A stretch of 64,000 bases of DNA, taken from contig NZ_JARGEN010000059.1 in NCBI RefSeq assembly GCF_029211125.1, positions 1 to 64,000 on the forward strand, in the 5' to 3' direction. Source of the DNA: Curvibacter soli. Lineage in GTDB: Bacteria; Pseudomonadota; Gammaproteobacteria; Burkholderiales; Burkholderiaceae_C. Positions 1 through 64,000 of the stretch are shown piece after piece (position 1 is the first letter of the stretch; every line of letters starts with the position of its first letter). The position numbers were made by a program, and so were the translations under genes. The notes below the pieces were generated by a model. The model was not told the origin of the DNA, made no database searches, and saw only the letters and a list, made by a program, of their open reading frames with translations.

Positions 1-104
1 CGACCCCATCAATCAGCCATGCGACCCAAAACCAAGCATTTGTTTTAACTAAACAGTATTGGGCTCATACCCGAATTGGAAAAGACTGCTGCTTTATGCC
101 AAGC

Positions 105-683
105 TCACTTGACCAGGAAATGCTCGCGGTAGTAGGCCAACTCGTCGATGGACTCGTGCACGTCGGCCAGCGCCGTGTGCTTCTGCGCTTTCTTGAAGCC
201 GTTGTAGACCGCGGGCTTCCAGCGCTTGGCCAGTTCCTTGAGCGTGCTCACATCGATGTTGCGGTAGTGGAAAAACGCTTCGAGCTTCGGCATGTACTTG
301 ACCAGGAAGCGCCGGTCCTGCCCGATGGTGTTGCCGCACAGGGGGCTGCCGTTCCTGGGCACGTAGCGGCTCAGGAAGTCGATGATCTGCAGTTCGGCCT
401 CGGCCTCGGTCACGGTGGAGGCGCGCACCTTGTCGATCAGGCCGCTCCTGCCGTGCGTGCCCTTGTTCCAGGCGTCCATCTTGTCGAGCTGCTCGTCGCA
501 CTGGTGGATCACCCATACCGGGCCTTCCATGCGCGGCTCCAGGTCGGGGCCGGTGACGATGACGGCGATCTCCAACAGGCGGTCGGTTTCGGGCTCCAGG
601 CCGGTCATCTCGCAGTCGAGCCAGACGAGGTTCTGGTCGGATTTCGCCAGCGCGGCGCTCGAAGGGGTTTGCGTGTCGGACAT
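105..683 (-). CDS. orn: Oligoribonuclease (3'-5' exoribonuclease)
   Basis: This 192-residue protein is the DEDD-family exonuclease that degrades short RNA oligonucleotides, including pGpG, to mononucleotides in the cytoplasm. The N-terminal WLDCEMTGL carries the first DE pair. LLEIAVIVT, the [11 protein letters not shown] segment and a C-terminal [14 protein letters not shown] with the catalytic His-Asp complete the DEDDh set. The ATG at 683 gives the usual family length; the open frame continues upstream only because of GC-rich coding bias. It is divergent from the M48 protease gene, with only 34 bp between the starts, so both promoters must overlap there. Confidence 0.96.
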
Positions 684-717
684 AGGCGAGCATTGTCGCC
701 GATACACTCTCGCGCAT

Positions 718-1986
718 ATGTCCGCACCCATTTCCTCCTCGCTGGCGTTCACGCTGGCCTTCGCCGCGGCCCTGGTGCTGGGGCTTGCCGCCAAGTTCTG
801 GCTCGCCACGCGCCAGATCCGCCATGTGGCGCTGCACCGCGCCGCGGTCCCCGCGCCGTTCGCGCAGCGCATCTGCCTGGCGGCGCACCAGAAGGCCGCC
901 GACTACACCATCGCCAAGGGCCGCTTCGGGCTGCTGGAGCTGGCCTTCGGCGCGGCGGTGCTGCTGGGCTGGACGCTGCTGGGCGGGCTCGATGCACTCA
1001 ATCAGGCGCTGCTCGGCTGGCTGGGCGGCGGCATGGTGCAGCAACTGGCGCTGCTGGCGGCTTTCGCGCTCATCGGCGGCGCGCTGGAGCTGCCCTTCTC
1101 GCTCTACCAGACCTTCGTCATCGAGGAGCGCTTCGGCTTCAACAAGACCAACTGGCGGCTCTGGCTGGCCGATCTGGCGAAGGCCGCCTTCGTGGGCGCG
1201 CTCATCGGCCTGCCGCTGGCCGCCGTGGTGCTCTGGCTCATGGGCGCGGCGGGCGCCTGGTGGTGGCTCTGGGCCTGGGGCGTGTGGACGGGCTTCAACC
1301 TGCTGCTGATGCTGGTCTACCCCAGCTTCATCGCGCCGCTGTTCAACAAGTTCCAGCCGCTCGCCGACGAGACGCTCAAGACCCGCGTCACCGCGCTCAT
1401 GCAGCGCTGCGGCTTCGCGGCCAAGGGCCTGTTCGTGATGGACGGCAGCCGGCGCAGCGCGCATGGCAATGCGTATTTCACGGGCTTCGGCGCGTCCAAG
1501 CGCGTGGTGTTCTACGACACGCTGCTGGAGCGCCTCTCGCCGCCCGAGGTGGACGCAGTGCTGGCGCACGAGCTGGGCCACTTCAAGCACCGGCACATCG
1601 TCAAGCGCATGGCCGGCATGTTCGTGGCGACGCTCGCTGGTTTTGCGCTATTGGGCTGGCTGTCAGCGCAAACCTGGTTCTACACGTGCCTGGGCGTGCG
1701 CCCATCCCTGGCCGCCCCGAACGACGCGCTGGCGCTGCTGCTGTTCCTGCTGGCCGCGCCGGTGTTCCTGTTCTTCGTCGCGCCGCTGTTCGCCCAGCTC
1801 TCGCGCCGCGACGAGTTCCAGGCCGACGCCTACGCAGTGGCGCAGACCAGCGGCGCCGATCTGTCGTCTGCCCTGCTCAAGCTCTACGAGGACAATGCCT
1901 CCACGCTCACGCCCGACCCGGTGTTCGCGCGCTTCTACTATTCCCACCCACCCGCCACGGAGCGGCTGGCCCGCCTGGCGGGCTGA
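718..1986 (+). CDS. M48 family (Ste24/CAAX protease-like) membrane metallopeptidase
   Basis: This 422-residue integral membrane zinc protease resembles CAAX prenyl protease 1 (Ste24). Several hydrophobic segments lie before and after the catalytic HELGH motif (H284-H288). The third zinc ligand is expected in [12 protein letters not shown] near residue 365. The conserved [12 protein letters not shown] segment typical of Ste24-type proteases lies near residue 140. In bacteria such enzymes act in membrane-protein quality control; the substrate is unknown. It starts an apparent co-oriented run with phhB and rsgA (18 bp to phhB). The start at 718 leaves a hydrophobic N-terminus. Confidence 0.93.
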
Positions 1987-2004
1987 CCACCGGAGAACAA
2001 CGCC

Positions 2005-2340
2005 ATGGCATCCGATTTCAAGCCAAAAGACTGGTCCGCGCAGGTGCGGCGGGCGCTAACCGCTACTGAAATAGTAGCAATGCTGGCACAGCTACAAGGC
2101 TGGGCGCTGCACGGCGACGGCACCGACGTGGCGATCGAGAAGACCTTCCACTTCGCCAACTACTTCGAGACCCTGGCCTTCGTGAACGCCGTGGCCATGG
2201 TGGCCCACGTGCAGGACCACCATCCCGACCTGTCGGTGCACTACAACCGCTGCGTGGTTCGCTTCAACACGCACGACGTGGGCGGCTTGTCGGCCACGGA
2301 CTTCGACTGCGCGGGGCGCGTGGACGCGCTGCTGCAATGA
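2005..2340 (+). CDS. phhB: Pterin-4a-carbinolamine dehydratase
   Basis: This 111-residue protein matches the PCD/DCoH family, which dehydrates 4a-hydroxytetrahydropterin and so recycles the cofactor of phenylalanine hydroxylase. The diagnostic region FHFANYFETLAFVN is followed by VQDHHPDLSVHYN, which carries the His-His and Asp of the active site. The gene starts 18 bp after the M48 protease and its stop overlaps the rsgA start by 4 bp (ATGA), so phhB and rsgA are translationally coupled. No phenylalanine hydroxylase gene is in the window. Confidence 0.95.
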   Translation: MASDFKPKDWSAQVRRALTATEIVAMLAQLQGWALHGDGTDVAIEKTFHFANYFETLAFVNAVAMVAHVQDHHPDLSVHYNRCVVRFNTHDVGGLSATDFDCAGRVDALLQ

Positions 2341-3275
2341 CGGATGCGCCGCCGCAGTCGGCAGATGCGCTGCGCGGCGGCCTCGTGGTGAGCAGCCATG
2401 GCCGCCACTGCATGGTGGAGACCGCCGACGGCACGCGCGTGATCTGCCACCCGCGCGGCAAGAAAAGCGCCGCCGTGGTGGGCGACCGCGTGCTGTGGCA
2501 GCCCTCGCGCGACGAGGGCACCATCGAGCGCGTGGAGGAGCGCCGCAACCTGTTCTACCGCCAGGACGAGGTGCGCAGCAAATCCTTCGCGGCCAACCTG
2601 GACCTGGTGCTGATCCTGGTTGCCGCCGACCCGGTGTTCTCCGAAAGCCAGCTCGCCCGCGCACTGATCGCCGCCGAGGACGCGCGCATCGCGCCGCTGG
2701 TGGTGCTCAACAAGAGCGACCTGGCGGCGCCCTACACCCGCGCCTGGGAGCGCCTGCAGCCCTACCGCGACATGGGCTACGAAGTGCTGGGCCTGTCGCT
2801 GGCCCAGGCCGGCGCGGCGCGGCGCGCCGAGCTGCTGCGGCGGCTGGCGGGCAAGACCACCCTGGTGCTCGGCCCCTCGGGCGCGGGCAAGAGCACACTC
2901 ATCAACCTGCTGGTGCCCGGCGCGCTGGCGGCCACGGGGGAGGTGTCGCAGGCGCTCAACTCGGGCAAGCACACCACCACCACCACGAGCTGGTACTGGG
3001 TGGACCGCGCCGCCGGCACCGCGCTGCTCGACTCGCCGGGGTTCCAGGAATTCGGCCTGCGCCACATCGCGCCCATGCACCTGGCAGCCTGCATGCCCGA
3101 CCTGCGCGCGCATGCGCAGGAATGCAGGTTCTATAACTGCACCCACCTGCACGAGCCCGGCTGCGGCGTGATTTCCACAGTCAAAACGGCCTACAGCGCA
3201 GGCGGAATAAGCGCCAGCCGCTACAAAATATATAGTGACCTGTTCGCCGAGCTGAGCGCGCCGCAGCGCTACTGA
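2337..3275 (+). CDS. rsgA: Ribosome small-subunit-dependent GTPase RsgA
   Basis: This 312-residue protein is a circularly permuted GTPase that acts in late 30S subunit assembly. The order is an N-terminal OB fold, the G4 motif NKSD, then the P-loop GPSGAGKST and the G3 motif DSPGF. A zinc-binding tail follows (ECRFYNCTHLHEPGC). The 3' end (about 3180-3240) is AT-richer than the rest and resembles the short dispersed repeat found elsewhere in this chromosome. The protein sequence there is still normal for the family. It overlaps phhB by 4 bp and is convergent with hisC. Confidence 0.96.
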   Translation: MTDAPPQSADALRGGLVVSSHGRHCMVETADGTRVICHPRGKKSAAVVGDRVLWQPSRDEGTIERVEERRNLFYRQDEVRSKSFAANLDLVLILVAADPVFSESQLARALIAAEDARIAPLVVLNKSDLAAPYTRAWERLQPYRDMGYEVLGLSLAQAGAARRAELLRRLAGKTTLVLGPSGAGKSTLINLLVPGALAATGEVSQALNSGKHTTTTTSWYWVDRAAGTALLDSPGFQEFGLRHIAPMHLAACMPDLRAHAQECRFYNCTHLHEPGCGVISTVKTAYSAGGISASRYKIYSDLFAELSAPQRY

Positions 3276-3281
3276 ACGCGG

Positions 3282-4418
3282 CTACGCCAGGATCTCCGCC
3301 AGCGCCCGCAGCAGCGTGTCGCACTGCGCGGGCGTGCCCACGCTGATGCGCAGGTACTGCGCGATGCGTTCGGGCCGCGCGAAATGCCGCACCAGCACGG
3401 CCCGCTCGCGCAGCGCCGCCGCCAGTTGCGCCGCATCGCGCGCCGGGTGGCGCGCGAACACGAAGTTGGCCTGCGAAGGCAGCACCTCGAAGCCCAGGTC
3501 TTCCAGTCCCAGCGTCAGGCCCTCGCGGCTGTCCATCACCGCGCGGCGCGTCTGCGCGAAATACGCCTCGTCCTGGTACGCCGCCTGCGCGCCGGCTTGC
3601 GCCAGCCGGTCGAGCGGGTAGGAGTTGAAGCTGTCCTTCACCCGCTCCAGCGCCTCCACCAGATGCCGCTGGCCAAAGGCCACGCCCACGCGCAAGCCGG
3701 CCAGCGAGCGCGACTTCGACAGCGTGTGGACCACCAGCAGGTTTGGATACTTGGCCACCAGGCCGACGGCACTCTCGCCGCCGAAATCGACATACGCCTC
3801 ATCGACCAGCACCACGCGGTGCGGGCAGGCCGCGAGCAGCCGCTCGATGGCCGCCAGCGGCAGGCCGATGCCCGTGGGCGCGTTCGGGTTGGCCAGCACG
3901 ATGCCGGCGCAGGGCGCGGCGGCAGCGCGCGCCGCGAGCGCCTCCACGTCGATGCGCAGGCGCGCGTCGAGCGGCTGCGGCTGCGCCGCGATGCCGTAGA
4001 GCCCGCAGTACACGCGGTAGAAGCTGTAGGTCACGTCGGGCATCAGCAGCGGCTCGCCCGCGGCGGGCGGGCTCGCCTGCGGACTCGCGTGCTGGAAGAA
4101 GGCAAAGAACGCATGCGCCAGCACCTCGTCGGAGCCGTTGCCCACGAACACCTGCGGCGCCGACAGCGCGTGCCGCGCCGCGATGGCCTCGCGCAGCGCC
4201 TGCGCCTGCGGGTCCGGGTAGAGCTGCAGTCCCCCGTGCGCGCCGCGCGCCGCGGCCTCGATGGCGGCGATGGCGCGCGGCGACGGCGGGTACGGGTTCT
4301 CGTTGGTGTTGAGCTTCACCAGCCCCGCCATGCGCGGCTGTTCACCCGGCACGTAGGGCTGCAGGCCGGCCACCACGGGGCTCCAGAACGGTGGCGCGGC
4401 AGTATCGGCGGCTGGCAT
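3282..4418 (-). CDS. hisC: Histidinol-phosphate aminotransferase
   Basis: This 378-residue fold-type I PLP aminotransferase converts imidazole-acetol phosphate to histidinol phosphate in histidine biosynthesis. The N-terminal [12 protein letters not shown] motif binds substrate. NPNAPTG and DEAYVDF bind the PLP ring, and [15 protein letters not shown] contains the Schiff-base lysine. The ATG at 4418 is preceded by CAGGAG eight bases upstream, which decides the start over the longer open frame to 4541. It stands alone here, convergent with rsgA, rather than in a his operon. Confidence 0.95.
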
Positions 4419-4616
4419 GCAATGCTCCTGAATTAATAGCTTCCACCGCTTATTGCACCTGCGCTGGCGGCACTTTTTGTCGATAAAACCAGCTATCCAA
4501 CACACTGATTGCGTGATCCGCGCCGCGTGAAACCGCTGCACCCCAGCGCAGCGGCTCGGGGCGTTGTCTCACTTCAGTTGCTCCACCGCGCTTCGCACCA
4601 CCCGCAGCGCATGAAA

Positions 4617-4710
4617 CTAGTGCAGTGTTCAACGCCAAGCAGCACATAAAAACCGCGCCTTTTGACGCATCGCTTTTATTGGTGCCGCCAAGCATCGAAC
4701 ACTGCACTAG
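4617..4710. repeat. MITE-like element, copy 1 (94 bp)
   Basis: The segment begins CTAGTGCAGTGTTC and ends with its exact reverse complement GAACACTGCACTAG. Its inner bases (AACGCCAAGCAGCACATAAA and TTTTATTGGTGCCGCC) are shared with the longer copy at 14828-14993. It encodes nothing and lies in the 408-bp space between hisC and the CobD-like gene, where I see no other feature. The short length and perfect terminal inverted repeats suggest a non-autonomous mobile element. Confidence 0.85.
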
Positions 4711-4826
4711 CGCAGCCCAATGCCAGGGATACCGCGCAACCGGCTTTGCCGGGCCGCCGGTATCGCCCCCGGCGAGGGGGTTGGCGGCCACACGCAGTGG
4801 GCAAAAGCCTGGGGGAGTGTTTCACT

Positions 4827-5813
4827 TCAGCCCAGCAAGCGCGCCAGCGTGAGCAGCGCCAGCAGCAGCATCCACACCACGACCGAGCGCCAGACCAGCC
4901 CCACCACGCTGCGCAGATGGCCGACTTCGGGCTCGCGGCCCGGCGTGCTGTCGCTGTCGCCGATCTCGGTGCCGACCTGCAGGCCCTGCGTGGTGCCGGG
5001 CGCGTACACGGTCTTCAGCGCCTCGCCACCCAGGCGTACGTTGATGGCGCCCGCCGTGGCGGCCAGGATCACGCCGTCGTTGTCGTTGGGGAACTGCTGG
5101 GCGTGGAAGCGCCAGCCCTCGATGGCCTCCTCGAAGCTGCCGACCATGGCGAAGCACAGCGCCGTGAGCCGCGCGGGCAGCCAGTCGACCAGCGTCCAGG
5201 CCTGCGCCGCCGCGCGCTGCAGCGCCGGGCTCACGGCCTGCGGCTGCGCACGCTGCTTGTAGGCCCAGTAGCGCGAGACAAACTCGCTCGCGCGGTACAG
5301 CACCGCCCCCAGGGGCCCGAGCCCGAAGGCCGCACCGATGGAGAACCACGCCAGCACGCCGAACACGTGGCGGTGCGCCGAGAGCACGGAATATTCGAGC
5401 ACGTGGCGCACGATCTCGCTGCGCGGCAGGTCGCCCACGTCCACTTTCTGCCACTCGGCCAGCCGGGCGCGCGCCGCATCCTCGTCGCCCGTCTCCAGCG
5501 CGTCGCGGATGTTGGTGAAATGGTGGCTGAACTGCCGAAAGCCCAGCGTGAGGTAGAGCACGGCGACGCTCCAGAGCATGGCGAACGGCCAGCCCAGCCC
5601 CCAGAGCAGCAGCCAGTACAGGCCCAGCGTGAGCAGCGTGGGCAGCAGCACCGCCAGGCCCCAGGCGATCCAGGCATGGTGCGGCCGCCCGGCGTCGCAA
5701 TTGCGGCTGACCGACAGGGCCCAGGCGCGCAGGCCGCCGTGGATGGGGTTGGCGGGGGAAAGGGGCCGGGCTTGTTCGAGCAGCAGGGCGAGCAAGATGG
5801 CAAAGAAACTCAT
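4827..5813 (-). CDS. CobD/CbiB-family membrane protein
   Basis: This 328-residue protein belongs to the CobD/CbiB family, whose characterised members condense adenosylcobyric acid with an aminopropanol arm during cobalamin biosynthesis. It begins MSFFAILLALLLEQARPL and has several hydrophobic helices, including one near residue 60 and one at the very C-terminus. Family-like segments include SEFVSRYWAYK and LTALCFAMVGSFEEAIEGW. No other cobalamin gene is nearby, and many betaproteobacteria have this paralogue outside cob clusters, so the true role may differ. The ATG at 5813 is preferred over the TTG at 5822. Confidence 0.75.
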   Translation of the reverse strand: MSFFAILLALLLEQARPLSPANPIHGGLRAWALSVSRNCDAGRPHHAWIAWGLAVLLPTLLTLGLYWLLLWGLGWPFAMLWSVAVLYLTLGFRQFSHHFTNIRDALETGDEDAARARLAEWQKVDVGDLPRSEIVRHVLEYSVLSAHRHVFGVLAWFSIGAAFGLGPLGAVLYRASEFVSRYWAYKQRAQPQAVSPALQRAAAQAWTLVDWLPARLTALCFAMVGSFEEAIEGWRFHAQQFPNDNDGVILAATAGAINVRLGGEALKTVYAPGTTQGLQVGTEIGDSDSTPGREPEVGHLRSVVGLVWRSVVVWMLLLALLTLARLLG

Positions 5814-5864
5814 GGGCGGCAATGATAGCGGCCAGGCAGCCGTCGCCCGCGTTTTACCGGCCCC

Positions 5865-6620
5865 TCAGGCGCTCAGGAAGCGGTAGAGGTTGCGCAGCAT
5901 CCCCGCCGTCGCCCCCCAGATGAAACGCTCGCGCCCGCCATCCTGGTAGGGCATGGAGAACCACTCGCGCCGCATGCCCTGCGTGTCCAGCACGTGGCGG
6001 CGGTGGTGCGCCGGGTTCATGAGGAATTCCAGCGGCACCTCGAACATGTCGGCCACTTCGTAGGCGTTGGGCCGTGGTTCGTAGTCCGCACGCACCAGGC
6101 CGACCACGGGGGTGACGACGAACGCGGTGCCAGTCACGTAGGTCGAGAGGTGGCCCAGCACGTCGATGAAGGCGGCGGCGATGCCCACCTCTTCCATCGT
6201 CTCGCGCAGCGCCGTGGCGGCAGCGTCGCGGTCGCCCGGGTCGGCGCGGCCGCCGGGAAAGGCGACCTGCCCCGAATGGTTGGACAGGTGCGCCGTGCGT
6301 TCGGTGAGCAGCACGGTCGGCCCGGCGTCGCGCAGGACGATGGGCACGAGCACGGCGGCCCGCGTGGGCTCGCGCGCGCTGCTGGGCAGCCGCGGGTCGA
6401 CCCGCACCTCGGGCGTCCAGGCGGGCGGCTGCGCGAAGCGCGCGCGCAGCGCGGCGGGCGCGAGGGCAGCGGCGGGCACGGGCGGCAGTGCGTCGTCCAC
6501 GCCGGCCACGGGCACGGCGCGCGGGTCGAAGTTGGGCAGCGCCGACAGCGATGCGATGACGGACGAGACCGCGGGGGCGGAAGAAGCGGGGTTCACGGCG
6601 TAGGCGCTGGCGCGCGCCAA
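5865..6620 (-). CDS. Nudix hydrolase, CoA pyrophosphatase-like (NudL/UPF0035 type)
   Basis: This 251-residue protein carries a Nudix box ending RETMEEVGI. It is preceded by the UPF0035 signature LLTERTAHLSNHSGQVAFPGG, which is characteristic of NudL-type coenzyme A diphosphatases. The glutamate normally found at the start of the Nudix helix is replaced, as is common in this subfamily. The first 80 residues are alanine- and proline-rich and probably flexible. It sits downstream of rplS on the same strand but is separated from it by a strong terminator hairpin (6628-6658). Confidence 0.85.
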   Translation of the reverse strand: MARASAYAVNPASSAPAVSSVIASLSALPNFDPRAVPVAGVDDALPPVPAAALAPAALRARFAQPPAWTPEVRVDPRLPSSAREPTRAAVLVPIVLRDAGPTVLLTERTAHLSNHSGQVAFPGGRADPGDRDAAATALRETMEEVGIAAAFIDVLGHLSTYVTGTAFVVTPVVGLVRADYEPRPNAYEVADMFEVPLEFLMNPAHHRRHVLDTQGMRREWFSMPYQDGGRERFIWGATAGMLRNLYRFLSA

Positions 6621-6627
6621 AAGACAA

Positions 6628-6658
6628 AAGCCGCTACAGGCGGGCGCTGTAGCGGCTT
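6628..6658 (-). terminator. Rho-independent terminator of the rpsP-rplS operon
   Basis: A 12-bp perfect stem (AAGCCGCTACAG pairing with CTGTAGCGGCTT) with a 7-base loop lies 27 bp downstream of the rplS stop. On the minus strand the stem is followed by TTTTGTCTTTTGG, a fair U-rich tail. Confidence 0.85.
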
Positions 6659-6684
6659 GGGCTGCGGCGGCGAGGGGTTGTTCC

Positions 6685-7077
6685 TCAGGCGGCTGTCGCG
6701 GCGGTTGCGGCGGTCTTGGCGCGCGAGGGCAGCTTTTCCTTGATGCGGGCCGACTTGCCGCTGCGCTCGCGCAGGTAGTACAGCTTGGCGCGGCGCACGT
6801 CGCCGCGGCGCTTGACCTCGATGCCGGCGATCAGCGGGCTGTAGGTCTGGAACGTGCGCTCCACGCCTTCGCCGCTGGAGATCTTGCGCACCGTGAAGCC
6901 GCTGTTGAGGCCGCGGTTACGCTTGGCGATCACCACGCCTTCGAAGGCCTGCACGCGCTTGCGGGTGCCTTCGACCACGTTGACGCTGACGATCACCGTG
7001 TCGCCGGGGGCGAATTCGGGCACGGTCTTGCCCAGGCGGGCGATTTCCTCTTGTTCGAGGGTCTGGATCAGGTTCAT
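6685..7077 (-). CDS. rplS: 50S ribosomal protein L19
   Basis: This 130-residue protein starts [17 protein letters not shown] and has the family segments [29 protein letters not shown] and [16 protein letters not shown]19 lies at the 30S-50S interface. The ATG at 7077 gives the standard N-terminus; the longer frame to 7098 is not needed. It is the last gene of the rpsP-rimM-trmD-rplS operon, with a 147-bp gap after trmD and a terminator immediately after it. The C-terminal alanine/threonine tail is short and probably disordered. Confidence 0.98.
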
Positions 7078-7224
7078 GTCGGTTCCTTGAGCGATCATGG
7101 CCGCGCCGTGGTTGGCAAGGGTCTGAATGACGGTTGATGCCGGGCCGCGTGCTGCACTACCTGCTTAAGGCAGATAAGGTGCCCGGCCCGGCGTGGCCGG
7201 CCAGAGGATCTGGAGAGCCTGCAA

Positions 7225-7974
7225 TTATAGCAGGCGCGCCAATGCCGCCTCGTCCTCGCCCGCCAGCCGGCCCGCGGCGCGCGCGGCGGCGATCAGGTCG
7301 GGCCGATGGCGCGCGGTGAGCGCCAGCCGCTGGTCGCGCCGCCAGCGCTCGATGCGGGCGTGGTGGCCCGAGAGCAGCTCCTCGGGCACGCCCTGCCCTT
7401 CCCAGACTTCGGGCCGGGTGTAGTGCGGGCAGTCGAGCAGGCCGTCGAGCGCGGGGTTGAAGCTGTCGAGCTGGTGGCTGCCCTCGTCGTGCAGCACGCC
7501 AGGCTGCAGGCGCGCCACGGCGTCGAGCAGCGCCATGGCCGCGATCTCGCCGCCCGAAAGCACGAAGTCGCCCAGGCTGATCTGCGCGTCCACGTGGCGG
7601 TCGATGAAGCGCTGGTCCAGCCCCTCGTAGCGGCCGCAGAGCAGGATGGCGCCCGGGCTGGTGGACCAGGCTTCGACCGCCCCATGGTCGAGCGGCCGAC
7701 CGATGGGCGAGAACAGCACCACGGGCGCGCCATCGTCCGCGCGGTCGGCGCGGATGGCCGCCAGACAGCGCGCCAGTGGCTCGGCCATCATCACCATGCC
7801 GGGGCCGCCGCCGAACGGGCGGTCGTCCACGCGGCGGTAGTTGCCCTCGGCGTGGTCGCGCAGGTTCCAGAGCCGCACCTCGACCTGGCCCGAGGCATAG
7901 GCGCGGCGCGTCACGCCGCTCTCCAGGAAAGGCGCGAACAGTTCGGGGAACAGCGTGACGATGTCGAAGCGCAT
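7225..7974 (-). CDS. trmD: tRNA (guanine-N1)-methyltransferase
   Basis: This 249-residue SPOUT methyltransferase makes m1G37 in tRNAs that read C-starting codons and so prevents +1 frameshifting. The family motifs are clear: [13 protein letters not shown] at the N-terminus, [25 protein letters not shown] and [17 protein letters not shown], which form the trefoil-knot SAM site. It lies 33 bp downstream of rimM in the ribosomal operon. Length is normal. Confidence 0.98.
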
Positions 7975-8007
7975 GTGGCGCAGCCGGGCCGCAAGTGTCG
8001 CCGGCGG

Positions 8008-8568
8008 TCAGTAATCAGGCTGCCAGTCGACCGTGATGCGGCGCTCGGGCAGTTCCACCTTGTCCACGAAGGCCGACACGAAGGGAATCATGCGCTCCAG
8101 CGTCTTGTCCTCATCGGCGTATTCGATCACCAGCACGGTCTGCGGGCCGGTGGAAAGCAGGTCGCGCACCTGGCCCAGCGCCACGCCTTCGCGGTTGACG
8201 ACATCGAGGCCAATCAGGTCGACCCAGTAGTACTCGTCGCTGTCGGCGCTCGGGAAGCTGGAGCGCGGCACGAAGACGCGTGCGCCGCGCAATGCCTCGG
8301 CGGCGCTGCGGTCGGGAATGTCGTGGGCGCTGGCGACGACGGAGTCGGCATGCTCGCGCGCCTCCTTGATGGCCAGCCGGCAGGTGCCCTCGAACGTGCG
8401 GGCGCCCTTTTCGGCGGGCTGAAGGAACCAACGCTTGGAAGAAAAAAGCGCCTGGGGATCGGCGCTGTAGGGCAATACCTTGAACCAGCCCTTGATGCCC
8501 CAGGCATCGGCGATGCGCCCGACCTCGATCGCGTCGGCGGGAAGCTCTGCGGGTTCGAGGGGCGCCAT
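8008..8568 (-). CDS. rimM: 16S rRNA processing protein RimM
   Basis: This 186-residue protein assists maturation of the 30S head domain. The N-terminal RimM domain includes IEVGRIADAWGIKGWFKVLPY. The C-terminal PRC-barrel includes SDEYYWVDLIGLDVVNREGVALGQVRDLLSTG. It lies between rpsP and trmD on the same strand (60 bp after rpsP), the standard bacterial arrangement. The ATG at 8568 gives the expected length. Confidence 0.97.
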   Translation of the reverse strand: MAPLEPAELPADAIEVGRIADAWGIKGWFKVLPYSADPQALFSSKRWFLQPAEKGARTFEGTCRLAIKEAREHADSVVASAHDIPDRSAAEALRGARVFVPRSSFPSADSDEYYWVDLIGLDVVNREGVALGQVRDLLSTGPQTVLVIEYADEDKTLERMIPFVSAFVDKVELPERRITVDWQPDY

Positions 8569-8628
8569 GGCGGATGCGGGGGCTGGCAGGCACCAGCGGA
8601 TGCGGGCGCCCGATGGTGCCGGCGGGCC

Positions 8629-8883
8629 TTAGGCCGCGGCCTTGGCGATGGCCTGCTGGGCCAGGCGCTCGACGGTCGGCGACGGCTGCGCACCCACGCC
8701 CTTCCAGTAGGTCAGGCGGTCCTGCGCGATGCGCAGGCCCTCCTCGCCTTCCTTGGCGGTGGGGTTGTAGAAGCCCAGGCGCTCGATGAAGCGGCCATCG
8801 CGGCGCACGCGCTTGTCCGCGACGACGATGTTGTAGAACGGACGGGACTTGGAGCCGCCGCGGGAGAGTCGAATGACGACCAT
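8629..8883 (-). CDS. rpsP: 30S ribosomal protein S16
   Basis: This 84-residue protein starts [25 protein letters not shown], the S16 signature, followed by [15 protein letters not shown]. It is the first gene of the operon. The 146 bp between it and the divergent GNAT gene must contain the operon promoter. The start codon is preceded by GAAGGAT within 15 bases. Confidence 0.98.
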
Positions 8884-9029
8884 GATTTATCCTTCGGGTG
8901 GTGCACCGGTCGGTCGGCTGCTTTTTTAGCAGGCGGCATTCCGGAACGGATTTTCCAGCGTTGAGACACGCGACTGGCCACCCGGCCAGCGACACGCTGC
9001 AAAACCTGCGATTATATCTTTTTCATCTT

Positions 9030-9554
9030 ATGCCCACCATCCGCCCCAGCCGCGACGGCGATATGCCCGCCGTCACGGCCATCTATGCCCACCACGTGCT
9101 GACCGGCACCGCGAGCTTCGAGCTGGAAGCGCCCACGCTCGCCGCCATGCGCGAGCGCCGCGCCGACGTGCTGGCCAAGCCCCTGCCCTACCTCGTGGCC
9201 GAGGACGCGGACGGCGCCATCCTGGGCTATGCCTACGCCAACCATTTCAGGCCGCGCCCGGCCTACCGCTTCTGCGTGGAGAACTCCATCTACCTCGCGC
9301 CGTCCGCCCAGCGCCGCGGCGTGGGCCGGGCGCTGCTGGCCGCGCTGATCGCCGGCTGCGAGGCCGCGGGCGCACGCCAGATGGTGGCGGTAATCGGCGG
9401 CTCGGACAACGCGGGCTCCATCGGCCTGCATGCGGCGCTGGGCTTCGCGCCCGCGGGCGTGCTGCGCGCCAGTGGCTGGAAGTTCGGCCGTTGGCACGAC
9501 ACGGTGCTGATGCAGAAGGCGCTGGGCGCGGGCGACACGACAACACCCGCGTGA
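9030..9554 (+). CDS. GNAT-family N-acetyltransferase (phosphinothricin acetyltransferase-like)
   Basis: This 174-residue protein has the GNAT fold with the acetyl-CoA pyrophosphate-binding motif QRRGVGRALLAALI. It resembles the PAT/YncA subgroup: an early FELEAPTLAAM region, then CVENSIYLAPSAQRRG, then VAVIGGSDNAGSIGLHAALGF. YncA-type enzymes acetylate methionine sulfone or phosphinothricin-like substrates; the substrate here is not determined by sequence. It is divergent from rpsP and is followed after 7 bp by the TM2 protein gene, so the two are probably co-transcribed. Confidence 0.9.
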   Translation: MPTIRPSRDGDMPAVTAIYAHHVLTGTASFELEAPTLAAMRERRADVLAKPLPYLVAEDADGAILGYAYANHFRPRPAYRFCVENSIYLAPSAQRRGVGRALLAALIAGCEAAGARQMVAVIGGSDNAGSIGLHAALGFAPAGVLRASGWKFGRWHDTVLMQKALGAGDTTTPA

Positions 9555-9561
9555 CACCACC

Positions 9562-10008
9562 ATGAAGAACAAGACGCTGGCCGTGTGGCTGACCTTCCTG
9601 GGCGGGCCGCTGGGGCTGCACCGCTTCTACCTGCGCGGCTTCGGCGACCTGCTGGGCTGGCTGCTGCCGATACCCACGGCGCTGGGCCTGTACGGCATCG
9701 AACGGGTGCGCCTGTACGGGCTAGACGACCAGGGAAGCTGGCTGCTGATCCCGCTGCTGGGCTTCACCATCGCGGGCTGCGCGCTCACGGCCATCGTCTA
9801 CGGCCTGATGTCGCCCGAGCAGTGGAACCGGCGCTTCAACCGCGCCGCCAGCCCCGAGGCCGCCGCCGGCGGCACCGGCTGGCCCACGGTGGCGGGCATC
9901 GCGCTGGCGCTGCTGGTCGGCACGGGCGTGCTGATGGCCAGCCTGGCCTTCAGCTTCCAGCGCTACTTCGAATACCAGATCGACGAGGCCCGCAAGATTT
10001 CACAATGA
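9562..10008 (+). CDS. TM2-domain-like small membrane protein
   Basis: This 148-residue protein starts MKNKTLAVWLTFLGGPLGLHRFYLRG, matching the start of TM2 domains, which pair two helices around a glycine-rich turn. Three or four hydrophobic segments can be seen: near residues 5-20, 30-45, 60-85 and 112-132. Function is not known. It lies 7 bp after the acetyltransferase gene. Confidence 0.7.
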   Translation: MKNKTLAVWLTFLGGPLGLHRFYLRGFGDLLGWLLPIPTALGLYGIERVRLYGLDDQGSWLLIPLLGFTIAGCALTAIVYGLMSPEQWNRRFNRAASPEAAAGGTGWPTVAGIALALLVGTGVLMASLAFSFQRYFEYQIDEARKISQ

Positions 10009-10297
10009 AATCGGCCTCCAGCGCTTATTTTACGGGCGGCAGCAGCTATCAAAACAAGAGTAATCGTCGGCTCACTGGATACGGCATGCACCCACACCGT
10101 ATCCGGCATAGCCATCAGAACCGGATACCGATTGGGATTGGCATGGCCTCATCGCGCGGCGCCTCGACCCACAACCGAGCCGAAACGACACCGCGCCATA
10201 GGTTGCAACGCAGCACCCAGGGTGCAAACGCCGCAGCATGCGACGTTTGCATATGCGATGGCTGCGCGAGCTTATGCACCAGCACGGCAGCCCGGCG
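10009..10297. other. Intergenic region with one short dispersed repeat
   Basis: Between the TM2 gene and the DUF486 gene, bases 10012-10055 contain GGCCTCCAGCGC followed by AGCAGCTATCAAAA. That pattern recurs upstream of the copper ATPase (about 51108-51160) and in weaker form near 4425-4475. The rest (10056-10297) has a few short repeats (CCGTATCCGG, GGATACCG) but no convincing reading frame, RNA gene or terminator. Confidence 0.5.
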
Positions 10298-10660
10298 TCA
10301 AGCCCCACGGAACATGAAGAAGACCGCAGCGGCCATGCACAGGCCCGCCCATACATAGTCCCAGCGGAAGGGCTCGCCCAGGTAGAACATCGAGAAGGGC
10401 ACGAACACCGAGAGCGTGATCACCTCCTGCATGATCTTGAGCTGCCCGACGTTGAACACCGTATGGCCGATGCGGTTGGCAGGCACCTGCAACAGGTATT
10501 CGAACAGCGCGATGCCCCAGCTCGCCAGCGCCGCGACGTGCCACGGCGACGATGCCAGACTCTTGAGGTGGCCATACCACGCGAACGTCATGAAGACATT
10601 GCTGAGCACCAGCAGCAGCACCGTCTGCGCGGGCACCGGGAAAGCGTGGAAAAAGTTCAT
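10298..10660 (-). CDS. DUF486/DMT-type four-helix membrane protein
   Basis: This 120-residue protein has four transmembrane helices and matches the DUF486 family of small membrane proteins related to the drug/metabolite transporter fold. Characteristic segments are LLVLSNVFMTFAWYGHL, FEYLLQVPANRIGH and QLKIMQEVITLSVFVPFS. The ATG at 10660 gives the standard length. No partner gene is adjacent and the transported substrate, if any, is unknown. Confidence 0.85.
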   Translation of the reverse strand: MNFFHAFPVPAQTVLLLVLSNVFMTFAWYGHLKSLASSPWHVAALASWGIALFEYLLQVPANRIGHTVFNVGQLKIMQEVITLSVFVPFSMFYLGEPFRWDYVWAGLCMAAAVFFMFRGA

Positions 10661-11105
10661 CCTAGAAACGGCAGTTGGATGCGCCTGCCGGTGCCGTGAT
10701 CGGGGTGCCAGGCAAGACGCGACGACGCGGCGGGCTTGCTGCCCGCAAGGAGGAGCAACGCCGCATGGCGCGCCGAGCGCGGTGCTGGCGGGTGCATAGC
10801 GCTCTCACCCACGAGGTGAACGCCATCGGAGTCATCAACGATAGATTTCATGCGGCTTGTCAAGGGATACAAAGCGGTCAACTGCCGTTTCCAGGTTCAT
10901 AGGGCCGGGATTATCCAGGCGCGCGCTGGTGGTTCACGCCGCAGTGGGCCGCCGTGCTGGAGTGGGAGCGGCGGCACGACCTCCATTTCGTCGGCACGGG
11001 CCACGAAGGCGCGAGCGCCCCCTCGCTGGGCATCCAGTACCGCTACTGTGCAAGGAAGAAAGGCACGCCTGGCCGTCTCTTTCGCTGCCGGGCGACCCAG
11101 GCGCG
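10661..11105. other. Intergenic region, possible gene remnant
   Basis: This 445-bp stretch has no complete gene. One frame on the plus strand (about 10905-11090) reads with a plausible amino-acid composition (WWFTPQWAAVLEWERRHDLHF) but has no start, homology I recognise, or stop at a sensible place. It may be the decayed end of an ORF. No hairpin strong enough to call a terminator for livF was seen. Confidence 0.35.
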
Positions 11106-11834
<729 letters not shown>

Positions 11835-11836
11835 TC

Positions 11837-12607
11837 TCAGTGTCCTCCGGTGCCCAGATAGGCCTCGATCACTTTTTCGTTCTTCTGCACGTCGGCAGGC
11901 GTGCCCTCGGCGATCTGCTTGCCGTAGTCGAGCACGGTCACGCGGTCGCACAGGCCCATCACCAGCTTCACGTCGTGCTCGATCAGCAGGATGGTGCGGT
12001 TGTCGCGGCGGATGCGGTCGATCAGCTCGCGCAGTTGCACCTTCTCGGTGGCGTTCATGCCGGCGGCGGGCTCGTCGAGTGCGATGAGCTGCGGGTCAGT
12101 GGCGAGCGCGCGGGCGATCTCCAGGCGGCGCTGGTCGCCATAGGACAGCGTGCGGGCCTTGTAGTCGGCGTACTTGCCGATGCCCACATAGTCGAGCAGC
12201 TCCTGCGCACGCTTGGCGATTGCGGCCTCCTCTGCCTTGAAGCCCTTGGTGCGGAAGATCGCGCCGAACAGGCCCGAACGGGTGCGGATGTGGCGGCCCA
12301 CCATCACGTTCTCGAGCGCCGTCATCTCGGCGAACAGGCGGATGTTCTGGAACGTGCGCGCGATGCCCGCCTTGGCCACCTCGTGCACCGCCGTGGGCTC
12401 GTAGGGATGGCCGGCCAGCATGAAGCTGCCGCTGTCGGGCGTGTAGAGGCCGGTGATGACGTTGAAGAACGTCGTCTTGCCCGCGCCGTTGGGGCCGATC
12501 AGGCCATAGACCTGGCCGCGTTCGATGGTGATGCCGACATCGCTCAGGGCCTGCAGGCCGCCGAAGCGCTTGGAGATGCCCGCGACTTTCAATACGGTAT
12601 TCGTCAT
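11837..12607 (-). CDS. livG: Branched-chain amino-acid ABC transporter, ATP-binding protein LivG
   Basis: This 256-residue ATPase has Walker A GPNGAGKTT and the LivG-type signature LSYGDQRRLEIARAL. Walker B is LIALDEPAAGMN, and the C-terminal VIEAYLGTGGH is typical of the subfamily. It pairs with LivF to energise the LivH-LivM permease. It starts 22 bp after livM. Confidence 0.94.
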   Translation of the reverse strand: MTNTVLKVAGISKRFGGLQALSDVGITIERGQVYGLIGPNGAGKTTFFNVITGLYTPDSGSFMLAGHPYEPTAVHEVAKAGIARTFQNIRLFAEMTALENVMVGRHIRTRSGLFGAIFRTKGFKAEEAAIAKRAQELLDYVGIGKYADYKARTLSYGDQRRLEIARALATDPQLIALDEPAAGMNATEKVQLRELIDRIRRDNRTILLIEHDVKLVMGLCDRVTVLDYGKQIAEGTPADVQKNEKVIEAYLGTGGH

Positions 12608-12629
12608 TTGCGAAAAACTCCTGGGGCGC

Positions 12630-13790
12630 TCACGGATTGATGGACATCGGGCGGGCCGGCTCGTGGGGCACTTCGTCGGCGGGCGTTTCGATGCCGGGCG
12701 CTTCGGACGGGGCGGGCTTGCCGCGCAGCGACTTGCCGTGCTCGGGCGCCGGCCACAGGCCGCGCGGGCGCAGCAGCATGACGACGATCATGGCCAGGGC
12801 GATGAGCAACTGGCGCAGGATGGAGGCGTCGAGCCGCCCGTCGGTCAGGCCCTGCAGGGGCGCCGCCACGTAGCGCAACACCTCGGGCAGCGCCGACAGC
12901 AGCACCGCGCCGAGGATCACGCCCGGCAGGTGGCCGATGCCGCCCAGCACCACCATGGCGATGATCATCACCGACTCCATGAGGCTGAATGATTCGGGCG
13001 ACACGAAGCCCTGGAAGGCGCCGAACATCGCGCCCGACACGCCGCCGAAGCTGGCGCCCATGCCGAAGGCCAGCAGCTTCAGGTTGCGGGTGTTGATGCC
13101 CATGGCCTTGGCGGCGATCTCGTCCTCGCGGATGGCCATCCAGGCGCGGCCGATGCGCGAATCCTGCAGGCGGTAGCAGATCAGCACGCTCACCAGCACC
13201 AGGAACAGGAACAGGAAGTAGTAGAGCGTGACGGAGGAGATGTCGAAGCCCAACAGGTCCAGGCGCCGGCCCAGGTCCAGGCCGAACACCTTGACCGAGT
13301 CGATCTGCCCTATGCCCTTGGGGCCGTTGGTGATGTTGATCGGGTGGTCGAGGTTGTTCAGGAAGATGCGGATGATCTCGCCAAAGCCCAGCGTGACGAT
13401 GGCCAGGTAGTCGCCGCGCAGCTTGAGCGTGGGCGCGCCCAGCAGCGCGCCGAAGAACGCCGCCAGCAGCGCCGCGAGGGGGATCACCAGCCACAGCGAG
13501 ATGTGCAGGCCGTTCGGGAACAGGGCCGCGAAGGCGGGGAAGTTTTCGGTCAACTGGGGCGAGGCCAGCAGGCCGAACAGGTAGGCACCCACGGCGTAGA
13601 ACGCCACGTAGCCCATGTCGAGCAGGCCGGCGTAGCCCACCACGATGTTGAGGCCCAGCGCCAGCATGATGTAGAGCAGGGCCAGATCGGCGATGCGCAC
13701 CCAGGCGTTGCCGAAGTACTGCAGCAGGAACGGCAGCACCAGCAGCGCGATGGCACCCGCGATCCAGCGGGAAAGATTCTGAGGTTTCAT
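12630..13790 (-). CDS. livM: Branched-chain amino-acid ABC transporter permease LivM
   Basis: This 386-residue inner-membrane permease has about ten hydrophobic helices and the LivM-type segments LNIVVGYAGLLDMGYVAFYAVGAY, RGDYLAIVTLGFGEIIR and GLTDGRLD. The C-terminal tail (last 45 residues, EHGKSLRGKPAPSEAP onward) is hydrophilic and proline-rich and longer than in many relatives. It lies 27 bp after livH. Confidence 0.93.
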   Translation of the reverse strand: MKPQNLSRWIAGAIALLVLPFLLQYFGNAWVRIADLALLYIMLALGLNIVVGYAGLLDMGYVAFYAVGAYLFGLLASPQLTENFPAFAALFPNGLHISLWLVIPLAALLAAFFGALLGAPTLKLRGDYLAIVTLGFGEIIRIFLNNLDHPINITNGPKGIGQIDSVKVFGLDLGRRLDLLGFDISSVTLYYFLFLFLVLVSVLICYRLQDSRIGRAWMAIREDEIAAKAMGINTRNLKLLAFGMGASFGGVSGAMFGAFQGFVSPESFSLMESVMIIAMVVLGGIGHLPGVILGAVLLSALPEVLRYVAAPLQGLTDGRLDASILRQLLIALAMIVVMLLRPRGLWPAPEHGKSLRGKPAPSEAPGIETPADEVPHEPARPMSINP

Positions 13791-13817
13791 GGTTCGGTCC
13801 TTCTTCTTCTCTGGCCG

Positions 13818-14747
13818 TCAGGCGCGGTCGGCCACGCGCTCGCCCAGCAGGCCCGAGGGGCGCAGCGTGAGCACGATGATGAGCACGATGAAGGCGAAGA
13901 TGTCGGTGTAGTTGCTGCCCAGCAGGCCGCCCGTGAGCTGGCCGATATAGCCCGAGCCGATGGATTCGATCAGCCCCAGCAGGATGCCGCCCACCACGGC
14001 GCCGGCCAGGTTGCCGATACCGCCGAACACCGCGGCGGTGAAGGCCTTGAGGCCCGGCAGGAAGCCCATGGTGTGCTGGGCCGTGCCATAGTTGGATGCA
14101 TACATGATGCCCGCGATGGCCGCCAGGATGGCGCCGATGATGAAGGTGGCGGAGATCACCATGTCGGGCTTCACGCCCATGAGCGCCGCCACGCGCGGGT
14201 TTTCGGCGGTGGCGCGCATGGCGCGGCCCAGGCGGGTGTAGTTGACCACCCACATCAGCAGCGCGAGCGAGGCGGCGGTGAGGCCCAGGATCATGATCTG
14301 CGTGGGCGTGATGACCGCGCCGCCGATGAAGAAGGGCTCGCTGGACAGCAGCGTGGGATAGGGCTTGTAGTTGGGCTTCCAGATGATCATCGCCAGCGTC
14401 TGCAGCAGGATGGACATGCCGATGGCGGTGATCAGCGGCGCCAGCTTGGGGCTGTTGCGCAGAGGCCGGTAGGCCACCTTCTCGATCACGAAGTTGAGCG
14501 TGGCGGCCACCACGCACGAGATGAGCAGCGCAATGATGAGCACGATCCAGCCGGGGGTGCCGGGCATGGCGCTCTTCATGAGGCCGATGATGGTCCAACT
14601 GGTCAGCGCGCCGACCATGAGTACCTCTCCGTGCGCGAAGTTGATGAGGTTGATGATGCCGTACACCATGGTGTAGCCCAAGGCCACCAGGGCATACATG
14701 CTGCCCAGGACCAGACCGTTGATGATCTGCTGCAGCAGAGTGTCCAT
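13818..14747 (-). CDS. livH: Branched-chain amino-acid ABC transporter permease LivH
   Basis: This 309-residue permease starts MDTLLQQIINGLVLGSMYALVALGYTMVYGIINLINFAHGE, which is diagnostic of LivH. AGGGAAA lies nine bases before the ATG at 14747, fixing the start; the longer frame to 14858 runs into the MITE. It is the first gene of livH-livM-livG-livF. No periplasmic binding protein gene (livK) is found upstream of livH, where the MITE copy and the rarA end lie instead. Confidence 0.94.
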   Translation of the reverse strand: MDTLLQQIINGLVLGSMYALVALGYTMVYGIINLINFAHGEVLMVGALTSWTIIGLMKSAMPGTPGWIVLIIALLISCVVAATLNFVIEKVAYRPLRNSPKLAPLITAIGMSILLQTLAMIIWKPNYKPYPTLLSSEPFFIGGAVITPTQIMILGLTAASLALLMWVVNYTRLGRAMRATAENPRVAALMGVKPDMVISATFIIGAILAAIAGIMYASNYGTAQHTMGFLPGLKAFTAAVFGGIGNLAGAVVGGILLGLIESIGSGYIGQLTGGLLGSNYTDIFAFIVLIIVLTLRPSGLLGERVADRA

Positions 14748-14827
14748 AAGAAATTTCCCTTCGACTTGTGTGACGGGCCCCTCGGGCAGGCTTCGGTGGC
14801 CTGGCCCTTGTAAGGACTGCATGCCAT

Positions 14828-14993
14828 CTAGTGCAGTGTTCAACGCCAAGCAGCACATAAAACCGCGCCTTTTGCCGCATGGCGGCGTTGCAAATCCTCG
14901 CGATAGCTACGGCTATCGCTGTGGTTTGCGCCTTGCCCTGCGCCAAAACGCATCGCTTTTATTGGTGCCGCCAAGCATCGAACACTGCACTAG
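14828..14993. repeat. MITE-like element, copy 2 (166 bp)
   Basis: It has the same 14-bp terminal inverted repeats as copy 1 (CTAGTGCAGTGTTC and its complement) and the same outer sequence. A 72-bp inner segment absent from copy 1 itself contains a smaller inverted repeat (GCGATAGC...GCTATCGC). It lies upstream of livH, 80 bp from its start, where it could supply or disrupt regulatory sequence. It encodes no protein. Confidence 0.87.
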
Positions 14994-14994
14994 C

Positions 14995-15026
14995 AAAAAA
15001 CCCGCCAGGGACGGGCCGCGCGGGTT
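14995..15026 (-). terminator. Possible terminator downstream of the rarA 3' end
   Basis: On the minus strand AACCCGC (15020-15026) pairs with GCGGGTT (14999-15005) and is followed by a T-run reaching 14995. It lies about 170 bp after the rarA stop and just before the MITE. Confidence 0.55.
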
Positions 15027-15196
15027 GGAGGTGGCGCATTGTAGCCAGGGCCCCGCAAGGCCGGAAATCACGGCCAGAAAGGGTTTTCCCGGGCATTCGG
15101 GCTGAATCAGCGCGAATTTCACTGCATTAGAAATACTGATTGAACCGATTTGCCAGTCCTCCTGCTTATCGCAGGCCCGGCCATCGGCCACAGTCT

Positions 15197-16162
15197 TCAG
15201 CCTTTTCTGCCGGCCTCCTCGTCGAGTTGCCTCAGGTGGGCGAGTTTGTCGGCGATCTTGGCCTCCAGCCCGCGCGGCACCGGCTGGTACCAGCCCGGCT
15301 CGGGCATGCCGTCGGGCAGGTAGGTTTCACCCGCCGCGTAGGCCTCGGGCTCGTCGTGGGCGTAGCGGTACGCCTTGCCGTGCCCCAGTTCCTTCATGAG
15401 CTTGGTGGGCGCGTTGCGCAGGTGGATGGGCACCTCGCGCGACTTGTCCTTGCGCACGAACGCGCGAGCCTGGTTGTAGGCCGTGTAGCCCGCGTTGCTC
15501 TTGGGCGCGATGGCCAGGTAGATCACGGCCTGGCCCAGCGCCAGTTCGCCTTCGGGCGAGCCCAGGCGCTCGTAGGTGGCGGCGGCGTCACCCGCGATCT
15601 GCATGGCGCGCGGATCGGCCAGGCCGATGTCCTCCCACGCCATGCGCACGATGCGCCGCGCCAGGTAGCGCGCGTCGGCGCCGCCGTCGAGCATGCGGGT
15701 GAGCCAGTAGAGCGCGGCGTCGGGGTGCGAGCCGCGCACGGACTTGTGCAGCGCCGATATCTGGTCGTAGAAGTTGTCGCCGCCCTTGTCGAAGCGGCGG
15801 GCGTTGAGCGTCAGCGCGTTCTGCAGGAAAGCGGCGTCCACCGCCTGCACGCCCGCGGCGCGCGCCGCCGTGTCGGCCTGCTCCAGCAGGTTGAGCAGCC
15901 GGCGCGCGTCGCCATCGGCATAGCCCACCAGCGTGTCCACGGCGGCATCGTCGAGCCGCAGGCGCGTCAGCACCTTGGCCTGCGCCCGCCCCGCCAGCAG
16001 CCGGAGTTCGTCGTCCGTCAGGGACTGCAGCACGTAGACCTGGGCACGCGACAGCAGGGCCGAGTTGACCTCGAACGAGGGATTCTCGGTCGTCGCGCCC
16101 ACGAAGGTCACCAGGCCGGACTCCACGAACGGCAGCAATCCGTCTTGCTGGCTCTTGTTGAA
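15197..16162 (-). pseudogene. rarA: 3' portion of host rarA, cut off by element insertion
   Basis: This frame encodes residues F115 to the stop of a RarA/MgsA AAA+ ATPase: [12 protein letters not shown], the sensor region [19 protein letters not shown], then the conserved C-terminal oligomerisation domain including [19 protein letters not shown] and [10 protein letters not shown]. Walker A, Walker B and the start codon are missing. They lie 33 kb away at 49373-49722, also on the minus strand. The open frame continues a short way into the element (to about 16348) without a plausible start, so the fragment is probably not translated. Joined, the two parts would give a 435-residue RarA, the normal length. 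Confidence 0.95.
16155..16162. other. attL core of the integrated element
   Basis: The octamer TTGTTGAA is present here and at 49373-49380 in the same orientation. Left of it is normal host rarA coding sequence; right of it the frame loses homology and GC falls. The core spells the codons for F115 and N116 plus part of K117 of RarA. Similarity extends imperfectly beyond it (ACGGT here, CCTGT at the other end). The true crossover may therefore lie a few bases away. Confidence 0.85.
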
Positions 16163-16228
16163 ACGGTCACTAAAGCACTGTACTTTGTTATAAAATAACG
16201 ACTTACAACGATTTTTAACAGGCTTTTC

Positions 16229-16283
16229 GGCACAAATTTCTTGAACGCGGCACAAATTTGGCACAAACTTTTTTCTTTGTGCC
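16229..16283. promoter_or_regulatory. Arm-type repeats near attL, upstream of the integrase
   Basis: GGCACAAA occurs at 16229-16236, 16249-16256 and 16260-16267, and inverted as TTTGTGCC at 16276-16283. The same octamer recurs at the other element end (49313-49320 and 49324-49331). The position between the core site and the integrase gene suggests integrase arm-binding sites that may also regulate int. Confidence 0.7.
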
Positions 16284-16346
16284 GATCTGGCTTTTAGCAT
16301 TCTGCGGCCGCACATTTTTGCAGCCACACCACATGAAGGATTTAGC

Positions 16347-17618
16347 ATGTCCGTCTATACCGTTGAGTATTCCCGCAAGAATCCAGAGACCAAGCGGAAC
16401 ATCACAGTAGTCAAATACCGTGCCCAGGTAAAGCACAACGGCAAGGTTCATACCAAGCTGTGTGACACCGAGCTAGAAGCCAAGAATTGGGAAGCCCAGA
16501 AGGAAAAAGAGCTATCGGGCATGGCCACGGTAGAGAACCTGATCACCGAAGCGAACAAGATCACCATGAGAATGCTCTTGGCGGAGCACTTCAAGCAACA
16601 CCTGTCCAAACAGAGCCCCAACTCCTACAAGACCAATCACAATCGCAGTCTAAGGGCCATTCCTGAGTTCAAGATTCCATACGAGCTGATTCACAAGCGG
16701 ATCAACAAGTACAAGTACAGCAAGACGATTGTGCAGGCAATCATTGAGCAGACCCGAAATGATTCCTTTGACTACATGAAGGACGGAATTCCATTTGGCG
16801 ATTTTTTCGTTGAGACTGTTGATATGCAGCTTATCATTGCCTACATCAAGGCAAGAAAGGTGAAGGCCAACACCCTACTTCGTGAGCTTTCTACAATTTC
16901 GGGCGCCTTCACCCACGCCTATAAATACTTCACTGAATTTGAAGATGGTCTTGAAAACCCCGTGAAGAAACTCCCCAGAAACGAGAAGCCCAAGCCTGAC
17001 AACAGTAGAAGAACCATAATCAATGAAGAACAAACATTGAAGATTGCAGAATATCTACAAATGAAGGCCAACCAAGAGCCCTACTATTGCTTCATCCAGT
17101 GCATCTACTCAGGCTGCCGCCGTGTTGAGTGTCTTTCAATGGAATGGGAAAACATTGATTGGAAAAACAAGACCGTCTTGATCCCAAAAACAAAAAACGG
17201 AAAGCCCCGTGACATCCCCATTGAGCCTTCTTTCCTTGAATACCTGAACGAACAAAGGAAGGAAAAAGGCAAAGTGTTCAAGCTGACCTACTTCAACATG
17301 CGCGCTTATTGGGTTGAAGCAACGAAGCAACTTGGCTACTACGATAACGAAAGAGAACGGCTTTACTTCCATGACACAAGAAGGACCGCCATCACGAACA
17401 ACCTACGTCAAGCCGAAGGCAACAACTTCAAGCTTGCCAAGGTCTTCGGATTGAAGACGACCGAGATTGAAAAGCAGAAAGTTGCCATTGACCAAGACCT
17501 GTCAGGCATCATTCGCAAGCTGCAAAATGGCGAGAAACTGACACCCAAGGAAATCAGCTTGCTGGCTGGTCACAGCAGCACCAATGTGACCAATGACACC
17601 TACAATGCCGACCGCTAA
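16347..17618 (+). CDS. Tyrosine recombinase (integrase) of the rarA-targeting element
   Basis: This 423-residue site-specific recombinase would integrate and excise the element. The catalytic set is visible: R258 in SGCRRVE, a lysine in the TKNGKPRDIP hairpin, H342 and R345 in FHDTRRTAITN, H409 in SLLAGHSS, and the nucleophile Y419 in TYNADR. The N-terminal 70 residues resemble an arm-binding domain and the middle is a SAM-like core-binding domain. About 64 residues separate R345 from H409, roughly 40 more than in lambda-type integrases, so there is an insertion in the catalytic domain. It is the first gene inside attL and is transcribed into the element. No excisionase was recognised. Confidence 0.93.
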   Translation: MSVYTVEYSRKNPETKRNITVVKYRAQVKHNGKVHTKLCDTELEAKNWEAQKEKELSGMATVENLITEANKITMRMLLAEHFKQHLSKQSPNSYKTNHNRSLRAIPEFKIPYELIHKRINKYKYSKTIVQAIIEQTRNDSFDYMKDGIPFGDFFVETVDMQLIIAYIKARKVKANTLLRELSTISGAFTHAYKYFTEFEDGLENPVKKLPRNEKPKPDNSRRTIINEEQTLKIAEYLQMKANQEPYYCFIQCIYSGCRRVECLSMEWENIDWKNKTVLIPKTKNGKPRDIPIEPSFLEYLNEQRKEKGKVFKLTYFNMRAYWVEATKQLGYYDNERERLYFHDTRRTAITNNLRQAEGNNFKLAKVFGLKTTEIEKQKVAIDQDLSGIIRKLQNGEKLTPKEISLLAGHSSTNVTNDTYNADR

Positions 17619-17634
17619 AAATGGCAGCAGCCAA

Positions 17635-17661
17635 GAGACCACGGTTTGGAACCGTGGTCTC
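17635..17661. terminator. Hairpin between the convergent integrase and restriction genes
   Basis: A perfect 12-bp stem (GAGACCACGGTT with AACCGTGGTCTC) and a 3-base loop lie between the integrase stop at 17618 and the convergent nuclease stop at 17667. The U-tract is poor on both sides, so it is a probable but not certain bidirectional terminator. Confidence 0.65.
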
Positions 17662-17666
17662 CAAAA

Positions 17667-20600
17667 TCACAGCACCCCAGTCCGTTCAAACATTTTCTTC
17701 AGGTAAGCCGGCCCACCTTCGTCCATGAAGAGAACATTCCGCTCTTCCAGTTCCTGTTGCTTGCAAGTCACATTCAGCAAGTCGCCAAATGCCGTCCCAG
17801 ACAGAATGAATGCATTCAAGGTCAGCTTGGGGTCCCCCAGTTTTTCCTGAAGCACCTTCACTTCCTTGTATAGACCCAACTTGGGATCGGTCAGGTTCAT
17901 CTGCCGAATGCCCTTCGGATCAATGAAGTTCAGGCACTGCTGACCCGTTTCTTCATCTACCAGCCATAGCAGGTAGTCGGGGTAAAAATTGCCCGCCAAG
18001 GCAAAGCCCAGCCCCTTGGCTTTGGTATCGGCATTGCGCAGCAGATAGAGACTTCGCTTACCGATGATCTGTTGCCCCAATGGCGACTGATAGAAAGCTT
18101 CCAGGTCCCGAACAAACTGGATTTCGCTGGGTGCATCAAAAGCAAGGGGACGCATTTTTAGCGGAACCGCGCCTTCAATGGCGAACAGGGGGTAATACAG
18201 ATGACTGTCAAAACAGATCGCTACCATCTGACCCGCATTCCACTGACTCGCTTCGCCCAGCTTGCCATCCCGCACCAACGCTTGGAGCTGCTTCAGTTTC
18301 TTCTCGTAGGCTTCACCGTCTTCGGTGTCTTCAATCTCAAACTGATAAACCTTGAGCAGCGTGTCGTCGTCTTCCTTGACGGTCACGATGTCGTAAAACT
18401 GCCCTTCATACGCGGACTTCAACGACTTGTAGAACCTGTCGGTGTAGTCCTGAAGCAGACGGATCAGAATTTCTTCCTGTTTGAGAATGTCGGCAAAGCC
18501 ACGAATGCTCAGTTCAGACTTCGGGATGAACAACGTGTACCAGTCATGATGGTCCAGGCAAAAATCCATCAGGCGAGCCCGGTCTAGTCGCAGATTGCTC
18601 CAGCTTCGCAGTTGCTTGAACTCTTGCACCGCCAGGTAGATGCGATCAAAGTCAAACAGTGCCATGGTTTCACTGGCAATCTTGCCCATGTGCCGAATAT
18701 TGCCTTCAGGACCAGCCCCGCCCTTGTCCTGACTGGCCAGTGCTTCCAGCTTGGGATACAAGTCCAAGGTGATGTGGGCTTCCTTGATCTTGCCCGCAAA
18801 CTCAGCAGGCACTTCATAGAGCCACGGATAAACGGTGCGCTTGAATCCCTTGATCTGGTTGTCCTTGTAGCCATCCTTCAACGACAGGGTTTTGAGCTTG
18901 CTCTTCGGAAGATTGGGCCGAGTCTCAAAATCCAGTTCAATGATTTCGTCGGTCGGGGTGATCCCTTCTTCTTTCAGGTATTCCTTGAAGGCGGCCATGT
19001 AGCCCGCATTCACGCCAAAAATATTCAGGGTTTCCAAGCGTTCAAGGTGTGCCCCTTTTGGCCGTTGGGCCGGTGTGCTGCGCTTGAGAGAGTAATCCCG
19101 CCCTTTCAGACGAACACCACGCCCGAACAACTGGATGATCTGAGAGCCTTCGCCCTTCCCCATGTTCAGCAGACCCATGGTGGAAACCCGCCAACTACTC
19201 CAGCCTTCAGTGAATTTTCGGGAGCCAATCAGAACATGCAACTCGCTGTCCTTGTTGTTCAGTGTGCCAAACACCGACCCGCCGAAGTCATCCGCTTCCG
19301 TGTCAAAAAGTGCCAAGTTTTCTGGCTTTTCGGCTTCCTTGAAAAAGCCTGCATCGTCACCGATGTTGATCAAGCCGAACGGCTCCGACTCACCCACCCG
19401 AAGCACCAGTTCGCCCTTGCTGTTTTTGAGATTGACCACCTTCAGCCGTTGCTTGGCATCAGCATTGAACAAGAGCTTCAGGATGCCGCTGTACACATCA
19501 TCTGCACTAAACGCCATCAACGGGGTGAAACGGTCATGGAAAATATTGCGACCCTTGCCGTCCAGCAAGCGCGCCGTATTAGCCAGCAAATCCTTCAGCC
19601 ACAGCTTGGTTTTGGCTTCATCGTTCAGGAACCCCGCAAAGAAACGCAACACATTCAGGATGTCCGAATCTTCACCCGACACCGTATTGCCGACGAACAC
19701 CCACAAGGGCTTTTCAATGTTGAAATCGGTCAGCTTGTCGCGGTTCGCTCCCCACAGGTATTGCTGCTGGTAGAAGCTCAACAGGCAGGCTGTGAAGTAT
19801 TGACGGGCAATGTCTTCTTGGCTGAAGTCTTCATCCTTCAGGTTCAGGATGAGCGATTCCTTGCCGTAGCCGTCTTCGTAGAAAAACTTGTAGGAGTAGT
19901 CAAACAGAATGCTTTTGGCGTACACCTCACGGGTTGCCAAGGTGCGAGCCCGCCGTTTTTCTTCCGTGGTCAGGGTCAAAGACTGCTTCTGCGACTCATC
20001 CAGCTTCTTCAGGTTCGTGGTTTCAAAAAGGACTTTCGCCTTCTTCTTCATCAACTCGGCTTCGGCCTTCTGAACCGTAAAACCCTTGGCAACAGCCTGA
20101 CCGAAGGTGGCGGAATACTCAAAGGCAAAACCACCACGAACCAGCGTTTCACGGCGAGACATCCAGGCCCCTGCTGCGGTGCCCGTGCCACGGTGGCCTT
20201 CATCCACCAGCACCAGGTTTTTGCCTTCAAAGGCTTCAACAGCAACGGTCTTGTCGCCCATTTCGTCGCCCAGCTTGTTGATGTCAATAATCTCAATCGT
20301 GCCCTTGAAGACACCACTGCGATTCTTTTCAAACATGCGACTGAAGCCAAAACCCGACAAGTTCAGTTCAGCCAGGTGCTGGCGAGACAAGCCTTCATTC
20401 GGCGTGAGCAGAATGATTTTGTCTGGGTAGGTATCCTTGCCGTTTTGGAAATAGTGCAGGTACTGGCGAATATTCACATGCAGCAGCAGGGTCTTGCCGC
20501 TACCCGTAGCATTCCAGAAGGCGAGCTTGTTCAGCTCGTCAGCATTGAACGGCTGAAAGCGGTTATCCGCATCGGCCTGCTTGTTGTAGGTTTTCAGTTG

Positions 20601-20978
20601 CTCGTTCAGGCCATCCAGCAAGGCTTGGGGCTTGTTGAAATACCAGTCCAGATAAATCTCTGTGAAGAGCAGAGACAGATACTGGAAATACTTCATATTG
20701 AGAACGGTGCCCTCAAGCTTGTTACGCCGTTCGGTAATGGCGTTCCAGTGCTGGACGATGTTCAGGTCATAGCGGCGAAGCTCTTGCTCACTGAACCGAT
20801 CCACTTCAAACAGGTTCTGAGTCAGCTCATGAAAGAAGCCGGTTTGCCCATCATCATCTATGCCTTCGTGCCGATCTTCACCCAGACGAACTTTCAGACC
20901 GGCAAGACTGCCCCCCTTGAAGAAGCCCAACAACCACTGGTTAAGAACAAGCTGTTTGTGAAAGCTGGCCATGGTCAA
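17667..20978 (-). CDS. Type III restriction-like helicase-nuclease (Res-type subunit)
   Basis: This 1103-residue protein has a superfamily 2 helicase core: Walker A ATGSGKT (157-163), a DEGH box (259-262), and a later segment IQLFGRGVRLKGRDYSL that fits motif VI. Near the C-terminus, PD (1000-1001) followed by IDPKG with D1020-x-K1022 forms a PD-(D/E)xK nuclease motif, as in type III Res subunits. It should cut unmodified DNA together with the upstream methyltransferase, whose stop overlaps its start by 4 bp. The unusual point is the third partner, an SNF2-type ATPase upstream in the same operon. Cutting mode and target sequence cannot be read from the sequence. Confidence 0.88.
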   Translation of the reverse strand: MTMASFHKQLVLNQWLLGFFKGGSLAGLKVRLGEDRHEGIDDDGQTGFFHELTQNLFEVDRFSEQELRRYDLNIVQHWNAITERRNKLEGTVLNMKYFQYLSLLFTEIYLDWYFNKPQALLDGLNEQLKTYNKQADADNRFQPFNADELNKLAFWNATGSGKTLLLHVNIRQYLHYFQNGKDTYPDKIILLTPNEGLSRQHLAELNLSGFGFSRMFEKNRSGVFKGTIEIIDINKLGDEMGDKTVAVEAFEGKNLVLVDEGHRGTGTAAGAWMSRRETLVRGGFAFEYSATFGQAVAKGFTVQKAEAELMKKKAKVLFETTNLKKLDESQKQSLTLTTEEKRRARTLATREVYAKSILFDYSYKFFYEDGYGKESLILNLKDEDFSQEDIARQYFTACLLSFYQQQYLWGANRDKLTDFNIEKPLWVFVGNTVSGEDSDILNVLRFFAGFLNDEAKTKLWLKDLLANTARLLDGKGRNIFHDRFTPLMAFSADDVYSGILKLLFNADAKQRLKVVNLKNSKGELVLRVGESEPFGLINIGDDAGFFKEAEKPENLALFDTEADDFGGSVFGTLNNKDSELHVLIGSRKFTEGWSSWRVSTMGLLNMGKGEGSQIIQLFGRGVRLKGRDYSLKRSTPAQRPKGAHLERLETLNIFGVNAGYMAAFKEYLKEEGITPTDEIIELDFETRPNLPKSKLKTLSLKDGYKDNQIKGFKRTVYPWLYEVPAEFAGKIKEAHITLDLYPKLEALASQDKGGAGPEGNIRHMGKIASETMALFDFDRIYLAVQEFKQLRSWSNLRLDRARLMDFCLDHHDWYTLFIPKSELSIRGFADILKQEEILIRLLQDYTDRFYKSLKSAYEGQFYDIVTVKEDDDTLLKVYQFEIEDTEDGEAYEKKLKQLQALVRDGKLGEASQWNAGQMVAICFDSHLYYPLFAIEGAVPLKMRPLAFDAPSEIQFVRDLEAFYQSPLGQQIIGKRSLYLLRNADTKAKGLGFALAGNFYPDYLLWLVDEETGQQCLNFIDPKGIRQMNLTDPKLGLYKEVKVLQEKLGDPKLTLNAFILSGTAFGDLLNVTCKQQELEERNVLFMDEGGPAYLKKMFERTGVL

Positions 20979-23900
20979 GCTTCCGTGTTGAACATGCGGG
21001 ACATGAATTCAGGTTCGATCTGGCGAATCTTCAGTGTCTTGGTGATACCCCCTTCGGCTTCCGTACTGGTGAAGACCGCCGGAATGTTGTGATCACCATT
21101 GATGTACACCACATCAAATTCACTGTCGGCAGGATTGATCGCCAGCTTGTCGCACAAGCGGTTGAGTTCGTCATAGGACAGTTTTTCAACATCACGCCAC
21201 AGCACCAGAGCTTTTTCGCCAGACGGAAGCACACCCGTAACGGCGACAAACCCCCGGTCAATTTGCATATCTACATGCTTGACCCGCAGGCCAATCAAGT
21301 AGTTGAAGGTTTCCACCAGGTCAATGGTTCGCTCTTCATAGGCCCCCGCAGAATCTACCGTTACCTTCAATTTGAAGTCAAAAGGGTTCTTGAACTGATC
21401 AACTGACAGCAAGGAGCCACGGCTTTCTACATCCAGCATGTATCGCAGTAGATAGTCTTCCTTCGCTTCTGACGGCATAGACTCAAGAAGACTTTGCTGT
21501 GCTTTGGAACGGATCAGATGAAGATTGTTCAGCGTATCCTCATAGCTCTCAAGTTTAAGAACTTTGAAAGCATGGGAGATTCCTGTTTGAGGTGCTGTCG
21601 CCTTGCCATCCTTCCAGTCTGCGGAAAAAACCACTTTTTGGATGCGAGGCTTTGTTACGGTATCAAAGTATTCGCCTTGCTCAACAATAATGTACTTTCG
21701 CTGCCCTTTGTCTTCGCGGTTCAGATTGATTACAGCGTGTCCTGTTGTGGCAGAACCGCCGAAGTAGTCAAGAATAATTGGGTTTGAGTCATCCGCAGTT
21801 GAGATATGAATACACCGCTTTACGAGATTTATCGATTTAGGAAAATCAAATCGCTTCTCACCAAACATGTCAATCAGTAGGGTGTTTCCATAGTTCCCAG
21901 CATCAAACTCTCCGCCAGTCCAAACAGTTTTTGGGACAGTAAGTTCGTGTGTGACAAATAAATCAAGTGCGCCATCTACCTCAATGACGGTTATGCGATT
22001 TAGGTTGCGATGTATGGACTCCAAACCGAAGTTCCATCGCCGTTCTTCACCATCTTGGTCAATTGGCCAAATTTCAATTTCTCCATTTGGCATATATACA
22101 TTTTTACCCGCAGGATGGAATTCGTCTTCAGGCACTGAACCAACTCGAACGATCTTTCCATCTTTCACATAAATTGGGTAGAAAGAAGGGCGCCGGAGGA
22201 CACGTAGCGAATTTTCACCCCACCTACGCATTTTTCTTGGCTTGTCATTTTCTTCAGATGTTCTAGCGATATACGTCTTGCTATCAGCTTTTGTGAGGAA
22301 CAATGCGTACTCATGCACTCTATTAAAGTCTTTGGTAATTGACCCCTTCGGGTTATGAACGACGGAGACCGTTGAAAGCTTGTAGGACGGGGCGGCATCT
22401 TCCAGAATAATGGAAAGATTTACCATTTCAGAATCGTCAATAGCAACGACCTTAACTCCGTTGTCGTTGAGGAGCCTCATTGAGAGCGCAAGCCTGTCTT
22501 GCATCAGACTTGCCCAAGATGAATGCTTGTATTCGTTCTTGTAAAGAATCGGAGTTGAATTTGTATTGTATGGCGGATCGATATAAACACACTTGACCTG
22601 ACCACGATACCGCTCCTGCAACAGATTTAATGCCTGAAAGTTGTCGCTATGTATCAGCAGTCCGTTCAAGTTCTCATCCAGAGAGTCAATTATTGAAATC
22701 AGGGAATGTTTGAATTTGACGTCAAAAAGAGCCGTATCAACCATTAGGAATTGATGACGTTTCAGATAGCCAATACCATCTTTACCACCTTGATTAAATA
22801 GGTCTTCTTTGCCCTCCAACATCCCAAGTTCGCCCCACTGCTCCCACTGCTTTTTGTTAGCCACCACCTCTGAGTAAAGACTCTCTGGAACACGATCAAG
22901 AGTGATGCAGTAGTTGGTGCTAACGACAAACTTCTTCTTCAGCCAAAGCTTCTTCTGGAAGTTTTCAAGTTGTGCAAGAAAGGTGATCAAATCCAGTGCA
23001 ATAGCACGAAGTGTCTGGATTAGGCGAAGTGATTTCTCAATGACAGAAAACGTCTCTGCCGATTGCACATCGTCAAGATGCATCACTTCATTCTTGATAT
23101 AGAAGTCCAGTTCGCGACAAAGAAAACCACCCAAGTCTTTATGAATGAAGTAGTCGGCTGAATTCTTCGTGGTATAGCTGGTCAGGCTCTTTTCCAACAA
23201 AGTTCGTTGCGGATTTTTCTCTGTCGGTTCTCTTCGGCTCAGGTCCAGCCAACGCGCTTGAACAGCAGGATCGGCAAGAATGGCATCAACGGCCTGGGAT
23301 ACCAAAACATCCTGCTTGCTGCCTTTTGGCATGGCCTTGTAATCAAAGCGAATCACCAGCTCGTTGCCGACTTCTTCAATCGGCAAATACTCTTGCTCAT
23401 ACTCATCGCCGTTCTCATCCAGAAGGGTTCTGGTGTGCTGGTTAATGAGAACAAAGCGCCGTTCCTTGTCATTGTCCTTGCGGTTGTCTTTGGCAGTATC
23501 CGCAGCCACCAGACGAAACTTGACGGTGCGACCATCATCCAGCTTGAAGCCATAGTTGGAGAAGTTCTCGCCGCTCTTGGTGTAATACTGATCTTTGTTC
23601 GCCCAGTGCAACACCACTTCTTCCCCGGCATAGGGAATGGCATAAGTATCACCCTTGTAGCGCCGCTGGCTGATGAAGTCGCCCTTCTCGTAGTAGCGGG
23701 AAAAGAAGGTCAGCAAATGGGTGAAAACAGCGTTTTCGTGTTCAGCCCCGCCAGACCCCAGATCAGCAATTTTCTGCCGCAGTTCCTTGACCTTGGGCAC
23801 GGTGTCGGGGTCCATGCCGTCAGCCCGATACTGGGTTTCCTTGTCCTTCAGCTCTTTTTGCAAGGCTTTCAAGTTGCCCGCGCCAGAGGCAGAAAGACTT

Positions 23901-24052
23901 TCAGCAACTTTTGCTTTTAGTCCGTTCTCAAGGTAGTCATTGATCTCCCCCACACGGGTATTGAGTATCCGATAGACCCCAAAGTCCAGTTCAGGACGAT
24001 CAATTTGAAAAATCTCTTTTAGCTTGCGAACCAGGTCGTCGTATTTGCTCAT
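20975..24052 (-). CDS. Type III-like DNA methyltransferase (Mod-type, beta class)
   Basis: This 1025-residue protein has the amino-methyltransferase motif DPPY (492-495) before the SAM-binding motif DYFGGSATTGHA (from D762). That order is the beta-class one used by type III Mod enzymes for N6-adenine methylation. An N-terminal region of nearly 400 residues, larger than in classic Mod proteins, includes KEIFQIDRPELDFGVYRILN. The target-recognition region is expected between about 550 and 720. GC there (around 21,800-22,500) is lower than in the flanking parts, as often seen for swapped recognition domains. It lies between the SNF2 ATPase and the nuclease gene. Confidence 0.9.
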   Translation of the reverse strand: MSKYDDLVRKLKEIFQIDRPELDFGVYRILNTRVGEINDYLENGLKAKVAESLSASGAGNLKALQKELKDKETQYRADGMDPDTVPKVKELRQKIADLGSGGAEHENAVFTHLLTFFSRYYEKGDFISQRRYKGDTYAIPYAGEEVVLHWANKDQYYTKSGENFSNYGFKLDDGRTVKFRLVAADTAKDNRKDNDKERRFVLINQHTRTLLDENGDEYEQEYLPIEEVGNELVIRFDYKAMPKGSKQDVLVSQAVDAILADPAVQARWLDLSRREPTEKNPQRTLLEKSLTSYTTKNSADYFIHKDLGGFLCRELDFYIKNEVMHLDDVQSAETFSVIEKSLRLIQTLRAIALDLITFLAQLENFQKKLWLKKKFVVSTNYCITLDRVPESLYSEVVANKKQWEQWGELGMLEGKEDLFNQGGKDGIGYLKRHQFLMVDTALFDVKFKHSLISIIDSLDENLNGLLIHSDNFQALNLLQERYRGQVKCVYIDPPYNTNSTPILYKNEYKHSSWASLMQDRLALSMRLLNDNGVKVVAIDDSEMVNLSIILEDAAPSYKLSTVSVVHNPKGSITKDFNRVHEYALFLTKADSKTYIARTSEENDKPRKMRRWGENSLRVLRRPSFYPIYVKDGKIVRVGSVPEDEFHPAGKNVYMPNGEIEIWPIDQDGEERRWNFGLESIHRNLNRITVIEVDGALDLFVTHELTVPKTVWTGGEFDAGNYGNTLLIDMFGEKRFDFPKSINLVKRCIHISTADDSNPIILDYFGGSATTGHAVINLNREDKGQRKYIIVEQGEYFDTVTKPRIQKVVFSADWKDGKATAPQTGISHAFKVLKLESYEDTLNNLHLIRSKAQQSLLESMPSEAKEDYLLRYMLDVESRGSLLSVDQFKNPFDFKLKVTVDSAGAYEERTIDLVETFNYLIGLRVKHVDMQIDRGFVAVTGVLPSGEKALVLWRDVEKLSYDELNRLCDKLAINPADSEFDVVYINGDHNIPAVFTSTEAEGGITKTLKIRQIEPEFMSRMFNTEA

Positions 24053-24074
24053 GTTCTCACTCGTTTAATCATTT

Positions 24075-26963
24075 TTAGACCACTGCCCACTCTAGGGAAA
24101 ACAGGGTTTTGGATTCGGTTTTTTGGGTCAGACGTTTTTCCAGCGACTCAATCAGGGCATCCCGTTTTTCAATGATGTCGTCTTCCACTTGAAAAATTTC
24201 CTGTCGCTGTCGGCGCTGCTGCTTTTCCAGCTTTTGGATACGTTGCTGTATCTCGTGCTGTTCGTCCAGGTTCGTAGCCAGCCTGGCCTGCCGCTGTGCA
24301 ATCTTGATCTGCTCTTTGGTGTCCCGCAGGGCCTTTTCAGCCGCCAGAACCAAGTCATCAGCCCATTTTTCCAGTTTCTCACGGGCTTCATTGAAGTGCT
24401 TGTTGTTCGCTTCCAAGGACTGGCTGATGGTGGCTTTGGCATGGCGCTGGGACTCTGCCGCGAGTCTCGTCACCACCGAGTCAGGAATTGTCGTCGGAAC
24501 GGCGCTGTCGGCCATGCAGTTGAACAACTTTTCGCAGGTTTCTTGCTCAAGGGGTGAGCCACCGGCATCCACGGCAGAGAACAGCAAATACTCTTCCCGC
24601 TCGTAGCTGTCTATCGCCAAGGCTGTCAGGGTCAGGTAGCCCCGCTTACCCCGCAGCGACTCCACCAGGTGCAGGCGGGTTGGGTGCTGGCTGACATTGA
24701 AAATCACCTTGGCAACGGGGGTATCCAATGCCTTGGCCTGATCAATCACATACTCGCCCAGCGGGTGCGACAGTCGGTAAAGGTAAGTACCGTAGTCGGG
24801 ATCATCCTTCGCTATGGACTTGGGCCCTGACTTGGAAATCAGGTGATAGCGACCCGCAGGGATGCTTTGCGAAGGTGGCTTTGCAATATCAAAAGCAAGG
24901 TTTTCGTTATCAAACCGGGCTTGGTCACGGAGCATGAACTGAGTGACTGACCAGAACCGTTTGCTGAATTTGTCTAGCTGGGCCTTGGTGTCGGACAACT
25001 GAACCCGCAAACGCTCATGGACATCTTCGTCAAAATTCTCAAGCAACATCTTTCGGGTGTCGCTCATCCTTGCTTGGATGCGCTCGTCCATTTCAGCTTG
25101 CAGGGCTTTGAAGGCAGTTTCGATTTCTTCTGGGGTTCTGCATTCCTGATAGATGGTCAGGATGCGCTTCTCAAAATCCACCCCTGATTCAATGCTGCCC
25201 AGCACTTCATCGGAAGCCCCGAACACCCCGTTGAACAGGTTGAATTTTTCGGTCAGTAGCTCCAGCACACGGCGATCTGCCTGGTTACGCTCGTTCAGAA
25301 AGTTGATGACGACCACATCATGCTTCTGACCATAACGGTGGCAACGGCCAATCCGCTGTTCAACCCGCTGGGGATTCCAAGGCAAGTCGTAGTTGATGAC
25401 CAAGGAACAGAACTGGATATTCACCCCTTCCGCCGCCGCTTCGGTGGCGATCAGGATGGTGCCCGTGTCCCTGAAATACTCAATCAGGGCCGTCCGAATA
25501 TCAATGTCACGAGAGCCAGCAATCCGACCCGTGCCTTGGTTGGCCATCAACCACTTCTCATAGATGGCGGTGGCTTCAGGGCTGTTGTTGGTGCCACTGA
25601 ACAGAACAACTTGCCCGGCATAGCCGTTCGCTTCAAGGTATTCCTTCAGGTAAAACTGTGTCCTTCGGGATTCGGTAAAGATCAGTGCTTTCTTCTGTGC
25701 CCCAGTGACGGCCATCTGCTCAAAACCAATATCCAAGGCCGACAACAGGCTTCTGGTTTTGGTGTCGGTGCCGATGCTTCGTGCCAGTTCAGCCAATTCA
25801 GCCAGCAGGCGGATTTCTTCATTGAGTTGCTTGCGGTCTATGTCTTGTGGCTGGGTGTCGCCGTCTTCTTCAAGCTCATCCAGTTCCAGGATCTCGTCCA
25901 GCAAATCGCCTTCAATGTCTTCGTCGGTAATCAGTGACTCGGCAAAATCGGGGTCATCCTGCACTTTTTCATCCCGCAACGCTTCCAGCCGGAGCTTCAT
26001 GGTTTCCAAAGTGCCTGCCACTGCCAAGGACGAAGAAGCCAACAATTTGCGAAGAATCAGCTCTGTCAGGTGTCGTTGCCGATGCGGGATGGCGTAGCTG
26101 TTGGGACGGGTCAGAAATTCGCTGACCGCTTCATAGAGCCGGTGCTCATCATCCGTGGGACTGAAGGGCCGAGTGATTGCTTTTCGCTCTGTGTAACGGA
26201 TGTATTCAGTAACCTGATTGCGAAGGGTGCGACGGCAAAACCCCGACAGCCGCTCCCGCAAACCTTCCAAGTCTCCCCCTGCCGACACATACTGACTACG
26301 GAAGGCATTCACATCACCAAAGATGTGGTCATCTATGAGCGTGGCCAGTCCATACAGCTCAAGCAGGGAGTTTTGCAAGGGGGTTGCCGTTAGCAACAGC
26401 TTGCGGCAATCTTCCATGGCCCACCGAAGACCTTGACCAATCTTGTTGCTCTCACGGTAGGAGTTGCGTAGTTTGTGGGCTTCGTCAATGACTGCCAGGT
26501 CCCACTGAATCGCCTTGAGCTCATCCCGAATCTTGTGAGCATAGTTGTAGGACAGGACAACAATCGCCTTCTGGTTCAGCGGTGACTTGCCCTGTTTCAG
26601 GAAATCACGGGAAGTCTTGGCATCCAGCACCACGGCGGGCAAGTTGAATTTTTCTTCCAGTTCAAGCGCCCATTGCTTGCGCAACGAGGCAGGGCAAATG
26701 ACCAGCAGACGGCGACGGCGCTCAGACCAATACTGGCAAAGAACGATCCCCGCTTCAATGGTCTTGCCCAAACCGACTTCATCAGCCAGGAGCACGCCCT
26801 TGGAGAGTGGCGACTTCAAGGCAAACAGGGCGGCTTCAATCTGGTGGGGGTTCAGGTCGACACTGGCGTCAAACAGGGACTGAGACAGACGACCGACGTC
26901 ATTGGGAGCATGCCGTCTGGTCAGCTCGTGAGCAAAATACTTGGCATGGAAGGAAGTGATCAT
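24075..26963 (-). CDS. SNF2/RapA-type helicase-like ATPase of the restriction operon
   Basis: This 962-residue protein has the SNF2 motifs LLADEVGLGKTIEAG (GLGKT at 64-68) and DEAH (160-163). VLFSGTNNS and VNIQFCSLVINYDLPWNPQRVEQRIGRCHRYGQ in the second lobe mark the HepA/RapA-like group. Residues from about 810 to 950 are strongly charged and likely coiled coil. Such ATPases occur in DISARM (DrmD) and other defence operons, but the other DISARM core proteins are absent here. I chose the ATG at 26963 (MITSFHAKYFAHELTRRH) over the TTG at 27014. It is the first gene of the three-gene operon, 22 bp before the methyltransferase. Confidence 0.85.
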   Translation of the reverse strand: MITSFHAKYFAHELTRRHAPNDVGRLSQSLFDASVDLNPHQIEAALFALKSPLSKGVLLADEVGLGKTIEAGIVLCQYWSERRRRLLVICPASLRKQWALELEEKFNLPAVVLDAKTSRDFLKQGKSPLNQKAIVVLSYNYAHKIRDELKAIQWDLAVIDEAHKLRNSYRESNKIGQGLRWAMEDCRKLLLTATPLQNSLLELYGLATLIDDHIFGDVNAFRSQYVSAGGDLEGLRERLSGFCRRTLRNQVTEYIRYTERKAITRPFSPTDDEHRLYEAVSEFLTRPNSYAIPHRQRHLTELILRKLLASSSLAVAGTLETMKLRLEALRDEKVQDDPDFAESLITDEDIEGDLLDEILELDELEEDGDTQPQDIDRKQLNEEIRLLAELAELARSIGTDTKTRSLLSALDIGFEQMAVTGAQKKALIFTESRRTQFYLKEYLEANGYAGQVVLFSGTNNSPEATAIYEKWLMANQGTGRIAGSRDIDIRTALIEYFRDTGTILIATEAAAEGVNIQFCSLVINYDLPWNPQRVEQRIGRCHRYGQKHDVVVINFLNERNQADRRVLELLTEKFNLFNGVFGASDEVLGSIESGVDFEKRILTIYQECRTPEEIETAFKALQAEMDERIQARMSDTRKMLLENFDEDVHERLRVQLSDTKAQLDKFSKRFWSVTQFMLRDQARFDNENLAFDIAKPPSQSIPAGRYHLISKSGPKSIAKDDPDYGTYLYRLSHPLGEYVIDQAKALDTPVAKVIFNVSQHPTRLHLVESLRGKRGYLTLTALAIDSYEREEYLLFSAVDAGGSPLEQETCEKLFNCMADSAVPTTIPDSVVTRLAAESQRHAKATISQSLEANNKHFNEAREKLEKWADDLVLAAEKALRDTKEQIKIAQRQARLATNLDEQHEIQQRIQKLEKQQRRQRQEIFQVEDDIIEKRDALIESLEKRLTQKTESKTLFSLEWAVV

Positions 26964-27072
26964 GGCCCTGAACTGTCTAGTTATGTGTTCAACAAGGGGA
27001 CACCGCCCCCCCAAGGAACCGGGCTCGTCAGCATCCGATGCAACGGCACCCCATCATTCTAAGCCACTACCC

Positions 27073-27108
27073 CTTGTCATAGACAGTCTTGACAAGCTTG
27101 TCATCATG
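27073..27108 (-). promoter_or_regulatory. Palindromic promoter/operator of the restriction-modification operon
   Basis: TGACAAGCTTGTCA (27090-27103) is a perfect 14-bp palindrome, and a further CTTGTCAT lies at 27073-27080. Read on the minus strand, ATGACA and TATGAC are separated by 17 bases and fit a sigma-70 promoter directed at the SNF2-methyltransferase-nuclease operon, with the palindrome over the -35. This arrangement suits a repressor or activator site. No controller gene of the C-protein type was recognised. Confidence 0.55.
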
Positions 27109-27224
27109 CACAAGTACAAGTTTTCAACAAAGACGACAATGCCAAGGATCAAGATCAATTTCAGCTTAAGATGCCCGCAAAATAGCATTCAATGAAAACA
27201 TCAACTTCATATTGCGACAGGGCA

Positions 27225-27252
27225 TTGACGTCCAAAAAGTTGGTGCTATGAT
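27225..27252 (+). promoter_or_regulatory. Sigma-70-like promoter for the gene at 27324
   Basis: TTGACG (27225-27230) and TATGAT (27247-27252) are separated by 16 bases and lie 72 bp before the start codon at 27324. The match to consensus is very good. Confidence 0.65.
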
Positions 27253-27323
27253 CCACCAAGAACAACAAACCAACTTGAAGCTTTGTTGAACCAGACAGTC
27301 TCACAACCTTGAAAGGACTCCAG

Positions 27324-27947
27324 ATGATTTTCCCACAACAAGCTGAACTTGAAGAAATTGCCAAAAAAGTTCCTGATGGTTTGACTCAAGATGAATTAGA
27401 AAAGCTTGGAAAATTAACTGCAAAGAAAATTGAATGGCAACAAAAACGTGATGCTGAAATCACAGGAATTATTGATTCCATCAAGACAAATAAGATTGAA
27501 CTAACTCGTCTAATTGGCAAGGCATACACCACTGATGATCTGAAAGCCGCAGCCGTTCATTTTAACTTGATTGCAAGTGACAAAGAGCAGAAACAAGGTA
27601 CAGGTAATAAGAAGGACAAACTGATTGTCGGGACCTTCAAGCTTGCCGACTACGGATTTACTGCCGAACCACAAGCCGATGGCACTCTTCCTACCGAATT
27701 TGAATGGGACTTCAATAACGGCCCCCGTGGCTCTTCTTGGAAGCAGAAATTTGTGCAGGCCATCATTGCCAAAGGGGTTGATGACTGCATGGCCAAAATC
27801 ACCCCCGACTTCAAGGCATGGCTGGAGATTTCCCGTCCTGATGGTCGGAACCCAAATAAGCGGGTTTATGAAAACAAAGCGGCTTTCTATAAAGCCTTTG
27901 GCCTTAAGGGTGACGGTACCCCTTCAAAGTCAAAGAAGACTGCCTAA
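27324..27947 (+). CDS. Unknown element protein with N-terminal coiled coil
   Basis: This 207-residue protein is not recognised. The ATG at 27324 has GAAAGGA seven bases upstream. Residues 8-60 are charged and helical (DELEKLGKLTAKKIEWQQKRDAEI), suggesting dimerisation. The C-terminal half has conserved-looking aromatic segments (FEWDFNNGPRGSSWKQKF) and a lysine-rich tail (TPSKSKKTA). The layout resembles small DNA-binding proteins of the H-NS type only in general shape. It has a strong promoter and its own terminator, so it is expressed alone, divergently from the restriction operon. Confidence 0.7.
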   Translation: MIFPQQAELEEIAKKVPDGLTQDELEKLGKLTAKKIEWQQKRDAEITGIIDSIKTNKIELTRLIGKAYTTDDLKAAAVHFNLIASDKEQKQGTGNKKDKLIVGTFKLADYGFTAEPQADGTLPTEFEWDFNNGPRGSSWKQKFVQAIIAKGVDDCMAKITPDFKAWLEISRPDGRNPNKRVYENKAAFYKAFGLKGDGTPSKSKKTA

Positions 27948-27969
27948 CCAACACAGCAGATTCACCACC

Positions 27970-27992
27970 AGCCCACTTCGGTGGGCTTTTTT
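27970..27992 (+). terminator. Rho-independent terminator
   Basis: AGCCCAC pairs with GTGGGCT across a TTCG tetraloop and is followed by TTTTT. It ends the transcript of the gene at 27324-27947. Confidence 0.92.
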
Positions 27993-28007
27993 ACGCGAGT
28001 AACCCAT

Positions 28008-28460
28008 ATGCACGGACGACCGAGCAAACTGGATCAATCAGGCATTTATGCCAGCCCGAACACAGCCCTTGGACAAGAGATCGCCCGTGCTTTGGTTGAG
28101 CAAGGCGAATTCTATTTTTCCAGCAGCCAGCAAATTCTGGATGCCTTTGGGCAAGCCTTTGAACGAGCAGACACGCAGCAAGCCATAGACAACATCCTGA
28201 CCTTCACCAAACAACTCAAGGAACTGGGTTGCCACATGCGGGAGTTTGGCTATCGGGTGATTGACGACAGCCAAGGTAAATACGCCCTGACCTACACGGT
28301 TGAGAGCTACCAATACGAGAACGATCCGCTATGGGTCAATGAAGTCTTCACCTTGGACGTGCCGCTGATCATGCTCATCAACATCTTCGCCAGCCACTGG
28401 AATGCTTGCCATGAGAAGGCTCCCATGCAGGACATCATCAATGTAGCGAACGGCAATTAG
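28008..28460 (+). CDS. Unknown element protein
   Basis: This 150-residue protein is not recognised. I start at the ATG at 28008 (MHGRPSKLDQSGIYAS), because the GTG at 27981 lies inside the terminator hairpin. The sequence is mostly soluble and helical, with a hydrophobic stretch FTLDVPLIMLINIFASHW near residue 115. It is convergent with the gene at 28484-29338. There is no obvious Shine-Dalgarno sequence, so the start is moderately certain. Confidence 0.65.
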   Translation: MHGRPSKLDQSGIYASPNTALGQEIARALVEQGEFYFSSSQQILDAFGQAFERADTQQAIDNILTFTKQLKELGCHMREFGYRVIDDSQGKYALTYTVESYQYENDPLWVNEVFTLDVPLIMLINIFASHWNACHEKAPMQDIINVANGN

Positions 28461-28483
28461 CAGAACTTCGCCTATGACCAGAA

Positions 28484-29338
28484 TCAAAGTGAAGTCATAA
28501 AATACTCAGCCACTTCAACTCCATAGTTATCCTTCACTGCTTCAACGATACCTTGCTTCAAATAAGCAGGTGCGTTTCTTAAACGCCGATCTTTGCTTTC
28601 GTTGCAAAGGCAAACCAAGGCAGCAACTCCACAAACGTAGTCTTTGTTTAGCAAGTCTGCACGATTATTTGAATTACTAGGTTTTGGTTCGTATTTCTCG
28701 CCTTTAAGGCGAGCCCACATCTCACGAACTTCAGCAACTGACTCGCCAATGATTTTAGAAGTCGCTTTAGCTTCCCGATAGGATTGAGCAATGATATTTG
28801 CTTGGTGATCACAAATCTCCGAGAACTGACGATAGTGAAATGGTCGGTTTTCAAAGTCAGGGTCAAGTTCCCGAAGCAAGTCTTCATCAAGGTCGGGAAA
28901 TTTTAAGTAGTGCCTAGGGATAACGATCTCTAGCAGTGCCTGGCACTTGTCATGCAGTTTCATCGTTGAAATTGCTTTGTGATGAAGCAACATCCAAGGT
29001 TCAGACTTCGTGAATCGCTCAAGAAGCCTATCTACATGGCTTCCGCATGCCGCAGCATCGTCATTCAGCACATCCCATATTGGGGATAGCCAAACTTCTG
29101 CTGTGCCAGGCAACTTTTGGCCAACAACAGTAACCGTCCCCGGCATGGGACGCCGCTTACCGCTCTGATACATCCCCCACAAGCTGGGCGAATTCACAAC
29201 ATTCAACCGAGTATCCAAGACGGACAGCTTGTCTGTGCCGAGTGCGGCTAGACACGCCTGCACCCATGCCTTCCCACGCAGACGCCGTGGCTGATCAGGC
29301 TCATCAATTTCATCACCAATGTCGAGATTTTCGCTCAT
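28484..29338 (-). CDS. Unknown element protein, possible N-terminal HTH
   Basis: This 284-residue protein is not recognised. The segment NSPSLWGMYQSGKRRPMPGTV (about residues 50-70) has the spacing of an XRE-type helix-turn-helix recognition region in which a scaffold of substrates is selected by context, so a DNA-binding role is possible. The remainder is helical without membrane segments. I prefer the ATG at 29338 (MSENLDIGDEID) to the TTG at 29362. It is divergent from the WYL-like gene at 29449, with 110 bp between them. Confidence 0.6.
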   Translation of the reverse strand: MSENLDIGDEIDEPDQPRRLRGKAWVQACLAALGTDKLSVLDTRLNVVNSPSLWGMYQSGKRRPMPGTVTVVGQKLPGTAEVWLSPIWDVLNDDAAACGSHVDRLLERFTKSEPWMLLHHKAISTMKLHDKCQALLEIVIPRHYLKFPDLDEDLLRELDPDFENRPFHYRQFSEICDHQANIIAQSYREAKATSKIIGESVAEVREMWARLKGEKYEPKPSNSNNRADLLNKDYVCGVAALVCLCNESKDRRLRNAPAYLKQGIVEAVKDNYGVEVAEYFMTSL

Positions 29339-29448
29339 ACCACAATTTCGCCTGCCTGTCAAATACCCAATTCTGATTTTGGGTTCAACGAATAAAAAAC
29401 AAGAAGTTCAAAATACACACACTTTAACAACAAACGAAAGGAAACAAA

Positions 29449-29739
29449 ATGAAAACAATAATAGATGCTATCAAGAACAAGCAAATGCTTGTTGTTGTGT
29501 ACAAAGGATTACCACGAATCATTGAACCACACATTGTCGGCACCGCAGCAAATGGTAATGAGTATGTTCGTGGATTCCAAACAGGTGGAACAAGCTGCAC
29601 TGATGGTTATGGCTGGAAGATCATGAACACTGAAAAGATTCAGATGGTTTCATTGCTTCCCAACCAATTCTTCCCCAATGCGAGAAAAGACTTTACCAGA
29701 AATGATCCGCTCATTACCACTGCGTATGCAACCGTTTAA
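29449..29739 (+). CDS. Small WYL-domain-like protein
   Basis: This 96-residue protein fits the outline of a WYL domain: AIKNKQMLVVVYKGLPRIIEPHIVG, then NEYVRGFQTGG. WYL domains bind nucleic acid or nucleotide ligands and regulate many phage-defence loci; here the domain stands alone, without a helix-turn-helix. GAAAGGAAAC precedes the ATG. It leads three closely spaced, co-directional genes (29449-30560). Confidence 0.6.
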   Translation: MKTIIDAIKNKQMLVVVYKGLPRIIEPHIVGTAANGNEYVRGFQTGGTSCTDGYGWKIMNTEKIQMVSLLPNQFFPNARKDFTRNDPLITTAYATV

Positions 29740-29775
29740 ACAAATAACAACTAACCAACCAAAAAAGGAGATGCT

Positions 29776-30141
29776 ATGAAAAACAAAAAACAACTTGGCA
29801 AATTACTCAACAAAGGCATGAGCAAGTTGAGTCACAACCAAATCAAAGGGTCAATTCTTACCAGCTTCATGGTCTATCAGGAATGCATTTTACATGACCG
29901 TGAAACCCCAAAAAGCCCTTGGTTTCACTTCCTTGACCTAGTAGCGCTTATGTGGGGCTACTACGGTGATCTTGACTTACACATTGACAAGATGGAAGAG
30001 CGATTGACAGCAGTTGTAGAAAGCTTCAAGTCCCGCTCAGATATTGAAATCTTTGTGCAGTCTGTGGGTGACTTCAAAGAAGAGCACGACAGGTATTTGG
30101 AAAATCTCAGCCAGATGTATGACCAAGTTATCAAAATTTAA
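29776..30141 (+). CDS. Unknown element protein
   Basis: This 121-residue protein is not recognised. It is mostly alpha-helical and soluble, with a basic N-terminus (MKNKKQLGKLLNKGMSKL) and an acidic C-terminal half. AAAAGGAG lies six bases before the ATG. It is the second gene of the three-gene group starting with the WYL-like protein, with 36 bp between the two. Confidence 0.65.
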   Translation: MKNKKQLGKLLNKGMSKLSHNQIKGSILTSFMVYQECILHDRETPKSPWFHFLDLVALMWGYYGDLDLHIDKMEERLTAVVESFKSRSDIEIFVQSVGDFKEEHDRYLENLSQMYDQVIKI

Positions 30142-30161
30142 CAACAAAGAAAGGAATCACC

Positions 30162-30560
30162 ATGCAAGACGCAATCGACTTTTATCGCAACAAATCAAAC
30201 GAATTTTTAGCAAAGGCTTATGCATCACAGATCTACTCCGACATATGGAAAAAAATCTCAGAAGGATTTGAATGCAAAACCATTAAAGAATTCTACAAGG
30301 AATGCTCTACGGAAGAGCTTTTAGAAGTCACAACCTGGACCAACACTGTCTTTGGCAAAGAGCTTTGTGATGCGGTTGATTATGCGATTGACTATACATT
30401 AGCTGAAGAGGATACAGAAATCAGCAATGTAGCTGAAATAGAAATTGAAGCATTTCATTTTGGTGATCTGAAGTTTTTGGTAAAACTCAGATTGATTGAT
30501 CCAGAACACAAGAAGGAAAAGTTTATTGAATCAATGAAACGAAATAGCTTTTACACCTAA
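30162..30560 (+). CDS. Unknown element protein
   Basis: This 132-residue protein is not recognised. It is acidic and helical (DYAIDYTLAEEDTEISNVAEIEIE). AGAAAGGAA precedes the ATG at 30162. It lies 20 bp after the previous gene and ends the three-gene group; no clear terminator follows. Confidence 0.65.
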   Translation: MQDAIDFYRNKSNEFLAKAYASQIYSDIWKKISEGFECKTIKEFYKECSTEELLEVTTWTNTVFGKELCDAVDYAIDYTLAEEDTEISNVAEIEIEAFHFGDLKFLVKLRLIDPEHKKEKFIESMKRNSFYT

Positions 30561-30585
30561 GCAGAAATAGCTACTCCAGACACTT

Positions 30586-30681
30586 GGGGAAAGACCAGGG
30601 TGCCTGGGGATGCCGGTGAAAATCCGACTATTTCATTGACAACATTTTCAATCTTGACAATCAGAAATATTTTGCTATGTA
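30586..30681 (+). promoter_or_regulatory. TGGGGA repeats and tandem TTGACAA promoter before the 57-residue gene
   Basis: TTGACA (30654-30659) and TATGTA (30676-30681) form a promoter with a 16-base spacer. A second TTGACAA lies 18 bp upstream at 30636. Between 30588 and 30612 are two copies of TGGGGA, the motif that is densely repeated at 39734-40041, so the same binding protein may act at both places. Confidence 0.5.
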
Positions 30682-30705
30682 CAGATAAACCACAGGAGAC
30701 ATCAA

Positions 30706-30879
30706 ATGATCAAAGAATCAAAAAAGAACAACTTCTTCAATGTCGTCATTGACGACAAGCTAATGAAGGATATTCGTGAGTTAAGACAAGCTGGCGTGAA
30801 CTGGCAAGCACTGACTCGCAACTTTCTTCAAGGAAAAGCAGAAGAGTTCAAAAACAACGAAACATTCACTATGAAGTAA
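30706..30879 (+). CDS. Small basic element protein (57 residues)
   Basis: The ATG at 30706 is preceded by CAGGAG nine bases upstream and by a good promoter. The product (MIKESKKNNFFNVVIDDKL...) has a short beta segment followed by two helices. That shape could fit a ribbon-helix-helix DNA-binding protein, but no family was recognised. It lies directly before the primase-helicase gene and might regulate it. A small hairpin (TGCGACT with AGTCGCA, about 30890-30909) separates the two. Confidence 0.55.
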   Translation: MIKESKKNNFFNVVIDDKLMKDIRELRQAGVNWQALTRNFLQGKAEEFKNNETFTMK

Positions 30880-30943
30880 AAAAACAAAATGCGACTCGCC
30901 AAAGTCGCATCGATGAAAAAACAAACAACAAGAAAGGTTCCTT

Positions 30944-32806
30944 ATGACTCTAATCAAAAGAAAGGTAAATGTCAATTACCAAAGTATTCTAAACAACGAT
31001 GAAACTTACAATGCTTGTTCATCTATCAAAGACAAGCAACTTATGCTTCAGTACTGTCACGAATTTTCTAATTACTTCTTCATTGAAGATATGGGTGGAA
31101 AGTCTGTGATCATCTCGCCCATTCTTCAAAGGCGTTCAATTACCAACAACGACCGTAGTGAAACCTTTGTCAATGACTTTACTTACTCCTATTTTTCACA
31201 AAATGAGTTCAGCAAGTCAAAGATCAAGTCACACTTCAAGATTGACAAGCAGTATCAAAAAACCACTTACTCAGAGAAGGTCTGGTTTGCGGACTACTGG
31301 CTTGAAACCCGTAGTGAGATCTGCACCAGCTACAAGCGCACGGTGTTTGACCCTAACCCAAAGTTTGACGATCCGAACGTGTTCAATTTTTGGACAGGGT
31401 TTGTGGCGCCCATTCAAGGGGATGTGACTCCCTTTCTGAACCACATTGACAATCTGATTGAAGGCACACCAGAGCAGAAAGCCCATATCATCAAGTTGAT
31501 CGGCTTCACTGTGAAGTATCCCCATATCCGAACCGATACAACGATCATCCTTCAGGGCAAGCAGGGGTCAGGCAAGACCACCCTTTCCGAGACCTTACGT
31601 GCGATGTGTCCCAGCCATACGGCGGTTGTGGATAATCTGGACGAGCTTTTGACTGGGTTCAACCACGAGTATCACCACACCAAGTATTTTCTGCACGAAG
31701 AATCCATTTTCTCCGGCGACAAGAAGACAAACGAGCTGATCAAGCCCTTGATCACCGGCATCACACGCAAGAGCCGAATCAAGAACGTTACATCTGTGGA
31801 AATCCAGAATTATTCATTCCACATTTTCACCAGCAACAACGACAACCCAGTCCGCATCGAAGACAGCGACCGTCGCCACAACGCCTTCACCTGCAGCAAC
31901 AAGTTGATCGGCTACAAGTCATATTTCAAAACCTACTATGACTGGCTCAACAACGGCGGCGCCAACGCTTTGGTTCATTTCTTCCAGAACGAAGTGGATT
32001 ACACCCATTTCGAGCCCACGATTTCCATTGAAACGGACGCCAAGAACTTGATCAAGGCGCAGAACCTAGACCCTGTGGAAAGCTTCATCTTCAACATTCT
32101 GGCTGGGGCGATTGATCCGATCCCCGAAGACAAACGCTATCAAGCCGAGAAGATGGAAGACCAGGAGCTCAACATTCCCCGCCGAGAACTCTTTGAACAC
32201 TTCCAGTCTTTCCACAACACAGCAGGTCGAAATATCAAGGGCTTCAACCAGCAGAGTTTCAACGCCAAGGTGCAGCAGATTTTTCAGTTCCCAGACAACT
32301 ATTCCGAATGGAAGAACAAGGCGATTGGCCGCTACTTCAAGTTTCCGAAGCTTGCCGAAGCCCGTAAGCGCTTTGCACAGCATATCAAGGTCAGTGATTT
32401 CTTCAGTCTGACCAGACCTGGTGCAAGCGAAGCAGATCAGACCACTCCCCTAGAATCCGATTTGCTTACCTTGGTGACACAGCCATCCAAGCCATTACCA
32501 GAAAAGGACAAAAAGGTATTGGAAGCGCTCGATATCAAACCGATTTCATTCACCATGCCCGTGAAGGTGGAAGAGCCTGTCGTTCAGTCTCCTGCCGCTA
32601 AACCAGAGCCATTGATTCCGAGTATCAAGAAGGCATACAACGAGTGCGATCCCTTCGCCGACGACTTCTACGACGATCCATTAGCCTGGAAGGCCCCTGT
32701 CCAAGAGTCCGAACACTGCTGGACAGACGACATTTTGGACAAGGACTATGCCGCACCACCTTTGAAGAAGAAGTTGGCCTTCTGGAAAGAAAGCACAACC
32801 CACTAA
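30944..32806 (+). CDS. Superfamily 3 primase-helicase (DUF5906 type)
   Basis: This 620-residue protein has a P-loop GKQGSGKTT (205-213) followed by LHEESIFSGDKK and FTSNNDNPVRIEDSDRRHNAF, the B, C and sensor motifs of D5-like and DUF5906 helicases in phages and plasmids. The N-terminal 190 residues could hold a primase-like region but no metal-binding motif was identified. The last 130 residues are proline- and acid-rich. It indicates that the element replicates autonomously after excision or during transfer. ACAAGAAAGG precedes the start region, which may lie at 30944. A terminator follows at 32811. Confidence 0.85.
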   Translation: MTLIKRKVNVNYQSILNNDETYNACSSIKDKQLMLQYCHEFSNYFFIEDMGGKSVIISPILQRRSITNNDRSETFVNDFTYSYFSQNEFSKSKIKSHFKIDKQYQKTTYSEKVWFADYWLETRSEICTSYKRTVFDPNPKFDDPNVFNFWTGFVAPIQGDVTPFLNHIDNLIEGTPEQKAHIIKLIGFTVKYPHIRTDTTIILQGKQGSGKTTLSETLRAMCPSHTAVVDNLDELLTGFNHEYHHTKYFLHEESIFSGDKKTNELIKPLITGITRKSRIKNVTSVEIQNYSFHIFTSNNDNPVRIEDSDRRHNAFTCSNKLIGYKSYFKTYYDWLNNGGANALVHFFQNEVDYTHFEPTISIETDAKNLIKAQNLDPVESFIFNILAGAIDPIPEDKRYQAEKMEDQELNIPRRELFEHFQSFHNTAGRNIKGFNQQSFNAKVQQIFQFPDNYSEWKNKAIGRYFKFPKLAEARKRFAQHIKVSDFFSLTRPGASEADQTTPLESDLLTLVTQPSKPLPEKDKKVLEALDIKPISFTMPVKVEEPVVQSPAAKPEPLIPSIKKAYNECDPFADDFYDDPLAWKAPVQESEHCWTDDILDKDYAAPPLKKKLAFWKESTTH

Positions 32807-32810
32807 GCTC

Positions 32811-32834
32811 AAGAGACTCTTCGGAGTCTCTTTT
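32811..32834 (+). terminator. Rho-independent terminator of the primase-helicase gene
   Basis: AAGAGACT pairs with AGTCTCTT around a 6-base loop and runs into TTTT, five bases after the stop codon at 32806. Confidence 0.88.
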
Positions 32835-32843
32835 GCATGGTGT

Positions 32844-33125
32844 TCATCTGCGATCCACCAATTCCCGTAGCTCCTTACCTGCCTTGAAGTGCGGAACGAA
32901 CTTCCCAGCTACGGCAACCTTTTCGCCCGTCTTGGGGTTTCTCGCCGTGCGAGCAGGCCGATAGTTCAAGGAAAACGAGCCGAAGCCACGGATTTCAACA
33001 CGGTTCCCAGCCTTCAGACAGTCGGCAATCGCCGTGAGAATTTCACTTACACAGCTTTCAGCATCTTTCAGGACAAGTTGTGGAAAACGCTCTGACAAGC
33101 GAGCAATGAGTTCGGATCGTGTCAT
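32844..33125 (-). CDS. HU/IHF-family DNA-bending protein, IHF beta-like
   Basis: This 93-residue protein starts [17 protein letters not shown] and contains [31 protein letters not shown], the DNA-intercalating arm of the HU/IHF family; the N-terminus is closest to IHF beta. Element-borne IHF-like proteins often assist integrase, oriT or origin complexes; that role is inferred. It is convergent with the primase-helicase gene, and its codon use follows the element rather than the host. Confidence 0.9.
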
Positions 33126-33307
33126 GGATTAATTTTACCGAACAACAAGACTCTAAAAAAGCATCTTCCAAGGCTTGGCTGTTTGACTTAAGTTTTTATG
33201 AATTTTGAAAAAAGAATTTCAATCGCAATGTCAAAATATCTGTGAATAGCTATTGCTTTTCTTCTTTGTTTTTTGTAAGTCATATAAACAAACAAGAAAG
33301 AAAAGAT

Positions 33308-34093
33308 ATGAAGAAAAAAGTTGTGATTGTGGCATCCGATGCAGGTAACATTGGCAAGACACTCGTAGCATCCGTGATTCTTGAGACATTGAGAATGACC
33401 GAGAAGGTCGATGGTTATGTCTGTGACCGTAACTTTCAAGGCTTGTATGAACGATATGGGCAGAAGAACAGTAATGGGGCATTGAAGCCATTGCACTTAC
33501 AAGACCCAGCCCAAGGAGTTGCCTTTCTGGACATTGCTAACCCTGACGAAAAATCCAAGGTAGCCAGCAGTCTTGGCACTGACTCCAATTACCTTGTTTT
33601 CGATTTGCCAGCAAATGCCACGCACCAACTGGCAACTTGCATGGGTAGCCCACAGGACTTCATTGATTTTCTGGACTTTGCCGATGCCGAAGTGATCTTC
33701 GTTTGCCCTATCAAGGATCAGAAAAGCATTACTTCCTACAAGAGCTTGAGAGAGACCTTTCCCAATGGGGCAAAGTTCATCCTTGCCATCAATGCGGGGT
33801 TCATCAAAGCGACCGAGAACAATGCCCAATCACTCATCGATGGTTTGCTCAAACAGTTCGGACACGAACCACACTTCATACTTGAGCAGACCTTGAGCCC
33901 CAGAATCTTTGACTTGCTCAAAAACAATACCCTACGAGAAGTATTTACCCCTAGAGCGGAACGCAAACAGGCAGACGGCTCTTACTTCCCTGGCGATGGT
34001 GACTATCTGGCGCAAGACAGAGGCGACCAGTTCATCATGAACAGGTTCATTCCCAGTGTCAGTCAAGCTGTGGAAGGACTTTTCTTGGACTGA
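33308..34093 (+). CDS. StbB/ParA-like P-loop ATPase
   Basis: This 261-residue protein starts KKKVVIVASDAGNIGKTLVASVIL, a deviant Walker A (SDAGNIGKT) of the ParA/MinD superfamily. A Walker-B-like LVFDLPANATHQ follows. StbB proteins of IncW-type plasmids have this form and are encoded beside oriT, where they affect transfer and plasmid positioning. Here the gene is likewise on the mobilisation side of the element. No ParB/StbA partner was recognised. The ATG at 33308 has GAAAAGA just upstream; the track frame beginning at 33242 is too early. Confidence 0.75.
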   Translation: MKKKVVIVASDAGNIGKTLVASVILETLRMTEKVDGYVCDRNFQGLYERYGQKNSNGALKPLHLQDPAQGVAFLDIANPDEKSKVASSLGTDSNYLVFDLPANATHQLATCMGSPQDFIDFLDFADAEVIFVCPIKDQKSITSYKSLRETFPNGAKFILAINAGFIKATENNAQSLIDGLLKQFGHEPHFILEQTLSPRIFDLLKNNTLREVFTPRAERKQADGSYFPGDGDYLAQDRGDQFIMNRFIPSVSQAVEGLFLD

Positions 34094-34096
34094 TAA

Positions 34097-34975
34097 CTAC
34101 CGCACCGCACGAAGGCGAAACAGTACGGCCTTGACTGCACTTCGCAAAATTTGCTCCGGCTCAAACTCGTTTGCATCCTTCATTGCTCTGAAAACTTCGA
34201 TGGCGATTTCGGAACTGACTGCCTGATCCAGCATATTTGGATCAACAGTAAATGAACCACAATCCCGCAAAGACTCCCCCTGTGACTCACATGATCGCCA
34301 AAAAGGCTGCTGCTGCCACGTTGGTTCTGTTCCCGGCTTTATGTATCCCGGCTGTGGCTCAAGCCACGAACTGTTACTACCGTGGATACTGATTAGCTTC
34401 CAGTCAGAATAGTCACCGTAATCTTCAAATGCTTGGGGAATCAGTTTTTGACTCAAAGAGCGTTCAAGATCTTCAAGCCATCGCTCTGTCTGAACACTGA
34501 CATCACCCGTGCAACGGTCCTTCAAATCTTGAGGGACTGAAACCATGATGGCTTTAGCTAACCCTTTGGGGCTGATCGTTCGGCGCACGCTACCACCACA
34601 ATGATCTTGCAAAAACCGACCAGCCGATCCCGTGGTGTAGCGAAAAAATGCATGTTTGGGTTGTCCAATCGGGTGGAATTCACACCGCCAGTAGCAGCCT
34701 GAAGGTGCGGCATACGGCAAGATTGCCATCCGACCATAGCCGTTTCTGATGAGCCAAATGCCTGCCTTGATAATTTTTTCACAGTCCCAGAACATCACAT
34801 CTTGCGAACTTTGTGGCTCACCGTCGTACATAACTTCGTCTTCGTCATCAAACTCGTTCATCCAATCCCCCACGATGTTGTAGTTGAGTGTCCGGTCATC
34901 GTATCGCCTAACTGATGAAAACAGGACAATCTGAAGGTTGCTATGCCCTTTCTTTTCCAATGCCCTTGGGGTCAA
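34097..34975 (-). CDS. Unknown element protein
   Basis: This 292-residue protein is not recognised. It is soluble and rich in tryptophan and aromatic residues (CYWRCEFHPIG, WLEPQPGYIKPG). The listed start is a TTG overlapping the preceding gene by 35 bp, which suggests coupling, but the real start is uncertain because no ATG with a good ribosome site is near. It is convergent, 3 bp away, with the StbB-like gene. Confidence 0.55.
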   Translation of the reverse strand: MTPRALEKKGHSNLQIVLFSSVRRYDDRTLNYNIVGDWMNEFDDEDEVMYDGEPQSSQDVMFWDCEKIIKAGIWLIRNGYGRMAILPYAAPSGCYWRCEFHPIGQPKHAFFRYTTGSAGRFLQDHCGGSVRRTISPKGLAKAIMVSVPQDLKDRCTGDVSVQTERWLEDLERSLSQKLIPQAFEDYGDYSDWKLISIHGSNSSWLEPQPGYIKPGTEPTWQQQPFWRSCESQGESLRDCGSFTVDPNMLDQAVSSEIAIEVFRAMKDANEFEPEQILRSAVKAVLFRLRAVR

Positions 34976-35612
34976 GTGGCACTCCTGCCGAGTTCATCAA
35001 CCTACGTACCTTGCTCAAGTCCAGCCAGAGATCGCCGATGCTGGCACTGATTTTCTTGAAACCGGCATACACCGTGCGATCAAACGAGTTCAGCCCGTGA
35101 GCGTCAGCCAGACTGTAGAGCCAACGCCACACATTTTCCCAGTAACTGTCCCAGTCTTCCACGATTTTAGGACGACGGGCACCAGGCTTCACCAGTTCAG
35201 TCCAGTTGGGTTCATCCCCTAACCAGGAAGGATCAAGGCAATCGCGATCTTCGCTTCCAGTTGCGCCGACCGTTACCAATTCGGGTGCAGATACTGAGTG
35301 ATTTTTCACTGTTGTCTTCGCTGACTGAGTGACCGTCACAGAACTTCTGTTTTTCTTTCGCTCATCCCTGACCAGTTTCATGTAGCGGCTGACCATCGCT
35401 GGATTGACCGTGCTGAATCCGACTTGGTTGAGTAGCAAGGCAAGTTCTTGATGGCAAACCTTGCCGACCTTCTTCCATGCCGGAAATAGACGACCGTTCC
35501 AGTCATCGTAGTTTTCCCTGAACACATCAATCAAACGTGTCTTGTTGGTTGTTGCAACAGCTTCCTGCTCTGCCTGCACGACTGCATTGTTCAAAATAGA
35601 TTGAATCTCCAT
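34941..35612 (-). CDS. Unknown element protein, possible DNA-binding
   Basis: This 223-residue protein is not recognised. Residues 50-90 (CHQELALLLNQVGFSTVNPAMVSRYMKLVRDERKK) have the look of a helix-turn-helix region followed by a basic segment. The gene is divergent from the mobilisation genes across the candidate oriT region and could regulate them. The ATG at 35612 lies in a short inverted repeat (ACTTCAT with ATGAAGT) that could be an operator. Confidence 0.55.
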   Translation of the reverse strand: MEIQSILNNAVVQAEQEAVATTNKTRLIDVFRENYDDWNGRLFPAWKKVGKVCHQELALLLNQVGFSTVNPAMVSRYMKLVRDERKKNRSSVTVTQSAKTTVKNHSVSAPELVTVGATGSEDRDCLDPSWLGDEPNWTELVKPGARRPKIVEDWDSYWENVWRWLYSLADAHGLNSFDRTVYAGFKKISASIGDLWLDLSKVRRLMNSAGVPLDPKGIGKERA

Positions 35613-35993
35613 GACTTCATCCTTTGCTCTTATATAGTCATGAAGTAATAAATTTTTGTCACAAAATCAAGCGATCTTGTCTTTATTTTGTTGAAGCACT
35701 GTTTTTTATTTATGTTTTCATTGTTAAGCTTTGTTCTAGTCTTGTCTCTTCGTTGGCGTTTTGTTGTTACGCTTTGTCTTGGTTTTTTCTGCCTTTGTCT
35801 TTTCTATGTCGCCTTCTCTGTTTTTTACCGTTTTGCAGTTCATAAGCACCTATCACATTAAAATGTATCTTGATGCGTTAAGTGCCTTCAAGCCAGTCAA
35901 AACGAGCTTTGAGAATAATTTCGCTCCACTTGTCTGATTAAACCTTGACATTGCAACTTCGTTTGTTACCTTTAATCAAAAAAGGAAGAACAA
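35613..35993. other. Candidate origin of transfer (oriT) region
   Basis: This 381-bp, strongly T-rich, gene-free region lies directly before the relaxosome and relaxase genes, where MobF systems such as R388 keep oriT. It contains several TTGTCTT-like copies (about 35675, 35737, 35776 and 35795). GAGC (35904-35907) can pair with GCTC (35923-35926), followed by CACTTGTCTG. That order resembles the hairpin and TATTGTCT nic of R388, but the match is short. A promoter TTGACA (35945-35950) with TACCTT (35967-35972) points to the next genes. Confidence 0.4.
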
Positions 35994-36257
35994 ATGAAAG
36001 ACAGCTTACGAATGGATGGCATCAAGGTTTTTGAAGAAGATGCGAAGCTTCTTGACCTTGTGATGAAAGATCACCAGACAAAAAATAAAAGCGAAGCTTG
36101 GAGAATCGCCCTTCGTGAATACGAGAAGAACAGGCATCAGGCAGAAGCCTTCGATGACTTGAAGGATGAGTTGATTGCGGTAAAAAACGAAATTTCCAAG
36201 CTCAGTTCAGGGATTGAAGACTTGTACTTTATCGTTCAGAGCATGAGCACGGAGTAA
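35994..36257 (+). CDS. Relaxosome accessory-like protein, ribbon-helix-helix plus coiled coil
   Basis: This 87-residue protein begins with a short beta strand (MDGIKVFEED) and two helices (LLDLVMKDHQTKNKSEAWRIALREYEK), as in ribbon-helix-helix proteins. A coiled-coil tail follows. Its size, and its position between the candidate oriT and the relaxase gene (5 bp away), correspond to TrwA/TraY-type proteins that bind oriT and repress their own operon. Family membership is inferred from layout and shape. Confidence 0.6.
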   Translation: MKDSLRMDGIKVFEEDAKLLDLVMKDHQTKNKSEAWRIALREYEKNRHQAEAFDDLKDELIAVKNEISKLSSGIEDLYFIVQSMSTE

Positions 36258-36262
36258 CCGTC

Positions 36263-39200
36263 ATGATGTTGCGCAACTATGCTTCCATGACCAATCTGGA
36301 GTATCACGAGAAGCAACTGAACTACAACAGCACGTCGTTATTGGCTTCGATTGCCGAGCAGTTTCCCGACGAGCAATGTCATGACTTGAATGATCCCCGA
36401 TTTGCCGAGTTTCTGGCCGACAATCCCTACAACCCAAAGCTATTGGGTGATCTGGCGCAGAGCTTGGGACTGGACGGTAAATTTCTCAGCCCTGAGCTAT
36501 GGAAGGACTTGTCCAACGGCTGGTGTCCCGTGTCCGAATCATCGGCGTTGTTCAGCCAGGCACAGGACACCCCAAGGGGAAAAATGGTGCAGTTCAGGAA
36601 GACGGCCACCCCGATCAATCCTGACAGCAGCTATCGTTACCCTGCCAAGGGCGAGCAAAAGAACCGACTGGGAACAGAGTTCATCTTTTGCTTTGGCGAA
36701 CGACTTTCAACGGCGATGGCGTTACTGGCCACCGAAGACCCCAGCATTGAAAAACGCTTCAGCCAGCTTTGCAACGATGTTTTCAGGCAGGCTGTTGTCC
36801 CTGAAATGCTCAATCTGGCCCGTATCCGAAAAGGTCAGGATGGCACCGACTACCAGTGTGCTGCCGAAATCTTGGGTATCCCCTTCTTCCATATTGACTC
36901 GCGCTCAGAGAGTCCCTTTCTGCACTTCCACTTTGATCTGCTGAATGTTGCCCGTGGCTACGACGGCAAGCTCTACAGCCTTTGCACGGATGAGATCGGT
37001 GCCAATGCTTCAGCGCTGGACGCCATTTTCATGCGCCACATGAAGGAAGGTCTGGAACGAGAATTCGGCTTTGTCTTCGATTCGGTCAAGCACGATGAGG
37101 ACGTAGCCAACGAGTTTCTTCAGGAGCAGGAACGAAAAACGGTTTCCTTTGACTTGCCCGAATCCTTGATCCCTGCCCAGGTCCGTGACTGGCGATCCAC
37201 CCGCGAAAGAGAGATACAAAAGGCGTTGAAAGCTTCGGGGAAATCCGGCTACCAGGCTGAAGAGCTTGCCCGCCTGACTTCCCGTGACGAAAAAACTGAC
37301 AAGTCACCGGCTCAACTGAAGGCCATGTGGCATCAGGAATTTCAGCGCATGGGCTGGACACCGACCCAGTTCAAGCAGGAATTATCCCGTGTCAAAGCAA
37401 CCCACAAACCCCAGCCGCCGCTGACGGCAGAAGTCATGGAAGAGACCTTTCTTCGTCATCACAAGGATGTGGCGATGACCGAGAGCCAATATCTGGCCCA
37501 CATCCAGAAACAACTGTTGCCCAGCATGAGCGGCGAGCAAGCCGAACGAGAAGCCACCCGAATTTTTGAACAGGATTCCGTGCTGTCCATGAGCAAAGAG
37601 CAGATGGACTACTTCAAGCCCTTATTGGACGACACGATCACCGATCCCAACCACCGTCAGTCCATGCAACTGCGATTCATGCGTGAAGCCCGTTTTCTGC
37701 ACCGATCCACGATTGCCAAGGATACCTATATCTCATCCAGCCTGAAGGCACGTGAGCAGGAACAGGGGTTCAGGTTTGACCGTGATCAGGTGGCCCGTTT
37801 CATTCTGGACTACGAGCGTCAGCAGTCCAGTCCCGACCGAAAATTCAAATTTGCACTAGGTCAGCGTGAAGCCGTGCAGATGATCCTGACCGAACCAGGG
37901 GCTGTTTGTAATGTGGCAGGTAGAGCCGGCGCCGGTAAATCCACCTTGTTGAAGGCGGCCCGTGAGTTCTATGTGGCTCATGGCTTCAAGGTCTTCGGGA
38001 CTTCCACCAGTTCAACGGCAAGCAAGGGTCTGGCTGAATCCACAGGCATGGGCTCAAGAGAATTCCACAACACCACCAAACTGATACGTCTGCTGGACGA
38101 AGGGAAGTTGAAACTGGATCGTCAGTCCGTTCTTTTCTGGGATGAAGCTGGGATGGCCGACACCAACACCTTCTACCGTGTGATCCAGCATATAAATAAT
38201 GCAGGGGCGAAGCTGGTTCTAGTTGGTGAACGTGAGCAGATCCAAAGCGTGGGATTTGGCTCAAATTTTTCTCAGCTCAATAAGGATTTCGTCACGACCC
38301 CGGTTCGTGAGATCAACCGACAGGTGGATCAGTGGCAACGCGAGATGGTGGAAGACTTTGCCAGTGGCCGAGCCCATCAGGCGATTCGTACCCTTTACGA
38401 AAACGGCAAGGTCATCATCACCCCTTCTGACGAGCAGCGTCTTGCCCAGATCGTCAATGACTACCTTTCGGCGAACAGCCCAGCCAAAGACAAAATCATC
38501 TTGGCCACCACCAACGACGACATTGAGCGCATCAATCTGGCAGTACGAACCCAGCTCAAGCAGTCAGGACAATTGCCAGAGCTAGAAGTCGTGGTTCAGT
38601 GCAAGGATAAGCAGGAACGAGCGTTTGCCAAGGGGGATCGTGTGGTTTTCACCAAAAACCAGAAATCCGACGATGCCGACACCCAGCAACTCAACAACAG
38701 CGATACAGGGGAAGTCAGTGAGATTTTCTTGAGCAAACTCACCGGCCAGCCGAAAGCGATCAAGCTCAAGATGGATGACGGCAGGGAAACCGTGCTGGAT
38801 CTCGGAAAATCCCATGCCCTACGCCATGCCTACGCAGTTACGGTGCATAAAAGTCAGGGGGAGACCAAGAACCAGTCGTTCTACTTCGTATCCAGCAACA
38901 CGAACAGTCTGCACCATGCCTATGTCGCTTGTTCTCGTCACCGTCATGAATTGAAGCTGTATCTCAGCGATGACATGGTCAGCCATATGGAAAGCAAGCT
39001 GGACGGCAAAGCCCCCACGGCATCCATGAAACAAGTTGCCCAGTGGATTGCCCGTGAAAAAAATCTGGACCTACCCAGTGAAACCTTGGAGTCCTTCACC
39101 GAGACCCGAAGCTTTCTGGACCAGCATTGGAAAGCGACGACCGGACACGCCCCCCATCCCTTGGATCGCCTGACCAGTATTGTGGAAGCGATGGCGAAGA

Positions 39201-39445
39201 CCAATTTCAAGAAGACCAGCCACGACTACGAAATCTTGGATGGCAAAGCCCGCAACACCTACGAAGCCTTGAAGATGGCACGGGTTGAGCAGATTCGCCG
39301 TACCCATACCCTGCCCCCCACGATTCCCGATGGTGTCAAAGCCCAATTGGTGCAGCACAACCTTCAGTCTCAACAATCAGCCCGGTTGAAGCAGCTTGCC
39401 ATGCAGCAGGCACAACAACAGACACGATCCACCATGCACAGATAA
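36263..39445 (+). CDS. MobF-type relaxase-helicase (TrwC/TraI-like)
   Basis: This 1060-residue protein nicks oriT and unwinds DNA for transfer. The three-histidine metal site is present as H210 (FFHIDSR), H221 and H223 (FLHFHFD), with the same 11- and 2-residue spacing as TrwC. Candidate catalytic tyrosines are Y6, Y14 and Y21. The helicase part has Walker A GRAGAGKST (553-561), DEAGM, GEREQIQ and the late motif TVHKSQGET, all of RecD-like superfamily 1. The region normally reading FSAPKSVS is FCFGERLST here, so it is a divergent MobF protein. ATG ATG start codons at 36263 and 36266 are both possible. Confidence 0.88.
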   Translation: MMLRNYASMTNLEYHEKQLNYNSTSLLASIAEQFPDEQCHDLNDPRFAEFLADNPYNPKLLGDLAQSLGLDGKFLSPELWKDLSNGWCPVSESSALFSQAQDTPRGKMVQFRKTATPINPDSSYRYPAKGEQKNRLGTEFIFCFGERLSTAMALLATEDPSIEKRFSQLCNDVFRQAVVPEMLNLARIRKGQDGTDYQCAAEILGIPFFHIDSRSESPFLHFHFDLLNVARGYDGKLYSLCTDEIGANASALDAIFMRHMKEGLEREFGFVFDSVKHDEDVANEFLQEQERKTVSFDLPESLIPAQVRDWRSTREREIQKALKASGKSGYQAEELARLTSRDEKTDKSPAQLKAMWHQEFQRMGWTPTQFKQELSRVKATHKPQPPLTAEVMEETFLRHHKDVAMTESQYLAHIQKQLLPSMSGEQAEREATRIFEQDSVLSMSKEQMDYFKPLLDDTITDPNHRQSMQLRFMREARFLHRSTIAKDTYISSSLKAREQEQGFRFDRDQVARFILDYERQQSSPDRKFKFALGQREAVQMILTEPGAVCNVAGRAGAGKSTLLKAAREFYVAHGFKVFGTSTSSTASKGLAESTGMGSREFHNTTKLIRLLDEGKLKLDRQSVLFWDEAGMADTNTFYRVIQHINNAGAKLVLVGEREQIQSVGFGSNFSQLNKDFVTTPVREINRQVDQWQREMVEDFASGRAHQAIRTLYENGKVIITPSDEQRLAQIVNDYLSANSPAKDKIILATTNDDIERINLAVRTQLKQSGQLPELEVVVQCKDKQERAFAKGDRVVFTKNQKSDDADTQQLNNSDTGEVSEIFLSKLTGQPKAIKLKMDDGRETVLDLGKSHALRHAYAVTVHKSQGETKNQSFYFVSSNTNSLHHAYVACSRHRHELKLYLSDDMVSHMESKLDGKAPTASMKQVAQWIAREKNLDLPSETLESFTETRSFLDQHWKATTGHAPHPLDRLTSIVEAMAKTNFKKTSHDYEILDGKARNTYEALKMARVEQIRRTHTLPPTIPDGVKAQLVQHNLQSQQSARLKQLAMQQAQQQTRSTMHR

Positions 39446-39461
39446 TAAAAAGGAGAACCGC

Positions 39462-39710
39462 ATGATCATCAGCCCCACACTCAAAGCACTCGCCAAATCC
39501 GAAGAAGCCCACGAACTCAGTAGCGACATCATCTGCCGAACTTGCGCCAACGCCATCTGGCGAGAAGGACGTATCCGTCGTGTCGGGCAACCAAGCAGTG
39601 ACATTCTGCAATGCTATTGCCCCATCTTCTTCAGCGTGACCTGGGCGACACAGGAACCCCTTGAATTCACCCAGTGCGATGGATTCAAGGGAATGAACGA
39701 CTTGACCTAG
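39462..39710 (+). CDS. Small cysteine-containing element protein
   Basis: This 82-residue protein starts at the ATG at 39462, seven bases after AAAAAGGAGAA. Four cysteines (C25, C28 and a later CYC at about 51-53) could bind zinc (SSDIICRTCANAIW and DILQCYCPIFF). It lies 16 bp after the relaxase gene and before the repeat-rich region. Family unknown. Confidence 0.6.
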   Translation: MIISPTLKALAKSEEAHELSSDIICRTCANAIWREGRIRRVGQPSSDILQCYCPIFFSVTWATQEPLEFTQCDGFKGMNDLT

Positions 39711-39733
39711 GACTCACAATTTCCACCCCCCTA

Positions 39734-40041
39734 CTGGGGAAGCTCTGGGGAAAATTCAGTTTTAGCTGGGGAAGTTTCCCCATGGCCAGGGGTGATTTTT
39801 GATCAGCATGGGGAAGATCATGTGTCCCCAGCGGAAAAACTGAAGCATTTCCCAAGATTTACCCCAGCTTCCCCAGAGCTTCCCCAAGCGCCTGGGGAGG
39901 CTCAAAGCCCCTATTCATGCGGGTTGCGAATGATTTCCCCAGATACCCCATTCTTTTTTTAATTAAGAAGAAAAAGGGTATATAGATAGATTCTATACAC
40001 CGTTGTGTCGACTTTTAAAAAGCCTGGGGTATCTGGGGAAG
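39734..40041. repeat. TGGGGA repeat cluster flanking an AT-rich core: candidate origin
   Basis: At least eleven copies of TGGGGA or its complement TCCCCA occur here in both orientations, often as CTGGGGAAG. A perfect 16-bp inverted repeat, TTCCCCAGATACCCCA (39935-39950) and TGGGGTATCTGGGGAA (40025-40040), brackets a 74-bp AT-rich segment with runs of T and A and TATATAGATAGA. No gene overlaps it. Iteron-like repeats around an AT-rich core fit a replication origin, and the element encodes its own helicase. A second oriT or a transcription control region are alternatives. Confidence 0.6.
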
Positions 40042-40141
40042 TCGGGAAAGTTGAAGCAAAAGTTTTTCTTCAAACTTTTGGTTGTCAGCTTGCTTTCTCT
40101 GATTATTTTTGTAGCTTGTACAAAAAGAAGAAGAGAAAATC

Positions 40142-40351
40142 ATGGAGAACAAACAAGAAGATTTGATTGAAGAAGATTCAATCTTCATCCCCATCGAGAT
40201 CATGGGGGATTACGAGTACAGCAATCAATCGTACATCAAGCCCCCCAATCCATGGTGGGCAGAAAATAGTTACAAGCTGAAATTCATCATTCCAGTCTTG
40301 TTGTATGTCTTGTTTTATGCAGCGTTTCTCTTTCTTGAATTCATGGCTTGA
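40142..40351 (+). CDS. Small membrane protein before the coupling protein
   Basis: This 69-residue protein has an acidic N-terminal half and one transmembrane helix (LKFIIPVLLYVLFYAAFLFLEF, about residues 46-67). AAGAAGAGAAAA precedes the ATG. It ends 9 bp before the coupling-protein gene, so the two are likely co-expressed and it may be a partner of the coupling protein. Family unknown. Confidence 0.6.
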   Translation: MENKQEDLIEEDSIFIPIEIMGDYEYSNQSYIKPPNPWWAENSYKLKFIIPVLLYVLFYAAFLFLEFMA

Positions 40352-40360
40352 GAGTTCAGC

Positions 40361-42826
40361 ATGACTATCAGAAGAGAGAACAAAGCAAAGTGGATGTTAC
40401 CCGGCGATCAGCAGCCCTTGGACACCACCATTCAGACGGTTCATGTCGGTTCAGCCATGTTCATGGGGCTTTTCGTCACCGTGATTGTTACCAGCCTTGT
40501 TTTGTTGTTGTCGTGGGCCAACTACCCCTTCTTTCCTGCACCACCCAGCGAGCGACCACCGATTTTTCATGTGCAGGCGTTCTGGCAAGTCCTTGCTGGA
40601 CTCGTCTCCAAGCTCTTTCAGGGGGAAGTGTTTCACTACTACCATGCTTATCTACACCGTCTAAACCAGATCGGCATGGGCGATTACCTTGTCTATCGTT
40701 GGTTGATGGCCATGGTTGGCGGTGTGGCTTGTGGTGGCTGGGTCTTCTGGAAATCGCTCAAACCCGTGGGGGGGGTTCGCCATATCAGGGGCAAGGAACT
40801 GCTGGAAGGAAAAATCGCCTACGGTATCTTGAAACGCGAATTTGGTTTTCTTTGCCGCAACGGGAAGGGTTCAGGCTTGGTGATCGGCGCCGACCAGGAA
40901 TTTAATCCCACCAACCCGAAGCATTACAGCCCCCAGCATCTAAAGCCAGGCCGATTCATTGAGAAGCCAGAAACCCTTCGTCGTTCGCACGCTCTCTATA
41001 TTGGTGGAACGGGGCGCGGCAAGACTCAGCTCATCTACTTTCTGGAAGTAGCTCAGGTCTATCAACGTATTCGCAACGGCGAAGCTCTCAAATTATTGAT
41101 CGCCGACACCCCGAAATCGGACTACTGCAAGTATTTCCACAGTAGCCACATCATCAAGATTGCACCCCATGAAGAAGGTGGGGTTTGCTGGAACATCGCG
41201 GAAGACTTACGCAACCCGTTGGTGGCCAATGCTTTCTGGAAGGGAAAAATCCCCGTTGAAGAGAGCAACGAGATTTGGTCACTGGCTGCCGTAGCCGTCT
41301 GTACAGGGGCAACCAAGGTGTTACAGATTTTGGCACCGAAGGCATGGAACTACGGCATGTTGGCCCATCTGCTCACCAGGAACGGCGAAGCGTTGTCCCT
41401 GATCATTGGAGAGCACTACCCTGAAGCCCGACAGGTCTTGAATTCAGCCAAGGACACCTTGGCCAGTGTCATGTTCAATCTGGGCACCTACACGGCTGAC
41501 ATCATTCAGTTGGGACGAATTCACGATTGTTACGACAGCAAGACCCCGGTCTATCAAGCGACAGCCAGAGCCTTACGTTCTTCGGCTTATCTGAGCTTTG
41601 TCACCCAGGATATGGTCAATGATCAATTGAGCGATGAGAATGAAACCATCCGTTTGAAGAAGACCTGCTACTTCAAGGGGGTTTGCCTACATCTCAAGCG
41701 AAAACAGCCAAACTGGCAGTGGAAGGACTTTGCCGAGTTCGTCAAACAACCGATTGACGAGCAGAACCAGCGCATTTTTCCCTATCTGAGCGGCAATGAG
41801 AAAGCTGCACTCATGAAGCCAGCGTTCATGGATGGCTGGAAAAACTTGTGTGCCACCATCGTTCAGTATGCTGACGAATGGGACAAGGCAGAAGGCATCA
41901 ATAAACTGTCCATTCGTGCTTGGATCATGAACGAGAAGCCCAAGCGAAAAGTGCTCATTTTGAAGCCTTCCGAGAGTTTTCCCACACTGACCGAAGGACT
42001 GATCAAGGGCATTCTCTACTTCGCAAACACGGTCATTCTGGGAGATTTGACCGACAGCCGTAGCCGTCGCTTCCACATACTGATCGATGAATTCCAGTCT
42101 TACGGCAACATTGAAGCCTTCACCGCACCTGCTTTATCGCTGTATCGCTCAAGGGGGGTCAGTCTCAGTCTGGCCATGCAGGATCTCGCGCAACTGGTGA
42201 AAATTTACGGGCAGGAATTCGTCGACTTCATCACTGCGAACACCGGCAGCATGTATATCTTGGGGGTCAATGACGGCTTCACAGCCAACAAGTTTTCCGA
42301 GTTGTTGGGTGAAAAAACCATCGCCAAGCTGCACCGTAGCGTGAGCCATAGCGACGGGGGCAAATCTACATCCGTGGATGAACAGCACCACCAGGAAAAA
42401 GTCATGGGGGCCAACGAGTTCAACTTGTTGGGGGCCAATGAAGCGACGCTAACCATCACCTATCTGGCTTTGTTCGCCCGACAGAATCCGGCCTACATAC
42501 TGACAGCACCGATCTTGTCCTACAAAACCAGAGCAGAGAGCAAACCGGCCGCATGGATCGATGCCCAGCCGAACAGTCCTGTACTCCCAGACATGGATAG
42601 ATTTTGGGATGTTTCCCACGACAGCTATCAAGCACCACAACCGGCAATCTCAGCCACCCAGACCATGATAGATGAACAGCTAGACCATCTCTACGACGGC
42701 TACTGTGACGACCTTGAAAAAGAATTTGCCACACAGACGGATGCGGATCGCCTTGGCTTCATCGCCGAACCAGGCCCGTTCGCAATGTATCAGGAAGGAA
42801 ATGATCCAGAAGAAGGTGCCCGATAG
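40361..42826 (+). CDS. Type IV coupling protein (TraD/TrwB/VirD4 family)
   Basis: This 821-residue inner-membrane ATPase links a relaxosome to a type IV secretion channel. The N-terminus has two membrane segments (SAMFMGLFVTVIVTSLVLLLSW and MAMVGGVACGGWVFW). Walker A is GGTGRGKT (215-222) and Walker B is FHILIDEFQSYG. SLAMQDLAQLVKIYG and ITANTGSMYILGVNDGFTANKFSELLG are the usual later T4CP segments. Carrying its own coupling protein while lacking the rest of a secretion system is notable. It lies downstream of the relaxase on the same strand, past the repeat cluster. Confidence 0.88.
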   Translation: MTIRRENKAKWMLPGDQQPLDTTIQTVHVGSAMFMGLFVTVIVTSLVLLLSWANYPFFPAPPSERPPIFHVQAFWQVLAGLVSKLFQGEVFHYYHAYLHRLNQIGMGDYLVYRWLMAMVGGVACGGWVFWKSLKPVGGVRHIRGKELLEGKIAYGILKREFGFLCRNGKGSGLVIGADQEFNPTNPKHYSPQHLKPGRFIEKPETLRRSHALYIGGTGRGKTQLIYFLEVAQVYQRIRNGEALKLLIADTPKSDYCKYFHSSHIIKIAPHEEGGVCWNIAEDLRNPLVANAFWKGKIPVEESNEIWSLAAVAVCTGATKVLQILAPKAWNYGMLAHLLTRNGEALSLIIGEHYPEARQVLNSAKDTLASVMFNLGTYTADIIQLGRIHDCYDSKTPVYQATARALRSSAYLSFVTQDMVNDQLSDENETIRLKKTCYFKGVCLHLKRKQPNWQWKDFAEFVKQPIDEQNQRIFPYLSGNEKAALMKPAFMDGWKNLCATIVQYADEWDKAEGINKLSIRAWIMNEKPKRKVLILKPSESFPTLTEGLIKGILYFANTVILGDLTDSRSRRFHILIDEFQSYGNIEAFTAPALSLYRSRGVSLSLAMQDLAQLVKIYGQEFVDFITANTGSMYILGVNDGFTANKFSELLGEKTIAKLHRSVSHSDGGKSTSVDEQHHQEKVMGANEFNLLGANEATLTITYLALFARQNPAYILTAPILSYKTRAESKPAAWIDAQPNSPVLPDMDRFWDVSHDSYQAPQPAISATQTMIDEQLDHLYDGYCDDLEKEFATQTDADRLGFIAEPGPFAMYQEGNDPEEGAR

Positions 42827-42960
42827 GGGGAATCAAGCATGCAACGACAAAATTCTCAACTCAAGGATGTACTACCATCATTCGGGCAACGGATAATCTT
42901 GCAACTGACTAAAACGATGTTGTTCAACTGAACGCGTATCCACTATACACGACTTGAAAA

Positions 42961-43581
42961 ATGCCAATTAACGCCACGATCAGAAAAATAATCAATGAAA
43001 AATGTCTCGATCCGAATACACCAGAGCTTGCCCTTGATGACATCAATGTTGCTTTGACCGTAGCCCAACACTGCCCTCAAGACTTCATCCATCTTTCTGA
43101 ACGATTGCGAGCAGACAAAGCATTACTATCTCTGGTTTTGCAGAACATTCCTTACAGCATTCACCCGGAAGGTCCTCAACCAATTGAGTTAGCTTCAGAT
43201 GCACTAAAAGATGACGAAGAAGTTGCAGCTCTTTCCATCAAGAAAAATCCATGCTCGATTCAGTGGTTATCAAATCGACTGAAAAACAATGACGATCTGG
43301 CGAAAATTGCCATGAATTCTTCACCACTAGCTTATCCAGGATTAAGCCTACGCTTGCGAGAGAAAGATGATTACATCGAATCCTATGTTCTAGCAGTTGA
43401 AAACTGTGGGCTGTACTGCCAGTGTGCCGAGGATTATCTTCCCAAAGAGTTAAAAAAGCATGTTGATGAATTTGGTTTTTCAACTCGTATTGTTCAGGCA
43501 TGGCTCCTGAATAGGAAGTTAAGTCGAGACTTAGAAGTAAAGTCTAACTATCCTTACAAAAAGCGAAAATTGCCGGTTTGA
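42961..43581 (+). CDS. DUF4116-like repeat protein
   Basis: This 206-residue protein contains repeated units such as DDEEVAALSIKKNPCSIQWLSNRLKNNDDLAKIAMNSSP that resemble DUF4116 helical repeats, found in many bacterial and eukaryotic proteins of unknown role. The tail is basic (YPYKKRKLPV). It is preceded by 134 bp without a recognised gene; a 30-codon frame there (42839-42931) is too short to call. It is convergent with the coiled-coil gene at 43596. Confidence 0.6.
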   Translation: MPINATIRKIINEKCLDPNTPELALDDINVALTVAQHCPQDFIHLSERLRADKALLSLVLQNIPYSIHPEGPQPIELASDALKDDEEVAALSIKKNPCSIQWLSNRLKNNDDLAKIAMNSSPLAYPGLSLRLREKDDYIESYVLAVENCGLYCQCAEDYLPKELKKHVDEFGFSTRIVQAWLLNRKLSRDLEVKSNYPYKKRKLPV

Positions 43582-43595
43582 AGTGAATTACTATT

Positions 43596-44201
43596 TCAAT
43601 ATGATAGACGTTTGATCAGCTCATAGCCGATCAACACAACCGCCATGCTGGACGACCAGACTAGAAAATCGCGAGCGATTCGTTTGATGGTGTAGGGAGC
43701 ATCCACCATCTGCTGAAGGTAGGGTTCAATCAGATCGGGAAGCTTGGATCGCATGGCACTGATGAACAAGTGGCGGCTCTTCTCACGTAGCTTCTCGTTT
43801 TCTGCATCAAGCAAACTGGCGTAGCTTTGAATTTTTTCATCGTGAGCCTGTAGCAGTTGGGCGAAGCGCTGACTCATGTTCTGAAGATTACCCGCAGCAC
43901 GGCTACTGTGGGCCTGTATATCCATCTTCATGCTATCAAGATTCCTGTTCAAAATCGCCTGCATCGCACTTTCAAGCGAATCAGACATTTGCCAGATCAC
44001 ATGATTCATTTGCTCTACGGCATCAGGCATATCTTCATAAAGTGTCTTGATGTATCCCATAACATAGAGAAGAGCGAAGGCTTCATCATCCGATCTTAAA
44101 CCTGCATCATTGATGACCTTCATCAAGTCAAGCTTTCTTTCTTCAGGAAGCATGGCAAGTATCTTATCCCTGAACCCATCCTTTATTCCTGTTTCTTTCA
44201 T
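43596..44201 (-). CDS. Coiled-coil protein with C-terminal membrane anchor
   Basis: This 201-residue protein is helical throughout, with a coiled-coil stretch (NLDSMKMDIQAHSSRAAGNLQNMSQRFAQLLQAHDEKI, about 85-125) and a single hydrophobic C-terminal helix (FLVWSSSMAVVLIGYELI). It is not recognised. The layout suggests a tail-anchored structural or sensing protein. AAAAGGAAATC precedes its start on the minus strand. It is divergent from the KfrB-like gene. Confidence 0.55.
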   Translation of the reverse strand: MKETGIKDGFRDKILAMLPEERKLDLMKVINDAGLRSDDEAFALLYVMGYIKTLYEDMPDAVEQMNHVIWQMSDSLESAMQAILNRNLDSMKMDIQAHSSRAAGNLQNMSQRFAQLLQAHDEKIQSYASLLDAENEKLREKSRHLFISAMRSKLPDLIEPYLQQMVDAPYTIKRIARDFLVWSSSMAVVLIGYELIKRLSY

Positions 44202-44326
44202 TTGATTTCCTTTTTAATCAAACATACAAAAACAAAAACGGATTGCAAGAGAAACGCCACTTATCTTACTAGATTTGACTTTATCTTTTGTTTTGCTATT
44301 TCTTGATCATGACACAAAGGAAAGCC

Positions 44327-45217
44327 ATGACAACAAGAGCAAATAAGATACAAACAGGGGAACTGGATGGTGTGACTGTGATTGCCGACCCCGGCAACCA
44401 GCGATACCTTGTAGATCTTCCGAACAGCTATGACGTGTATTGGCTATTCAACAGCAAGGATGAAAAACATTCTTTTGCCAAGCGTGTTGAGCAACCGGAC
44501 ATCAAACGAGCTATCTATGAAATTCCAATTGAAAATCTGGCTACAGATGAGCAGATCAAGAGCTTCACTTACAAGGTAAAGGAAGCCAGGAGCACCGCCA
44601 AGGCGATTGCCAGCGAACGAGAAGCTATGGAATCCGTGTTGTCCTTCGACCAAGCACATGACAACAAGACAGTTGCCTTCATCTACAAAGCCCCAACCAA
44701 AGGCTTTGCTGTTGGTGAAATTCTGCACAGCGGGAAGTTTTTTGTGGCTCAATCTGCTGGCGAGAACAACGAAAAGGTATTCGTCCGAGTCATCCACAGC
44801 ACCAAGCTACTGCAAGGCAAAGAAGAGTTTGCCAACCGTGAAGAGACCTTGAAGGAAAAATTCCCAGTAGGCAGTAACAAATATCTACGATACGACGAAT
44901 TGGGAAGAATCAGCGCCAAAGACTACCAGCCCAAGCAGGTTGTCACTGCTGAAACTCAAACCTTAACGGAAGATCAGCGTGCAGTTCTCAGGGCTTACAG
45001 TGAGAAGAACGGTCAGGCTTGGAAGGAAAAACTCAATGCAGCCTGGACCACTGGTAGCTACAAGGGACTGGACAACAATCAGTCTGCTCTTCTTCAACAA
45101 GTCCGCAACCAATTGGGCCCTGAGTGGCTGGCACAGTTGAAAACCGACGATCTCTACCCTGAAACGGCTAAAAAGGCGAGTGTTGCCAAGCCAAAGGCCA
45201 CGGCAAAATCTCGATAA
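44327..45217 (+). CDS. KfrB-like plasmid/element protein
   Basis: This 296-residue protein has a central segment (VGEILHSGKFFVAQSAGENNEKVFVRVIHSTKLLQG) with the outline of KfrB domains. Its C-terminal part (LTEDQRAVLRAYSEKNGQAWKEKLNAAW, then QVRNQLGPEWLAQL) occurs in many plasmid-borne proteins of unknown function. The ATG at 44327 has AAAGGAAAGCC directly upstream and is preferred to the earlier start at 44288. It is convergent with the ArdC gene. Function unknown. Confidence 0.6.
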   Translation: MTTRANKIQTGELDGVTVIADPGNQRYLVDLPNSYDVYWLFNSKDEKHSFAKRVEQPDIKRAIYEIPIENLATDEQIKSFTYKVKEARSTAKAIASEREAMESVLSFDQAHDNKTVAFIYKAPTKGFAVGEILHSGKFFVAQSAGENNEKVFVRVIHSTKLLQGKEEFANREETLKEKFPVGSNKYLRYDELGRISAKDYQPKQVVTAETQTLTEDQRAVLRAYSEKNGQAWKEKLNAAWTTGSYKGLDNNQSALLQQVRNQLGPEWLAQLKTDDLYPETAKKASVAKPKATAKSR

Positions 45218-45243
45218 GCCACGCCTCGAAAGTGGTTTTCTAA

Positions 45244-46302
45244 CTACATACTGATCGCACAACCCTTTTTTGCGGTGGCAATCGCCTGATCTGCCATGAC
45301 TTGAGCTTGCTCGTTTTTTTGCTGAAGGGTCATTTTGTAGGCTTCCAAATGCTCAATCTGATATTCGGTAGCCTTGGATGCCTGATTAGCTGCCTTGGTG
45401 ATCAAGGTTTTGTCGTCCTGCAAGGCGGAAAGCCATGACTTCAAGTATGCCGCATGGTTTTCATGGCTGGAAGGATTGTGGGGGATACCCAACTCAACAG
45501 CCATGAACGATGAAGTCAGTTCGGCGATCAGCTCTTCTTTTGCATACTCGGTTGTGCCGAATCCGTTTCCCATTTTTCTGCCCAATGCTGGCCCCGTGCT
45601 ATGCCCAAACTCATGTAGTAAGGTGTCGGCATAGGCTTCACTACTCTTGAATAGACCGGGTTCAGGCATATGAACCAGATGCTTGGAAGATGAATAGTAG
45701 GCACGAGAGATCCCAGAGTGTTCCACTTTGAGATCAGTTCTTTCCTGCAAAGCCTTTGAGAGTAGTTCAATCTCTTCAGCCGGTTTCACTTCCTTACTGG
45801 CTTGTATGTAAGGTGGCATTCCTTCAATCTGACAGGCATTGAAAACGGGATACCACTTGAAGCCAATCTTCGGATTGCCATTTTCATCAAGAATAGGGGT
45901 AGCTTTCCCATCACTGTTCTTCAGAACATTACCGTCACTATCTTTCTGGTAGGCGGGAACGACCTTCATGATGTAGCTGGCCTTGGAACCCTTCTTGATG
46001 TGAAGTGGTGTTTCCATTTTTTTGGACAGTTCTTGCATTTGAACGAAGGTCATCCAGCGTGGATCGCTGAACTCTTCAGTCATCAGCGTTGCAACATTCG
46101 AACCGTGATATTTTTCACCAGTCAGGGCATTTCTTGGCCATTCATTGCAACTAAAGAATGGCTTATCCCACTTCAAACCTTGCTCTTCACAAGCAATCGC
46201 TTCTTCAATACGTGTAATGAACTTGTTGGTTAGTTCCTGCTGATAGTCTCGCTCTTCAGTCTTGGCGTATTCTTTCTTTTGATATTGTTTCTTGTATGCC
46301 AT
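45244..46302 (-). CDS. ArdC-like antirestriction protein
   Basis: This 352-residue protein has the ArdC N-terminal single-stranded-DNA-binding domain (KPFFSCNEWPRNALTGEKYHGSNV, DPRWMTFVQM) and a C-terminal zincin metallopeptidase domain with HEFGH (230-234) followed by KEELIAELTSSFMAVELGI, which supplies the third zinc ligand. ArdC proteins protect incoming single-stranded plasmid DNA from host restriction. Its presence beside the mobilisation genes fits protection after transfer, while the element also carries its own restriction operon. Confidence 0.88.
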   Translation of the reverse strand: MAYKKQYQKKEYAKTEERDYQQELTNKFITRIEEAIACEEQGLKWDKPFFSCNEWPRNALTGEKYHGSNVATLMTEEFSDPRWMTFVQMQELSKKMETPLHIKKGSKASYIMKVVPAYQKDSDGNVLKNSDGKATPILDENGNPKIGFKWYPVFNACQIEGMPPYIQASKEVKPAEEIELLSKALQERTDLKVEHSGISRAYYSSSKHLVHMPEPGLFKSSEAYADTLLHEFGHSTGPALGRKMGNGFGTTEYAKEELIAELTSSFMAVELGIPHNPSSHENHAAYLKSWLSALQDDKTLITKAANQASKATEYQIEHLEAYKMTLQQKNEQAQVMADQAIATAKKGCAISM

Positions 46303-46387
46303 CTATGTCTCTATGATTATTATAACTAACCATAACGACAAAATTAACAATGTCAATAAACAAACCGCTCATCCAAAAAAACAACCT

Positions 46388-46960
46388 TCATTGGTCAGGC
46401 TGGTGAAGCCTATCTCCGAGATAGAACAACCCCCAAAAGCTCGTTATAAGCATCTGCCAGAATACAAACAATAAAATCAACATGTAAGATGCAGACACCA
46501 ACGTATGGAAATTCTCTGGAATAATTGCTTTTATTGGAAGATAGATAGCTTGCCCAAAAATAGCAATAACAATAATAATCAGGCTCTCAGCAGTCAAAAA
46601 AGCAAACATTGAACATAAGAATCGTCTTCTTGTAAGCTCAATTGGCACTATTTGACCTTGGACCATAATGTCCAGTTTCGGCGCCGGCTTAGGCATTGTC
46701 TTATCAATGTCTAGCTTGTTGAAGGTAGCAATAGCAGCTAGTGCCGCGATGTAAAAGCCAGGTAGCCCTTGAACAAATCCAAGAATTTTTGAAATGACCG
46801 CACCATCAGCATAAAGTGGGATGTTCCCGTACTTTTTTAATCCAAACAACAGAGCAGTTGATAGCACTGCAAAAATAAGAGGATAGACCCAATCTACCAC
46901 CCATTTCTGCTTGTGCTCAATGGATAGATAGGAAAGAGGTCTAAGTAAATGTCTGAACAT
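46388..46960 (-). CDS. Four-helix membrane protein, partner of the next gene
   Basis: This 190-residue protein has four predicted membrane helices (about residues 25-42, 58-80, 112-138 and 150-177). Between helices 2 and 3 is a polar loop (KLDIDKTMPKPAPKLDIMVQGQ). The start codon shares its position with the stop of the 320-residue gene upstream, so the two form an operon. A small four-helix membrane protein plus a soluble partner is the layout of several antiphage modules (for example Kiwa), but no family is recognised and that comparison is only of shape. Confidence 0.6.
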   Translation of the reverse strand: MFRHLLRPLSYLSIEHKQKWVVDWVYPLIFAVLSTALLFGLKKYGNIPLYADGAVISKILGFVQGLPGFYIAALAAIATFNKLDIDKTMPKPAPKLDIMVQGQIVPIELTRRRFLCSMFAFLTAESLIIIVIAIFGQAIYLPIKAIIPENFHTLVSASYMLILLFVFWQMLITSFWGLFYLGDRLHQPDQ

Positions 46961-47922
46961 TACGCCTCCGGCATCAAAAGCTCTTTCATTTTACCAAGTA
47001 TGGGATCACAAAACTTGTCATATGAAGACTTCAAGTCGAATTCAAAACCGTCTAATTTTTCTTTTTTGACATAACCTTGTGCTGATGCAGCATCTGTATC
47101 CATCTCTACAGTTCTATCAACACCAGTAGGCGTCTTGAACTTGATACGCGCACGACTATAGTCTTCTTTCTTACTGGAAAATACTTTTTTCATCCGATTA
47201 AATTTGTCTTTAATCGGCTTATCTTCATCTTTCAATGTCAAAACAAGCGTTTTGCACTTCTCTTGTATATAACCATCCTCATCAATATTTGTGTATTTTT
47301 CTTTTTCCGTAATTAGTTCGATAGACTGAATTTTTCCATTATCCAAGTCATACTTCAAATCATCAGAAATATGCCCCTCAAATTCACACTTGAAGATTAC
47401 ATTGTACTTTTTCGGCTTACCGGCATCATCAACAGAACCATCTGGATGATTTTGTTCAAAGTCTAGTGGTGCGATAGACTTTGCGTCATGAAGAATCTGG
47501 TTGAGCAATCGCTGGACAACAAACATTCCAAGACCCGCACAATACTCAATCAATACCAAAGCAGGATCTAAGTCGTTTTGTGGAAGTTGTACAACAACAT
47601 GAACAGAAAAATCTTGTCCTTCTTTCTCCTGTTTTTCTGCTGTGCGCCTCTTCTTTTCTTTAGGAATGGTGAATACTGGATCAGACATTCCTTTGTCTGA
47701 CTTGTTGACCAGGATGCTGATGATGTCACCATCCCACTTCCATTCTGACACATAGAGTTGTTCTCGCCCCTTTGACATCTCTTTGATGCGCTGCTCAACA
47801 GGAACAAGCTCCATCAATTGGAAAGCTTTTCTGACCGAAATTGGTTTCGGTGCTTTGAAGGTCCGAGACTCTGCACCAATGGCGAGATCGTAGAAGAACA
47901 CCAAACGTTCGGATTTTTTCAC
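46960..47922 (-). CDS. Unknown soluble protein, partner of the four-helix membrane protein
   Basis: This 320-residue protein is not recognised. It starts MKKSERLVFFYDLAIGAES and has alternating beta-rich segments, one basic loop (PKEKKRRTAEKQEKEGQDF) and a lysine-rich stretch (KFNRMKKVFSSKKEDYSRARIKF) that could touch nucleic acid. No membrane helix or nuclease motif is evident. It overlaps the downstream membrane-protein gene and lies 35 bp downstream of the element rarA stop, in the cargo position next to attR. Low GC suggests recent acquisition. Confidence 0.6.
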   Translation of the reverse strand: MKKSERLVFFYDLAIGAESRTFKAPKPISVRKAFQLMELVPVEQRIKEMSKGREQLYVSEWKWDGDIISILVNKSDKGMSDPVFTIPKEKKRRTAEKQEKEGQDFSVHVVVQLPQNDLDPALVLIEYCAGLGMFVVQRLLNQILHDAKSIAPLDFEQNHPDGSVDDAGKPKKYNVIFKCEFEGHISDDLKYDLDNGKIQSIELITEKEKYTNIDEDGYIQEKCKTLVLTLKDEDKPIKDKFNRMKKVFSSKKEDYSRARIKFKTPTGVDRTVEMDTDAASAQGYVKKEKLDGFEFDLKSSYDKFCDPILGKMKELLMPEA

Positions 47923-47957
47923 TTACTCTATCCCTTTGGAATTTTTACTACAGCTTA

Positions 47958-49262
47958 CTACTTCTTGCCAGCTTCTTCATCCCACTTTTTCAGCAGGTTC
48001 AACTTCTCACCAATCTTACTTTCCAAGCCTCTAGGAACTGGTTGATACCAGCTTGGTTCAGCCATCCCATCTGGAAAATAGGTTTCACCCGCAGCATAAG
48101 CATTGGGTTCGTCATGGGCATATCTGTATGCGTGCCCATAACCCAGTTCCTTCATCAGTTTGGTAGGAGCATTCCTGAGATGAACGGGAACTTCTCGGCT
48201 CTTGTCCTGCTTCACGAAGGCACGTGCCTTGTTATAGGCCATGTAGCCTGCATTACTCTTGGCAGCAATCGCCAGATAGATCACTGCCTGTCCAAGTGCC
48301 AATTCACCTTCTGGACTACCTAGGCGCTCATAAGTCAGAGCTGCATCGTTGGCGATCTGCATAGCTCTTGGATCTGCTAACCCAATGTCTTCCCAAGCCA
48401 TACGAACAATGCGACGAGCCAAGTATCTTGCGTCTGCCCCGCCATCCAGCATTCTGGACAGCCAATAAAGGGCAGCATCAGGATTGGAACCCCTGACTGA
48501 TTTGTGCAGGGCGGAAATCTGGTCGTAGAAGTTGTCTCCCCCCTTATCAAACCTCCGCGAGTTCAATGACAGAGCATTCTTGATGAAGTCCGCATCAATG
48601 TTCGTAACCCCAGCAGCCCCGGCTGCTGTACTGCACTGTTCCAGCAGGTTCAGGAATCTACGGGCATCACCATCCGCATAACCGACAAGTGTTTCAATAG
48701 ACAGCTCTTCAAAGGTCAGATGACCCAGTACCGTTTCTTTTGCCCTGACGAACAGTTCCTTCAACTCATCGTCCGTCAAAGACTTCAGAACATAGACTTG
48801 AGATCGGGACAACAAAGCAGAATTGACTTCAAACGAAGGGTTTTCGGTTGTCGCACCGATGAAGGTTACAAGCCCAGACTCTGCATAAGGCAGTAGCGCA
48901 TCTTGTTGTGACTTATTAAATCGGTGAATCTCATCAACGAACAAGATGGTGTGCTTACCTTGGGCAAGGTTTTGCTCGGCCTGTTCCATCGCTGCACGGA
49001 TGTCTTTGACCCCAGAGAACACCGCCGACAATGCAATGAACTCACAGGCAAACGCTTTGGCGGTCAGTCTTGCCAACGTGGTTTTTCCGACCCCAGGTGG
49101 TCCCCAGAAAATCATTGAGTGCGCTTTGCCGGACTGGAAGGCAAGCTTCAGGGGCTTACCTTCCCCAAGCAGGTGCGACTGCCCAATCACTTCGTCCAAC
49201 ACCCTAGGTCTCAGAGCTTCAGCCAAGGGGGCAACAGGCGATTTTTCGAACAGGTCAGCCAT
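47958..49262 (-). CDS. rarA: Element-encoded complete RarA (MgsA) AAA+ ATPase, replacing the disrupted host copy
   Basis: This 434-residue protein is a full RarA, an AAA+ ATPase that acts at stalled replication forks. It has Walker [10 protein letters not shown], Walker [10 protein letters not shown], the sensor region [19 protein letters not shown] and the whole C-terminal tetramerisation domain. It is closely similar to the host protein along its length, and F115-N116-K117 fall at exactly the same residue numbers. Its DNA is much lower in GC and the codons at the integration site are TTT-AAT-AAG rather than TTC-AAC-AAG. The ATG at 49262 overlaps the TGA of the interrupted host frame by 8 nt (ATGGCTGA), with a weak AGGG upstream. 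It is the last gene before attR. Confidence 0.95.
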
Positions 49263-49303
49263 GTTGAATCCGCCCTAAAATCATGCTGCTACGAGTCTGA
49301 AAG

Positions 49304-49331
49304 TTGTGCCAAGGCACAAAAAAGGCACAAA
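49304..49331. promoter_or_regulatory. Arm-type repeats near attR
   Basis: GGCACAAA occurs at 49313-49320 and 49324-49331, with a partial inverted TTGTGCC at 49304-49310. These match the repeats beside the integrase at the other end, and lie between the element rarA start and the attR core. Confidence 0.7.
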
Positions 49332-49372
49332 ACATATTTTTAAGTCGTTGATTTACAATGACTTTTATATAT

Positions 49373-49380
49373 TTGTTGAA
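49373..49380. other. attR core of the integrated element
   Basis: TTGTTGAA here duplicates the attL core at 16155-16162. To its right, host rarA coding sequence resumes (CCTGTGAATCTCATCGACGA); to its left is AT-rich element sequence. The first 20 or so host bases use AGG for arginine and are less GC-rich than usual, so the actual strand exchange might extend slightly to the right. Confidence 0.85.
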
Positions 49381-49860
49381 CCTGTGAATCTCATCGACGA
49401 ACAGGATGGTCTTCCTGCCCTGCGCGAGGTTGTGCTCGGCCTGCTCCATCGAGGCGCGGATCTCCTTCACGCCCGCGAACACCGCCGACAGCGCGATGAA
49501 CTCGTAGCCGAACGCCTGCGCCGTGAGCCGCGCCAGCGTGGTCTTGCCGACGCCGGGCGGGCCCCAGAGGATCATCGAGTGCGGCTTGCCCGACTCGAAC
49601 GCCAGCCGCAGCGGCCGGCCCGGGCCGATGAGGTGCGACTGGCCCACCACCTCGTCTAGGCTGGCCGGGCGCAGGGCTTCGGCCAAAGGGGCCGTGGGCG
49701 TGGCATGGAACAGGTCAGCCATGGCGGGGCGCCCTCCCCTGTGGCGGGCGCGGCGCGGGCGGTAACGGTGGTCGCATGGGGCCTATTTTCGGCCCAATCG
49801 CCCCGGCCCGGATGCGGATGGCCGCCGGGCCGCCCCCGCAGGAGCGGCGCGCGACGGGGA

Positions 49861-50994
49861 TCAGTGGTAGGTGTACGTCACCGTGTAGGGCACCGTCATC
49901 GAGATCGGCGACGCGATCTGCAGCGTGGCCGACACATGGCCCACCGTGCCATTGAACGAGCAGTTGTTGATGACGAGCGTGCCCGTGCCGCTGGGGATGG
50001 CCTGCGTGAGCGAGCCGCTGGAACTGGCGTTCGTGAGGTCGTCGCAGAACTCCGCCTGCGTGGCCGGCTTGGGCACGTTGTTGATCGTGACCGGCGCCAC
50101 GCTGATGCCAGACGCCACGATGTCCAGCGTCAAGGTATAGCTGCCCCCGGCGGATGGCGGCGCGGTCACCGTCACATGCGCGCTGGCCAGTGCGGCCTGG
50201 AAGCCCGCAGGCGGCGTGAACACGGGCGTGGCGGCGGCGTTCAGCAGCGTCGCGTAGCTCATGCCCAGGTTGGCCAGGGCCAGCTTCAGCGCCTCCAGGA
50301 TGTCATCGATCGGGTCCTTGGCAGCCGCAGTGAACGGCTGGGTGACCGGGTTGATCGTGTTCAGCACCGCCAGGCCCAGCGCGGCGCGCAGCTTGGCCAG
50401 CGCCTGGTCGATGTTGGCGATGGTCACGTTGGACAGGTTCGCCGGCCCGCTGGCGCCCCACCACTGCGCAGGCGCCTGGCCCGTGAGGTTGGCCACCAGA
50501 AGGTCGGTGAGCGGCGTGATGTTGACCGTGTCGAACGAAATGGCCACCGAGTAAAGCGCCTGTCCCGCAGCCAGATTGCCGCCGGAAATCTTGACGGCGC
50601 ACGGCAGCGACTGCCCGGTGGCGCTGATGGTCCAGGTGCCGCCGGGGCCCGTGATGGCGGTCGGCAGCGTGCCGCCGCCGGAGCAGACGGCCTGCACGGT
50701 GCCGCCCACGATGGGCGCGCCCACCGCCGCCGTGCCGCTGAGGGCCGTCGGCGCAGGGGCGGGCGACGGCGCCGGAGTGGGCGCAGGGGCCGGTGCCGGA
50801 GCAGGCGTGGGCGCCGGCGCAGGGGCGGGCGACGGGGATGGCGCGGGGGCCGGCGCCGATGGCGTGGGCGCGGGCGCCGGAGCGGGGCTGTCGTCGCTGC
50901 CGCCGCCACATGCCACCAGCCCCGCCGTCGCGGACAGGGCCAGAAGATACCGAACCCGCTGCGCCCATGCCATTGCAAAAACCTCAGACTTCAT
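49861..50994 (-). CDS. Predicted lipoprotein with long proline-alanine linker
   Basis: This 377-residue protein starts with a signal peptide ending LSATAGLVACGGG, whose lipobox cysteine would be lipidated. Residues about 35-85 consist of repeated Pro-Ala-Pro units with Ser and Thr, a flexible spacer. The remaining part is rich in Thr, Ala and Gly and predicted beta-rich (LSGTAAVGAPIVGGTVQAVC, resembling surface carboxypeptidase-regulatory-like starts). It likely sits on the outer membrane with an exposed domain; function unknown. A very long open frame continues upstream on this strand through the copper ATPase gene but is antisense noise. Confidence 0.75.
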   Translation of the reverse strand: MKSEVFAMAWAQRVRYLLALSATAGLVACGGGSDDSPAPAPAPTPSAPAPAPSPSPAPAPAPTPAPAPAPAPTPAPSPAPAPTALSGTAAVGAPIVGGTVQAVCSGGGTLPTAITGPGGTWTISATGQSLPCAVKISGGNLAAGQALYSVAISFDTVNITPLTDLLVANLTGQAPAQWWGASGPANLSNVTIANIDQALAKLRAALGLAVLNTINPVTQPFTAAAKDPIDDILEALKLALANLGMSYATLLNAAATPVFTPPAGFQAALASAHVTVTAPPSAGGSYTLTLDIVASGISVAPVTINNVPKPATQAEFCDDLTNASSSGSLTQAIPSGTGTLVINNCSFNGTVGHVSATLQIASPISMTVPYTVTYTYH

Positions 50995-51107
50995 TGACGA
51001 CCTCCGTGTTGATAAATGTTTCCCTCGCCCATTGTTGAATGCCGGGTTCGCACTGACAATCCCGCATTCAGGGGGGCGCGCCAACGCCCCTGGTCCAGGC
51101 AAGAATT

Positions 51108-51160
51108 GGCCTCCAGCGCAATATCCACTTGCGCTGGTAGCTATCAAATAAATAGCAATC
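51108..51160. repeat. Short dispersed chromosomal repeat
   Basis: GGCCTCCAGCGC is followed by GCGCTGGTAGCTATCAAATA, an imperfect palindrome also seen at 10012-10055. It lies directly upstream of the copper ATPase start. Confidence 0.55.
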
Positions 51161-51168
51161 CATACACC

Positions 51169-53526
51169 ATGGACACCACCACCGAACAAACGCCGGCACC
51201 CGCGCAGCGAGACCCCGTGTGCGGCATGCCCGTGCAGCCCGCTGCGCCGCACCACGCCAGCTACGCGGGGCGCACCTATCGCTTCTGCAGTGCGCACTGC
51301 CAGGCGAAGTTCGAGGCCGACCCGGCGCAGTACGTGGCACAGCCCGCGGCGGCGCCCGGGCACCATCACCCCCTCCAGGCGGCGGCGCCCGCGGCCGCGG
51401 AGGCCCCGCCCGCCCCCGCCGGTACGGTCTACACCTGCCCCATGCACCCGGAAATCCGGCAGGACCATCCGGGCCACTGCCCCAAGTGCGGCATGGCGCT
51501 CGAACCCGTGCTGCCCAGCCTGGACGCCGGCGACGACGACAACCCCGAGCTGCGCGACTTCACGCGCCGCTTCTGGTGGACGCTGCCGCTCTCCGCCACC
51601 GTGCTGGTGCTGGCGATGTTCGGACACGCACTGCACCTCATGGACATGGGCGCGCAAAGCTGGCTGGAGCTGCTGCTGGCGCTGCCCGTGGTGCTGTGGG
51701 CCGGCTGGCCGTTTTTCGTGCGCGGCTGGCAGTCGCTGGTGAACCGCAGCCCCAACATGTGGACGCTCATCAGCCTGGGCACGGGCGCGGCCTTCGGCTA
51801 CAGCGTGGCGGCCACAGTGGCGCCGGGCCTGTTCCCCGACTCCTTCCGGTCCATGGACCGCGTGGGCGTGTACTTCGAGGCGGCGGCGGTCATCATCTCG
51901 CTCACGCTGCTGGGCCAGATGCTGGAGCTGAAGGCGCGCTCGCAGACTTCCGCCGCCATCCAGTCGCTGCTGGGCCTGGCGCCCAGGACCGCGCGCCGCA
52001 TCCGCGACGGCGGCGATGAGGAGGACGTGCCGCTCGCCGACGTGCACGTCGGCGACCGCCTGCGCGTGCGCCCCGGCGAGAAGGTGCCGGTGGACGGCGT
52101 GGTGGCCGAGGGCAGCAGCGCCGTGGACGAATCCATGCTGACCGGCGAGCCCGTGCCCGTGACCAAGCGCACGGGCGACAAGCTCATCGGCGCCACACTC
52201 AACACCAGCGGCGCGCTGGTCATGCGCGCCGAGCGCGTGGGCGCGGCCACCATGCTCGCGCAGATCGTGCAGATGGTGGCGCAGGCCCAGCGCTCGCGCG
52301 CGCCGATGCAGCGCATGGCCGACGCGGTGGCGGGCTGGTTCGTGCTGGCGGTGGCGGCCGTGGCGCTGCTGGCTTTCTTCGGCTGGGGCCTGTTCGGGCC
52401 GGCACAGGGCTGGCTGTTCGGGCTCATCAACGCGGTGTCGGTGCTCATCATCGCCTGCCCATGCGCGCTGGGGCTGGCCACGCCCATGTCGATCATGGTG
52501 GCCACAGGGCGTGGGGCGACGCAGGGCGTGCTGTTCCGCGACGCCGCGGCCATCGAGAACCTGCGCCGCGTGGACACGCTGGTCGTGGACAAGACCGGCA
52601 CCCTCACCGAAGGACGCCCGGCCTTCGAGCGCGTCGTGCCCGCCGAGGGCTTCCGCGCCGACGAAGTGCTGCGCCTGGCCGCCAGCCTGGACCAGGGCAG
52701 CGAGCATCCGCTGGCCGACGCCATCATGCGCGCGGCGCGCGCCCAGGGGCTGGCGCTCGACACGCCAGGGACGTTCGAATCCAGCTCCGGCATCGGCGTG
52801 CGGGGCCAGGTGGCGGGCCATGCGCTGGCGCTGGGCAACACCGTGCTGATGGAGCAGGCCGGCGTATCCACCGCGCCGCTGCAGCCGCAGGCCGAGGCGC
52901 TGCGTGCCGAGGGCGCGAGCGTGATGCACCTGGCGGTGGACGGTCGGCTCGCGGGCCTGCTGGCCGTGTCGGACCCGGTGAAGGCCAGCACGTTCGAGGC
53001 GCTGGCCGCCCTGCACGCCGCCGGCCTGCGCATCGTGATGGCGACCGGCGACGGGCTGACCACCGCGCGCGCGGTGGGCGCCAAGCTCGGCATCGACGAG
53101 GTGCATGGCGAGGTGCTGCCCGCCGACAAGCTGGCGCTGGTGGAGCGCCTGCAGCGCGAGGGCCACGTGGTGGCGATGGCGGGCGACGGTATCAACGACG
53201 CGCCGGCCCTGGCCCGCGCCGACGTGGGCATCGCCATGGGCACGGGCACCGACGTGGCGATGAACAGCGCCCAGGTCACGCTGGTCAAGGGCGACCTGCG
53301 CGGCATCGCCACGGCGCGGGCGCTGTCGCAGGCGACGGTGGGCAACATGCGGCAGAACCTGCTGTTCGCGCTGGTCTACAACGCGCTGGGCGTGCCGCTG
53401 GCGGCGGGCGCGCTGTACCCGTTCACGGGCTGGCTGCTCTCGCCCATGGTGGCGGCGCTGGCGATGAGCCTGAGTTCGGCCTCGGTGGTGGGCAACGCGC
53501 TGCGCCTGCGCCGCCGCCCGCTGTAA
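51169..53526 (+). CDS. copA: Copper-exporting P1B-type ATPase (CopA-like) with YHS and heavy-metal-binding N-terminus
   Basis: This 785-residue inner-membrane pump has an N-terminal YHS domain ([13 protein letters not shown] with [10 protein letters not shown]) and a heavy-metal-binding domain ([22 protein letters not shown]) instead of the usual HMA domains. The ion-site motif is CPC (C430-P431-C432), typical of copper or silver transport. DKTGTLTEG holds the phosphorylated D474, and HPLAD and [12 protein letters not shown] complete the ATPase. The ATG at 51169 gives [11 protein letters not shown]. No copper regulator or chaperone gene is adjacent. It would export Cu(I) from the cytoplasm. 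Confidence 0.94.
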
Positions 53527-53568
53527 GGACGTCAGGACTTACGCAAACATGCTCCATCGACCTGCCGG

Positions 53569-53595
53569 CTAGTGCAGTGTTCAACGCTGCACTAG
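53569..53595. repeat. MITE-like element, remnant
   Basis: Only the two ends of the element remain: CTAGTGCAGTGTTC is followed after three bases by TGCACTAG. It lies between the convergent copper ATPase and lolA genes. Confidence 0.75.
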
Positions 53596-53631
53596 CGCCA
53601 CAGACGCATCCTTTTTGCGCAAGTCGTGGGG

Positions 53632-54264
53632 CTATTGTTTGAGCACATCCGCCCCGGCGGGCGGCTTGAACCGGAAGGTATCCGCCTCCAGCGGCGCATT
53701 GGTCTGGAAGTTGGCGAAGCGGATGGCCGAGCGCTGGCCGAAGCTGTCCAGGATGTCCAGCGCCGCGAGCTGCGCGCCGCGAAAGCCCACGCGCACGCTC
53801 TGTAACTGGCCCTCGCGCGCCCTGGGCGTCGCCAGAACCCACTGCAGACCGTCGGCGTCGGGCGCGGCATCGAGCTGGTAGTCGCGCCGCAGCGCCGCGA
53901 GGTCGGGCGCGGAGGCCAGCAGCGCGGCGGGCGTGCTGCCGAGCGCCTGGGCCTGGGTGCGCTGCGTCACCTGGTTCAGGTCGGCGTCGTAGAGCCAGAG
54001 CGTCTGGCCATCGGCCACGATGGTCTGCGCAAACGGCTTTTGGTAGGTGAAGCGGAACTTGCCGGGCCGCTCGAAGGCGAAGATACCGCTGGAGGTCCTG
54101 GTGCGGCCCGCCTGCCCGTCCCTGGACGGCGCGGTGACGACCTGCGTGAAGTCGGCCCGCCCGCTGTGCGTGGCGCGCATGAAATCTTCCAGGTCTTTTA
54201 GGCCATCCGCGCAGGCTTTACCTGCGGTGAAAGCTATCAATAATATAGCAAATATTTTTTTCAT
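53632..54264 (-). CDS. lolA: Outer-membrane lipoprotein carrier protein LolA
   Basis: This 210-residue periplasmic chaperone ferries lipoproteins from the LolCDE complex to LolB. It starts with a signal peptide (MKKIFAILLIAFTAGKACA). Family segments follow: SGIFAFERPGKFRFTYQKPFAQTIVADGQTLWLYD, then TPAALLAS and the C-terminal DTFRFKPPAGADVL. The first 25 codons are unusually AT-rich and carry a form of the short chromosomal repeat (AGCTATCAATAATATAGC). It lies 28 bp downstream of ftsK on the same strand, a common arrangement. Confidence 0.95.
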   Translation of the reverse strand: MKKIFAILLIAFTAGKACADGLKDLEDFMRATHSGRADFTQVVTAPSRDGQAGRTRTSSGIFAFERPGKFRFTYQKPFAQTIVADGQTLWLYDADLNQVTQRTQAQALGSTPAALLASAPDLAALRRDYQLDAAPDADGLQWVLATPRAREGQLQSVRVGFRGAQLAALDILDSFGQRSAIRFANFQTNAPLEADTFRFKPPAGADVLKQ

Positions 54265-54292
54265 GAGTGCCAGGATGGTGAACGGGCCGGCA

Positions 54293-56608
54293 TCACTCGG
54301 CGCGCCCAGGCACCAGGATTTCGCGCTGGCCGGCACCGCTCATGGCACCGACCAGGCCAGCCTTCTCCATATCCTCGACCAGCCGCGCGGCGCGGTTGTA
54401 ACCAATCTTCAGGTGGCGCTGCACCAGCGAGATGCTGGCCTTGCGGTTCTTCAGCACCACCTCGACGGCCTGGTCGTACATCGGGTCCTTCTCGCCGCCG
54501 CCATGCTCGCCATCGAGCGTGCCGCCCTCGTCGTCGGCCACGCCGCCTTCGAGCACGCCTTCGATGTAGTTGGGCTCGCCGCCCTGCGCCTTGAGGTAGC
54601 TGACCACGCGGTGCACCTCCTCGTCGCTCACGAAGGCGCCGTGCACCCGCACCGGCAGGCCGGTGCCGCTGGCCATGTAGAGCATGTCGCCCATGCCCAG
54701 CAGCGCCTCGGCGCCCATCTGGTCGAGGATGGTGCGGCTGTCGATCTTGCTGCTGACCTGGAACGCGATGCGCGTGGGGATGTTGGCCTTGATGAGGCCG
54801 GTGATCACGTCCACGCTGGGCCGCTGCGTGGCCAGGATCAGGTGGATGCCGGCGGCGCGCGCCTTTTGCGCCAGGCGGGCGATCAGCTCCTCGATCTTCT
54901 TGCCCACCACCATCATCAGGTCGGCCAACTCGTCGATCACCACCACGATGTGCGGCAGCCGCTCCAGCGGCTCGGGGTCGTCGGGCGTGAGGCTGAAGGG
55001 GTTGTAGATGAACTCCTCGCGCGCCTTGGCGTCGTCGATCTTCACGTTGTAGCCCGCGAGGTTGCGCACGCCGAGCTTGCTCATGAGCTTGTAGCGGCGC
55101 TCCATCTCGGCCACGCACCAGTTCAGGCCGTTGGCGGCCTGTTTCATGTCGGTCACCACGGGCGCGAGCAGGTGCGGAATGCCTTCGTAGACCGACATTT
55201 CGAGCATCTTGGGGTCGATCATCAACAGGCGCACGTCGCGCGCCTCGGCCTTGTAGAGCAGGCTCAGGATCATCGCGTTGATGCCCACCGACTTGCCCGA
55301 TCCGGTGGTGCCGGCCACCAGCACGTGCGGCATCTTGGCCAGATCGGCCACCACCGGGTTGCCGATGATGTCCTTGCCCAGGCCCATGGTCAGCATCGAG
55401 CGGGCCTCGTGGTAGACCTGGGAGCCCAATATTTCGGAGAGGCGAATGGTTTGGCGCTTGGCGTTGGGCAGCTCCAGCGCCATGTAGTTCTTGCCGGGAA
55501 TGGTCTCCACCACGCGGATGGATACCAACGACAGCGAGCGCGCCAGGTCCTTGGCCAGCCCGACGATCTGCGATCCCTTCACGCCGGTGGCGGGCTCGAT
55601 CTCGTAGCGCGTGATCACCGGCCCCGGCGAGGCCGCCACCACATGCACCTGCACGCCGAAGTCCTTGAGCTTCTTCTCGATCAGGCGGCTCGTCATCTCC
55701 AGCGTCTCGGGCGCCACGGTTTCCTGGCGCTGCATCGCGCCGTCGAGCAGGTCCACCTGCGGCAGCCGGCTGTCGGGCAGGTCGGTGAACAGCGGCTTCT
55801 GGCGCTCCTTGGCCACCCGCGCGCTCTGCTGCGGGTCCGCCAGCACGGGCTCGATGATCTGCACGGGCTGCTGGTGCTGCACCTCGATCTCGGTGCGCTC
55901 TTCCTGCAGCACCTCCTCGCGCTCGCGCGCGGCCTTGCGGCCCACGGCCACGTCCTGGGCGATCTCGCGCTTCTCGCGCTGCGACTCGACCAGACCGTAG
56001 ATGCGCGCGCCCAGCCCCTCGGCGACGCGTCCCCACGAAAAACGGAACGCCAGCGCAGCCCCTACCAGGGCCAGCACGATGCACAGCAGGCCCGAGCCGG
56101 TGAACCCCAGCCACTTGACGCTCGCGGGTCCCGCCAGGTAGCCGAGCACGCCGCCCGCGTGCCCGCCAGGCAGGCGCGGCTCGAAGCGGTACATGCGCGA
56201 CCATTCGAGCGCCGTACTGGCCGCGAGCAGCAGCGCCAGCCCGGCCCAGAACAGCAGCCGCGCGCGCGCCGACGGCGCCTCGCCCCCGCGCAGCCAGCGC
56301 GCCAGCGATGCCAGCCAGGCGCGCAGCCCCGCAGCCACGCACCACCAGACCGAGAAGCCGAGCAGGAAATAGCTGCCGTCGGCCAGCCAGGCGCCCACGC
56401 GGCCCGCCCAGTTGCCCGCCTGCGCGGCGGTGCCCGAGGTGGACCACGCCGCGTCCTGCGGCGAATAGCTGAGCAGGGCCAGGAGCCAGAACACCAGCGC
56501 CACGAGGCCCAGCACCAGGCCGATTTCATGCGCAAAACGGCCCGCCATGCCGCGGACCGGCACGGGCTCGGAAGAGGACGGATTCAGGGTGTTGAGGGAA
56601 TAGGACAT
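54293..56608 (-). CDS. ftsK: DNA translocase FtsK
   Basis: This 771-residue protein couples chromosome dimer resolution to division. About four membrane helices fill the first 190 residues. A linker and the alpha domain follow, then the motor with Walker [11 protein letters not shown] and Walker [16 protein letters not shown]. The C-terminal winged-helix gamma domain ([20 protein letters not shown]) should read polar KOPS sequences. The linker is short compared with Escherichia coli FtsK, as usual in betaproteobacteria. Confidence 0.96.
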
Positions 56609-56660
56609 AGGCGGTCGGGCATGAGCTTACCCCACCCTTTGCGCCCGCCCGCCGAACGGC

Positions 56661-57332
56661 TCAGGCAAGGCTGTGCAGCGGGCTCTTGAGCACGGTGCTG
56701 CCGTCGGGCAGCGCCTCGATGAAGCCGCGCTCGCCCAGGTCCTTCATCACCCGGCTGACCATCTCGCGCGAAGCGCCAACCATCTTCGCCAGATCCTGGC
56801 GCGAGATTTTTTCGCGGATGACCTGCCGCCCGCCCGCGTCCGCCTCGGCGAAGTCGAGCAGCGCCCGCGCCACGCGGCCATACACGTCGAGCAGCGCCAG
56901 CGACTCGATCTTGCGGTCGGCCTGGCGCAGCCGCTTGACCAGCCCGCGCATCGCCATGAAGGCCATCGACGAATTGTTGGCCAGGCAGTGGGCGAATTCG
57001 CCGCGCCCGAGCGTCAGCGCGTCGGTCTGCACCTCGGCGCGCACCGTGGCCGAATGGGCCTCGTTGTCGATGATGCTCATCTCGCCGATGTAGTCGCCCG
57101 GCTGCAACGCGGCGATGATGACCTCGCGGCCCCGGCTGTCGGTGGCGAACACGCGCGCGCGGCCCGTGAGCAGGATGTAGAGCGTGTCGGACTTGCAGCC
57201 CTGCTCCACGATGGCCTCGCCGCGCTTGTAGCGGCGCTTGACCACGGCGTGGGTAATGGCTTCGGCCTGCGCCGCCGTGAGCAGCGAGAACAGCGGAACC
57301 CGGCGCAGCAGGTCCATGTTGGTGATCGACAT
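56661..57332 (-). CDS. Crp/Fnr-family transcriptional regulator
   Basis: This 223-residue regulator has a cyclic-nucleotide-binding-like domain (residues about 10-120, GEAIVEQGCKSDTLYILLTGRARVF and GDYIGEMSIIDNEAHSATV) and a winged helix-turn-helix near the end (ISRQDLAKMVGASREMVSRVMKDL). No cysteine cluster for an iron-sulphur centre is seen at the N-terminus, so it is Crp-like rather than Fnr-like. The ATG at 57332 (MSITNMDLLRRVPLF) gives normal length. It is divergent from trxB, with 176 bp between the starts. Confidence 0.9.
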   Translation of the reverse strand: MSITNMDLLRRVPLFSLLTAAQAEAITHAVVKRRYKRGEAIVEQGCKSDTLYILLTGRARVFATDSRGREVIIAALQPGDYIGEMSIIDNEAHSATVRAEVQTDALTLGRGEFAHCLANNSSMAFMAMRGLVKRLRQADRKIESLALLDVYGRVARALLDFAEADAGGRQVIREKISRQDLAKMVGASREMVSRVMKDLGERGFIEALPDGSTVLKSPLHSLA

Positions 57333-57400
57333 CGCAATGCTTCTCCAGAAATACGCCACGCGATGGGATCCTGATGGGTTCTTACAATCGCGGTGATTGA

Positions 57401-58468
<1,068 letters not shown>

Positions 58469-58662
58469 GCCGGCAAGGCTATAATCTGGGGCTTTGCTGA
58501 ATTTGGCCGGCGCATCGATCGATACTTGTGCGCCGGGCACTTTCCGGTAAATCCCGGGTTACCGCCACCCATTCCTGGCGAGGTGAGGCCCAGCAGCAGC
58601 GGGGCGGCCTGAAGGCCCCCCGCGTGTCAGCGGTGGCCGCTTGAAACTATCGGAGTGTCCTC

Positions 58663-58896
58663 ATGGCACGCGTATGTGACGTCACGGGCAAGAAGCCCAT
58701 GGTGGGGAACAATGTGTCCCACGCCAACAACAAAACCAAGCGCCGGTTCCTGCCGAATCTGCAGTACCGCCGTTTCTGGGTCGAGAGCGAAAACCGCTGG
58801 GTGCGCCTGCGCATCAGCAACGCGGGCCTGCGCCTGATCGACAAGAACGGCATCGACTCCGTGCTCGCAGACCTGCGCGCACGCGGCCAAGCGTAA
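58663..58896 (+). CDS. rpmB: 50S ribosomal protein L28
   Basis: This 77-residue protein starts [34 protein letters not shown], the L28 signature. It is followed by rpmG after 12 bp, the usual pairing. Upstream sequence (58490-58660) contains the operon promoter region but no RNA gene I can define. Confidence 0.98.
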
Positions 58897-58908
58897 AGGA
58901 GAGCGACC

Positions 58909-59079
58909 ATGGCAGCAAAAGGCGGACGCGAAAAGATCAAGCTGGAATCCACCGCAGGTACCGGCCATTTCTACACCACGACCAAGAACAAGAAGACCAC
59001 GCCCGAGAAAATGTCGATCTCCAAGTTCGACCCCAAGGCTCGCAAGCATGTGGAATACAAGGAAATCAAGCTGAAGTAA
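58909..59079 (+). CDS. rpmG: 50S ribosomal protein L33
   Basis: This 56-residue protein reads [19 protein letters not shown] and ends [11 protein letters not shown]. The body [24 protein letters not shown] is the cysteine-free form of L33, so no zinc is needed. AAAGGAG precedes the ATG. The terminator at 59102 ends the rpmB-rpmG transcript. Confidence 0.97.
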
Positions 59080-59101
59080 TCCAGCGAGGTTTGCCCCCCC
59101 G

Positions 59102-59169
59102 AAAGCCGCCCGGCCACACGCCCGGCGGCTTTTTTCTTTGTGCGCCCATGCTGGGCGCACAAAGAAAAA
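59102..59169. terminator. Two hairpins: rpmG terminator and an 18-bp perfect palindrome
   Basis: AAGCCGCCCGG pairs with CCGGCGGCTT and runs into TTTTTT, a classic terminator for rpmBG. It is followed directly by an 18-bp perfect stem (59131-59148 with 59152-59169) around a TGC loop, whose outer ends are T-rich and A-rich. That hairpin could stop transcription from either direction, between rpmG and the convergent tRNA and HU genes. Confidence 0.85.
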
Positions 59170-59212
59170 GGGCTTAGATCGCTCTAAACCCTTGATTCAT
59201 AACGGCAAATCT

Positions 59213-59288
59213 TGGTGGGTGCTGACGGGCTCGAACCGCCGACCTACGCCTTGTAAGGGCGCCGCTCTACCGACTGAGCTAAGCACCC
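59213..59288 (-). tRNA. tRNA-Val (anticodon TAC)
   Basis: On the minus strand the acceptor GGGTGCT pairs with AGCACCC, followed by A and an encoded CCA. The D loop TAGCTCAGTCGGTAGAGC, anticodon loop CTTACAA (anticodon TAC, valine) and T arm GGTTCGAGCCC are all present in 76 nucleotides. The element did not use this tRNA as a target. Confidence 0.96.
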
Positions 59289-59302
59289 CACCTTGACCGG
59301 AT

Positions 59303-59575
59303 TCAGTTCAAGGCATCCTTCAATGCCTTGCCAGGACGAAACTTTGGTACTTTAGCAGCCTTGATCTTGATGGCCGCGCCGGTACGGGGGTTGCGGCCGG
59401 TGCGCGCGGCGCGTTTGCCCACGGCGAAGGTGCCGAAGCCGACGAGGGAAACGGTACCGCCCTTCTTCAGGGTCTTCTTCACGGCTTCGATGGTGGACTC
59501 GAGCGCGCGCGTGGCAGCCGCCTTGGAGATGTCGGCGTTGTTGGCGATGTGCTCGATCAGTTCGGTTTTATTCAC
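59303..59575 (-). CDS. hupB: HU-family DNA-binding protein
   Basis: This 90-residue protein has the HU outline: [28 protein letters not shown], then [28 protein letters not shown], the DNA-gripping arm, and [23 protein letters not shown] choose the GTG at 59575, because the TTG at 59593 would lengthen the family N-terminus. It lies 14 bp downstream of nothing on its strand except the tRNA, and is probably transcribed alone. The preceding 265 bp (59576-59840) contain no gene. Confidence 0.92.
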
Positions 59576-59840
59576 AAGGAGCCCCTCGTACAAAGATATG
59601 TGTTGATCTGGATGTGTCTACGAAAAATCTGGCCTTCACGCATTCGCTGCGCAGATGTGCGGGGGCGAGGGGGCGGAAGGCGGGAATCGCAGCGAACGCT
59701 GCGGCATCAGATTAGAGCCACGGACTTTCAAGGTGTCAATACGACAGGCTGTTTTGCAGCAGCGCGGAGGCGGATTCTAGTCGCATTTGCGCGCCTGGGC
59801 CGCGCCAGGGCTGCATTCCCGGCACCGGGGCAGCAGGGAA

Positions 59841-60926
59841 TCAAAGCGATTCGGCGATCGCGCGCCCCAGGTCGGCGGTGCCGGCGGTCCCTCCGATGTC
59901 GGGCGTGCGCGGCGCGGCGCTGCCGGGCTGCAGCACGCGCTCGATGGCCGCGAGCACCGCGTCGTGCGCGGCCTTGTGGCCCAGGAACTCCAGCATCATC
60001 GCGCCACACCAGATCTGGCCGATGGGGTTGGCAATGCCCTGCCCCGCAATGTCGGGCGCCGAGCCGTGCACGGGCTCGAACAGCGAGGGCATGGTGCGTG
60101 TGGGGTTCAGGTTGGCGCTGGGCGCGATGCCGATGGTGCCGGTGCAGGCGGGCCCCAGGTCGCTGAGGATGTCGCCAAACAGATTGCTGGCCACCACCAC
60201 GTCGAAAAAGTCGGGGCGCTGCACGAAATGCGCGGTGAGGATGTCGATGTGAAACTTGTCCACTCTCACATCCGGATACGACTTGGCCATCTCGGCCACG
60301 CGCTCGTCCCAGTAGGGCATGGTGATGGCGATGCCGTTGGATTTGGTGGCGCTGGTCAGGTGCTTCCTGGGGCGCGACTGGGCGAGGTCGAAAGCGAACT
60401 TCAATACGCGGTCCACGCCGTGGCGGGACATCACCGTCTCCTGCATCACGATCTCGCGGGGCGTGCCTTCGTACATGCGCCCGCCGATGCTGGAGTATTC
60501 GCCCTCGGTGTTCTCGCGCACGATGAGCATGTCGATCTCGCCGGGCAGGCGCGGGCTGCCGTCGCGCCGCACCACCGGGGCGATCACGCCGGGCATGAGG
60601 CGCGCGGGGCGCAGGTTGACGTACTGGTCGAACTCGCGGCGAAACAGCAGCAGCGAGCCCCACAGCGAGACATGGTCGGCAATCTTCGCGGGCCAGCCCA
60701 CGGCGCCGAAGTAGATCGCATCGTGGCCGCCGATCTGCTCCTTCCAGTTGTCGGGCAGCATCTTGCCGTGGCGTTCGCAGTAGTCCCAGCTCGCGAAGTC
60801 GAAGTGGTTGAAATGCAGGTCGATGCCGAACTTGCGCGCCACCGCGTCCATGACGCGCACGCCCTCGGGCATGACCTCCTTGCCGATGCCGTCGCCCGCG
60901 ATGACGGCGATGCGTTGCTTGCCCAT
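59841..60926 (-). CDS. Tartrate dehydrogenase / D-malate dehydrogenase-like
   Basis: This 361-residue NAD-dependent beta-hydroxyacid oxidative decarboxylase belongs to the isopropylmalate/tartrate dehydrogenase family. It has IAVIAGDGIGKEVMPEGV, the substrate-binding ENTEGEYSSIGGR and the metal-binding DILSDLGPACTGTIGIAPSANL. The early WDYCERHG and the LNPTRTMPSLFEPVHGSAPDIAGQG region point to tartrate or D-malate rather than isopropylmalate. It stands next to a decayed hydrolase and LysR remnant, so its own LysR regulator may have been lost. Confidence 0.85.
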   Translation of the reverse strand: MGKQRIAVIAGDGIGKEVMPEGVRVMDAVARKFGIDLHFNHFDFASWDYCERHGKMLPDNWKEQIGGHDAIYFGAVGWPAKIADHVSLWGSLLLFRREFDQYVNLRPARLMPGVIAPVVRRDGSPRLPGEIDMLIVRENTEGEYSSIGGRMYEGTPREIVMQETVMSRHGVDRVLKFAFDLAQSRPRKHLTSATKSNGIAITMPYWDERVAEMAKSYPDVRVDKFHIDILTAHFVQRPDFFDVVVASNLFGDILSDLGPACTGTIGIAPSANLNPTRTMPSLFEPVHGSAPDIAGQGIANPIGQIWCGAMMLEFLGHKAAHDAVLAAIERVLQPGSAAPRTPDIGGTAGTADLGRAIAESL

Positions 60927-60955
60927 GGTGTGCTTCTTGCCTGGTATGTCGAAAG

Positions 60956-61410
60956 TCAGTCAGATAGGAATGCCGCCGACTCGTCGAGCAGCAACGCAAG
61001 TGCATCTTCGGCGATGTAGTGGCCGCAGGGTACGGCGCGGCCGTCCACGTTTGCGGACCGCTCGCGCCAGAGCGCCAGTACGTCGATGCAGCGGCCCGCC
61101 GCCACATCGGCGCGGTCGTGTTCCAGGTCGATGGTAGCGCACGCCCGGTAGTCCTCGCAGATGCTTGGCGGCGGCTGGATCAGGCTGCGCATGATGAAGA
61201 TCGCGTCATCGGCCATGGCGCGCTTGGAATGCGCGGCGTGCGCGGCATCGGGCGCGGGCCGGGCCAAATCGCCGTAGCCGCGCAGGTCCGGCATCACGCC
61301 CCGTGGAAGCGCGCCGCCAACGCGGGCGCCACGCGGTGCCACATGGCGTGCGACTGCGGGTGCCCGTGCAGCAGCAGCGGCGGGCCCGAGCCGCCATGGC
61401 GCACGCCCTC
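60956..61410 (-). pseudogene. Decayed alpha/beta hydrolase (haloacetate dehalogenase-like)
   Basis: One frame gives [33 protein letters not shown], the N-terminal oxyanion region of the dehalogenase group. A frameshift near 61300 is followed in another frame by [31 protein letters not shown]. The central nucleophile region is missing, and the frame resumes with ICEDYRACATIDLEHD and ends with the catalytic-histidine motif CGHYIAEDAL. The first residues, the nucleophile elbow and reading-frame continuity are lost, so the gene is inactive. Confidence 0.8.
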
Positions 61411-61419
61411 ATGCCGCTG

Positions 61420-61590
61420 TTCGCCGGCGGGCAACTGCCGCGCGTGCTGCCGCGCCACGCCATGCCCGACGCCGACATCCACTGGCTGGCGCCGCGCCAT
61501 CCGCGCGTGCCGCGCCGGCTGCGGCTGCTGGTGGATTTCCTCTCCGAGCGCTTCCAGGGCGAGCCATGGAAGCGCGAACCCGCTATTTGA
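61420..61590 (+). pseudogene. C-terminal remnant of a LysR-type regulator
   Basis: About 55 codons read [22 protein letters not shown] and end [18 protein letters not shown], the tail of many LysR regulators. There is no DNA-binding domain or start. It abuts the hydrolase remnant on the opposite strand, so a deletion probably joined the two. It overlaps the pgsA stop by a few bases. Confidence 0.7.
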
Positions 61591-62167
61591 TCCGGGCGCG
61601 GATCTCGGGCAGCGCGCGGCGCAGGTAGTACACCATCGACCATACCGTGAGCACCGCGGCCAGCCACAGCAGCCACGTCCCCCACACACCCGTGTCGACC
61701 ACGCCGAACAGGCGCCCGTCGTAGAGCAGGAACGGGATGGCGACCATCTGCACCGTGGTCTTGACCTTGCCCAACATGTGCACGGCCACGCTGCGCGAGG
61801 CGCCGATCTGCGCCATCCATTCGCGCAGCGCGGAGATGGCGATCTCGCGCCCCACGATGATCAGCGCGGCGAACACATCGGCGCGCTGCAGATGCACCAG
61901 CACCAGCAGCGATGCGCAGACGAGAAATTTGTCGGCCACCGGGTCGAGGAAGGCGCCGAAGGCCGATATCTGGTTGAGCCGGCGCGCCAGGAAGCCGTCG
62001 AGCCAGTCGGTGGCCGCGAACACGACGAACATGACGGTGGCCACCAGGTTGCGCGTGACAGGCTCCACCGGCATGTAGAACATTCCCACGATGAGCGGTA
62101 TCGCGACGATGCGCGTCCAGGTCATGAGGGTGGGAATGGTGAAGAACATGGCGCTCGATTGTGTCAT
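61583..62167 (-). CDS. pgsA: CDP-diacylglycerol-glycerol-3-phosphate 3-phosphatidyltransferase
   Basis: This 194-residue inner-membrane enzyme makes phosphatidylglycerol phosphate. The CDP-alcohol phosphotransferase motif [27 protein letters not shown] is intact. Four or five hydrophobic helices surround it. The start at 62167 ([14 protein letters not shown]) or the internal ATG six codons later is possible. It lies 18 bp after uvrC, the usual uvrC-pgsA pairing. Confidence 0.95.
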
Positions 62168-62185
62168 GGCGGCGTGACAGGCCGC

Positions 62186-64000
62186 TCAGCGCAGCGCCCG
62201 GTAGATTTCTTCAGCCAATTCCCGCGAAATGCCGTCCACCGTGACCAGGTCGTCCACACTCGCCGCCGCCACGCCGCGCACGCCGCCGAAGCGCTGCAGC
62301 AGCCGGGCGCGCTTCTTCGGCCCCACGCCGGGCACCTCTTCGAGCCGGCTGCCGCCCACGCGCACCTTGGCGCGGCGCGCGCGCATGCCGGTGATGGCGA
62401 AGCGGTGCGCCTCGTCGCGGATCTGCGCCACCAGCATCAGCGCGGCGGAATCGCGGCCCAGGTAGACCTTCTCGCGCCCGTCGGCGAACACCAGTTCCTC
62501 CAGCCCCACCTTGCGGCCCTCGCCCTTTTCCACGCCGACGATCAGCGACAGCGGCAGGCCCAGTTCGGTGAACACCTCGCGCGCCATGGCGACCTGGCCG
62601 CGCCCGCCGTCCACCAGCACCAGGTCGGGCATGCGCGCCGTGCCCGCAGGCGCGGCGCCGCCGGCCTGGCGCAGCGCCTCGGCGAGCTTGCTGTAGCGCC
62701 GCGTCAGCACCTGGCGCATGGCGGCGTAGTCGTCGCCACCCGTGACGCCCTCGATGTTGTAGCGCCGGTATTCGCCGCTCTGCATCCTGTGCTGCTGAAA
62801 CACCACGCACGAGGCCTGCGTGGCCTCGCCCGCGGTGTGCGAGATGTCGAAGCACTCGATGCGCAGGCCGTCGAGGTCGTCGGGCTCCAGTTCCAGCGCC
62901 TCGGCCAGCGCGCGCGTGCGCGCCTGCTGCGAGCCTTCCTCGGCCAGCAGCCGCGCGAGCTGGATGGCGGCGTTCTGCTGCGCCATCTCCAGCCAGGTGC
63001 GGCGCTGCCCGCGCGGGCTGTGCACCGCGCCCACGCGCTGCCCGCTCTGCTCGGACAGCACGTCGACCAGTTCCTGGCCCACGGGCGCGCTCACGATCAG
63101 CGAGGGCGGCACCGGCACGTGCAGGTAATGCTGGGCGATGAAAGCCTCGAGCACCTGTACCTCCACCGTGCGGGCCGCGCCGTCGGGCTCGTCCAGCTCC
63201 ACGGCCAGGGCGCTGGCATCCTCCACGTGCACGGGGAAGTAGGCGCGGTCGCCCAGATGCCGCCCGCCGCGCACCATGGCCAGGTTGACGCAGGCGCGCC
63301 CGCCCTGCACCTGCACGGCAAGGATGTCCACGTCCTTGTCCGAGCCGGTGTCCACGGCCTGCTGGTGCAGCACGCGCGAGAGCGCGGCCATCTGGTTGCG
63401 CAGCTCGGCCGCCTGCTCGAACTCCAGCTTTTCCGCGTGGGCCATCATGCGGGCCTCCAGCGTGCCGAGCAGCGTCTGCGTCTCGCCGCGCAGCATGGCC
63501 TCGGCATGGGCCACGTCCACCGCATAGGCCTCGGGCGACACCAGCCCGACGCAGGGGCCCGTGCAGCGCTTGATCTGGTAGAGCAGGCAGGGCCGGGTGC
63601 GGTTGGCGAACACCGTGTCCTCGCACACGCGCAGGCGAAACACCTTCTGCAGCAGTTGGATCGTCTCCTTCACGGCCCAGGCGCTCGGGTAGGGGCCGAA
63701 GTACCGCGCGCGCTTGTCCACCGCGCCGCGGTAGTAGGCCATGCGCGGGAAGCGCTGGCCCGCAGGCGCGCCGGCCTCGCCGTCGCGCGCGGCCACGCCG
63801 GTGATCAACAGGTACGGGTAGCTCTTGTCGTCGCGGAACAGGATGTTGTAGCGCGGGTTGAGCGTCTTGATGAGGTTGTTCTCCAGCAGCAGCGCCTCGG
63901 CCTCGGAGCGCACCACGGTGGTTTCCAGCCGCGCGATCTTGGCCACCATGAGCCCGGTGCGCGTGCCACCGTGGTTCTTGTGGAAGTAGCTGGACACGCG
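62186..64000 (-). CDS. uvrC: Excinuclease ABC subunit C (5' end outside window)
   Basis: The 604 or so visible residues cover most of UvrC, the endonuclease that makes both incisions in nucleotide excision repair. Visible parts are the end of the GIY-YIG domain ([18 protein letters not shown]), the cysteine cluster [28 protein letters not shown], the UVR motif, the RNase H-like domain with [21 protein letters not shown] and [10 protein letters not shown], and the C-terminal helix-hairpin-helix pair. The start and first few dozen residues lie beyond the end of the window. Confidence 0.95.

Follow-up and report, generated by a model that had tools for sequence, protein, structure and literature searches.

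We identified an integrative element of 33.2 kb in Curvibacter soli (source genome 3.36 Mb in 99 contigs). It lies within the window, by which we mean the whole 64,000-nucleotide stretch of DNA that was analysed, between att cores at 16155-16162 and 49373-49380. G+C content per kb is about 38-55% in the element compared with about 62-74% in the flanks. The integrase is at the left end, and a complete rarA at the right end reads inward from attR. The features of the locus, in window positions, are as follows.

15197-16162, minus strand: 3' remainder of the host rarA, left of attL; its frame is open on to 16348 inside the element
16155-16162: attL core, TTGTTGAA on the plus strand
16163-16346: left att arm (184 nt), without a stop in the rarA frame on the minus strand
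16347-17618, plus strand: tyrosine integrase, 423 aa, Phage_integrase domain (Pfam)
17667-27014, minus strand: three-gene cargo encoding a ResIII-type protein (1103 aa), a type III methyltransferase-like protein (1025 aa) and a DrmD-like SNF2 helicase (979 aa)
36263-39445, plus strand: MobF/TrwC-type relaxase-helicase, TrwC above the Pfam cut-off
40361-42826, plus strand: coupling protein of the TrwB/TraD type (profile match)
45244-46302, minus strand: ArdC-like antirestriction gene (Pfam match)
46388-46960, minus strand: PDC-M53B-like gene (PADLOC E 5.4e-77; no Pfam match)
46960-47922, minus strand: PDC-M53A-like gene, 35 bp behind rarA (PADLOC E 4.5e-151; no Pfam match)
47958-49262, minus strand: complete element rarA, 434 aa, MgsA_C and AAA domains (Pfam)
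49255-49722, minus strand: interrupted host rarA 5' frame, 155 aa (117 host codons and 38 element codons)
49263-49372, minus strand: right att arm, through which the frame of the host 5' fragment continues as far as the start of the element rarA
49373-49380: attR core, TTCAACAA in the rarA direction and TTGTTGAA on the plus strand

The host rarA is cut at Phe115-Asn116-Lys117, after Lys117 of DEIHRFNK. A first-pass annotation of this DNA had placed the split at codons 115-117, and its coordinates hold. It had also described an interrupted frame that crosses attR and ends at 49255-49257 inside the ATGGCTGA of a complete 434-residue rarA. We likewise find the host 5' frame stopped by a TGA (49257-49255) within ATGGCTGA (49262-49255), which is the element rarA start, and confirm that the element supplies a complete gene with a start of its own. 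The host fragments remain truncated with this separate full gene behind, and the identity between attL and attR is limited to the short core TTCAACAA (rarA direction). Three rarA pieces are present in the source genome, namely the intact copy, the 5' piece and the 3' piece; the three other rarA matches are weak, with E values of 9e-10 or worse. Compared with the two host pieces, the element copy has 80-81% identity; no other intact rarA was found in this genome.

The overlap of stop and start codons that the first-pass annotation emphasised is present at 49262-49255 but is not special in itself, as 14 of the 31 other rarA starts scored have TGA at the same place. The host's own rarA likewise starts ATGGCTGACCTGTTC. 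Selection for ATGGCTGA in the elements was rejected since the sequence is common at other rarA starts, and the stop is inherited from ordinary rarA starts.

Judged by its gene content, this is probably a mobilisable integrative element. Pfam scans of 15 of its 23 proteins identified one integrase-domain gene and no secretion-system gene, and the remaining eight ORFs are at most 223 aa in length. Residues R258, K283, H342, R345, H409 and Y419, which we take to be the catalytic set, are unchanged in an alignment of five integrases. The relaxase scores 91.9 bits against the NCBIfam MobF model NF041492, under its cut-off of 100. The cargo cluster at 17667-27014 is restriction-like (PADLOC E 0 for the type III methyltransferase-like protein) and is also found in related elements of Propionivibrio and Zoogloea, where the methyltransferase is more diverged (72-75% against 96-99%). 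Repeated TTTGTGCC motifs occur in both att arms (49342-49364 and within 16163-16346) and are possible integrase arm sites. The right arm also contains an inverted repeat, which resembles a terminator for transcription out of the element. Elsewhere in the window a short MITE-like repeat with inverted ends CTAGTGCAGTGTTC is present in two copies (4617-4711 and 14828-14994), one of which has additional internal sequence.

A scan of genome_contigs, which used one genome per species and exact peptide patterns and hence detects close relatives only, identified an integrase with 97-98% identity in three further carriers: a Rhodoferax MAG, a Propionivibrio MAG and Zoogloea sp. LCSB751. The rarA 3' piece adjoins the integrase in all three. 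The rarA behind the 5' piece is 95-99% identical to the window copy, whereas the host rarA pieces are just 63-75% identical to it. All parts are on one contig only in Propionivibrio, and the Rhodoferax copy leaves its contig at residue 372. Five more junctions (G591, G489, G784, G888 and G971) came from rarA searches of 399 order and 399 family genomes with overlapping membership, in which the four best candidates per genome were scored, and from the full rarA searches of 12 and 17 multi-match genomes that came next. In G784 the full set of parts (3' piece, integrase, cargo, intact rarA and 5' piece) is present over about 43 kb, with an integrase of 44-46% identity. The G784 3' piece is nearly the same as the rarA of its congener G1114, in which the gene is uninterrupted, and this empty-site comparison gives the same core. 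G888 is a remnant in which the 3' piece is a trace (residues 383-430). The contig of G591 ends about 1.5 kb behind the copy, and no host 3' fragment was found in that genome.

In total, the layout occurs in nine genomes including that of the window, which we group into six lineages: the window type (four near-identical elements), G591, G784, G888, G971 and G489. The same codon and the same order of parts are used by the four near-identical elements and by the one with the 44-46% identical integrase. The first-pass annotation had proposed a search for the integrase next to a split rarA plus a second full rarA, and had held that related elements lacking rarA would speak against its reading. This search was run, and no such lack was seen among integrase-bearing elements, because all five that we found (window included) have a rarA copy behind attR.

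Beyond these cases, the integrase was found only in its own genome among 369 class genomes, and again when its profile was used at E 1e-40 against 399 order genomes, apparently the same sample as in the rarA search. Viral contigs gave no integrase match, and ten candidate stretches for the element rarA, none of which was confirmed. All integrase matches in plasmids (2258 records) and phages (50 records) are below 60% identity, with 21-34% among those listed. No further intact extra rarA copy was identified in 61 genomes of the family of G591.

Several other genomes with multiple matches were dropped from the junction count. The split rarA of G809 was rejected as an element insertion; the contig ends overlap by 24 identical nucleotides and the gene reads across the site, so that this is an assembly break. 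G1193 has pieces 2-126 and 121-431 on two contigs and no intact copy, and could be either an assembly break or an element without rarA. In G1021 and G1003 the gene is split at another site, near codon 246-248. The G1021 island has an intact rarA of its own, which is 63% identical and oriented the other way; the G1003 split is at contig ends and a copy was not seen. Second full or partial rarA genes are located elsewhere in G820, G1114 and G1141. The remaining genomes were dropped on their match coordinates as gapped matches, frameshifts, partial duplicates or contig ends.

A tandem duplication of rarA, or an assembly artefact, with no integration at all would also give a 5' piece followed by a full copy. 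This is what is seen in G489 and G971, where neither an integrase nor a 3' piece occurs in the stretches analysed, and the G809 split did prove to be an assembly break. However, both host pieces, the integrase and the copy are on one contig in the window, Propionivibrio and G784, the host pieces mostly belong to another rarA lineage than the copy, and the att core matches the uninterrupted gene of G1114. We consider such an origin extremely improbable.

The distance from the core to the ATG of the incoming rarA is 118 nt in four junctions, 94 in three, and 97 and 106 in the other two, in every case 1 mod 3. All nine junctions have an open host frame and at least one stop in each of the other two frames. 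In eight the host-frame stop overlaps the ATG, and in G489 it is 10 nt before the ATG; an upstream frame that ends on or near a downstream start is one of the features expected of translationally coupled gene pairs. The probability of openness, estimated by dinucleotide shuffling, is 0.10 for the window type, 0.25 for G591, 0.21 for G784, 0.26 for G888, 0.22 for G971 and 0.20 for G489. The product of 6e-5, which supposes six independent lineages, is too strong because the lineages share ancestry: when the observed differences between remote tail pairs are randomised, the frame stays open with a probability of 0.26-0.52 per pair. The window itself was chosen on account of its open frame.

Conservation of the tail peptide was rejected. 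In three pairs of equal length the differences fall on codon positions 1/2/3 in the numbers 5/8/4, 6/7/7 and 6/5/7, and pN (0.20-0.23) is about equal to pS (0.13-0.27). With differences at every codon position and pN close to pS, the frame rather than the peptide seems to be kept, and translation up to the element rarA start, not the product of the tail, seems to be what matters. These data bear on the proposal that fusion proteins are made on purpose, either from the 5' fragment with its Walker A/B region plus a tail or from the 3' fragment with an N-terminus encoded by the element, for example as a modulator of RarA. Such products would agree with the openness of both fragments through the att arms and with a left arm in which pN is about half of pS in window-type elements. 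However, they are difficult to reconcile with a right-tail peptide that is not conserved, with a G971 5' fragment that has lost conserved residues (for example DEVYGFNK for DEVHRFNK) while its frame is still open, and with a 3' fragment not found in G489, G591 and G971 and found only as a trace in G888. We regard purposeful fusion proteins as quite improbable.

Our reading of the junction sequences places Shine-Dalgarno-like purines before the ATG of every copy, and each copy could therefore start independently. The spare rarA may run on its own transcription and translation signals, with the open host frame across attR being incidental. Besides the purine-rich stretches, the frequency of ATGGCTGA at rarA starts in general (14 of 31) fits this explanation, as does a left arm that is also open in the rarA frame, where coupling to the integrated rarA is impossible. 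The reverse orientation of the G1021 island rarA is a further point in its favour and indicates that a spare rarA is not bound to a host frame or a coupled layout. However, all nine junctions are open and in phase at four different lengths with the other frames closed. A strong promoter belonging to the element rarA was the other finding that the first-pass annotation had set against its proposal, and our check for one, a weak sigma-70 consensus scan in the rarA direction that misses the host promoter too, identified no site in the interval between attR and the copy in six junctions. Expression from the element's own signals is possible, though we think it rather unlikely.

We favor, with a probability of about 0.6, a family of elements that uses one internal rarA site and repairs the damage with a complete rarA behind attR, coupled to host expression and with its core altered against self-use. 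The fixed site, the intact copy in five of five integrase-bearing members found, the altered core and the open, in-phase host frame are read directly from the sequence. Translational coupling, by which host signals would run the incoming rarA, is what we infer from them. After integration, RNA polymerase and ribosomes starting at the host rarA would pass through attR, and the ribosomes would end on or within 10 nt of the incoming rarA start codon and then re-initiate. The incoming rarA, together with the genes behind it that are often defence-like, would in this way take over the expression of the host gene.

The target core TTCAACAA codes for Phe-Asn-Lys, including only the first part of the Lys codon. 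The element rarA has TTTAATAA as its own core, which differs through silent substitutions. The Asn codon of the core is AAT in all nine element copies and AAC in 35 of 38 other rarA genes, the latter being best-scoring loci rather than a random sample and including a plasmid-contig copy and the G1021 island copy. TTT is also the Phe codon of the four window-type copies and of G971. A silent change of this kind would keep the integrase from a second target there, and probably shields the copy from self-insertion. AAT makes up 0.25-0.88 of all Asn codons within the element copies, and base composition is a partial alternative explanation for the bias.

Two observations concern the context of individual rarA genes. 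The leader upstream of the single-copy rarA in G694 (L036) is similar to the final part of the G591 tail, which would fit elements that took up rarA along with part of its leader. In G489 (L082) a lolA-like gene (3589-4206) and the host rarA (4203-4646) overlap by 4 nt, and rarA may be coupled to lolA in this host.

In the left arm, 184 nt separate the core from the integrase start in all five elements that have both ends, and no stop interrupts the rarA frame there; the other frames contain stops, with the exception of one in Propionivibrio. By shuffling, this openness has a probability of 0.03 in the window and 0.11 in G784. Once the element is integrated, an open left arm can be of no use to rarA. 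When the two arms are joined, each of the five elements has a single open frame of about 94-103 codons that runs from beside the integrase start through the core to the rarA start codon. We tentatively suggest that the att site may be inside a short leader in phase with rarA, and that, if the leader is translated, its first half would be exchanged on integration for the 5' end of the host rarA, creating an expression switch by recombination; at present we would sooner doubt than adopt this idea. If it is true, rarA and the genes that follow would depend on a single coupling signal, supplied by the element leader while the element is a circle and by the host promoter once it is in the chromosome. 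Decay of such elements, as in G489, G888 and G971, would leave the incoming rarA as the sole intact copy of the host.

Genes matching PADLOC models are next on the same strand behind rarA in four lineages (window type, G784, G489 and G591); the names stand for profile matches and not for tested functions, and the PDC models are candidates. In the window and Propionivibrio they are PDC-M53A/B; G784 has a type III methyltransferase and a restriction helicase, G489 an AbiJ-like gene, and G591 a match to the model Hp1. In G489 and G888 the next ORF begins within the rarA stop. The G888 ORFs have no match (four searched in Pfam, two of these also in PADLOC), and no recognised cargo was seen in G971. 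In Zoogloea ArdC is next, and the available stretch contains no PDC-M53 match.

SXT/R391 ICEs integrate in prfC, and the target is functional after integration; the element provides a new 5' end and a promoter. The target is kept functional in the rarA element also, although the flow would be reversed, from a host promoter to an element gene. In the account of IMEs given by a review (PMC5704250), integration sites are either internal, in which case the target is disrupted, or at a 3' or 5' end, in which case it is unchanged or nearly so. As outlined there, IMEs with a tyrosine integrase share with the rarA element a short att core, a relaxase and a coupling protein. The rarA site is internal, yet a whole second gene compensates, and neither rarA nor mgsA occurs in the main text of that review. 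Islands specific for dusA are similar in what their description covers (PMC4482086), with a fixed target in a conserved protein gene that may remain functional; in the rarA element, by contrast, the 5' end of the host gene is left in place and continues into a complete gene of the element. Helper-embedded PICIs target a prophage gene with an attP that carries no replacement, and a captured gene occasionally provides backup, according to the part of the work concerned with their targets (PMC10111431). The rarA copy differs in being at the att end in five of five integrase-bearing members found.

GInt islands, in the sections on their insertion (PMC5385486), probably do not fully inactivate their targets, and one has an outward promoter; they possess four gin genes, whereas a single integrase-domain gene was found among the 15 of 23 proteins of the rarA element that were scanned. 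The island in G1021 (L128, G1021:C6:32000-51999; 2953-17340) has large recombinase-like genes with weak integrase-domain matches, and this multi-recombinase island at the other rarA site may be nearer to the GInt type. ICEPni1 of Pseudomonas nitroreducens resembles the rarA element in carrying a rarA, annotated among its variable genes, but this ICE integrates in tRNA-Gly genes as far as its description goes (PMC7466150), so its rarA does not compensate for a split target.

Known targets, in the portions of these sources that treat them, end up disrupted or have one of their ends restored, and for a satellite a captured gene serves as backup (PMC5704250, PMC4482086, PMC10111431). A literature search, thin on subscription journals, found among the papers listed no report of rarA or mgsA as an integration site and no case like the present layout. 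What appears to be new is the whole replacement gene plugged in behind an internal target site, in an element family for which the search found no description. This would be another way of occupying a site inside a gene with no lasting damage to the host, in which a whole gene is brought into the host reading frame and the target is neither disrupted nor patched. An element of this design could occupy a highly conserved protein motif common to very different hosts and place its cargo behind the signals of a housekeeping gene, and integration-dependent expression becomes directly testable. It could also be a way in which a foreign copy comes to replace a repair gene.

In a tree of 41 C-terminal rarA parts, in which several forks have modest support, the element copies are scattered among rarA genes of the order and form no single group. 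Because the copies fall in several places, the elements seem to have acquired or exchanged rarA more than once. In four of five cases (Rhodoferax, Zoogloea, Propionivibrio and G784) the host 3' piece groups with another rarA type than the copy. The 3' piece of the window host groups with the intact copy of G971, which makes it uncertain which of the two rarA genes in G971 is the foreign one. Single-copy rarA genes that are 84-88% identical to the element copy could be scars of lost elements, although we found no 5' remnant in the loci checked. Among the matches listed for family genomes, rarA falls into two groups by identity to the element copy, about 74-88% and 60-70%. Both occur within one genus, g3 (87% in G501 and G1043, 68% in G227 and G1105), as if rarA had been replaced by transfer. 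Finally, a second full rarA (1966-3255, 60% identical) is present on a separate 242-kb contig, G1114:C2 (L111), which may be a plasmid; in the tree it clusters with the copy from the G1021 island.
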